From positions 1 through 33,062 of the forward strand of contig CANQTO010000033.1 of the NCBI GenBank assembly GCA_947626785.1: 33,062 nt of DNA. Reading direction: 5' to 3'. The position numbers were made by a program, and so were the translations under genes. The notes beneath the pieces are model-generated. The model made no database searches. It had not been told where the DNA came from and was given only the letters and a program-made list of their open reading frames with translations. Below are positions 1 through 33,062 of this stretch, one piece after another (the stretch's first letter is position 1; every line of letters starts with the position of its first letter). The stretch is from an uncultured Oscillospiraceae bacterium. Lineage in GTDB: Bacteria; Bacillota; Clostridia; Oscillospirales; Oscillospiraceae.

Positions 1-146
1 GGGGCGGCGGCCGTGCGGAAGGTGATCTCCATCACGTCCACGCCGCCGGCGGCCATCGCCTTGGCGGTGGGCACGGCGTCCGCCGCGTCTTCAAGGACGA
101 CCACAGGGACGATCCCCGAGGCCTCCATTCTCTTCAGAACATCCAT
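1..146 (-). CDS. eda: KDPG/KHG aldolase, N-terminal part (cut by window edge)
   Basis: Only the first 48 codons lie in the window. The protein begins MDVLKRMEASGIVPVVV and continues to a segment reading VMEITFRTAAA. This pattern is typical of the class I aldolase family that splits 2-dehydro-3-deoxy-6-phosphogluconate (or 4-hydroxy-2-oxoglutarate) to pyruvate plus glyceraldehyde-3-phosphate (or glyoxylate). The Glu of the E-[IV]-T-[FL]-R-T motif (residue 40) matches the family's active-site glutamate; the Schiff-base lysine would be beyond the edge. The ATG at 146 follows a good GAAAGGAG ribosome binding site at 156-163. The gene has its own promoter with operator-like repeats, suggesting sugar-acid-responsive control of an Entner-Doudoroff or uronate pathway. 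The family call is seen in sequence; the exact substrate is inference. Confidence 0.8.
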   Translation of the reverse strand, partial: MDVLKRMEASGIVPVVVLEDAADAVPTAKAMAAGGVDVMEITFRTAAA

Positions 147-168
147 TTCTTCTTGCTCCTTTCAAAGT

Positions 169-243
169 AGTTTTGGCTTTCAAAGCCGGTAAACTCTAAT
201 ACTAATATATCACAAACCGGCTTTTCTGTAAAGTTTTGGCTTT
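169..243. promoter_or_regulatory. Operator-like repeats around the aldolase promoter
   Basis: Two perfect 9-bp inverted arms, AAAGCCGGT at 182-190 and ACCGGCTTT at 216-224, bracket the -10 box; the upstream arm lies in the promoter spacer and the other just after the expected start. In addition a perfect 12-bp direct repeat AGTTTTGGCTTT occurs at 169-180 and 232-243. The placement fits a repressor-binding or looping operator; the regulator is unknown. Confidence 0.55.
204..232 (-). promoter_or_regulatory. Sigma-A-type promoter of the aldolase gene
   Basis: Read on the minus strand, a -35 box TTTACA (232-227) and a -10 box TATATT (209-204) are separated by 17 bp. Transcription would start near 197 and give a leader of about 50 nt before the aldolase ATG at 146. 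Confidence 0.75.
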
Positions 244-310
244 TCGTCAGGCTTCCCATTTTTGGAAGGGATTTTTGTATAGTTTGTTCAAAATTGAATT
301 GACATATAAA

Positions 311-340
311 AATCTGCCGCAGAAAAACCTGCGGCAGATT
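311..340 (-). terminator. Rho-independent terminator of the ispH-rpsA operon
   Basis: Perfect 12-bp arms AATCTGCCGCAG / CTGCGGCAGATT surround a 6-nt loop. On the minus strand the stem is followed by a short T-rich run. It lies about 20 bp after the stop codon of ispH-rpsA and closes the long minus-strand operon. Confidence 0.8.
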
Positions 341-361
341 TATTCTGTTTGAATATTTGCC

Positions 362-2428
362 TCAGTCGGCGGGCTCGTCCTCCGGGGCAACGCCGGTGGC
401 CTTGCCGTCAGCGGAGATCTCGTACACCAGGGCGTCCTCCCGGGGGGCATCCTCCTTCTCCACCGGGGCGGCGGGAACAACAGGGGCAGGCACGGACAGG
501 GCGCGGATAGACAGGGAGACCTTGTGCTTCTCCTCGTCGATGGCGGTGATCTTGGCGTCCACCACGTCGCCCACGGAAAGGACCTCGTCGGGCTTGGCGA
601 TGCGCCGGTTGGCGATCTGGCTGATATGGATCAGGCCGTCCACGCCGGGGACGATCTCGGCGAAGGCGCCGAAGGGCATGAGCTTGACCACCTTGACGGA
701 GGCCACGCTGTCCACGCTGTACTGGCTGGTGAACTGGAGCCAGGGGTCGGCGGCGGGGTCCTTGTAGCCCAGGGAGATCTTCCGCTTCTCCCGGTCAAAG
801 TTGATCACATAGACATCCAGCTCGTCCCCAACGGAGACGACCTCGGAGGGCTGGTGGATACGGCCCCAGCTCAACTCGGACACGTGCACCATGCCGTCGA
901 TACCGCCGATGTCCACAAAGGCGCCATAGCTGGTCATGGACTTGACCACGCCGTGATAGTGCTTGCCGATCTCGATCTCGTTCCAGATGGCCTCGATGCG
1001 CTCCCGGCGCTCGGCCTGGGCCACCCGGCGGATAGAGCCCACCACGCGCTTGCGGGCCCGGTTGACCTCGGTGATCTTCAGGCGGACGGTCTTCTTCACC
1101 AGCTGGGACAGCTCCGCGTCCCGGGGCAGATCGGTCTGGGAGGCGGGGACAAAGACCCGCACGCCCTTGACGCTGACGACCACGCCGCCCTTGTTCTCCT
1201 CGGTGACGACGCCTTCCATCACGGTGCCGTCCTCAACGGCGGCCTCTACATCGTTCCAGATCTTGGCGGCGTCCAGGCGCTTCTTGGACAGCATAGCGGT
1301 GCCCTCCACGTCGTTGACGCGGACCACAACGGCCTCCACCTCGTCGCCCACCTTGACGGCGTCCTCCAGCTTGGTGCCGTCCTCGGTAAACTCCTCTGCG
1401 GGAATAAAGCCGGAGTACTTGGCGCCCAGATCCACACTGACTTCAGTGCCGGTGATCGCTACCACAGTGCCGGTCACTTTATCTCCGTTATATATGGTCT
1501 TAAGAGTCTCCTCCAGCATTTCATCGAAGGATTTCTCCTTCTCCACTGCGGATTCTTCCGTAATCACTTCGTCCCTGATCTCGTCACTCATTTTGTTTCT
1601 TACCTCCTTAATGATCCACGCGGGGGTCGAGGCGCCGGCTGTAAGCCCGACGGTGTCTGCTTGCCTGAGCTTGTCCAGCTCCAACTCCTCCGGAGTCTCG
1701 ATAAACTGGACCTGCGGACAGTGCTCCTCGCACAGCTGAGCCAGATGCAGGCTGTTGGCGCTGTGCTTGCCGCCGATCACCACCATAGCATCACAGTTGG
1801 ATGCCAATTGAATTGCTTCCTCCTGACGCGTAGATGTCGCAAAACATATTGTATCATGAAATTCCGCGTTTGTACACCTTTTTTTTAATATATCACAACA
1901 TTCGGTAAAATTATTATGGGTTTGGGTGGTTTGGACGACCACTGTTAGAGGTTTTTTCCAAAAATCTCCTGCCGCGTCCAAAAAAGCCGCACATTCCGCG
2001 GGATTTTCGACCACCGCATGCTCGCCGCACCAGCCACGGATGGCCTCCACTTCCGGGTGGAGGCGTGTGCCGATGATGAGGACGAAGCGCCCCTGCTCCT
2101 TGGCGCGGGCGGCGATCCGGTGGATGGCCTTGACCTTGGGGCAGGTGCCGTCGGTGATGACAGCGCCGGTCTTTTCGATCTGCTCATAGACCGAGGGCGA
2201 GACCCCGTGGGCCCGGAGGATCACATGCTCCCCCGCTCTCAGCTCCGCCGGGTCCTGCACCACCCGCAGGCCCTTGCTCTCCAGCAGAGCCACCATCTCC
2301 CGGTTGTGGATCAGCTCCCCGAAGCTGAAGCTGGGGCCCTGCTCCTCCAGGAGCTTCTCCGCCAGCTCCACCGAGCGGCGGACGCCGAAGCAGAAGCCCG
2401 CGCTCTCGGCCACTCTCAGCTCCTTCAC
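362..2428 (-). CDS. ispH-rpsA: Bifunctional HMBPP reductase (IspH) / ribosomal protein S1 fusion
   Basis: A 688-residue fusion. Residues 1-279 are IspH (LytB), the 4Fe-4S enzyme that makes IPP and DMAPP from HMBPP in the last step of the MEP isoprenoid pathway. The three cluster cysteines are at 13 (GFCFGV), 96 (DGTCPKV) and 195, and H41, H74, H124 and E126 (HPEVE) match active-site residues of the family. Residues 280-688 are ribosomal protein S1 with four S1/OB RNA-binding repeats at about 314-385, 400-470, 487-556 and 572-642; the third (GAFVDIGGIDGMVHVSEL) is the most canonical. An acidic tail follows. This fusion is well known in Clostridia. The start codon overlaps the cmk stop by 4 bp (ATGA), so translation is probably coupled. 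A strong internal ribosome binding site sits exactly at the domain junction (separate entry), so a free S1 of 409 residues may also be made. Confidence 0.96.
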   Translation of the reverse strand: MKELRVAESAGFCFGVRRSVELAEKLLEEQGPSFSFGELIHNREMVALLESKGLRVVQDPAELRAGEHVILRAHGVSPSVYEQIEKTGAVITDGTCPKVKAIHRIAARAKEQGRFVLIIGTRLHPEVEAIRGWCGEHAVVENPAECAAFLDAAGDFWKKPLTVVVQTTQTHNNFTECCDILKKRCTNAEFHDTICFATSTRQEEAIQLASNCDAMVVIGGKHSANSLHLAQLCEEHCPQVQFIETPEELELDKLRQADTVGLTAGASTPAWIIKEVRNKMSDEIRDEVITEESAVEKEKSFDEMLEETLKTIYNGDKVTGTVVAITGTEVSVDLGAKYSGFIPAEEFTEDGTKLEDAVKVGDEVEAVVVRVNDVEGTAMLSKKRLDAAKIWNDVEAAVEDGTVMEGVVTEENKGGVVVSVKGVRVFVPASQTDLPRDAELSQLVKKTVRLKITEVNRARKRVVGSIRRVAQAERRERIEAIWNEIEIGKHYHGVVKSMTSYGAFVDIGGIDGMVHVSELSWGRIHQPSEVVSVGDELDVYVINFDREKRKISLGYKDPAADPWLQFTSQYSVDSVASVKVVKLMPFGAFAEIVPGVDGLIHISQIANRRIAKPDEVLSVGDVVDAKITAIDEEKHKVSLSIRALSVPAPVVPAAPVEKEDAPREDALVYEISADGKATGVAPEDEPAD
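1589..1609 (-). promoter_or_regulatory. Internal Shine-Dalgarno and start for stand-alone S1
   Basis: Inside the ispH-rpsA frame the minus strand carries AAGGAGGTA (1609-1601), an almost full anti-16S match, 11 nt before an in-frame ATG (1591-1589, Met280). The codons that follow begin MSDEIRDEV, the start of the S1 part. The site therefore marks the old gene boundary and may still give independent S1 synthesis. The longish 11-nt spacing and lack of expression data are the caveats. Confidence 0.6.
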
Positions 2429-3126
2429 ACCTTCTCCCCCGCCGGCTCCAGGCCCAGCCGTTTCCGGATCAGCGAACAGAGGACCTGGAAGCTCTCCTCA
2501 AAGCCGATATCGCTGGTGTCCACCCGCACGGCGTCCTCCGCCGCCCTCAGGGGCGCGGCGGCCCGCTGACTGTCCTGCCGGTCCCGGTACTCGATGTCCC
2601 GGAGCACCTCCTCAAAGCTGACCGGCGTCCCCTTGGCCTCCAGCTCCCGCAGGCGGCGCTGGGCCCGGGCCTCCGGGCTTGCCGTCAGGAAGATCTTCAG
2701 CTCCGCCTCAGGCAGCACCACCGTGCCGATATCCCGGCCGTCCATGATGACGTTGTGCTCCTGGGCAAGCTTCCTCTGCATCTCCAGCAGGAAGGCCCGC
2801 ACCGCCGGATGGGCGGACACATCCGAGGCGCAGAGAGAGATCTCCGGCGTCCGGATGGCGGCGGAGACATCCTCCCCCGCCAGGAACATCCGCTGTTCCC
2901 CGGCCTCGTTGTAGCCCATGCTGATGTCCAGCTCCGGCAGGATGGCGGCCACTGCCGCCTCGCTCTTCCGGTTGATGCCCAGACGGTAGGCGGCCAGGCC
3001 CACGGTCCGATAGATGGCCCCGGTGTCCACATACAAAAAGCCGAAGGCGGCGGCACAGCGCCGCGCCAGGCTGCTCTTCCCGGCCCCGGAGGGGCCGTCA
3101 ATGGCGATCGCAACTGTCTCGTTCAC
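2425..3126 (-). CDS. cmk: Cytidylate kinase
   Basis: A 233-residue (d)CMP kinase that phosphorylates CMP and dCMP with ATP in pyrimidine salvage and in recycling from RNA and lipid turnover. The P-loop GPSGAGKSS is at residues 11-19, followed by the VDTGAIYR substrate-binding segment, the GRDIGTVV motif and the YRDRQDSQR lid. Length matches the family. The start is GTG at 3126 and overlaps the stop of the upstream flavoprotein by 4 bp (GTGA), with AAAGGATG as ribosome binding site. Its end overlaps the ispH-rpsA start. The cmk-ispH-rpsA order is common in Clostridia, and cmk next to rpsA is common in bacteria generally. Confidence 0.96.
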   Translation of the reverse strand: MNETVAIAIDGPSGAGKSSLARRCAAAFGFLYVDTGAIYRTVGLAAYRLGINRKSEAAVAAILPELDISMGYNEAGEQRMFLAGEDVSAAIRTPEISLCASDVSAHPAVRAFLLEMQRKLAQEHNVIMDGRDIGTVVLPEAELKIFLTASPEARAQRRLRELEAKGTPVSFEEVLRDIEYRDRQDSQRAAAPLRAAEDAVRVDTSDIGFEESFQVLCSLIRKRLGLEPAGEKV

Positions 3127-4376
3127 GGTATCTCATCCTTTAACACAGATTTTCCGGCCACGTAGCCGGTGGACCAGGCGATCTGGAGGTTGAAGCCGCC
3201 GGTGTAGGCGTCCAGATCCAGCACCTCTCCGGCAAAATACAGGCCCCGCACCAGCTTGGACTCCATGGTCCGGGGGTCGATCTCCCTGGTACAGACCCCG
3301 CCGGCGGTGACGATGGCCTCGTCGATGGGCCGGGCCCCGGTCACGGACACGGGGAAGGCCTTCAGCAGCCGCAAAAGCCGCAGGCGCTGCTCCCGGGTCA
3401 GGTCGTGGACCTTCGTCTCCGGCGGGATGCCGGAGAGCCGCACCAGTACGGGGATCATGCTCCGCCCCGCCAGGTCCTGGAGGGCGTTCTGAAACTCCCG
3501 GTTGGCGTATTTTTTAAAATCCCGCTGGAGCCGCTCGTCCAGCTTTTTCTCATCCAGGGCGGGCTTCAGGTCGATCTCCAGCCGGTAAGGCAGACGGCCC
3601 AGCTGCCGCATGTGGGCGCTGGCCGAGAGGACCAAGGGTCCGGAGACGCCGAAGTGGGTGAACAGCAGCTCCCCCAGCTCCCGGAAGATGAGCCGGTCCC
3701 CCTCATAGGCGGAGAGGCGGACGTTTTTCAGGGAGAAGCCCTGCATCTCAGCGCAGTATCCGTCTCCGCTCTCCAGAGGCACCAGGGAGGGCCGGGTCTC
3801 CGTGACCTGGTGGCCCAGGGCGGCCGCGATCCGGTAGCCCGCGCCGGTGGAGCCGGTCAGCGGATAGGACAGGCCGCCGGTGCAGACGGCCGCCGCCCGG
3901 CAGGGGATGAAGCCCCCCTCCGTGACAACGCCGGACACAGCCCCCTCCTTGGCCGTGACGGCCTTGGCCGGCTCATGGACAAGGCGCACACCGCTGTCCC
4001 GGCAGAGTTTGGTCAGCAGCTGGGCCACGTCGTTTGCGTTGTCGCTCACGGGAAAGACCCGGCGGCCCCGCTCCGTCTTCAGCGGCAGGCCCCGGCTCTC
4101 AAAAAAGGCCATGGTATCGGCGGGGGAAAAGCGGCTGACAGCGCTGTAGAGAAAGCGCCCGTCCCCCGGTATGTTCTCCATGAAAGTCCTGACGTCACAG
4201 TCGTTGGTCAGGTTGCAGCGGCCCTTCCCGGTGATGCGGAGCTTGCGCCCCAACTGCCGGTTGGGCTCCAGCAGCAGGGTGTCCACGCCCCGCTCCGCCG
4301 CCGTCAGCGCGCACATCAGCCCGGCGGCTCCGCCTCCGATGACTACCAGCTGGGCCCTTCTCTCCCCGCCGCTCAT
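3123..4376 (-). CDS. HI0933/YhiN-type NAD(P)/FAD-dependent oxidoreductase
   Basis: A 417-residue flavoprotein of the HI0933 (YhiN, BaiN-like) family. The N-terminal dinucleotide-binding motif IGGGAAGL is at residues 13-20, followed by the family signature GRKLRITGKGRCNLTN (43-58). The C-terminus has GGVCTREIDPRTMESK and the FAD-contacting GEVLDLDAYTGGFNLQ segment. ATG at 4376 is chosen as start because it overlaps the upstream stop by 4 bp (ATGA) and directly precedes the Rossmann fold; the open frame extends further upstream only into the neighbouring gene. The biological substrate of this family is largely unsettled; BaiN from Clostridium is linked to bile-acid metabolism, but that role cannot be assigned here. 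Confidence 0.88.
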   Translation of the reverse strand: MSGGERRAQLVVIGGGAAGLMCALTAAERGVDTLLLEPNRQLGRKLRITGKGRCNLTNDCDVRTFMENIPGDGRFLYSAVSRFSPADTMAFFESRGLPLKTERGRRVFPVSDNANDVAQLLTKLCRDSGVRLVHEPAKAVTAKEGAVSGVVTEGGFIPCRAAAVCTGGLSYPLTGSTGAGYRIAAALGHQVTETRPSLVPLESGDGYCAEMQGFSLKNVRLSAYEGDRLIFRELGELLFTHFGVSGPLVLSASAHMRQLGRLPYRLEIDLKPALDEKKLDERLQRDFKKYANREFQNALQDLAGRSMIPVLVRLSGIPPETKVHDLTREQRLRLLRLLKAFPVSVTGARPIDEAIVTAGGVCTREIDPRTMESKLVRGLYFAGEVLDLDAYTGGFNLQIAWSTGYVAGKSVLKDEIP

Positions 4377-5080
4377 GCCAGCACCTGCCGGATCTCCTCC
4401 GGCGTCAGATGCCGCCAGCAGCCGGGCTTCAGATCGCCCAGCTCCAAGGGTCCCTCCCGGATGCGCAGCAGCTTCGTCACCTTGAGCCCCGCCTGGCCGC
4501 ACATTTTGCGCACCTGCCGGTTCCGGCCCTCATAGATCGTCACGGACAAAATCGCCCCGCTCTCGAAGCGGCCGGCGAACTCCACCTCCGCCGGGCGGAG
4601 CCTGACGCAGTCGATCTCCATAGGCTGCCGCAGCAGGGCAGCCTTCTCTTCAAGCCCCTCCCCCTGGACCCAGGTCAGATAGGTCTTGCCCATCTCCCCG
4701 GAGGGGTGGCTGAGTTTTTTGGCGAAATCCCCGTCGTTTGTCATGATCAGCAGGCCCTCGGAGTACATATCCAGCCGCCCGGCCGGATAAACCCGGACCT
4801 GGAGCCCCTTCACCAGCTCCGTCACGCCCCGCCGGCCCTTCTCGTCGTGCAGGGTGGTGACATAGCCCCGGGGCTTGTTTAACATTATGTAAACCTTTTC
4901 TTCCGGCTTGGGCAAGGGCTTGCCCTGGACCAGGATCAGGTCCCTCTCCGGGTCCGCCCGGTCGCCCAGACGCGCCGCCGCCCCGTTCACCGTCACGCGG
5001 CCGGCGGCGATCTCCTCCTCCGCCGCCCGGCGGGACATGAGCCCCGCGGCGGCGATGAGTTTTTGCAGTCGTTCGGTCAT
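4373..5080 (-). CDS. rluB: Pseudouridine synthase, RsuA/RluB family
   Basis: A 235-residue enzyme that converts a specific uridine of rRNA to pseudouridine. Residues 1-50 form an S4 RNA-binding domain (RLQKLIAAAGLMSRRAAEE). The catalytic domain starts about residue 63, and the nucleophilic Asp is D104 in PAGRLDMYSEGLL. A later motif GRNRQVRKMC is also typical. Length and domain order fit RluB (23S rRNA, near position 2605), but RsuA-like or RluF-like specificity cannot be excluded. The start ATG overlaps the stop of the carboxypeptidase gene by 4 bp, and the end overlaps the flavoprotein start by 4 bp. Confidence 0.9.
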   Translation of the reverse strand: MTERLQKLIAAAGLMSRRAAEEEIAAGRVTVNGAAARLGDRADPERDLILVQGKPLPKPEEKVYIMLNKPRGYVTTLHDEKGRRGVTELVKGLQVRVYPAGRLDMYSEGLLIMTNDGDFAKKLSHPSGEMGKTYLTWVQGEGLEEKAALLRQPMEIDCVRLRPAEVEFAGRFESGAILSVTIYEGRNRQVRKMCGQAGLKVTKLLRIREGPLELGDLKPGCWRHLTPEEIRQVLA

Positions 5081-6153
5081 GGATCAAAAGCTCCATATTC
5101 CAAAGTTGGGATTCCGGAAGCTACGCTTCCTGCATACTGTAACTCCGTCTCGGCGATGAGCTCCCCGTCCCGCAGGACGCGGACGCTCCCCGCCCGCTCC
5201 CCCTCTTCAATGGGGGCAAAGACGAAGAAGGACCGCTCGATCTCCAGGCGCAACTCCGCCGCCCTGGGCAAAAACAGCGTCAACGGCTCCGGCCTGGCCT
5301 CCACAGTCCGGGCTGTGCCGGACACCACGGGGATCTGGCAGCGGACGCCCTCTGTCACCTCCCGGTCAGAGTAGGTAGAAAAGGCCCAGTCATAGAGGGC
5401 CATATGGTCGTCCCAGTCGTCCGGGTCGGAGAGGGTCACGCAGATGAAGCGGGTGCCCTCCCGCTCGCAGCAGCTGACCAGGCAGCGCCCGGCCAGCATG
5501 GTATAGCCGGTCTTGCCTCCGATGCAGCCGGGGCAGAGGCTCAGCAGCCGGTTGTGGTTGACATAAGTCTGGTCCCGCACGGTGGCGCTCTCCATCCCCG
5601 CTAAGGCGGCAAAGCGCTCATCCCGCATACAGACATCCATCAGCCGGGCCAGATCCCGGGCGGTGGAGTAGTGGCCCTCGGCGTTGAGGCCGTGGGGATT
5701 GACGAAGTGGCTGGCGCTCAGACCCAGTTCCTCCGCCTTCTGGTTCATCAGCGCGGCGAAGGCCTCCTCGCTGCCGGCGATATGCAGAGCCAGGGCCGTG
5801 GCCGCGTCGTTCCCGGAGGCCAGCATCAGCCCGGTCAGCAGGTCCCTGACGCTGTACTGTTCCCCCGGCCGGAGGTACATGGAGGAGCCCTCCACCAGAG
5901 CACATTCCTCCGGGATCAGGACCTTCTCCTCCAGTCCCGCGTTCTCCAAGGCCACCAGGGCCGTCATGATCTTGGTCGTGCTGGCGATGAGGGACTTTTC
6001 GTCGGCGTTTTTCTCGTAGACGACCTCTCCTCCGCTGTGCATGACGATAGCGCTGGCCGCGCTGACGCCCGGCGCATCCTCCGCCGAGGCCGCCGGGCTC
6101 ACCACAGTCAGCAGCGTGACGGCCAGCAGGGCCGCCGCGATTCGTTTCCACAT
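5077..6153 (-). CDS. D-alanyl-D-alanine carboxypeptidase (DacF/PBP5-like)
   Basis: A 358-residue secreted peptidase S11 that trims the terminal D-Ala from peptidoglycan pentapeptides. The N-terminus MWKRIAAALLAVTLLTVV...ASA is a Sec signal peptide with probable cleavage after residue 24. The penicillin-binding triad is complete: S58-x-x-K61 (STTK), S113-G-N and K214-T-G. The region after about residue 260 corresponds to the beta-rich PBP5 C-terminal domain; no clear amphipathic membrane anchor is seen at the end. ATG at 6153 is preferred because the signal peptide begins there; the frame is open for 19 more codons. The neighbour ytfJ and the operon position fit DacF, a spore-associated carboxypeptidase, but a vegetative DacA role is possible. 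Confidence 0.92.
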   Translation of the reverse strand: MWKRIAAALLAVTLLTVVSPAASAEDAPGVSAASAIVMHSGGEVVYEKNADEKSLIASTTKIMTALVALENAGLEEKVLIPEECALVEGSSMYLRPGEQYSVRDLLTGLMLASGNDAATALALHIAGSEEAFAALMNQKAEELGLSASHFVNPHGLNAEGHYSTARDLARLMDVCMRDERFAALAGMESATVRDQTYVNHNRLLSLCPGCIGGKTGYTMLAGRCLVSCCEREGTRFICVTLSDPDDWDDHMALYDWAFSTYSDREVTEGVRCQIPVVSGTARTVEARPEPLTLFLPRAAELRLEIERSFFVFAPIEEGERAGSVRVLRDGELIAETELQYAGSVASGIPTLEYGAFDP

Positions 6154-6224
6154 AAGAAGCACCACCCTGTAAAGTATTGGGCAGTGCTTATTATGGGCAC
6201 CGGGCCGCAAATTTGCGCAAGGAA

Positions 6225-6617
6225 TTATTTCCCTTCCTTCTGTTTGGCCAGGAAGCTGTCCACCCGGTCGATCACCTGGGGCACCAGATCGATGATCCGA
6301 TCCACGGTGTTGTTGGCGGGAGGCGTGATGTTGATCATCCGGACGGAGCCGTCCTTGATGACCAGAAAGCCGATGGGCTCGATCCGGACGCCGGTGCCGT
6401 TGCCGCCGCCGTAGCCCTTAGAGCCGGTGCCGCCCTTGCCGCCGAACTCCGCGCCGCCGCCGCCGAAGCCCACGCTGATCCGGGAGATGGGCACCAGGGT
6501 GATGCCGTCCGGCGTATAGATCGGTTCGCCCACGGCGGTGTCTACCTGGAGGATGTTCTTCACATTCTCCATCGTGGTCTGCATGAGTTCGCCGATCGGA
6601 TTGGTGTTGTTATCCAT
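6225..6617 (-). CDS. ytfJ: Sporulation protein YtfJ/GerW family
   Basis: A 130-residue protein with the family layout: an N-terminal helix (IGELMQTTMENVKNIL), a central beta and glycine-rich segment (about 46-76, GFGGGGAEFGGKGG and GYGGGNGTG) and a C-terminal amphipathic helix. In Bacillus the homologue GerW is forespore-expressed and needed for normal spore germination. It overlaps the preceding DUF2953 gene by 8 bp, an arrangement frequently seen in spore-forming Firmicutes, and has the ribosome binding site AAAGGATGG. The biochemical function of the family is unknown. Confidence 0.9.
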   Translation of the reverse strand: MDNNTNPIGELMQTTMENVKNILQVDTAVGEPIYTPDGITLVPISRISVGFGGGGAEFGGKGGTGSKGYGGGNGTGVRIEPIGFLVIKDGSVRMINITPPANNTVDRIIDLVPQVIDRVDSFLAKQKEGK

Positions 6618-7347
6618 TTGAGTCCATCCTTTCCTCTGCCTGTGTATTTTCTTCTTTGATCTCGTCTATTTGAATGACCTTCTCCGGGTCAGGTTCTCCC
6701 TGTTTCTTGTTCCGCCGCTTCTCCTTTGCCAGGCGCAGCTTGTTCTTGATGAGCAGGCCCAGGCCGGCAAAGAGGATGGAGAACAGCAGGCCGAAGATGC
6801 GCCCGATGCGCAAGGTGACGGCCAGGCCGAAGTCCAGGCTCATCTGCTGTGCCAGAAAATCCACATCCGTGCTCACCTGGCAGTCCTTGACCTGAAAGCG
6901 CTGCCGGCAGAGCGGGGCCAGGCCGGACAGGACCGCGTTCACCGCGCCGTAGGTCACGGCCGTGTCGTAGGGGTCGTCCCCGGCGGCGGTATAGCGCAGC
7001 AGGAAGCGGTCCACATGGAAGGCCCGGCCGAAGCGGCCAAAGCTCTTGAGCACCGAGCGCAGCAGGGACAGGATCTCGTCCTGGCTGAAGCTGAACTTGC
7101 GCTTTTTCTTCGGCTTTTCCTCCCCGTCGGGGGGATTCTTTTTCTTCTTGACGCGCTTGGGCTTCTTCTCCTTCTTGGGCTTGTCCGCGTCCTCCGGCTT
7201 TTTGGGAAAGAGCTGCAGCAGGACGCCGCAGACCTTGGCCGAGACGTGGAACTGGCCGCCCTCGTAGCCGATATCGGCCCCGATGGGGATCAGCATCAGC
7301 CCCGCGATGAGCAGCACAAGCACGCCTATCACAATTAGTGCCGTCAA
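6610..7347 (-). CDS. DUF2953 membrane protein
   Basis: A 245-residue protein with a strongly hydrophobic N-terminal segment (residues 2-22), a highly basic Lys-rich linker (about 55-85, poly-K/P/E), and a second hydrophobic stretch around 183-202 (GRIFGLLFSILFAGLGLL) followed by a charged tail. This matches the DUF2953 family that usually sits directly upstream of ytfJ in spore formers. The start is TTG at 7347, supported by GGAGTGAG nine or so bases upstream and by the 6-bp gap after the scpB stop. A sporulation-related role is inferred only from the neighbourhood. Confidence 0.8.
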   Translation of the reverse strand: MTALIVIGVLVLLIAGLMLIPIGADIGYEGGQFHVSAKVCGVLLQLFPKKPEDADKPKKEKKPKRVKKKKNPPDGEEKPKKKRKFSFSQDEILSLLRSVLKSFGRFGRAFHVDRFLLRYTAAGDDPYDTAVTYGAVNAVLSGLAPLCRQRFQVKDCQVSTDVDFLAQQMSLDFGLAVTLRIGRIFGLLFSILFAGLGLLIKNKLRLAKEKRRNKKQGEPDPEKVIQIDEIKEENTQAEERMDSNG

Positions 7348-7353
7348 CTATGC

Positions 7354-7959
7354 TCACTCCTTGACAATTTCACTGAGCGCCATCTGTTCGCTTCCCTCGG
7401 GATTCTGGAGCTTCTCGATCTGGAGCCGGAGTTTCTCCAGGCCCTCCCCGCCGGTGCTCTCCGGCAGGGGCGGCAGCTCGGACAGCTCCCGGATGCCCAT
7501 GGTGCGCAAAAACACATCCGTCGTCCGAAACAGGGCCGGCCGCCCCGGCGCCTCCAGGCGCCCGCAGGGCTCCAGCAGGCCCCGCTCCAGCAAGACACCC
7601 ACCGTGTAGGCGCTGTCCACGCCCCGCACCTGGTCGATATAGGCCCGGGTCACTGGCTGGAAATAGGCTGCGATCGCCAAAGTCTCCAGGGCGGGCTGGG
7701 AGAGCATGGGGGGCTTGCGCTGTTCCAGCACCTTGGAGATCAGCCCCGCGAAATCCGGCGCGGAGCAGAGCTGGAGCCGCTTGTCCAGCCGCAGCAGGCG
7801 GACGCCCCGCCCCCCGGCCTCGTACTGCTCCGCCAGCTCCTCCGCCGCGGCTATGATCTCTTCCTCTCCCCGCTCCATGATCAGGGAGAGGCGGGCGACG
7901 GGGACGCTGTCCCCCGCCGCAAACAGGACGGCCTCCAGGGCCGCGGAAAGTTCTGTCAT
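7354..7959 (-). CDS. scpB: Segregation and condensation protein B
   Basis: A 201-residue winged-helix kleisin-associated protein. ScpB dimers bind ScpA and the SMC ATPase to form the bacterial condensin that organises and segregates the origin region. The sequence shows the two tandem winged-helix segments: LEAVLFAAGDSVPVARLS near the start, and the diagnostic LSQPALETLAIAAYFQPVTRAYIDQVRGVDSAYTV region in the middle, which also contains the family's RGVDS motif. Length is typical. It follows scpA by 12 bp in the same operon, as in most Firmicutes. Confidence 0.95.
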   Translation of the reverse strand: MTELSAALEAVLFAAGDSVPVARLSLIMERGEEEIIAAAEELAEQYEAGGRGVRLLRLDKRLQLCSAPDFAGLISKVLEQRKPPMLSQPALETLAIAAYFQPVTRAYIDQVRGVDSAYTVGVLLERGLLEPCGRLEAPGRPALFRTTDVFLRTMGIRELSELPPLPESTGGEGLEKLRLQIEKLQNPEGSEQMALSEIVKE

Positions 7960-7971
7960 CTGTTCACCGAT

Positions 7972-8757
7972 CTATTCTACGATATTTTCTACGATCTGCT
8001 CCACGTCGCCGCCGGTAAAGGAGACAAAGCAGCTCCCCTCCCGCAGCTCCAGACGGACGCTGCCCATGCTGCACAGCTCTAAGACGGATACAAAGGTGGC
8101 CACCAGCTCCGAGCGGGAGGCGCAGCCCCGGTACAGCTCGCCCAGCGTGGCCCCGCCCCGGCGGAGCCGGTCCAGGATCTGGCGGCTCTTGTCCCGCACG
8201 CTGTAGACGATGCGCCTGGGGATGGCGGCGGCAAAGCCCTCCTCCGGCTCCGGCGTCCGGCCGCCCCGGGCGTAGACCGCGTACAGGGCCTTCAGCAGGT
8301 CCACCGGCTCATGCCGGTAGGCGTATTCCCTGGCCGCGGCGGGCAGGGGCTCGGGGAGCTTGGCATAGTACAGAAGCCCGGTCTCCGAGGCCTTTTTCAG
8401 CTCCGGCACGATCTTCTGGACAGAGGCCAGCACGTCCCGGGCCTGGAGCTGCTCCAGAGAGGCCTTCAAGAGCTCCAGCTCCGTGACCTCCTCCTCAGCG
8501 GCCAGCAGGGTCCGGGTCTTGATAAACAGCAGCTGGGCCGCCATCTGCACGAACTCGCTGGCGATCTCCAGGTCCATGCTCTGCATCCGGTCCAAATACT
8601 CCAGGTACTGGTCCAAGATCTCTGAGACGCTGATGTCCCGGATCTGGATCTTATTCTTTTGCAGCAGCAGCAGGATCAGGCTCAGGGGCCCCTCGAAATC
8701 CTGCGTCTCGTTCTTTTCCCGGAGGACGCCCTCCAGGAAAAAGCTTGGATTTTCCAT
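7972..8757 (-). CDS. scpA: Segregation and condensation protein A
   Basis: A 261-residue kleisin subunit that bridges the SMC heads. The N-terminal signature is seen at about residues 19-60 (TQDFEGPLSLILLLLQKNKIQI and SEILDQYLEYLD), then FVQMAAQLLFIKTRTLL, a variable middle, and a C-terminal winged helix (about 185-250). The start ATG at 8757 has only a weak ribosome binding site, so coupling to the M50 protease gene 12 bp upstream is likely. It works with ScpB and an SMC encoded elsewhere. Confidence 0.94.
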   Translation of the reverse strand: MENPSFFLEGVLREKNETQDFEGPLSLILLLLQKNKIQIRDISVSEILDQYLEYLDRMQSMDLEIASEFVQMAAQLLFIKTRTLLAAEEEVTELELLKASLEQLQARDVLASVQKIVPELKKASETGLLYYAKLPEPLPAAAREYAYRHEPVDLLKALYAVYARGGRTPEPEEGFAAAIPRRIVYSVRDKSRQILDRLRRGGATLGELYRGCASRSELVATFVSVLELCSMGSVRLELREGSCFVSFTGGDVEQIVENIVE

Positions 8758-8769
8758 GCGTCAACCAAC

Positions 8770-9468
8770 TTACAACAATTGAAGGTACAAATTAAAAGCC
8801 CACTGGCCGATGGGAAACATAGCGCTGTACAGGGCCTGGATGGCCGCCGAGAGTGGCCGGCCCAGGACGCCGGTCGCCACCAGCACCAGCATCAGGATGG
8901 AGCCGTAGCGCTCATAGCGCATGAGCTTGTAATAGCTCTCGTCGCTGATGAGGGAGAAGAGCACCTTGGAGCCGTCCAGCGGGGGCACCGGCAGCAGATT
9001 GAAGACCGCCAGGCCCAGGCTCATATAGGCCGTCAGCTCCAGCATCTGGAGAAAATACGAGCCCGCCGCGCTCTGCCCCAGGGGGATATAGAAAAAGCCG
9101 TACAGGAACAGGAACACCAGCGTGATGAGCACGTTGCACGCCGGCCCGGCCAGAGCCGTCACCGCCATGCCCCGCTTGGGGTTTTTGAAGTTCCACATAT
9201 TCACCGGCACGGGCTTGGCCCAGCCCACGTGGAACACCAGCATCATCAGGAGCCCCATAGGGTCCAGATGCTTGATGGGGTTCAGGGTCAGGCGGCCCCG
9301 GTCCTTGGCGGTCCGGTCCCCCAGCCGGTAGGCCACATAGCCGTGACTCAGCTCATGGAGGGTGATGCACAGCAGAGACGGGATCAGCCCCAGCAGGATG
9401 CTGAGGATATAGCTGAAATCAAAACCGTCCCAGATCTCCTGCACCGCGCTGATGTCACTCACCCCCAA
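8770..9468 (-). CDS. Site-2-protease-type M50 metalloprotease (rhomboid-like membrane protease)
   Basis: About 230 residues with four to six membrane segments. The zinc motif HELSH is at residues 38-42 (counting from 9468) and the third ligand Asp is D165 in NLLPVPPLDG, the standard M50B pair. The internal GRLTLNPIKHLDP segment is typical of the short, PDZ-less YwhC/YydH-like branch usually found before scpA. Substrates are unknown; family members act in regulated intramembrane proteolysis. The start is uncertain: a TTG at 9468 and a GTG at 9462 are both possible and neither has a well-spaced Shine-Dalgarno. The gene begins right at the edge of the structured repeat, copy A, and no clear own promoter was recognised. 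Confidence 0.88.
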   Translation of the reverse strand: MGVSDISAVQEIWDGFDFSYILSILLGLIPSLLCITLHELSHGYVAYRLGDRTAKDRGRLTLNPIKHLDPMGLLMMLVFHVGWAKPVPVNMWNFKNPKRGMAVTALAGPACNVLITLVFLFLYGFFYIPLGQSAAGSYFLQMLELTAYMSLGLAVFNLLPVPPLDGSKVLFSLISDESYYKLMRYERYGSILMLVLVATGVLGRPLSAAIQALYSAMFPIGQWAFNLYLQLL

Positions 9469-9469
9469 T

Positions 9470-9682
9470 TCAGCTTATATAAAGTCCAAAGGACTTTATA
9501 TAAGCTTCAAGCGCCACTTTTTTTAGAAGAGCGAAGCCCTTCTAAAAAAACTCGCTCCGCTCGGCAAAATTCCGGCAAGCCGGGCATTTTGCTGGCGCGT
9601 TCCAAACACGATGGGGCCTTGCCCCCTCGCGCACCCCCGCTGCTCTCTCACTTTTCATGCACAGCAAAAAATTTGGCTACAG
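9470..9682. repeat. Hairpin-rich dispersed repeat, copy A
   Basis: A non-coding element of about 213 bp that shares most of its length with 23540-23757. It contains: hairpin 1 with perfect 16-bp arms at 9472-9487 and 9491-9506 (loop AAA); hairpin 2 with perfect 12-bp arms at 9518-9529 and 9539-9550, where T7 pairs with A7; hairpin 3 around 9564-9592 (GCAAAAT...ATTTTGC with CCGGC/GCCGG inside); and outer GCGCCA/TGGCGC segments that could close hairpins 2 and 3 into one domain. A conserved tail with CCCCCTCGCGCACCCCCGCT follows. It fills most of the 367-bp gap between the M50 gene and the first binding-protein gene. Confidence 0.85.
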
Positions 9683-9731
9683 ACTCATACTCATTATTCC
9701 TCTATTTTATTTTACCAGAAACGGAAGCAAA

Positions 9732-9761
9732 TTACAAGACCGGGCCGAGAACTTTTATACT
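9732..9761 (+). promoter_or_regulatory. Probable promoter of the first binding-protein gene
   Basis: TTACAA (9732-9737), 18-bp spacer, TATACT (9756-9761) gives a reasonable sigma-A promoter about 75 bp before the start codon. Downstream, a perfect 16-bp palindrome CTGTCATTAATGACAG lies at 9787-9802 in the leader and may be an operator. An alternative ECF-type reading, GCAAC (9767-9771) and GTC (9789-9791), is discussed in the findings. Confidence 0.5.
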
Positions 9762-9835
9762 CCCGCGCAACGGGGGCACGCTTTTTCTGTCATTAATGAC
9801 AGAGGGACATTCAGTCCTGAAAGGAGGTCTTACTG

Positions 9836-11995
9836 TTGAAAAAAATCTTTTTGCTGTTTCTGGCCCTGTGCCTGCTGGGTTCGCTGGGCTTTGCCTGGTT
9901 CCGGGACCGGCAGCCGTCGGAGGCAGTCGGGGAGCAGGCGGCCGCGCCCAAGGTCCTCAGCGCCGCGCAGGAGCAGGGGCCGGAGGCGGTCTACGCCGCC
10001 CAGGTCGTGGACGGCGCGTCGGCTTGGATGGCGGACTGCCTGACCGGCGGCGGGGACAGCGTCTATTTTGCCGGCAGCGACACGGAGGGCTGGAAGCTCT
10101 ACCGGGCGGCCCGGGACGGGAGCGATCCCAGCGTACTTTGCGCCTGGACGGAGGAGAGCATCGAGTCCCTGTGCTTTGCGGACGGGCGGCTCTACGCCCT
10201 GAGCAGCCGCATTGAGGAGTACGAAGACGGGACTGACACAGCCTTCTTCGCGCTGCTGGAGCTGGACGCCGAGGGCCGGGAACTCTGCCGCACGGAGCTG
10301 TGCGGCGAGGGCTGGCCGGAGAACTTCTGGCCTCAGTTCCTCCAGGGCTCCGGCGGAGCGCTGTACATCGCCGGTTCCGGGAGTCTCTGCGCCGTCCGGC
10401 CGGAGGACGCCTCCCGGCCCCTGTTCTGCGTGCCCGTGGAGGGCGGCGCGGAGCTGGCCCTTCTCCCCGACGGACAGCCGGTCCTGGGTACGCCGGGGAC
10501 GGAGGGCGGCTTCATCCTCCAGAGCGTAGGCCCGGACGGGACCCTGGGCGAGCGGCGGGAGCTGGAGGAGAGCATCACCCGGCTCTACAGCGGCGGGGAG
10601 CGTTACAGCCTGTACCTCGCGGACGGCAGCGCCCTCTACGGTTACGACTGGGGCAGCGGAGCGCTGACGCGCCTGCTGACCTGGAGCCAGATGGGCATCA
10701 TCGGCGGCGCGGTGCTGGAGACGGGCGCGGAGGATTTCCTCTGCCTGGGCCGGACCAGGTCCACGGACCCCGGCTGTCTGATGCAGCTGCAAAAGATGGA
10801 CCTGGACCCCTCGGCCACGGGGCCCCTGGTGCTGGCCACGCTGAACATCCAGGACGCATCCATCTATCTGGAGGAGTCCATCGGCGCCTGGAACCGGGCT
10901 CACCCGGACTGCCCGGTGGAGCTGCGGGACTACGGAGGAGGCGGGGACAGCCGGCTGCTGACGGACATCGCCTCCGGCAACGCGCCGGACCTGTTCGACT
11001 TTTCCGCCTACTTCTACGTGCGAAACACGAACCTCTTCTCCGTGGGGCTGCTGGCCCGGCGGGGCCTGCTGGAGGATCTGAATCCCTGGCTGGAGAAGGA
11101 GCCGGAGCTCACGGAAAGCCTGGACAGCTCCCTCCTGTCCGCCTTTGAGATGGACGGAAAGCTGTACGAGGCGGTGATGGGCGTGGCCCCCTACACCTGC
11201 TGCGGCAGCGCATCCGAGCTGGGCCAGGACCCGGCGAACTGGACCTGGGAAGCCCTGGAGGAGAAGCTTGCCCACAATGGCCGGGCCTCCAGCCTCTTGG
11301 TGGACGCCACCTTCAGCGAGGACCTGCTGTCCATGCTGGTGTCCCTCTCCGGGGACAGGCTGGTGGACTGGAGCGGGGGCAGCTGCGCCTTTGACTCGGA
11401 CTATTTCCTCCATCTGCTCCAGGCCGTCAAGGACCGGAGCCGGGTCTGTGACGGCCTGGGGGCCAACGACGCCAACCACACCGCCTGGGACCCGGCGGGT
11501 AACGACGCCCTGCTGGTCCTCTACAGCGACGACTCTCTCTCCATGACCCGTCCCCTCTTCGCCTTTGGGGAGGAGCTGTGCCTGACAGGGCTGCCGGAGA
11601 TCGGGCCCGTGGCGGAGGTCTATCTGGGGGTAGGCGTCTGCTCCCTCTCGGAGCGCAAGGAGCTGTGCTGGGAATTTGTCAAGAGCCTCTATGCCGTCGG
11701 GGGCCACTGCGGCGCGCCGCTGCTCCGGGAAAAGCGGCAGGCCATCCTCGGTGACCGGTTGGAAGAATATGACGAATACCCCATAGAGGGCGTGGAGCGG
11801 GAGCGCTATGCGGCTTTTCTGGAGAAGAACCTGGCCCAGCTGGACCAGATCCATGCCGTGCGGCGCTATGACGCCCAGATCGACCAGATCGTCCGCAGCG
11901 AGGCGGGGGCCTATCTGAACGGCCAGCGCTCCGCCGAAGAGACGGCCCAGGCCATCCAGTCCCGGGTGAGCATCTACATAGCGGAGCAGCAATAA
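9836..11995 (+). CDS. Membrane-anchored propeller plus family 1 extracellular solute-binding protein
   Basis: A 719-residue exported protein. Residues 1-20 are a hydrophobic signal or anchor; Cys12 sits in a poor lipobox (LALC), so lipidation is doubtful. Residues about 45-325 contain repeating short beta motifs (GDSVYFAGSD, DGRLYALSS, GGALYIAGSG, DGSALYGYDW) resembling a beta-propeller. From about 330 to the end the protein resembles ABC sugar-binding proteins (YLEESIGAWNRAHPDCPVEL, DIASGNAPDLFDF, NWTWEALEEKL, and the terminal ETAQAIQSRVSIYIAEQQ). Start is TTG at 9836 with a perfect AAGGAGGT upstream. No permease or ATPase genes lie nearby, so it either serves a remote transporter or acts as a ligand sensor. 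It is a distant paralogue of 13810-16023. Confidence 0.75.
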   Translation: MKKIFLLFLALCLLGSLGFAWFRDRQPSEAVGEQAAAPKVLSAAQEQGPEAVYAAQVVDGASAWMADCLTGGGDSVYFAGSDTEGWKLYRAARDGSDPSVLCAWTEESIESLCFADGRLYALSSRIEEYEDGTDTAFFALLELDAEGRELCRTELCGEGWPENFWPQFLQGSGGALYIAGSGSLCAVRPEDASRPLFCVPVEGGAELALLPDGQPVLGTPGTEGGFILQSVGPDGTLGERRELEESITRLYSGGERYSLYLADGSALYGYDWGSGALTRLLTWSQMGIIGGAVLETGAEDFLCLGRTRSTDPGCLMQLQKMDLDPSATGPLVLATLNIQDASIYLEESIGAWNRAHPDCPVELRDYGGGGDSRLLTDIASGNAPDLFDFSAYFYVRNTNLFSVGLLARRGLLEDLNPWLEKEPELTESLDSSLLSAFEMDGKLYEAVMGVAPYTCCGSASELGQDPANWTWEALEEKLAHNGRASSLLVDATFSEDLLSMLVSLSGDRLVDWSGGSCAFDSDYFLHLLQAVKDRSRVCDGLGANDANHTAWDPAGNDALLVLYSDDSLSMTRPLFAFGEELCLTGLPEIGPVAEVYLGVGVCSLSERKELCWEFVKSLYAVGGHCGAPLLREKRQAILGDRLEEYDEYPIEGVERERYAAFLEKNLAQLDQIHAVRRYDAQIDQIVRSEAGAYLNGQRSAEETAQAIQSRVSIYIAEQQ

Positions 11996-12000
11996 GAAAG

Positions 12001-12028
12001 CACCCGCGCCGGAACCCCGGCGCGGGTG
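12001..12028. terminator. Bidirectional hairpin terminator between convergent genes
   Basis: Perfect 12-bp GC-rich arms CACCCGCGCCGG / CCGGCGCGGGTG with loop AACC lie 5 bp after the stop of the first binding-protein gene and 5 bp before the end of the convergent anti-sigma-like gene. Plus-strand downstream sequence is T-rich (CAGCTTATTTT). Confidence 0.75.
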
Positions 12029-12033
12029 TCAGC

Positions 12034-13059
12034 TTATTTTCCACAGGCCTTTTCAAAGTCAAAGCAATCCGCCAGTGCCTCCGCGTCCGCCCGGCTCAGG
12101 CAGTCCATGGTGGGCCCGACGGTCAGCGTCAAGCTGACGCCCTCCTGCTCGTAGAAGACCAGCAGATGATCCATCTCCGGCGCATTTTCCGTAAACGCGC
12201 CCGGGTCCGGGTAGCGGCTGCGCAGGGCAAAGGACAAGCTGTTGCCGAAGCGGTTGACCGCCTCCCACTGCTCGTACTCCTCCGGGTAGTCCACCAGCAG
12301 ACTGCCCGCCGGCAGGACGCCGGGGAGATTTCGGGTCAGGACGAAAGGCGACGATCCCTCCTCTGTCTCCAGACCGCCCTCCAGCACAAAGCTGCCGTCC
12401 TCATAGATGATCTTGCAGGGGACCGTCTCCTCCCCAGAGGGCGGGAAATAGAAGGGCTCCACCCCCGAGAGGGCGTAGAATTCCTCCTGGCTGGGGCTGA
12501 CAGTCTCCCGGCTGTGCAGCTTCAGGCCGTAGCGGTCTCGGATCTCCAGGATCTTCTCCGCCATCTCCCGGTTGCTGGCCGAATAGATCGTGAACAGAGC
12601 CTCCAGCTCCGGATCACCCGCATACCAATCCCCGTCCTCGTCTATCCAATCATAGTAGCCCAGGCCCCGGTCCAGACACTCCTGGCCCCGGCGCTCTGTG
12701 TACGACCAGTAATAGTCCCACATCTCCTGGCTGGCTCTGGCTTCCGGGGAATCGGCAAGGCCGTATTCTGCCAGATAGTATTTCTGCTCCGCCGTCTCGG
12801 TGGGCGGCGCGCCGATCTCCCCCACCACTACGCTGGGCGTCAGCTTCTGGCTCAGCTCGATCCGCCAGACCGCGTAGGCCGTGCCCACGAACAGGGCAGA
12901 GAGCACCGCCGCCAGCAGCGCCGTCCGCAAAATTCTCCGCCGGCGGAGGACCGGGGCGGGCCGGGCGTCCAGCAGGCCAAGGGCCTTCTCCGCATCCAGC
13001 AGATCCGCCTCCGCCGCGGCGTTCATCGCCCGCAGCAGCGTCCAGGCTCCCTTCTTCAT
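12034..13059 (-). CDS. Membrane-anchored anti-sigma-like protein
   Basis: A 341-residue bitopic protein. Residues 1-42 are a cytoplasmic helical head rich in Ala/Leu, then Arg-rich RRRR, then one transmembrane helix at about 43-65, then a large acidic, Tyr/Trp-rich outside domain to the end. The start overlaps the ECF sigma gene stop by 4 bp (ATGA), the classic sigma/anti-sigma pairing, which is the main support for the call. I do not recognise a named family for the outer domain, nor a zinc-binding HxxxCxxC anti-sigma motif. Inference: the head binds the sigma factor and the outer domain senses an envelope signal. Confidence 0.65.
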   Translation of the reverse strand: MKKGAWTLLRAMNAAAEADLLDAEKALGLLDARPAPVLRRRRILRTALLAAVLSALFVGTAYAVWRIELSQKLTPSVVVGEIGAPPTETAEQKYYLAEYGLADSPEARASQEMWDYYWSYTERRGQECLDRGLGYYDWIDEDGDWYAGDPELEALFTIYSASNREMAEKILEIRDRYGLKLHSRETVSPSQEEFYALSGVEPFYFPPSGEETVPCKIIYEDGSFVLEGGLETEEGSSPFVLTRNLPGVLPAGSLLVDYPEEYEQWEAVNRFGNSLSFALRSRYPDPGAFTENAPEMDHLLVFYEQEGVSLTLTVGPTMDCLSRADAEALADCFDFEKACGK

Positions 13060-13607
13060 GCGCTCACCTCCAGAGCTGCCAGCAGCTTTTGCCGCGTGCG
13101 AAAGAGCATGCTCTTGACCTTGCTCTGGCTGAAGCCGGAGCGGTCCGCCAACTCCTCGATGGAGAGCAGGTAGTAATAGCGCCCCAGGAACACCCGGCGC
13201 TGGGCCTTCGGCAGCTGGGAGATAAAGCGCCGCAGCTGTTCCTCCAGCTCCTTTGCCTCCAGTTCCTCCTCCAGGTCAAAGGCGGAGGGCACGCAGTCGC
13301 CCAACTCCTCTAAAGCCAGGGGCAGCTCTCCCCCGCCCCGCCGCCGGCTGTTCTGCCGGGCGATGCGGTTCAGGGCCAGGTTGCGGGTGATCCGCCCCAG
13401 AAAGGCCGAGAGCCGGGCCGGGCGCTTGTCCGGCATGGAGCCCCAGGCCCCCATCCAGGTGTCGTCCACACACTCCTCTGTGTCCTCCGCATCGTGCAGG
13501 ATGTTGTAGGCGATCGTCCGGCAATAGGGGCCGTATTTCCGGTCTGTCTCCTCAATGGCCCGCTCCGAGCGCTGCCAGTACAGATCCACGATCCCGGCGT
13601 CGTCCAT
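13056..13607 (-). CDS. ECF-type RNA polymerase sigma factor
   Basis: A 183-residue sigma-70 family protein. Region 2 runs about 25-90 with YNILHDAEDTEECVDDTWMGAW (promoter melting and core binding) followed by FLGRITRNLALNRIARQ. An acidic linker (about 95-122) leads to region 4 at about 125-178, with the helix-turn-helix YLLSIEELADRSGFSQSKVKSMLFRTRQKL. Length fits the group IV (ECF) class. ATG at 13607 is preceded by GGGAGGGA. It is co-transcribed and translationally coupled with the anti-sigma-like gene, and transcribed divergently from the second binding-protein gene. A candidate autoregulatory promoter is listed separately. Confidence 0.92.
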   Translation of the reverse strand: MDDAGIVDLYWQRSERAIEETDRKYGPYCRTIAYNILHDAEDTEECVDDTWMGAWGSMPDKRPARLSAFLGRITRNLALNRIARQNSRRRGGGELPLALEELGDCVPSAFDLEEELEAKELEEQLRRFISQLPKAQRRVFLGRYYYLLSIEELADRSGFSQSKVKSMLFRTRQKLLAALEVSA

Positions 13608-13639
13608 CGCTGTCCCTCCCTATTTACAGTTCTACTTCT

Positions 13640-13667
13640 ATAGACAAAATTTTTCCGCTCAGGTTGC
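13640..13667 (-). promoter_or_regulatory. Candidate ECF-type autoregulatory promoter
   Basis: On the minus strand GCAACCT (13667-13661), 15-bp spacer, GTCTAT (13645-13640). ECF sigma promoters commonly have an -AAC- containing -35 and a -GTC- containing -10 at this spacing, and such sigma genes are usually autoregulated. The leader to ATG 13607 would be about 25 nt. No better sigma-A promoter was seen in the same place. Confidence 0.5.
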
Positions 13668-13712
13668 GCCAAAAAACAAAAAAAGTTCAAGAAAATACTT
13701 TTCTGTATAAAT

Positions 13713-13731
13713 CTTAAGTATTCTTAAGAAT
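13713..13731. promoter_or_regulatory. CTTAAG palindromes in the divergent intergenic region
   Basis: A perfect 12-bp palindrome ATTCTTAAGAAT at 13720-13731 and a second CTTAAG at 13713-13718 lie 10 bp apart, one helical turn. They sit about 15 bp upstream of the -35 of the second binding-protein promoter, where an activator or repressor could bind. No regulator is assigned. Confidence 0.4.
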
Positions 13732-13743
13732 CAACTCGTTCTG

Positions 13744-13772
13744 TTGAAAAGCGGAGAAAAATATTATATACT
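13744..13772 (+). promoter_or_regulatory. Sigma-A promoter of the second binding-protein gene
   Basis: TTGAAA (13744-13749), 17-bp spacer, TATACT (13767-13772), with a leader of about 30 nt to the ATG at 13810 and the ribosome binding site GGAGGA at 13801-13806. Confidence 0.75.
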
Positions 13773-13809
13773 TGCTGCAACCTTTTTCAAAGCACAAATC
13801 GGAGGATCT

Positions 13810-16023
13810 ATGAAACGAAAGAGTAAATGTTTGCTGCTTGTCACGCTTTGCCTCGCTCTTGCGCTTGCCCTCTCCGCCTGCCGCCAGGCGCCGGAGGCCG
13901 TAACACCGGCGGGAACGCAGGAGGGGCCCGGCCTGGCCGTCCCAACGGAGAGCAGCCCCGCCCTCCCGACAGGGGACCCGACTTTGCTGATAGACAGCGC
14001 CCTGGACAGCGGGGCGGCCATGACGGTCCGGGTGGAGGACCGGGAGGAGGCCCAGCCCTTTGCGGAGGACGCCTCCATTATCAGCCTGGCCCGTCAGGGC
14101 TCCTCTCTTCTCTTTCTCGCGGAGCGGAATGGGGCCGCTTTCCTGGGCCTTTCCGGCTATACCGTTCTGGAGGACGGGCGGCCTTCTGTCGATCCGGCCA
14201 GGGAGTTTGCTATAGCGCCCCTGCCCTTTGAGGGCGAGGCGATCACCTACGGCCTCACCGCCGGCGGGGACGGGAACTTTTATCTGCTGGCGGGGAATAA
14301 CGACGGCGGCCGCTCCACGCAGCTGGCCATCCAGCGCTACAGCCCTACTGGAGAGTATATGGACTGTATGAGCATCCCCGACTGGAAGCTTCTCACCGTC
14401 CGGGCCTTCAGCGTGGGCAGCAGCGGGGAGATCGTCCTGGGAGAGGACTACACCGTCTGCGTATACCGCTGGCAGGAGGGGCTCTTGAACCAGGAGGAGC
14501 TGGGGCAGGCGGTCTACAGCTCGTCCCTGTGCGGCCAGGGGCTGGTCGTCTCCACCTACTCGGAGCGGGACTGGGCCGCCCCCTATCTGCTGGTGGACAG
14601 CGGCACCGGGAAGCTCAGTCCCCTGCCCCTCTCCGACCAGGACCCGGCCGGCGACCGCGCGAACAATATCCGCCGGAAAAGCGGCAGTCTTCTGCCCTGC
14701 CAGAGCTATGCCGGGGAATATCTCATCAACCAGGGCGACTGCATCTCTCTCATCGACTTTGAGACGGACACGCTGGAGCCCTTGGTGGAGTGGAATGTAG
14801 CGGGGACTTCCCCGGACGCCTGCGGACCCGCCTGCCGCCTGGGGGAAAACTCCTTTGCCTGCCTGGCGGACGGGAAGCTGATCCTGGCCTGGTCCAATAC
14901 CGTTGAAAAGCGGGAGGGCGGCATCGTCCGCGTGGGCATGATCGACATGCGGGGGACCCTGGCCCAAAAAGTCCGGCGGGCAAACACGGCCGGCTGCCCC
15001 TATACCTACGAGATCACCCAGTTTGCCTGGGGCGAGGGGGACAAGCTCCGGGCGGAGCTGGCCGCGGGCAGCTTTGACCTGGTGCTCTTTTACGGAGAGT
15101 TAAATACCAGCTCCAACAGCTTCGAGGACCTGTACCCGTACATCGACGCGGACCCGGACCTGTCCAGGGCCTCCTTCCTGCCGAATCTTTTGGAGAGCAG
15201 TTCTGTCCACGGGGAACTCCATCAGCTCTGGAACAGTGTGTATGTCAACACCATGACCGCGCCGGAGAGCGCCGCCGGGGACGGGCGGGGGCTGACGGTC
15301 GCCGACTGTGAGCGGCTGGTGGAGGAGACTCCGGGCCTCCAGTCCGTGTTTGACAACAAATATTCCGACAGCGAGGGGCTGAAGCAGGACACGCTGCAAA
15401 ATATCGCCTACCTTGCCATGACCGCGTTCGTGGATAAAGAGAGCGCCACGTGCAGCTTTGACAGCCAGGAGTTCAAGGACCTTCTGGCCCTGGCCGGCCG
15501 CATAAAAGCTAATCCCAACAGCGACGGGCACGACTGGCTCCTGAGCAGCGCCACCGTCTCTTCCGCGGAGAGCGTCGCGTTTTTGGAGGAAAAGGGAGGT
15601 CCCCTGGCCTTTGTGGGCTATCCGGACGGCGGTGACGGCATCCACTACTATTCCCTGCCCAATGAGTTTGAAAGCTGCATGACCATGGCCATCCCCGCCA
15701 ACAGCAAGAGCAAGGTGGGCGCCTGGACCTTTATCAAGACCATGCTGTCCCACAGCAACCAGAGCAGCCTCTCCTACGGGATGCCGGTGATCTACGATGT
15801 TGTAAAGGAGAAGACGGAGCGGACCGTCAACGAGCAGGTGGCCGCCAAATTCTACGACTTGCTTGAGCGGACGAAATATGCCGAGCAGGCCACCGATGAG
15901 ACTCTGCTCGACCTGATCATGGACAGCAGCCAGGCCTACCTCGCCGGGACAAAGACTCTGGACGAGACGGCAAAACTGATCCAGTCCAAGGTCAGCCTGT
16001 ATGTCTCTGAACAATACGGATAA
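13810..16023 (+). CDS. Lipoprotein: propeller plus extracellular solute-binding domain
   Basis: A 737-residue lipoprotein. The N-terminus MKRKSKCLLLVTLCLALALALSAC has an excellent lipobox L-S-A-C with lipidated Cys24. Residues about 60-365 carry propeller-like beta repeats (SIISLARQGSSLLFLAERNG, GGDGNFYLLAGNNDG, EIVLGEDYTVCVYRW). From about 370 on it resembles family 1 ABC solute-binding proteins: VRVGMIDMRG, a lone hydrophobic LVLFYGEL segment, VGAWTFIKTML, and the terminal ETAKLIQSKVSLYVSEQYG. The end closely resembles that of the protein at 9836-11995, supporting an old duplication. Start ATG at 13810 is fixed by GGAGGA and the signal peptide. No transport permease is adjacent; the divergent ECF sigma gene suggests envelope regulation. 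Confidence 0.78.
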   Translation: MKRKSKCLLLVTLCLALALALSACRQAPEAVTPAGTQEGPGLAVPTESSPALPTGDPTLLIDSALDSGAAMTVRVEDREEAQPFAEDASIISLARQGSSLLFLAERNGAAFLGLSGYTVLEDGRPSVDPAREFAIAPLPFEGEAITYGLTAGGDGNFYLLAGNNDGGRSTQLAIQRYSPTGEYMDCMSIPDWKLLTVRAFSVGSSGEIVLGEDYTVCVYRWQEGLLNQEELGQAVYSSSLCGQGLVVSTYSERDWAAPYLLVDSGTGKLSPLPLSDQDPAGDRANNIRRKSGSLLPCQSYAGEYLINQGDCISLIDFETDTLEPLVEWNVAGTSPDACGPACRLGENSFACLADGKLILAWSNTVEKREGGIVRVGMIDMRGTLAQKVRRANTAGCPYTYEITQFAWGEGDKLRAELAAGSFDLVLFYGELNTSSNSFEDLYPYIDADPDLSRASFLPNLLESSSVHGELHQLWNSVYVNTMTAPESAAGDGRGLTVADCERLVEETPGLQSVFDNKYSDSEGLKQDTLQNIAYLAMTAFVDKESATCSFDSQEFKDLLALAGRIKANPNSDGHDWLLSSATVSSAESVAFLEEKGGPLAFVGYPDGGDGIHYYSLPNEFESCMTMAIPANSKSKVGAWTFIKTMLSHSNQSSLSYGMPVIYDVVKEKTERTVNEQVAAKFYDLLERTKYAEQATDETLLDLIMDSSQAYLAGTKTLDETAKLIQSKVSLYVSEQYG

Positions 16024-16031
16024 GGCGTACA

Positions 16032-16080
16032 AAACAGAGGCTGTAGCAAAGCGACAAAAGCTCTGCTACAGCCTCTGTTT
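16032..16080. terminator. Long-stem terminator between convergent genes
   Basis: Perfect 17-bp arms at 16032-16048 and 16064-16080 (AAACAGAGGCTGTAGCA and its complement) with a 15-nt loop. The outer A/T ends supply a U-run in both directions. It serves the second binding-protein gene (plus) and engB (minus), whose stop codon touches the stem. Confidence 0.85.
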
Positions 16081-16670
16081 CACAACAGTTTTAAGATCTC
16101 AGCCATCAGCGCGTCCCGGCCCTGGCCGGTCTCGGCGGAGAAGGGGATGATCCTGACCTCCTCCCCCAGCTCCAGGCTTTCCCGGATGCAGCGGAGATTT
16201 GGCTCGATCTCGCTCTTTTTCAGCTTGTCCAGCTTGTTGGCCACCACCACCAGGCGGCATCCGCTGGCCTTGAACCACTGGGCCATGGTGACGTCGTCCG
16301 CCGTGGGCTTATGGCGGCTGTCCACCAGCATCACGCCCAGGCCGATCCGCTCCGGGTCCTCAAAGAAGCGCTCCATGAGCTGGGCCCAGCGGTCCCGCTC
16401 GCTCTGAGAGACTTTGGCGTAGCCGTAGCCGGGCAGGTCCACAAAATAGAGCTTTCCGTCGATGAGGAAGTAGTTCACATGGGCGGTCTTCCCCGGGGAG
16501 GCGCTGACCCGGGCGAAATTTTTCCGGTTCAGCAGCCGGTTGAGCACCGAGGACTTGCCCACGTTGGACTTGCCCGAGAAGACCACGCTGGGCAGAGGGG
16601 ACCGGATGAACTGGCTGGGGGCGGCGGCGGAGCGTACAAACTCCGCCTTATTTACATTCAAGGACGCCAT
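16080..16670 (-). CDS. engB: Ribosome biogenesis GTPase EngB/YsxC
   Basis: A 196-residue TRAFAC-class GTPase needed for late assembly of the 50S subunit. G1 is GKSNVGKSS at 33-41, G3 is DLPGYGYAK from residue 78, G4 is NKLD at 145-148, and a G5-like FSAETGQG lies near the end. Length matches the family. It follows lon by 9 bp, the same lon-ysxC order found in Bacillus and many Firmicutes. Confidence 0.96.
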   Translation of the reverse strand: MASLNVNKAEFVRSAAAPSQFIRSPLPSVVFSGKSNVGKSSVLNRLLNRKNFARVSASPGKTAHVNYFLIDGKLYFVDLPGYGYAKVSQSERDRWAQLMERFFEDPERIGLGVMLVDSRHKPTADDVTMAQWFKASGCRLVVVANKLDKLKKSEIEPNLRCIRESLELGEEVRIIPFSAETGQGRDALMAEILKLL

Positions 16671-16679
16671 ATGACCTCA

Positions 16680-19085
16680 CTACTGCCGGACCGTGTGCCG
16701 CTCCGCGCCCAACAGGCTCTGGGCCTGGGGCAGCAGGGCCGGCTCCGGCTTCTCCTCCCGGACCAGCACCAGGTCCAGGATCTTGTCCACATGGTCCGTG
16801 GGCACGAAGCTCAGCCCCTGGCGGACATCCTGGTCGATCTCGGCCAGGTCCGGCTCGTTCTCGGCGGGGATGATCACCGTCTTGACCCCGGCCCGGTAGG
16901 CGGCCATGGTCTTTTCCCGCAGGCCGCCGATGGGCAGCACCCGGCCCCGTAGGGTGATCTCGCCGGTCATGGCCACATCGCCCCGGACCGGCGCCCCGGT
17001 CAGGGCGGAGATCAGCGCCACGCACATGGTGATACCGGCGGAGGGCCCGTCCTTGGGGACCGCCCCCTCCGGGAAGTGGATGTGGATATCCCGGTTCTTA
17101 TAAAACTCCGGGTCGATGCCCAGGGTCCGGGCCCGGCTGCGGATATAGCTCAGGGCCGCCTGGGCGGACTCCTTCATCACGTCCCCCAGATTTCCGGTCA
17201 GGTTCAGCTTGCCGCTGCCCTCGACCACCGCCACCTCCACATCCAGCGTCTCGCCGCCAACAGCGGTGTAGGCCAAGCCACGGACCAGGCCCACCTCGTC
17301 CCGGACCCGCCGCTGCTCCGGCTTGAAGCGGGCGGGGCCAAGCAGGGGCTCCAGCTTCCCGGGCTTGACGCTCAGGCTCTTGTATTTGCCCTCGGCGATG
17401 CCTCCGGCGGCCTTGCGGCACACGGCGGCCAGCTCCCGCTCCAAAAGGCGGACGCCGGACTCCCGGGTGTAGCCCCGGATCATCTCCCGGATGGCCTCAT
17501 CGTCCACCCGGAGCTGATTGGCCTTCAGGCCGTGCTTTTTGCGCTGCTTGGGCAGCAGATGGTCCTTGGCGATGTGCAGCTTCTCCTCGTCGGTATAGCT
17601 GCTCAGCTCTATGATCTCCATCCGGTCCAGCAGGGGCCGGGGGATGGTGTCTTTCGTGTTGGCGGTGGTGATAAAGAAGACCTCGGACAGGTCAAAGGGG
17701 ATCTCCAGGAAGTTGTCCCTAAAGCTGCTGTTCTGCTCCCCGTCCAGGGCCTCCAGCAGCGCCGCCGAGGGGTCGCCCCGGTAGTCGGAGCCCAGCTTGT
17801 CGATCTCGTCCAGCACCATCAGAGGGTTGCAGCTGCCCGCCTGGATGATGCCGCTGATGAGCCGGCCGGGCATGGAGCCGATGTAGGTCTTCCGGTGGCC
17901 CCGGATCTCCGCCTCGTCGTGGACGCCGCCCAGAGACAGGCGCACCAGCTTCCGGTTGGTGGCCCGGGCGATGCTCATGGCGATGCTGGTCTTGCCGGTG
18001 CCCGGAGGGCCTACCAGGCACAGCAGGCCGCCCTTGATCTCAGGCGTCAGTTGCTTGACGGCCAGGTACTCCAGGATGCGCTCCTTGACCTTCTCCAGGC
18101 CGTAGTGGTCCTCGTCCAGCATTTTGCGGGCCTTGGGGATATCGATGGTCTCCTTGGTCTTCTTGCTCCAGGGCAGCTCCAGGCACACGTCCAGATAGCC
18201 ACGCAGAACGGCGGCCTCCGAGGAGCCGAAGGGCTGCTTGGAGAGCCTGCCCAGTTCCTTGAGGAGCTTGTCCCGCACCTCGGCGCTGACGGGCAGGGCC
18301 TCGATCTTCCGGCGGTATTCCTCGGTATCGTCGCTCAGGCCGTCCTCGCCCAGCTCCGCCTGGATGACCTTCATCTCCTCCCGGAGATAGTACTCCCGCT
18401 GGTTCCGGTTCATCTGCTCCTGGGCGGCGTCGTTGATCTCCTTCTCCACGGCCATGATGTCCAGCTCCCGCTTCAGGTAGCCCGCCAGGAGCATCAGGCG
18501 CTTGCCCGGCTGGAGGGTCTCCAGCAGCTTCTGCTTCTCCTCCGGCTCCAGCCGAAGGTGCTGGGCTATGTAGTTGGCCACATAGGAGGGGTCGGGATTT
18601 GCCAGGATGTTCAAGATCTGCTCCGGGAGCATGTCCGGCGCCTGGCGCAGATAGTCCTCAAACAGGGACAGGCAGCTGCGCAGCAGCCCCTGCATCCGCA
18701 CGGCGCTGATCCGCTCCGGCCGGTCCGGCAGGGGGCGGATCTCCGTGCTGTAGCCCTTGGGGTCAGGCCAGATGTTCAGGGCTTCCGCCCGGTACAGGCC
18801 CTCCACCATGATCCGGCAGACGTTCCCCCGGGGCTGCCGCAGCTGCTGCTTGACCCGGCAGACGGTGCCCACATGGTAGATCCCGCCGGCCTCGGGCAGC
18901 TCCTCGGTCAGTTCCTTCTGGCCTGCCAGAAAAATCATCTGATTGGTCTTCATCGCCAGATCCACGGCGGCGGTGGAGGCCGGGCGCTCCACGTCAAAGG
19001 TCAGGAGCATCCCGGGGAACACCGTCAGGCCCCGCAGCGCCAGCAACGGCAGCAGGACCGTCTCCTTCTCGTTATTTTCCGGCAT
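16680..19085 (-). CDS. lon: ATP-dependent Lon protease
   Basis: An 801-residue LonA. The N-terminal substrate-binding LON domain covers about 1-200 ([16 protein letters not shown]), followed by a helical linker, the AAA+ module with Walker [10 protein letters not shown] and Walker [11 protein letters not shown], and the C-terminal S16 peptidase with catalytic dyad S682 (DGPSAGITM) and K725 ([10 protein letters not shown]). It degrades damaged proteins and selected regulators in the cytoplasm. ATG 19085 is chosen because GGAGAG lies 6 nt upstream; the frame opens nine codons earlier, overlapping clpX. All key residues are present. Confidence 0.97.
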
Positions 19086-19108
19086 GATTCTCTCTCCATC
19101 CGAAGCGG

Positions 19109-20359
19109 TCAACCGTTGATGTGGCTGACCTCAGGCTGCGTCCCGTTCCGTACGCACTCCGCCGTGACCGTCACCTTATTGGCGGTGGGGTCGGAAGGGA
19201 CCGTGTACATGATATCTGTCATGACGCCCTCCATGACGCTCCGGAGCCCGCGGGCCCCGATCTTCATCTGGATGGCTTTATCGGCAATAGCCTCCAGGGC
19301 CTCCGGCTCGAACTCCAGCTCCACCCCGTCGTAGGAGAGCAGGGCCTTGTACTGCCGGGCCATGGAGTTTTTGGGCTCTGTGAGGATGCGCACCAAGTCC
19401 TCCCGCTTGAGGGTGTCCAGCGTGGCCACCACAGGCAGCCTGCCTACCAGCTCCGGGATGATACCGAACTTGAGCAGATCGTGCTGCTGCACCTGGGAAA
19501 AGATCTCCCCCAGGTCCCGCTCGGAGCTGCTGGTGATGTCCGCGCCGAAGCCCATGGCCTTCCGGTTGATGCGCTTTTCGATGATCTTGTCCAGCCCGTC
19601 AAAGGCGCCGCCGCAGATAAAGAGGATGTTGGTGGTGTCCACGTGGATGAACTCCTGGTGGGGGTGCTTGCGGCCGCCCTGGGGCGGGACATTGGCGATG
19701 GTGCCCTCCAGGAGCTTGAGCAGCGCCTGCTGCACGCCCTCGCCGGACACATCCCGGGTGATGGAGGTGTTCTCGCTCTTGCGGGCGATCTTGTCGATCT
19801 CGTCGATGTAGATGATGCCCCGCTGGGCCCGCTCCACATCGAAATCCGCCGCCTGGAGGAGCTTGAGGATCACGTTCTCCACGTCCTCGCCCACGTAGCC
19901 CGCCTCGGTGAGGGTGGTGGCGTCGGCGATGGCAAAGGGCACATCCAGCATTTTCGCCATGGTCTGTGCGAAGAGGGTCTTGCCGCTGCCGGTGGGGCCG
20001 ATGAGCAGGATGTTGCTCTTTTGCAGCTCCACCTCGTCCTTGCCCCCGTGGAGGATGCGCTTATAGTGGTTGTACACCGCCACGGACAGCACGACCTTGG
20101 CCCGCTCCTGGCCCACCACGTAGTCGTCCAGGTTGGCCTTGATCTGCATGGGCTTGGGCAGCTTCTCCAGGACCAGGGGCAGGCCGTCATAGCCCTCCAC
20201 CTGCTGGGGCACGGGGCCGTCGTCGATGATGCTCATGCACATGCGGATGCAGTCGTCGCAGATGTAGCTGCCGTTTCCGGCAATGAGCCGGTTGACCAGG
20301 GCCTGAGGCTTCCCGCAGAAGGAACACCTGATGCTTCGTCTGTCTTCATTTCTCGCCAT
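19109..20359 (-). CDS. clpX: ClpX, ATP-binding unfoldase subunit of ClpXP
   Basis: A 416-residue AAA+ unfoldase that recognises tagged proteins and threads them into ClpP. The N-terminal zinc-binding domain has C12/C15 and C34/C37. Walker A GPTGSGKT is at 121-128, the pore loop GYVG at 154-157, Walker B IIYIDEID at 182-189 and sensor 2 is in GARGLRS near residue 372. The ClpP-docking loop reads MGFGAD where most ClpX have an IGFG-type tripeptide; this is close to normal. The gene follows clpP after about 80 bp that contain two hairpins, and precedes lon by 23 bp. Confidence 0.97.
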
Positions 20360-20393
20360 ATTTTACTCCGTTCCGGCGATGTTCGCCAGGCAA

Positions 20394-20432
20394 TTCTGCC
20401 TTAAAAGGCAGGGGGAACGAAACGTTCCCCCT
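20394..20432 (-). terminator. Tandem hairpins between clpP and clpX
   Basis: Just after the clpP stop, perfect 10-bp arms AGGGGGAACG / CGTTCCCCCT (20410-20419, 20423-20432) form one hairpin; immediately next is CTGCC/GGCAG with a TTAAAA loop (about 20396-20411), sharing bases with it. The U-run is poor, so partial termination, attenuation or mRNA 3'-end protection that sets the clpP to clpX ratio is more likely than full stop. Function is inference. Confidence 0.5.
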
Positions 20433-20440
20433 TTAGTCCG

Positions 20441-21022
20441 TCAGCGTTTGTAGATGACCTGGTCGATCAGGCCGTACTCCTTGGCCTCCTCGGCGGTCAT
20501 GAAATTGTCCCGCTCGCAGTCGGCCGCCACCGTCTCATAGGGCTTGCCGGTGTTGTCGGCCAGGATGTGGGTCAGGCGCTGTTTGATGATCTCCAGGCGC
20601 TTGAGGTGGATGGCCATATCGGTGATCTGGCCCTGGGTGCCGGCGGAGGGCTGGTGGATCATGATCTCCGCGTTGGGCAGGGCGATACGCTTGCCCTTGG
20701 CGCCGCTGGACAGGAGGAAGGCGCCCATGCTGGCCGCCATGCCGATGCAGATGGTGGACACGTCGCACTTGATATACTGCATGGTGTCGTAGATGGCCAT
20801 GCCCGCCGTGACGCTGCCGCCGGGGCTGTTGATATAGAACTGTATGTCTTTATCCGGGTCCTGGGCCTCCAGGTACAGCAGCTGGGCCACCACCAGGCTC
20901 GCGGTGGTGTCGTTCACTTCCTCCGAGAGCATGACGATCCGGTCGTTCAGCAGCCGGGAAAAGATATCGTAGGAGCGCTCGCCGCGGCTGGTCTGCTCCA
21001 CTACATAGGGTACTAAACTCAT
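20441..21022 (-). CDS. clpP: ATP-dependent Clp protease proteolytic subunit
   Basis: A 193-residue serine protease that forms the double-heptamer chamber used by ClpX. The catalytic triad is complete: S98 (GMAASMGA), H123 (MIHQPSAG) and D172. [12 protein letters not shown] (63-74) forms the substrate strand and oxyanion region. The N-terminus [20 protein letters not shown] is typical, with a short propeptide-like start. GGAAAGGAG lies upstream of the ATG. Order tig-clpP-clpX-lon is as in E. coli and many clostridia. Confidence 0.97.
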
Positions 21023-21045
21023 TGTATGAAACTCTCCTTTCCAAT

Positions 21046-21073
21046 ATTGTACAAAGCTGGTTCAGCGATCCAA
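21046..21073 (-). promoter_or_regulatory. Possible internal promoter for clpP
   Basis: In the 77-bp gap between tig and clpP, TTGGAT (21073-21068), 16-bp spacer, TACAAT (21051-21046) read toward clpP. No CtsR-like direct heptad repeats were noticed next to it. Confidence 0.5.
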
Positions 21074-21099
21074 GAGAGCTTATCCTTATCCCCTAAACT

Positions 21100-22416
21100 T
21101 TATTCAGCCTTCTCCTCCGGAGCCTCCGCCGTCTCAGAGACCACGGCGCTGTCCAGAATAAGCTGGGTAGCCTTTTCTTTCTTCTGCTCTTCCTTGATGA
21201 AGTCGATGCCGTAGTAGCTGCGGATGTCGTCCGGAGAGGCGTTGATGCCCTCGGCCACCTTCTTCAGGTACTCCTCGGCTTCCTCGTCGCTGACCTGGAT
21301 GTCCTCGGCCTTGACCACGGCGTCCAGCAGCAGCTCGGTCTTCACCTGGAACTCGGCGCCCGGGCGGATGGTCTGAGCCATGGACTCCTCGTCGATGCCC
21401 AGCATCTTGATCAGTTCCGCGGTGCTGATGCTCCGGTCGGTGACGCCGAAGTTGGCGGCGTAGTTGCGCACCAGCTCCTCCACCTTGTCCTCGATCATCA
21501 CCTCGGGGATCTCGGCGGTCATATTATCCGCAGCCTGGCGCATGATGGCGGAGCGGAAGGCGGCGTCGGCCTGGTCGTCATAGCGTTTCTGAAGGGTGGC
21601 GCGCAGGTCGGCCTTGTACTCGTCCAGAGTGTCGAACTCGGACACGTCCTTGGCAAACTCGTCGTCCAGCTCGGGCAGCTCGGGATAGGTCAGGCCGTTG
21701 AGCTTGACCTTGAAGACCACGGCCTTGCCGGCCAGGTTCTCCACGTAGTTTTCCGGGAAGGTGATGTCCAGGTCCTTCTCCTCGCCGATCTGCATACCCA
21801 CGATCTGCTCCTCAAAGCCGGGCACAAAGGAGTTGGAGCCCAGCTCCAGGGAATAGCCCTCGGCCTTACCGCCGTCGAAGCGCTCCCCGTCCAGGTAGCC
21901 GTCAAAGTCGATATTGGCGGTGTCGCCCATCTGGGCCGGCCTGTCATCCACGTCGATCATCCGGGCGTTGCGGCGGCGGACATTGTCGATCTCGTGCTGG
22001 AGCTCGTCCTCAGACAGCTCGGTATGCTCCTTGGCGGCCTCCAGGCCCTTGTACTGGCCCAGGGTGACCTCGGGGTACAGGGACACGGAGAAGGTATAGA
22101 CTACGGTCCGCTCCTCGGTGACGTTCACGTCCGCGATAGCGGGGGCGCCCACCACCTGGAGCTTGCTCTCGCTGACGCCGAACTCATAGGCCTTGGGGGC
22201 CAGCTCGTCCATAGCGTCCTGGTAGAAGACCTCCGCGCCGTACATGCCCTCCACGACAGCCCGGGGGGCCTTGCCTTTACGGAAGCCGGGGATATATATA
22301 TCGCGCTTGTTTTTCAGGTACGCGCCGTTGACGGCGGCCTCAAATTCCGCCGCGTCGGTCTCCACCTGGAAAAAGGCGGTGTTCTTTTCTTTCTTCTCGA
22401 CGTTTTTAACGATCAT
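21100..22416 (-). CDS. tig: Trigger factor (ribosome-associated chaperone)
   Basis: A 438-residue trigger factor with peptidyl-prolyl isomerase activity that binds nascent chains at the ribosome exit. The N-terminal ribosome-binding domain (about 1-115) contains the signature GFRKGKAPR near residue 45. The FKBP-like PPIase domain is at about 150-240 (GDTANIDFDGYLDG, FVPGFEEQIVGM), and the C-terminal arm domain follows to the acidic end. ATG 22416 is chosen from GAGGAGG and the conserved MIVKNVEKKEKN start; a longer reading frame upstream runs through the promoter. It leads the tig-clpP-clpX-lon-engB cluster. Confidence 0.96.
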   Translation of the reverse strand: MIVKNVEKKEKNTAFFQVETDAAEFEAAVNGAYLKNKRDIYIPGFRKGKAPRAVVEGMYGAEVFYQDAMDELAPKAYEFGVSESKLQVVGAPAIADVNVTEERTVVYTFSVSLYPEVTLGQYKGLEAAKEHTELSEDELQHEIDNVRRRNARMIDVDDRPAQMGDTANIDFDGYLDGERFDGGKAEGYSLELGSNSFVPGFEEQIVGMQIGEEKDLDITFPENYVENLAGKAVVFKVKLNGLTYPELPELDDEFAKDVSEFDTLDEYKADLRATLQKRYDDQADAAFRSAIMRQAADNMTAEIPEVMIEDKVEELVRNYAANFGVTDRSISTAELIKMLGIDEESMAQTIRPGAEFQVKTELLLDAVVKAEDIQVSDEEAEEYLKKVAEGINASPDDIRSYYGIDFIKEEQKKEKATQLILDSAVVSETAEAPEEKAE

Positions 22417-22435
22417 ATTTGATTTCCTCCTCTGT

Positions 22436-22485
22436 CTGTGTTGCACACAGATAAATATAATAGCAGAGATTCCTCATAAAATCAA
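22436..22485 (-). promoter_or_regulatory. Promoter of tig with a leader palindrome
   Basis: TTGATT (22485-22480), 17-bp spacer, TATTAT (22462-22457) read toward tig. CTGTGT/ACACAG (22436-22450) makes a small inverted repeat right at the expected transcription start and could be an operator or 5' hairpin. Confidence 0.7.
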
Positions 22486-22515
22486 GGAAAATTCGTGAAT
22501 ACTGCGCCCTTTCGC

Positions 22516-22544
22516 AAAAAAACTGCCCTTTTCCGGTCAAAGGC
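22516..22544 (-). terminator. Terminator of the metallophosphoesterase gene
   Basis: On the minus strand GCCTTT, a 7-nt loop, AAAGGGC (22544-22525; imperfect arm), then AG.. and a run of seven T (22522-22516). The stem overlaps the stop codon (22539-22537). Confidence 0.6.
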
Positions 22545-23244
22545 CCTCTTCCGCCCCGAAAGGCAGCCGCAGGGGCGAAAAATTGACATGGTCGGCGGAC
22601 ACCAGGCGGTATTCCGTGCCGTCCCGCCAGCCGTTGAAGGCGGCGGCGCAGCCCTTGCCGTGGATGTGCCCGTAGCAGCACAGACGGACCCGGTGCTCCT
22701 TCAGTAGGGCCAGGATCTCAGGGCACTCGTAGTGCAGATACAGCGGCGGATAGTGGAGGAAGACCAGCTTCTCCCGGTCCCCCGCCGCCTTGAGCGAGGC
22801 CTCCAGGCGCATGACCTCCCGGCGCATGATCTTGCCGTCGTGCTCGCCGCCCTTCTCCTCCTCGTAAAACCAGCCCCGGGTGCCGCAGAGGGCATAGTCC
22901 CCGTAGGGAAAGAAGTTGTTGTGGAGGATGTCGATGCTGTCGATGCCGTTTTCCTGAAAAAAGCGCTTGGCCTTGGAGGCCGTGCTCCACCAGTAGTCGT
23001 GGTTGCCCTTGAGGAGGATCTTCCGGCCAGGCAGGGAGTGGACAAAGAGGAAGTCCTCTCTCGCGCCCTCCATGTCCATAGCCCAGCTCAGGTCCCCGCA
23101 GAGCACGCAGACGTCCTCCGGGCCCAGAGCAGAAAAGCCCTGCTTCAGTTTTTCCGTGTGGCCCCGCCACTTCTCCCCGAAGACATCCATGGGCTTGGAG
23201 GCCGACAGGGACAGGTGCAGGTCGCCGATCGCGTACAGTGCCAT
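22537..23244 (-). CDS. Metallophosphoesterase (calcineurin-like)
   Basis: A 235-residue predicted phosphohydrolase with all binuclear metal motifs: D8-L-H10 (GDLHLS), GD at 50-51 (CGDLSW), GNHD at 80-83 followed by YWW, H164 (LHYPP) and GHIHG (H193, H195). Members of this subgroup are conserved in clostridia but their substrate is not established; phosphodiester or nucleotide substrates are possible. ATG 23244 has AAAGGAACC upstream. It is transcribed divergently from the DUF1540 gene; a weak minus-strand TTAGTT-17-TATTAT is visible between them. No signal peptide, so cytoplasmic. Confidence 0.88.
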   Translation of the reverse strand: MALYAIGDLHLSLSASKPMDVFGEKWRGHTEKLKQGFSALGPEDVCVLCGDLSWAMDMEGAREDFLFVHSLPGRKILLKGNHDYWWSTASKAKRFFQENGIDSIDILHNNFFPYGDYALCGTRGWFYEEEKGGEHDGKIMRREVMRLEASLKAAGDREKLVFLHYPPLYLHYECPEILALLKEHRVRLCCYGHIHGKGCAAAFNGWRDGTEYRLVSADHVNFSPLRLPFGAEEGL

Positions 23245-23338
23245 AGCGGTTCCTTTGCTGCAACGGGTATAATACGCCGTGTTTTTTCAAAAACTAAGAA
23301 CGCCCAACAGGGCATTATTCGATACAGGAGGCAACATC

Positions 23339-23515
23339 ATGAGCGACAAGAAGACCCGTGAGCCCAACCCCGGCGTGGGCTGCGACGTGACCGGCTGCAA
23401 GTACAACACCATCGACTGCCGCTGCAGCGCCCAGCACATCACCGTGCAGAACGAGAAGGCCGCCACCAAGGGCGAGACCTACTGCTCCACCTTCTGCCCC
23501 CGGGGCACCTGTTGA
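23339..23515 (+). CDS. Small Cys-rich DUF1540 protein
   Basis: A 58-residue protein whose Cys pattern (CDVTGCKYNTIDCRC...TYCSTFC) is the DUF1540 signature, consistent with binding of a metal such as zinc or with disulfides. The ATG at 23339 follows ACAGGAGGCAAC; an upstream in-frame TTG lacks support. DUF1540 proteins are common in spore-forming Firmicutes; their role is unknown. Downstream a GC hairpin CCGGGC/GCCCGG (23520-23537) and the first hairpin of repeat copy B may act as terminator. Confidence 0.85.
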   Translation: MSDKKTREPNPGVGCDVTGCKYNTIDCRCSAQHITVQNEKAATKGETYCSTFCPRGTC

Positions 23516-23539
23516 ATATCCGGGCGCTTTTGCCCGGAG

Positions 23540-23757
23540 TCAGCTTGTATACAAAGTCCTTTGGACTTTGTATACAAGCTTCAGCGCCACTTTTTTTAGT
23601 AGGACAAAGTCCTTCTAAAAAAACTCGCTACGCTCGGCAAAAGCCCGGCAAGCCGGGCGTTTTGCTGGCGCCATCCAAACGCGAGGTGGGCCTTACCCCC
23701 TCGCGCACCCCCGCTGCTCACTTGTTTTTCATGCACAGCAAGGGGTTTGTCTACAGT
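23540..23757. repeat. Hairpin-rich dispersed repeat, copy B
   Basis: The partner of 9470-9682, in the same orientation. Hairpin 1 has perfect 18-bp arms (23542-23559, 23563-23580; loop TTT). Hairpin 2 has 15-bp arms with one mismatch (23591-23605, 23609-23623; loop AAA). Hairpin 3 spans 23637-23665 (GCAAAA..GCCCGGC AA GCCGGGC..TTTTGC). GCGCCA/TGGCGC segments again flank hairpins 2 and 3, and CGCGAGG/CCTCGCG (about 23680-23705) adds a fourth. The conserved tail ends near CATGCACAGCA and CTACAG. It lies between the DUF1540 and yraN genes, which are convergent. Confidence 0.85.
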
Positions 23758-23759
23758 CT

Positions 23760-23786
23760 GTCTCCGGGCGGTCTCCGCCCGGAGAC
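23760..23786. terminator. Strong GC hairpin after yraN
   Basis: Perfect 12-bp arms GTCTCCGGGCGG / CCGCCCGGAGAC with a 3-nt loop, 9 bp beyond the yraN stop codon. The plus strand continues ATATTTTGTC. It most likely ends the lepB-rbgA-rnhB-yraN transcript, though no long minus-strand U-run follows. The 9-bp sequence TTTGTCTAC occurs on both sides (about 23746-23754 and 23791-23799). Confidence 0.6.
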
Positions 23787-23795
23787 ATATTTTGT

Positions 23796-24155
23796 CTACT
23801 GAAAGGCGTCCCGGATATGCTCGATGCGGACGCTGCCCTCCTGCCCCTGGGGCGCGTAGATCTCGATCACGTCGAAGCGGGGCTGGAGCTCCGTCTCGTT
23901 CTGCTCCAGCCACAGGGAGGCCGCCGCTTTGATCCGCTCCTGCTTGGCCCGGGTCACGAACTCCCTGGCCTGGGCAAAGCGGGCGTCCTTGCGGAGCTTG
24001 ACCTCCACGAAGGCCAACACCCGGCCCCGGCGGGCGATAATGTCGATCTCCCCCAATCGGCAGGAGAAGTTCATCCCCTCGATCCGGTAGCCCCGGCGGC
24101 GCAGCCAGGCGGCCGCCCGCTCCTCGCCCCAGCGGCCCAGCCCCCGGGCGTCCAT
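23796..24155 (-). CDS. yraN: YraN/UPF0102 family endonuclease-like protein
   Basis: A 119-residue protein with the restriction-endonuclease-like core: G-E-I-D38 then E51-V-K53 (GEIDIIARRGRVLAFVEVK), the metal-binding D-ExK pattern of this family. The N-terminal GRWGEERAAAWLRRRGYRI is also diagnostic. Function is uncertain; it is thought to act on DNA, possibly in recombination or natural transformation. The start overlaps the rnhB stop by 1 nt (TGATG). rnhB-yraN adjacency is common in Firmicutes. Confidence 0.9.
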   Translation of the reverse strand: MDARGLGRWGEERAAAWLRRRGYRIEGMNFSCRLGEIDIIARRGRVLAFVEVKLRKDARFAQAREFVTRAKQERIKAAASLWLEQNETELQPRFDVIEIYAPQGQEGSVRIEHIRDAFQ

Positions 24156-24754
24156 CAGTGCATCCTCCGCAGGAAGCTGAGGCGGTGGACCGGCGAGGGG
24201 CCGTACTGCTGCAGGGCCTCATAGTGCTGGGCGGTGCCGTAGCCCTTGTGCTTTTCAAAATGGTACTGGGGGTACTGCTCCGAAAGCTCCAGCATGATCC
24301 GGTCCCGGCTGACCTTGGCCAGCACCGAGGCCGCCGCGATATCGGCGCAGCGGGCGTCCCCCTTGACGACGCAGCGGCTGGGCATGGCGATCCCCCTGTT
24401 CCGGTTGCCGTCGATCAGGGCCAGCTCTGGCTTGACCGGCAGCTGTTCGATGGCCCGGTTCATAGCCAGAAAAGTGGCCTCCAGGATGTTCAGCTCCTCG
24501 ATCTCCTCCACGGAGGCGAAGGCGACGGCCCAGGCCAGCGCCCGCTCCGTGATGGGTCCGTAGAGCGCCTCCCGCTTTTTCTCGGAGAGCTTCTTGGAGT
24601 CGTTCAGGCCGGGGATCTCCAGGCCCCGGGGCAGGATCACTGCCGCGGCGCAGACCGGCCCCGCCAGGGGGCCCCGCCCGGCCTCGTCCACCCCGCACAG
24701 GAGAGAGACGCCGCTGTCATAGATCTCGTTTTCCAGCTCCCATAGTTCAGGCAT
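24155..24754 (-). CDS. rnhB: Ribonuclease HII
   Basis: A 199-residue RNase HII that removes RNA and single ribonucleotides embedded in DNA. The signature DEAGRGPLAGPV begins at residue 23 (metal ligands D23, E24), with further ligands D115 (ALIDGN) and an Asp in KGDARCAD (133 or 138). DSKKLSEKKRE and AASVLAKVSRD are also family motifs. GGAGGAG lies before the ATG, which is inside the end of rbgA (8-bp overlap). Confidence 0.96.
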   Translation of the reverse strand: MPELWELENEIYDSGVSLLCGVDEAGRGPLAGPVCAAAVILPRGLEIPGLNDSKKLSEKKREALYGPITERALAWAVAFASVEEIEELNILEATFLAMNRAIEQLPVKPELALIDGNRNRGIAMPSRCVVKGDARCADIAAASVLAKVSRDRIMLELSEQYPQYHFEKHKGYGTAQHYEALQQYGPSPVHRLSFLRRMH

Positions 24755-25622
24755 CCGGCTCCTCCAAGGTCAGGCGGCCCAGCTTGCCGTCGTGATATTC
24801 TCCCAGCAGGGTGTTGGCCATCCGCTCCAGGTCGACTTCACCCTTTGACACCAGAAAGCCCCGCTTTTTCGCCGCCTGCTCCAGAAGGTCAAAGCCGTTG
24901 GCCTCCGGGTCCGGAGTAAACTTATAGCGCTCCTGGATGGCCTGGGGGTAAAAGCGGCGCAGCCGCAGCATGAAATTGGCGGCCAGGGTCTCCTTGTCCA
25001 GCACATCGGCCTTGATGGCGTTGGTGACGGCCAGCAGCTCCCCCACCTCCTGGCTGTCGAACTTCGGCCAGAGGACGCCGGGGGTATCCAGCAGCTCCAG
25101 GCCCCGGTCGATGCTGATCCACTGCTTGCCACGGGTGACGCCGGGCTTGTCCCCGGCCAGGGCCGCCTTGCGCCCCGCCGCCTTGTTGATAAAGCTGGAC
25201 TTGCCCACGTTGGGGATCCCCAGCACCATCACCCGCAGGGGCCGGCCGGCCTGGCCCTTGGCCTCATAGTCCCGGAGCTTGGCGGCCAGCAGCCGCCGCA
25301 CGGCGGGGGCAAAGTCTTTGACCCCCCGGCCGGTCCGGGCGTCGGTCTCCAAAACGGCAAAGCCCTGCTCTTCAAAATGGCGCTTCCAGCGCCCGGTCAT
25401 CGCCGGGTCCGCTAGGTCCGCCCGGTTGAGCACCAGCAGACGGGGCTTTCCGGCGCAGAGCTTATCGATATCCGGGTTGCGGCTGGCCCGGGGGATGCGG
25501 GCGTCCACCAGCTCGCACACGGCGTCCACCAGCTTCAGGTTGTCCCCGATCATCCGCATGGCCTTGGTCATATGGCCCGGATACCACTGGATATTCAGTT
25601 TTTCGTAGTCGTTCAATCCCAT
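24747..25622 (-). CDS. rbgA: Ribosome biogenesis GTPase RbgA/YlqF
   Basis: A 291-residue circularly permuted GTPase needed for late 50S assembly. The G motifs come in the permuted order: G4 NRAD (66-69), then G1 GIPNVGKSS (135-143), G2 GVTRG (161-165) and G3 DTPG (179-182). The N-terminal IQWYPGHMTKA and the C-terminal ANTAR-like RNA-binding tail also fit. It overlaps lepB by 10 bp and rnhB by 8 bp. The lepB-rbgA-rnhB order is the Bacillus arrangement. Confidence 0.95.
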   Translation of the reverse strand: MGLNDYEKLNIQWYPGHMTKAMRMIGDNLKLVDAVCELVDARIPRASRNPDIDKLCAGKPRLLVLNRADLADPAMTGRWKRHFEEQGFAVLETDARTGRGVKDFAPAVRRLLAAKLRDYEAKGQAGRPLRVMVLGIPNVGKSSFINKAAGRKAALAGDKPGVTRGKQWISIDRGLELLDTPGVLWPKFDSQEVGELLAVTNAIKADVLDKETLAANFMLRLRRFYPQAIQERYKFTPDPEANGFDLLEQAAKKRGFLVSKGEVDLERMANTLLGEYHDGKLGRLTLEEPDA

Positions 25623-26206
25623 CCGTGCACCAGTCTAAAGCCGTCCAACGGGAAGATCACCCCGTACACCTTGCCTAAGATCAGCCGCTCGTCCACCATG
25701 CCGATAGCGCTGTGACGGCTGTCGGTAGAGGCGTTGCGGTTGTCCCCCAGGACAAAGACGCAGCCCTCCGGCACCTCCGCCGGGCCGATGAACTGGAGCT
25801 GGGTCTTGGTCGGCTCATTGATATAGTCCTCCTCCAGGGGCTGCCCGTCCACATAGACGACGCCCGCCTGGAAGTCGATATTCACGGTCTGCCCGCCGGT
25901 GGCGATGACCCGCTTGACCAGGGCCTTGTTGGGGTCGTAGTTCTCCGCCCGGAAGACCACCACATCCCCCTGCTTTGCCTTATAAAACAAATCGGACACC
26001 AGCATCTTGTCCCCGTTGTTGAGGGTAGGGAGCATGGAGGTGCCGCTGACGTCGATCACCCGCACGAAATAGATAAAGAAGACCACGCAGACGATCAGCG
26101 CCATCAGCAGGCACTGGATCCAGTCGTACAGGTCCCGCCGGAACTGCACGTCCGCCGGGAGCTGCTTGCGCTCCTCTTTTTTCTTCTGTCTCTCGCTTCT
26201 GCTCAT
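25613..26206 (-). CDS. lepB: Type I signal peptidase
   Basis: A 197-residue membrane serine protease that cleaves Sec and Tat signal peptides. A basic cytoplasmic N-terminus (1-26) precedes a single transmembrane helix at about 30-49. The catalytic dyad is S57 (SGTSMLPTL) and K98 (ALVKRVIA), and box E GDNRNASTDSR is present. Length is typical for Gram-positive LepB (SipS-like). ATG 26206 is preceded by GAAAGGAG. It is the first gene of the lepB-rbgA-rnhB-yraN operon, with its own promoter. Confidence 0.95.
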   Translation of the reverse strand: MSRSERQKKKEERKQLPADVQFRRDLYDWIQCLLMALIVCVVFFIYFVRVIDVSGTSMLPTLNNGDKMLVSDLFYKAKQGDVVVFRAENYDPNKALVKRVIATGGQTVNIDFQAGVVYVDGQPLEEDYINEPTKTQLQFIGPAEVPEGCVFVLGDNRNASTDSRHSAIGMVDERLILGKVYGVIFPLDGFRLVHGWD

Positions 26207-26243
26207 GGTATGCTCCTTTCGCAGATGGTTTGCTTAAGAAGAT

Positions 26244-26273
26244 ATTATACACCTTAACATGCCGCTCTGGCAA
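26244..26273 (-). promoter_or_regulatory. Promoter of the lepB operon
   Basis: TTGCCA (26273-26268), 18-bp spacer, TATAAT (26249-26244), giving a leader of about 35 nt before the lepB ATG at 26206. Confidence 0.75.
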
Positions 26274-26295
26274 CTGTTTTGTTTTCCCAGGCGTC

Positions 26296-26324
26296 TTGAA
26301 GAACCTTGCGGCCTATGGTACAAT
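26296..26324 (+). promoter_or_regulatory. Promoter of the plus-strand glycosyltransferase gene
   Basis: TTGAAG (26296-26301), 17-bp spacer, TACAAT (26319-26324), back to back with the lepB promoter; the start codon at 26353 follows a GAAGGAGG site. Confidence 0.75.
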
Positions 26325-26352
26325 AGCGGCAGCATCTGAAGGAGGCCCGCCT

Positions 26353-27339
26353 ATGCTCAAGCTCAGTATCGTCATCCCCGTATACAACGTGGAAAAATAC
26401 CTCCCCGCCTGCCTGGACTCCGTCCTCTGCCCGGAGCGGGAGGGCTATGAGATCATTGCCGTGAACGACGGCTCCACCGACGGCTCCACCGCCATCTGCG
26501 CCGAGTACACCGAACGCTGGCCGGGCCTTGTCCGCACGGTGACGACCCCTAACGGCGGCCTGGGCCACGCCCGGAACACCGGGCTGGAGCTGGCCCGGGG
26601 CAAGTATCTGCTCTTCCTGGACGGGGACGACTCCCTGTTTGACAACGCCCTGCCGGAGATCCTGGAGACGGCGGAGGAGGACTTTGACATCTGCTTTTTT
26701 GACCTGGTCTCCGTCACGGAGAGCGGCAAAGCGCTGAAGACCACGCCGGGCTGCGCCCGGGAGGGGGCCTTCCGCCTGGAGGACTACCCTGAGCTGCTGT
26801 TCGAGACGCCCAGCGCCTGCTGCAAGCTCTGGCGGAGGGAGCTGTTCACCGGCAGCGGCATCCGCTTCCCGGACTGGCTCTGGTTCGAGGACATGGCCAC
26901 CAGCCCCCTGCTCTACGCCAAGGCCGGCAAGCTGCTCTCCGTACGCAAGAGCTGGTACCGCTACCTCCAGCGGGCCGGGTCCATCACCAATTCCGCCAGC
27001 CTCTCCCGGAACCTGGAGATCATCACCGCCGTGGACGCGGTCCTGGAGGGCTACAAGGCCCTGGGCCTGTATGAAAAATACCTGCCCCAGCTGGAGTACA
27101 TGGCCTTTTATAACCAGCTGCTGACCTCCAGCACCCGAGTCAATCTCATCGACCGGAACAGCCCGGTGCAGGACCGGCTCCTGGAGGACTTCAGGGAGAA
27201 ATTCCCCCGCTACCGGGAAAACCGCTACATACAAGAAATGCCCGGGAAATACAAGCTGCTCCTCTCCCTCATCGAGCGCCGGCAGCGCCTGGCGCTGAAC
27301 CTGGTCATGCGGCTCAACAACCGAGTCAAAGGAAAATAG
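26353..27339 (+). CDS. Glycosyltransferase family 2
   Basis: A 328-residue GT-A fold transferase. The N-terminal LSIVIPVYNVEKYLPACLDS and NDGSTDGS (38-45) bind the nucleotide sugar, and DGDD (90-93) is the metal-binding DxD-type motif. A tryptophan-rich WYRYLQRAGS segment lies near 200-215. It transfers an activated sugar to an acceptor in making a surface glycan; donor and acceptor cannot be told from sequence. Start ATG 26353 is fixed by GGAGG; the frame opens further upstream through the promoter. It converges with a related transferase on the minus strand. Confidence 0.88.
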   Translation: MLKLSIVIPVYNVEKYLPACLDSVLCPEREGYEIIAVNDGSTDGSTAICAEYTERWPGLVRTVTTPNGGLGHARNTGLELARGKYLLFLDGDDSLFDNALPEILETAEEDFDICFFDLVSVTESGKALKTTPGCAREGAFRLEDYPELLFETPSACCKLWRRELFTGSGIRFPDWLWFEDMATSPLLYAKAGKLLSVRKSWYRYLQRAGSITNSASLSRNLEIITAVDAVLEGYKALGLYEKYLPQLEYMAFYNQLLTSSTRVNLIDRNSPVQDRLLEDFREKFPRYRENRYIQEMPGKYKLLLSLIERRQRLALNLVMRLNNRVKGK

Positions 27340-27352
27340 GGGATCTGAAGAA

Positions 27353-27384
27353 ACCGCCCGCTGCTCTTTTGAACAGCGGACGGT
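27353..27384. terminator. Terminator between convergent glycosyltransferase genes
   Basis: 14-bp arms at 27353-27366 and 27371-27384 with a TTTT loop. Two positions do not pair in the plus-strand RNA but are G-U wobbles in the minus-strand RNA, so it probably serves the minus-strand gene foremost. T-rich sequence follows in both directions. Confidence 0.7.
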
Positions 27385-27387
27385 CTT

Positions 27388-28329
27388 TTACTCGTTCCGT
27401 TTTTTCTCGTTGCGCCGCAGGATCCAGCGCACCGGCGCGTAGATCCCAGCGAAATAGGCCAGCTCCACGATCTTGCCCTTGACCGGCTCCTCCCGGAAGG
27501 CCTCCGTTTTCACCAGGGAGGGCAGATTCTCCCGGGCGTAGGCCCGGAGCTCTTTCAGGACCTCTCTCCGGTCCGGGCTGTCCTGCACGTTGACCCGGTT
27601 GATCGTATAGCGCAGCAGATGCCGCACCACCAGCGTCTCGAACCAATCCCGCCGCCCGGCCTCCAGCAGGGGGCCCTTCAGCAGCTCCAGGATCGTGATC
27701 ATCTCCAGGTTCCGCCTGGCGTTTTTGTTGTTCATGGTGGAGGTCTGGCCCCGCCGGTAATAGTACAGCGGCTCCGGCACATCGGCCACCTTCTCCACCC
27801 GGAGCAGCAGCCGCACCACATAGGCCAAGTCCTCATACCAGAGGCCCTCGGCAAACTCTATGCCCTCAGCCGCGCTGCGCCGGACCAGCTTGTTCCAGAC
27901 GGCGGTGTCGAGATTTTCCTTCTTCTGGCCGGTCATGGAGAAGTAATCCTGCCGCCCGTCTTCCCGGCACGCATAGGCGTCGCACTGGGCCAGTTCCGCC
28001 CCGGCCGCCTCCGCCGCGTCATAGAGCTTTTCAAACATGCGCGGGTCGGCCCAGTCGTCGCTGTCCACAAAGCCCAGGTACTCGCCCCGGGCCTGGCGGA
28101 TGGCGATGTTCCGGGCCCTGCCCTGGCCGCCGTTTTCAACAGCGATACAGCGGATGAGCCTGGGGAACTTCTCCCGGTACTCGTCGATAATGGTCTGGGA
28201 GCCGTCGGTGGAGCCATCGTTGACAAGCAGGATCTCGTAGTCGTCGATCGTCTGCTCCACCAGGGAGTCCAGGCAGCGGCGCAGATACTTCTCCGCGTTG
28301 TACACCGGCACGATGACGCTCAGCTTCAT
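27388..28329 (-). CDS. Glycosyltransferase family 2 (CpsJ/EpsJ-like)
   Basis: A 313-residue transferase with LSVIVPVYNAEKYLRRCLDSL, VNDGSTDGS (36-44), GQGRARN and VDSDDWAD (88-95). A conserved WYEDL near residue 170 is typical of the CpsJ/WaaE-like branch of GT2. It overlaps the membrane polymerase/ligase-like gene by 4 bp (ATGA), so both probably act in one pathway, a cell-surface polysaccharide. It is related to the transferase on the opposite strand. Sugar and linkage are unknown. Confidence 0.88.
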   Translation of the reverse strand: MKLSVIVPVYNAEKYLRRCLDSLVEQTIDDYEILLVNDGSTDGSQTIIDEYREKFPRLIRCIAVENGGQGRARNIAIRQARGEYLGFVDSDDWADPRMFEKLYDAAEAAGAELAQCDAYACREDGRQDYFSMTGQKKENLDTAVWNKLVRRSAAEGIEFAEGLWYEDLAYVVRLLLRVEKVADVPEPLYYYRRGQTSTMNNKNARRNLEMITILELLKGPLLEAGRRDWFETLVVRHLLRYTINRVNVQDSPDRREVLKELRAYARENLPSLVKTEAFREEPVKGKIVELAYFAGIYAPVRWILRRNEKKRNE

Positions 28330-29798
28330 GTCCTGTTCTCCTCCCCGGCCGGGCAGCGGACCGTCTGGTAATAGATCAGCCCCAGCACCACCGCCATGTA
28401 GATAGACACATTGGGCCGGCGGAGGATGGCCCCGGAGAGCTGGGCCAGGCCGATCTGGAGCAGCAGGCAGAGCAGCAGGCTGAAATTAAAGCTGGTGAAG
28501 CTGCCCTTAAAGTCCCGGAGGAGCCGTTTCAGCACCAGATAGAGGAAGTACAGCACGAAGCCCGCGTAGAGGGCCAGGCCCAGGACGCCGAAGTAATACA
28601 GCAGCGCGGGCCAGTCGTTCTCCAGGTCCCGGATACCGCCGCTGCCGATGTTGCTCACCTCAAAGCCAAGGAGCTTGGTGAGGGTGTCGCTCTGCTGCCA
28701 GAGCAGGTGGGAATAGCAGAGCTTGATCTGCCGGGCGTCGATGAGCCGGGACACCTGGGTGCTGGCTTTGAAGTGCCGGATCACCGGCTCAAAGCCGAAA
28801 CGGTCAAACAGGTCGGGGATGGCACTTGTCATATATTTGGAATAGTAGTGGGCGTAGATATCCACCAGCTCCGGCTCGGCCAGGATCTCCTCCAGGCTCA
28901 TAGCGCTCAGGTCATAGCCCAGGGCCTGGGCCGAGGCCTCGATCTCCCCCTGCTGGGCGGAGGAGACGGATGCCATCAGCGCGGTCTCTTTGGCCCGGGG
29001 GGAATAGGGATAGATCACCGCCGACAGCAGGACCGCCGCCAGAAGGACGGCGATGGTCCGGCCCCGGAGCTTTCTCCCCAGGACCGGCTTTTCCATCAGC
29101 AGGAAGGCAGCAAAGCCCAGCAGAATAGCAAACAGGCCCAGATAGCAGGCCTTGGTGCCATTGATGATGTTCATCGCCATCACAACGGCCGGGATCGCCA
29201 CCGTCACCGCCAGCTTCTCCGAGCGCACAGCGGCATATACGGCAAAGACGGACAGGGTCACATAGATGATGCTGTTGGCGCAGCGGTTGTCCTCGATGAC
29301 CCAGCCGCTGAGTCCGATGCCCTCGGCGTAGGTGGCGGTGGAGGTGCCGGTCAGCACGGCCGCGGCAAAACCCAGCACCACCAGCACAGCCGCCGCCCAG
29401 ATCCCCCGGATCGCCTGTTTTTTCGTCCCCTCGTCCCGCAGGGCGAACACGAAGCAGACCGCCAGCACCGGCATCTGGGCCACCTTGGCCAGGTAGGAGA
29501 TATCAAAGAAGGGGTTTAAATAGCCCAGGCACAGGCAGTTGAGGACATGCAGCGCGCAGTAAGCGCCGATCCCCGCCAGGGCCAGGAGCAGCTTGATCTT
29601 CTCCTTCTTCTCCCGCAGCGTAAACAGCAGGACCAGCGGCAGGACCACCATCAGCGCCAGCCGGATATAGCCCGCCGCCGTGGCCACGGAGTTCCGGTTC
29701 CAATAGGCCAGGAAATCCAGCAGCGGCTGGACGGCGATCAGGCAGAAGAGCCAGCAGCTTTGAAGGGATACGCGCCGTTTTTCCGTATTTGCCATCAT
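28326..29798 (-). CDS. O-antigen ligase/polymerase-like membrane protein
   Basis: A 490-residue polytopic protein with about 10-11 membrane helices and a large extracytoplasmic loop in the region about 285-395, the layout of Wzy_C/O-antigen ligase-type proteins that join or polymerise lipid-linked glycans on the outer face. The conserved NGTKACYLGL stretch in the middle resembles the family's core. Start ATG 29798 is backed by AGGAGGATGG; it has its own promoter and is followed by a coupled GT2 gene. Exact role (polymerase or transferase of surface polysaccharide) is inferred. Confidence 0.75.
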   Translation of the reverse strand: MMANTEKRRVSLQSCWLFCLIAVQPLLDFLAYWNRNSVATAAGYIRLALMVVLPLVLLFTLREKKEKIKLLLALAGIGAYCALHVLNCLCLGYLNPFFDISYLAKVAQMPVLAVCFVFALRDEGTKKQAIRGIWAAAVLVVLGFAAAVLTGTSTATYAEGIGLSGWVIEDNRCANSIIYVTLSVFAVYAAVRSEKLAVTVAIPAVVMAMNIINGTKACYLGLFAILLGFAAFLLMEKPVLGRKLRGRTIAVLLAAVLLSAVIYPYSPRAKETALMASVSSAQQGEIEASAQALGYDLSAMSLEEILAEPELVDIYAHYYSKYMTSAIPDLFDRFGFEPVIRHFKASTQVSRLIDARQIKLCYSHLLWQQSDTLTKLLGFEVSNIGSGGIRDLENDWPALLYYFGVLGLALYAGFVLYFLYLVLKRLLRDFKGSFTSFNFSLLLCLLLQIGLAQLSGAILRRPNVSIYMAVVLGLIYYQTVRCPAGEENRT

Positions 29799-29843
29799 CC
29801 ATCCTCCTGTCCGCAGGGTATTTTCCGAAAAAGCTCTATTGGA

Positions 29844-29872
29844 AGTATAGCAGTAATCCGGCCAAATGTAAA
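29844..29872 (-). promoter_or_regulatory. Promoter of the O-antigen-ligase-like gene
   Basis: TTTACA (29872-29867), 17-bp spacer, TATACT (29849-29844), with the start codon about 45 bp downstream. Confidence 0.75.
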
Positions 29873-29926
29873 GAAGTTCTCGGTCCGGCTCCTTTGGTCA
29901 GCCTCTTCTTAAAAAATGTCAGGCTA

Positions 29927-29955
29927 TTGCTTTTATTCCGCGCGCCGTATAAAAT
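29927..29955 (+). promoter_or_regulatory. Probable promoter of the two-component genes
   Basis: TTGCTT (29927-29932), 17-bp spacer, TAAAAT (29950-29955); leader about 68 nt to the ATG at 30029. The stretch 29799-30028 otherwise holds no gene. Confidence 0.5.
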
Positions 29956-30028
29956 GAGTATGCGGCTGATACCCAAGGCCGCCCGAAGGCGAGTAAGGTC
30001 AAAACAAAGTCAAGGATGGGACCCGTAG

Positions 30029-30700
30029 ATGACAGTATATAAAATTATGATAATAGAGGACGATCCTCTCATACGCTCCGAGTTAAGGAATATGCTCTGT
30101 GGGAATGGCTATGACGCAGTTGCCGTTTCAGATTTCAGCACGACGATCACGGAAGTCAAAAGAGAAAACCCACAACTGATCATATTGGATATAAAGCTGC
30201 CCGGTGAAAATGGCTTTTCCCTATGTTCTCAGATCCGCACCTTTTCAAATGTGCCCATTGTCTTTGTGACAAGCTGTAATACCGATATGGACGAGCTGAA
30301 CAGCATCATGTTAGGCGGGGACGCCTATATAACGAAACCGTACAATACGGCTATTCTGTTAGCTAAAATCGCCTCGCTTCTCAAACGGGCATATCCGACT
30401 GGCAATCAGGAAGCTATGGCATATCAGGGGACATTTTTGCACCTGGAAACCAGCAAACTTGAATGTAATGGGCAGCAGATCGAACTCACAAAAAACGAGC
30501 TCAAAATCATGTATTATCTCTATAAGAACGCCGGGAAGATCTGCTCACGAAATGACCTGATCGATTTTCTTTGGGACAACCAGCTCTATGTGGACGACAA
30601 TGCTCTGAGTGTGAATGTCAATCGGATCCGGGACAAATTGTCTGCTATCGGTCTGCATGATTTTATCAAGACAAAGCATAGACAGGGGTATTTTATATGA
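30029..30700 (+). CDS. OmpR-family response regulator (BceR-like)
   Basis: A 223-residue regulator. The receiver domain (about 4-117) has the acidic pocket E10-D11-D12, phosphoacceptor D54 (ILDIKLPGENG) and K103 (YITKPY). A winged-helix DNA-binding domain follows (about 128-222: LTKNELKIMYYLYKNAGKICSR, NVNRIRDKL, RQGYFI). The next gene is its kinase (ATGA overlap), then a BceA-type ATPase, so it probably activates the transporter in response to cell-wall-active peptides. Codon use is more A/T-rich than upstream genes. Confidence 0.92.
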   Translation: MTVYKIMIIEDDPLIRSELRNMLCGNGYDAVAVSDFSTTITEVKRENPQLIILDIKLPGENGFSLCSQIRTFSNVPIVFVTSCNTDMDELNSIMLGGDAYITKPYNTAILLAKIASLLKRAYPTGNQEAMAYQGTFLHLETSKLECNGQQIELTKNELKIMYYLYKNAGKICSRNDLIDFLWDNQLYVDDNALSVNVNRIRDKLSAIGLHDFIKTKHRQGYFI

Positions 30701-31710
30701 GCTGTAAGCTATATTGGAAGCAGAAAATACCGCTCCTTATTCTGAACGGAGCCGGCATGTCTGTCTTGACCGTTTTTCTTTTATTGAATGGGATAAACGG
30801 CGGCAGTATGATTCTGATCCTATCCGTTTGGGGAGCGGCCCTTGCCGGGTATCTGGCAGGGGCATACTTTCTCAGAAAAGCGCAGCTGGACAAGCTTTTA
30901 AGCCTGGCAAAACAGCTTGAAGAACGCTATTTGCTCCCGGAAGTGATGGAGCGCCCTGTCCGGGCCGACGATCTGGTGTTTTACCGGCTTCTGAAGCTGG
31001 CGGGAAGATCCATGCTGGAGCAGGTCAGCGAGGCAAAACGTGAACAGGCCGAATACAGGGAATACATTGAACAGTGGATACATGAGATCAAAACGCCTAT
31101 CACCGCCATGAAACTGATCTGCGAAAACCACAGAGCGGATCATTCAAAAGACCTGCTTGTGGAGCTTGAAAAGACAAACCGCTATACAGAACAGGCTTTA
31201 TTCTATGCCAGAAGTGAACACCCGGAAAAGGATTATCTTGTGCGGGAGCTCCGCCTTTTCGATGTTGTCCATCAGGCGATTGCGGATAACAGGTATCTGC
31301 TCCGGCAGTATAACGTGCAGATCGTCTTAACGGAAACAGAGGACAGCGTATATTCCGATGAAAAATGGCTTTGCTTCATTCTGGATCAGCTCATTGTCAA
31401 CGCGGTGAAATATCGTACAGGATCGCCAGTCATCCGCTTTTTTGTGGAACGGAGCGGAAATGAAGTGTCGTTGTGTATCGCGGACAATGGCATAGGGATC
31501 ATTGACAGCGATCTACCACGCATTTTTGAAAAGGGCTTCACCGGGGAAAATGGGCGGGGCGCTTCGCAGACCGCAACAGGTATCGGGCTATATTTGTGCA
31601 AGCGCCTGTGTGATAAGCTGGGGATCGGATTGTCAGCAGCTTCAAATGAGGAAACCGTTTTCAAGCTTTCTTTTTATATCAACGACCACATCCATCAAGT
31701 GCAGGGCTGA
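30697..31710 (+). CDS. Intramembrane-sensing histidine kinase (BceS-like)
   Basis: A 337-residue kinase with two close membrane helices (about 11-31 and 36-59) and almost no outside loop, the hallmark of BceS-type kinases that sense through an ABC transporter. The H box has H129 (WIHEIKTPIT), N box N235 (NAVKYR) and G boxes DNGIGI (263-268) and GIGLYL. Start overlaps the regulator stop by 4 bp. The stop codon is inside the left arm of the following terminator. Confidence 0.93.
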   Translation: MSCKLYWKQKIPLLILNGAGMSVLTVFLLLNGINGGSMILILSVWGAALAGYLAGAYFLRKAQLDKLLSLAKQLEERYLLPEVMERPVRADDLVFYRLLKLAGRSMLEQVSEAKREQAEYREYIEQWIHEIKTPITAMKLICENHRADHSKDLLVELEKTNRYTEQALFYARSEHPEKDYLVRELRLFDVVHQAIADNRYLLRQYNVQIVLTETEDSVYSDEKWLCFILDQLIVNAVKYRTGSPVIRFFVERSGNEVSLCIADNGIGIIDSDLPRIFEKGFTGENGRGASQTATGIGLYLCKRLCDKLGIGLSAASNEETVFKLSFYINDHIHQVQG

Positions 31711-31736
31711 CACAGTGCAAAGCATCAGCCCTGCAC
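31699..31736 (+). terminator. Terminator after the histidine kinase gene
   Basis: Perfect 12-bp arms GTGCAGGGCTGA / TCAGCCCTGCAC (31699-31710, 31725-31736) followed by TTCTTACATTTTTG. The kinase stop TGA is the end of the first arm. Confidence 0.8.
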
Positions 31737-31755
31737 TTCTTACATTTTTGTTAGA

Positions 31756-31803
31756 ACTTCGTAAGAAAACTTGATACAAACAGCTTGGCATATCCGTTAT
31801 AAT
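31756..31803 (+). promoter_or_regulatory. Regulated promoter of the bceAB-like operon
   Basis: TATAAT (31798-31803) lies 33 bp before bceA, but the best -35 (TTGATA, 31771-31776) is 21 bp away, too far for unaided sigma-A. Two ACTT-centred repeats (ACTTCGTA 31756-31763 and ACTTGATA 31769-31776, period 13) lie there and could be the response-regulator site. The design fits activation by the adjacent regulator. Confidence 0.5.
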
Positions 31804-31835
31804 CATGTCATCGACAAAAACAAGGAGCGCTGGCC

Positions 31836-32603
31836 ATGAAAGAGATCTTGCGTCTGGAACATATCCAGAAGGTTTACGGTAATCAGGGGAACATTACGAA
31901 AGCCATAAACGACATCAGCTTTTTCATCCGTGAGGGTGAGTTTGTCGGTATCATGGGCGCGTCCGGCTCCGGCAAAACAACGCTGCTCAACTGCATATCC
32001 ACGATAGATACGGTCAGCGCGGGACATATCTATCTGGACGGAAACGACGTGACGGAGATCAGGGAAAAGGAACTGGCACGTTTCCGCAGGGAGAATCTCG
32101 GCTTTATCTTTCAGGATTTCAATCTGCTGGACACGCTGACGATCTCCGAAAATATAGCCCTGGCACTGACGATCAACCGTGTGCCTGCCGGTGAGATCGA
32201 TGAGAAAGTGGCGGAAATGGCCGGAACGCTCAATATTACGGACGTTCTGGACAAGTACCCCTATCAGGTGTCCGGCGGGCAGAAGCAGCGCTGTGCCTGT
32301 GCCAGAGCCATTATCAACAAGCCGAAACTGCTTCTCGCCGATGAGCCCACCGGCGCGCTGGACAGTCACTCGTCCCAGATGCTGCTCAGCACCATGCGGA
32401 GCATCAACGAGCAGTTGGGGGCAACCATTCTGATGGTCACACACGACGCCTTTTCCGCCAGCTACGCGAACCGTATCCTCTTTTTAAGGGATGGTATGAT
32501 CTTTACCGAAATAATAAAAGGCTCTGACTCAAGAAAGGTATTTTTTGAAAAGATACTGGACGTCCTTACCATGCTGGGAGGAGGTCAGCGCGATGTACGC
32601 TAA
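31836..32603 (+). CDS. ABC transporter ATPase, BceA-type
   Basis: A 255-residue ATPase of the MacB/BceA class. Walker A GASGSGKT (41-48), Q-loop Q93, signature SGGQKQR (146-152), Walker B KLLLADEP (164-171) and H-switch H203 (VTHDAF) are all present. With a BceB permease it removes or inactivates bacitracin- or lantibiotic-like peptides and signals to the kinase. Its end overlaps the bceB start by 11 bp. It should be functional, but its permease partner is broken here. Confidence 0.94.
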   Translation: MKEILRLEHIQKVYGNQGNITKAINDISFFIREGEFVGIMGASGSGKTTLLNCISTIDTVSAGHIYLDGNDVTEIREKELARFRRENLGFIFQDFNLLDTLTISENIALALTINRVPAGEIDEKVAEMAGTLNITDVLDKYPYQVSGGQKQRCACARAIINKPKLLLADEPTGALDSHSSQMLLSTMRSINEQLGATILMVTHDAFSASYANRILFLRDGMIFTEIIKGSDSRKVFFEKILDVLTMLGGGQRDVR

Positions 32604-33030
32604 ACTGATTTTCAGAAATGCAAAGCGTTCGGCAAAGGATTATTTGGTATATGTTGTTACCATGACGATTTGTGTCATGCTGTTCTATGCGTTCCTGTCC
32701 ATTACAAGCAAATATTATGATCCCGACGTTGGGACAGAGTACGAATTTACTTTAGTAAGCGACGGGCTGAAAATGGCGATTTGTGCATGTACCCTGTTGC
32801 TGCTGTTCCTTATACGCTATGTGAACAACTATATGCTGCGGAGGAAGCAAAAGGAGTTTGCCATACAGTCTGTTATGGGAATGGAACAAAAGACCGTTGC
32901 GTGGAACTTCTTCGCAGAAACCTTTTTAATGGGAGCAGCATCCATCATGATCGGCATTTTTTTAGGCGTATTCTGCTCGCAATTCAGAGACCATCCCAAA
33001 GTTTGTGTAAACCTTCGATATGGTGTATAA
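32593..33030 (+). pseudogene. BceB-type ABC permease, truncated by an insertion
   Basis: Starts MYAKLIFRNAKRSAKDYLVY, the standard BceB/FtsX-type N-terminus, with membrane helices at about 18-38, 60-76 and 106-126, and IQSVMGMEQKTVAWNFFAETF between. Homologues run to about 650 residues with ten helices and a large outer loop. Here bceB-like sequence ends at residue 131 (LGVFCSQF, about base 32986); the last 14 codons to the stop at 33030 come from the inserted element. The ATG 32593 has GGAGGAGG upstream. The transporter is probably non-functional unless the element excises. Confidence 0.85.
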
Positions 33031-33062
33031 TAGAAGCACTATATCGGAGGTTTATATTATGA
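32987..33062 (+). mobile_element. Left end of an insertion sequence (IS256-like), cut by window edge
   Basis: bceB homology stops abruptly before GAGACCATCCCAAAGTTTGTGTAAA, which resembles the GTGTAAA-containing terminal repeats of IS256-family elements. Within it TTGTGT (33003-33008), 17 bp, TATAAT (33026-33031) form a promoter, and GGAGG (33046-33050) precedes an ATG at 33059 that begins the presumed transposase. The family call rests on memory of the terminal motif only; the other end and target duplication lie outside. Confidence 0.6.

Follow-up and report, generated by a model that had tools for sequence, protein, structure and literature searches.

Hairpin-Rich Repeats in an Oscillospiraceae Genome as Probable IS1182-Type MITEs, with Duplication of Whole Target Hairpins

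Two Copies of a Dispersed Multi-Hairpin Repeat

The window (the whole stretch of DNA analysed, 33,062 nucleotides from an uncultured Oscillospiraceae bacterium) contains two look-alike blocks, which raise the question of what kind of element they are, what keeps their hairpins paired, and how they came to their present sites. An earlier note on this DNA had described near-duplicates at 9470-9682 and 23540-23757; these were borne out as two copies (A and B) of one dispersed repeat of about 215 bp, the elements proper occupying 9471-9686 and 23541-23760. Hairpin 1 was likewise found as described, its perfect arms spanning 16 bp around an AAA loop in copy A and 18 bp around a TTT loop in copy B. 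For hairpin 2, in which a changed but still paired stem had been claimed, one pair is indeed altered on both sides between the copies, but the stem is imperfect in both (A-C in A, T-T in B). The features are as follows.

9471..9686, forward strand: copy A, probable MITE, hairpin 1 end first, delimited by repeat search and far terminal inverted repeat (TIR)
9472..9506, forward strand: copy A hairpin 1, arms 9472-9487 and 9491-9506; the outer arm is the near TIR
9518..9550, forward strand: copy A hairpin 2, with one mismatch
9563..9593, forward strand: copy A hairpin 3, approximate limits
9608..9631, forward strand: copy A hairpin 4, approximate limits, running into the conserved tail
9672..9686, reverse strand: copy A far TIR, GAGTCTGTAGCCAAA, decayed, 2 mismatches
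23519..23538, no strand assigned: hairpin flanking copy B on the left, with a stem of 8 bp
23541..23760, forward strand: copy B, probable MITE, delimited by repeat search, TIRs at 23541 and 23746
23542..23580, forward strand: copy B hairpin 1, arms 23542-23559 and 23563-23580
23591..23623, forward strand: copy B hairpin 2, with one mismatch
23636..23667, forward strand: copy B hairpin 3, approximate limits
23680..23705, forward strand: copy B hairpin 4, approximate limits
23746..23760, reverse strand: copy B far TIR, CAGACTGTAGACAAA, exact, 0 mismatches, the same end as IS1182 copy L184
23761..23785, no strand assigned: hairpin flanking copy B on the right; its 11-bp stem leads into a T-rich tail

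A search for further copies placed the repeat at 24 distinct sites in its own 2.75-Mb genome (30 match rows minus 6 that were second pieces or self-inverted matches; one site is a 31-bp piece), and matches were present in 31 of the 61 genomes of the genus, its own included. The copies align as a multi-hairpin core. The MITEs measure 132-335 bp, leaving aside three with doubtful ends (L007, L016, and L150), and carry no transposase gene; as they were selected by recognisable ends, decayed copies are under-counted. Relatives have vacant sites for both window copies. The site of copy A, which lies between divergent genes with a hairpin on neither side, is empty and contiguous in G068 and G018, while copy B stands between two similar hairpins where four relatives (G031, G089, G023, and G077) have an empty site with a single hairpin. 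The two hairpins flanking copy B are unlike in their loops and have stems of unequal length, and their common origin is thus inferred.

Terminal Repeats Shared with IS1182-Family Elements

The MITE ends, CAG[AC][CT]TGTAGACAAA or CAG..TGTCAAAAAA, match the TIRs that flank transposase genes of the IS1182 family in sister genomes, with CAGACTGTAGACAAAG ends at the genes L184, L167, and L168 and CAGCTTGTCAAAAAAC ends at L157 and L183. All four transposase proteins scanned match NF033551 (IS1182), two above the cut-off (E = 1.1e-113 for L157) and two half-genes below it, and PF13751, PF05598, and PF01609 were found between them. Near-end and far-end TIRs tend to be of one type (12 A/A, 6 B/B, 2 mixed, and 7 of 27 unassigned; Fisher p = 0.0007, related copies being counted as independent). 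The own genome (G000) gave no match to an IS1182-family transposase, a PF01609 search of 10 genomes returned five rows in three genomes and none in the own genome, and the transposase with matching type A ends occurs in sister genomes, where contig ends truncate its copies; mobilisation in trans is accordingly inferred. IS1182 elements of the GGGGCTGTGAAAAAA type were considered as a partner and dropped because their ends differ, mostly with one end visible in the copies inspected. A 3.7-kb pair of inverted ends in G033:C24, taken for an autonomous element, turned out to be two MITEs with host genes between them.

These observations suggest that the MITEs are probably moved by IS1182-type transposases. 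The full reading, which we hold with high confidence, sees the blocks as non-autonomous transposons of the IS1182 type (MITEs) for which the transposase would act in trans, joining the element to the feet of a cruciform, with copying of the whole target hairpin. Of the three options raised earlier, a MITE-like element mobilised in trans agrees with the copies, shared TIRs, target duplications, and empty sites, and a structured RNA or a processed 3' end is not needed. Intergenic palindromes in many copies would also be expected of a REP/BIME-like or RAYT (Y1 transposase) family, but the element has TIRs and target duplications, and its ends match those of IS1182 elements. REP and IS200/IS605 elements are not known to possess terminal inverted repeats or to duplicate their target. 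Such an affiliation is extremely improbable.

Maintenance of Pairing

The hairpins fold strongly (z = -6.2 and -5.1 for copy A on the two strands), and their compensatory changes are genuine. Among 27 aligned copies, two-sided change was counted in 39 cells over 11 pairs, against 9.2 in shuffles, none of 500 of which reached as high, and at most 10 cells in slid controls; the number of further pair types in the same alignment did not exceed that of shuffles. The strong fold and clear covariation could point to selection on base pairing in a transcript, in which case the repeat would be a functional structured RNA or an element of the 3'-UTR that has spread by copying. However, hairpin 1 consists of the near-end TIR and an inverted copy of that TIR, and two-sided cells far outnumber one-sided ones, with 39 against 9 over the whole structure and 27 against 3 in helix 2 (9 unpaired). 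Of the 439 hairpin 1 pairs scored in the 27 copies, 428 are Watson-Crick, 3 G-T, and 8 mismatched, six copies with a one-base indel in one arm being counted over the inner 10-11 bp only. Selection on RNA normally leaves G-U intermediates, and their scarcity thus favours upkeep of the palindromes at the DNA level. In addition, no Rfam family reached the gathering score in the window, and the empty sites of both window copies also speak against a structured RNA, which we judge improbable. The earlier proposal that pairing rather than sequence is kept stands in part: pairing is largely kept and the changes go beyond chance, but hairpin 1 amounts to no more than a TIR and its inverted copy. In the MITE reading, the internal hairpins, the hairpin 1 foldback included, would be maintained as DNA palindromes, probably through template-switch correction and because the two ends have to match. 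Caution is due where intergenic repeats covary strongly, since transposon palindromes, rather than functional RNA, may be the source.

Duplication of Whole Hairpins at the Target Site

Both the MITEs and the full IS1182 copies are located at terminator-like hairpins, mostly beside them, and share the same kind of target duplication. The duplicated hairpins fall outside the two blocks of the earlier note, which could see neither them nor the IS1182 connection. The IS set comprised 53 copies from 60 loci, with ends chosen blind to repeats; seven loci were dropped for weak ends or a missing flank, and L220 was left out as the same site as L183. An adjacent direct repeat was found in 25 of 48 MITEs (17 exact and 8 with up to 4 mismatches; 20-43 bp) and in 39 of 53 IS copies (35 exact; 19-64 bp). 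These duplications are hairpins in 62 of 64 cases (25/25 MITE and 37/39 IS), judged by terminal arms of at least 5 bp with up to 3 nt trimmed, a test passed by 121 of 5000 shuffled versions for the MITEs and 105 of 4200 for an earlier IS set. That first set held 33 copies, and the shuffle, stem-foot, and cross-pair controls still rest on it. Duplication length follows hairpin length and not a fixed stagger, and the stem stops at the duplication edge in 30 of 46 repeats (MITEs and earlier IS set). In the complete genome of Chakrabartyella piscis, nine IS copies that are 95.1-100% identical lie beside different hairpins, eight of them with an adjacent duplication. By their look the duplicated hairpins are terminator-like and may be intrinsic terminators; a T- or A-tract of at least 5 in 9 lies beside 47 of the 64, and beside 1314 of 3200 shuffled flanks.

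By the test used, the adjacent repeat was absent in 23 of 48 MITEs, including the three with a doubtful end, and in 14 of 53 IS copies. Some of these have matching stems with unlike loops or a single missing base (L080 and L240), and others stand between two unrelated hairpins (e.g. L202, L234, L245, L257, and L258). The latter would be expected if the flanking hairpins were not target duplications but had arisen by recombination or served convergent genes as separate terminators. However, a hairpin stands at both ends of 37 of 46 MITEs and 25 of 30 IS copies of the earlier set, and the resemblance between left and right flanks exceeds the 99% point of cross-pairs in 33 of 46 and 22 of 30, respectively. 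The similarity of an element's own pair exceeds all 2070 (MITE) or 870 (IS) cross-pairs in 31 of 46 and 22 of 30, and the 17 MITE and 35 IS exact duplications include the loop and reach 64 bp, which makes independent origins very improbable.

A Proposed Cruciform Model for Insertion

In the proposed mechanism, the IS1182 transposase, supplied in trans, would cut each strand once, with the two cuts on opposite flanks of the palindrome, and join the two ends of the element to both 5' feet of the extruded cruciform; the entire hairpin would then be copied by repair synthesis. Joining at the feet followed by repair copying would let the target hairpin set the duplication length, and since insertion would copy the hairpin without destroying it, termination probably survives. 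Alternatively, insertion could take place on single-stranded DNA (the lagging strand or a transcription bubble) instead of a double-stranded cruciform, with the rest of the explanation unchanged. Polymerase pauses at intrinsic terminators and exposes the non-template strand, and the coincidence of stem end and duplication edge is also consistent with this route. However, a full target duplication needs both strands to be cut, which a cruciform offers directly, and we consider the single-stranded route rather unlikely.

On balance, we lean towards a broader reading in which the fold of the target acts as a ruler: a DDE transposase of the IS1182 clade would cut cruciform feet so that the duplication equals one hairpin (19-64 bp), IS elements and MITEs would colonise terminators across Clostridia without damaging them, and repeated insertion could build CRISPR-like hairpin-element-hairpin arrays. 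The foldback arms of the TIR would be kept alike by DNA palindrome correction, and both ends would switch transposase specificity together. Duplication length is normally fixed for a given transposase, whereas here it follows the fold of the target, which offers a testable mechanism for the long and variable IS1182 duplications. Hairpin duplications could then provide a natural record of cruciform formation in vivo, and terminators could serve as safe harbours for a transposon. Duplications of 0-60 bp are reportedly listed for the IS1182 family in the ISfinder tables.

Comparison with Known Elements

Structure-based targeting of hairpins by an IS1182-family transposase is shared with IS1272/TnSha1 of Staphylococcus, which recognises its targets by their structure rather than their sequence; these are hairpins and in many cases transcription terminators (PMC5678879, PMC4923244). 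IS1272 removes or replaces the stem-loop without target duplication, whereas here the whole stem-loop is duplicated; in the Fig. 13 legend of Wan et al., such duplication figures only as a hypothetical side pathway (pathway b). Siguier et al., as cited in both papers, noted that some IS1182 members target palindromes. The partner transposases match the NF033551 model of this family. ISPse1 of Paracoccus, also a member, has a listed duplication of 4 bp (PMC3281130), in contrast to the whole hairpin found here. Within the open-licence literature, IS1272 is reported to target hairpins; duplication of a whole hairpin by IS1182 elements or their MITEs, a rule linking duplication length to hairpin length, and hairpin-rich IS1182 MITEs were not found there, which does not establish their absence from print.

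Other bacterial MITEs, such as RUP, BOX, SPRITE, and QMITE, are described in the relevant passages of a review as short, intergenic, strongly folding, present in many copies, and thought to be mobilised in trans (PMC10969869), features that the present element resembles in size class, position, folding, copy number, and presumed mobilisation. IS1182 is absent from the main text of that review, and its passages on other MITEs name no whole-hairpin target duplication. SPRITE, as described there, is itself terminator-like, whereas the element described here lands beside terminator-like hairpins.

Tandem hairpin-element-hairpin arrays were observed at L047 and L054, and such whole-unit copying resembles CRISPR repeat duplication. 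Cas1-Cas2 makes staggered cuts at both sides of the CRISPR repeat of about 30 bp and so duplicates the whole repeat. The analogy is one of geometry only, as here a DDE transposase would insert a whole transposon at a target defined by its structure.

The Two Window Copies and Related Elements

The two near-duplicate hairpin blocks proposed in an earlier note are present where it placed them, and the full elements extend over 9471-9686 (copy A) and 23541-23760 (copy B). Hairpin 1 has perfect arms of 16 bp in copy A and 18 bp in copy B, as had been described, and hairpin 2 is a paired stem in both copies, with one mismatch in each. No Rfam family scored above its gathering threshold in the window. 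At both ends of each copy stands an inverted repeat akin to CAG[AC][CT]TGTAGACAAA.

Terminal inverted repeats (TIRs) of the window copies compared with CAG[AC][CT]TGTAGACAAA
9672-9686, copy A far end, two mismatches
23541, copy B near end, one mismatch
23746-23760, copy B far end, exact match

Copy A lies between divergent genes, has no flanking hairpin, and occupies a site that is contiguous in two relatives (G018 and G068). It adjoins the start (window 9460-9471) of a Peptidase_M50 gene (8770-9468, minus strand), where ATG GGG GTG of both relatives reads TTG GGG GTG in the window, so that the ATG has been lost. The neighbours of copy B are a DUF1540 gene and a convergent UPF0102 gene, and a hairpin flanks it on each side (stems of 8 and 11 bp); the two hairpins share CCGGGCG and GCCCGGAG and differ in the loops; all four aligned relatives carry a single hairpin at this site.

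Further copies, which the earlier note had proposed to look for, were found in the window's own genome (G000; 2.75 Mb in 98 contigs, the window being one entire contig), where copy A as a query returned 30 rows corresponding to 24 places, one of them (contig C53) a 31-bp piece only, and in related genomes, with matches in 31 of the 61 genus genomes, G000 included. In own-genome copies read with their flanks, the far end repeats, in inverted orientation, the outer arm of hairpin 1. The element, a MITE, is therefore bounded by TIRs. A search of G000 with the TIR only (at most one mismatch) gave 41 places, 20 forward and 21 reverse, against 0 and 1 in the control. Among them is a second MITE family, likewise rich in hairpins, with the left TIR in common and a different core (GAGGCAGCTTTGCCGCCTC .. 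CTCGCGCCGACCAAACGGGGC).

Own-genome members of the second MITE family
L066, hairpin duplication exact
L080, duplication off by one base
L076
L079
L153
L154

In three copies (L021, L022, and L023), the match to the element is broken between hairpin 3 and the tail by 118-222 extra bases, themselves hairpin-rich, pieces of which reappear in other elements such as L075. Tandem arrays of the form hairpin-element-hairpin-element-hairpin occur at L047 and L054 (genomes G040 and G050) and are similar to CRISPR arrays in geometry.

Association with IS1182-Family Transposases

In sister genomes, the same ends flank IS1182-family transposase genes, with CAGACTGTAGACAAAG at L184, L167, and L168, and CAGCTTGTCAAAAAAC at L157 and L183, of which L183 is a complete IS with a transposase reading spread over two frames. 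The four transposases scanned match NF033551 (IS1182), two above the cut-off and two, which are half-genes, below it, as well as Pfam transposase domains. A search of G000 found no IS1182-family transposase gene, leaving its MITEs without an assembled partner.

Duplication of Whole Target Hairpins

Many copies adjoin terminator-like hairpins, and their flanks showed the same hairpin, loop included, on both sides.

Examples of elements with the hairpin on both sides
L009, 27 bp
L010, 27 bp
L019, 41 bp
L124, 38 bp
L183, 32 bp

Of the MITEs, 48 could be recognised at both ends (at least 26 of 30 end positions; three copies with a doubtful end were retained and two duplicate entries removed). An adjacent direct repeat of 20-43 bp was found in 25 of these, 17 of the repeats being exact and eight having at most four mismatches. 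For the IS copies, a species-representative collection was scanned with the L157 transposase, and 60 loci with flanks were taken (59 of the best 80 of 185 confirmed relatives, plus L183), 53 of which had both ends and flanks; ends were chosen solely by likeness to the end motifs. Direct repeats of 19-64 bp adjoined 39 of these 53 copies (35 of the repeats exact), compared with 21/33 in the first IS set. The longest, a 64-bp palindrome, flanks the IS at L193 (isolate 'Lapin-011' MAG) on both sides. Hairpin-duplicating IS1182 members also occur in records named outside Oscillospiraceae, namely Desulfosporosinus hippei (L251, 24 bp) and an Acetobacterium wieringae MAG (L226, 20 bp).

The duplicated repeats are themselves hairpins: terminal arms of at least 5 bp were present in 25/25 MITE and 37/39 IS repeats, the exceptions being L201, with its hairpin set off from the repeat ends, and L222, with 4-bp arms, while shuffled repeats reached 5 bp in 121/5000 (MITE) and 105/4200 (first IS set) cases. 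In 30 of 46 repeats (MITE and first IS set), the stem stops at the edge of the duplication, which implies cuts at the stem foot. Another control, which needs no exact repeats, compared each copy's own pair of 45-nt flanks with cross-pairs between copies. Own pairs exceeded the 99% point of the cross-pairs in 33/46 MITEs and 22/30 IS copies, and every cross-pair in 31/46 and 22/30, respectively. A hairpin stood at both ends in 37/46 MITEs and 25/30 IS copies (shuffled left flanks, 26/230 and 26/150). The complete Chakrabartyella piscis genome carries one IS in nine copies (95.1-100% identity over 1484 bp), which lie beside different hairpins, with an adjacent duplication of 20-35 bp in eight and one off by one base in the ninth (L240). 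The hairpin therefore derives from the target, and its size fixes the length of the duplication. A T- or A-tract adjoins 47/64 duplicated hairpins versus 1314/3200 shuffled flanks, and these hairpins are likely terminators, a less firm assignment.

Some copies do not fit this pattern, among them copy A, without flanking hairpins, and copy B, whose two hairpins differ in the loops. At L006, L039, L119, and L302 the stems match and the loops differ, which may reflect duplications drifting under selection for termination; two unrelated hairpins flank the element at, for example, L202, L234, L245, L257, and L258, which could be recombinants or insertions between two terminators.

Proposed Insertion Mechanism

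The geometry of insertion is evident from these flanks. A DDE transposase, presumably acting in trans on the MITEs, would attach the element by its two ends to the 5' feet of an extruded cruciform, leaving a hairpin-length gap on each side, and gap repair would then duplicate the whole hairpin, so that termination would probably survive the insertion.

Hairpin targeting by IS1182 members is already known. In Wan et al. 2017 (PMC5678879), pathway b of the model is the same whole-hairpin duplication scheme, whereas for IS1272 itself the hairpin is described there as replaced without duplication; the same hairpin deletion was reported in 2016 for IS1272 and TnSha1 (PMC4923244). The elements described here, which duplicate the hairpin, look like pathway b in nature. 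Searches of an open-licence library returned no account of whole-hairpin duplication with a target-set length, common to IS and multi-hairpin MITEs. ISfinder tables give duplications of 0-60 bp for IS1182, which would fit a length set by the target. These observations are of clear interest for workers on transposition and bacterial repeats.

A GGGGCTGTGAAAAAAGTCCC-ended IS1182 type was seen at many contig ends of G000 (L005, L013, L028, L103, L108, and others). At L108 a ribosomal L7/L12 gene precedes it, with no hairpin between, and at L013 its end occupies the place expected for hairpin 1, resembling an IS1272-like replacement.

Compensatory Changes and Probable Palindrome Upkeep

Covariation was assessed in 27 aligned copies, 18 of the 24 own-genome places and nine from relatives, omitting fragments, copies with inserts, L012, and reversed loci; 97.5% of cells pair. 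The compensatory changes claimed earlier exceed chance, with 11 pairs changed on both sides in 39 cells (shuffled mean 9.2, 0/500 as high; slid structures at most 10), and the measure of further pair types was not above shuffles in the same 27 copies (438/500 as high). Hairpin 1 was scored copy by copy because MAFFT shifts it between subfamilies, giving 428 Watson-Crick, three G-T, and eight mismatched pairs over 14 distinct arm sequences; six copies with a one-base indel in one arm (L015, L019, L302, L309, L322, and L033) were scored over the inner 10-11 bp. Type A-like copies had 16 two-sided and eight one-sided changes. The proposal that pairing rather than sequence is kept thus holds in large part.

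Two-sided and one-sided cells, which count copies and not events, stood at 39:9 overall and 27:3 in helix 2, with nine unpaired, and G-U intermediates are fewer than selection on RNA would predict. Hairpin 1 loops occur in both orientations (AAA/TTT). At L012 (~1400-1510), a perfect 29-bp foldback formed from the neighbouring tRNA-like 3' end and terminator stands in place of hairpin 1; it was identified by eye and is likely a template-switch product. Arm upkeep in general resembles palindrome correction by template switching, acting on DNA. The types of the near and far ends are coupled (12 A/A, six B/B, two mixed, and seven unassigned; Fisher p 0.0007, copies taken as unrelated), which would be expected if both ends had to be recognised by a single transposase.
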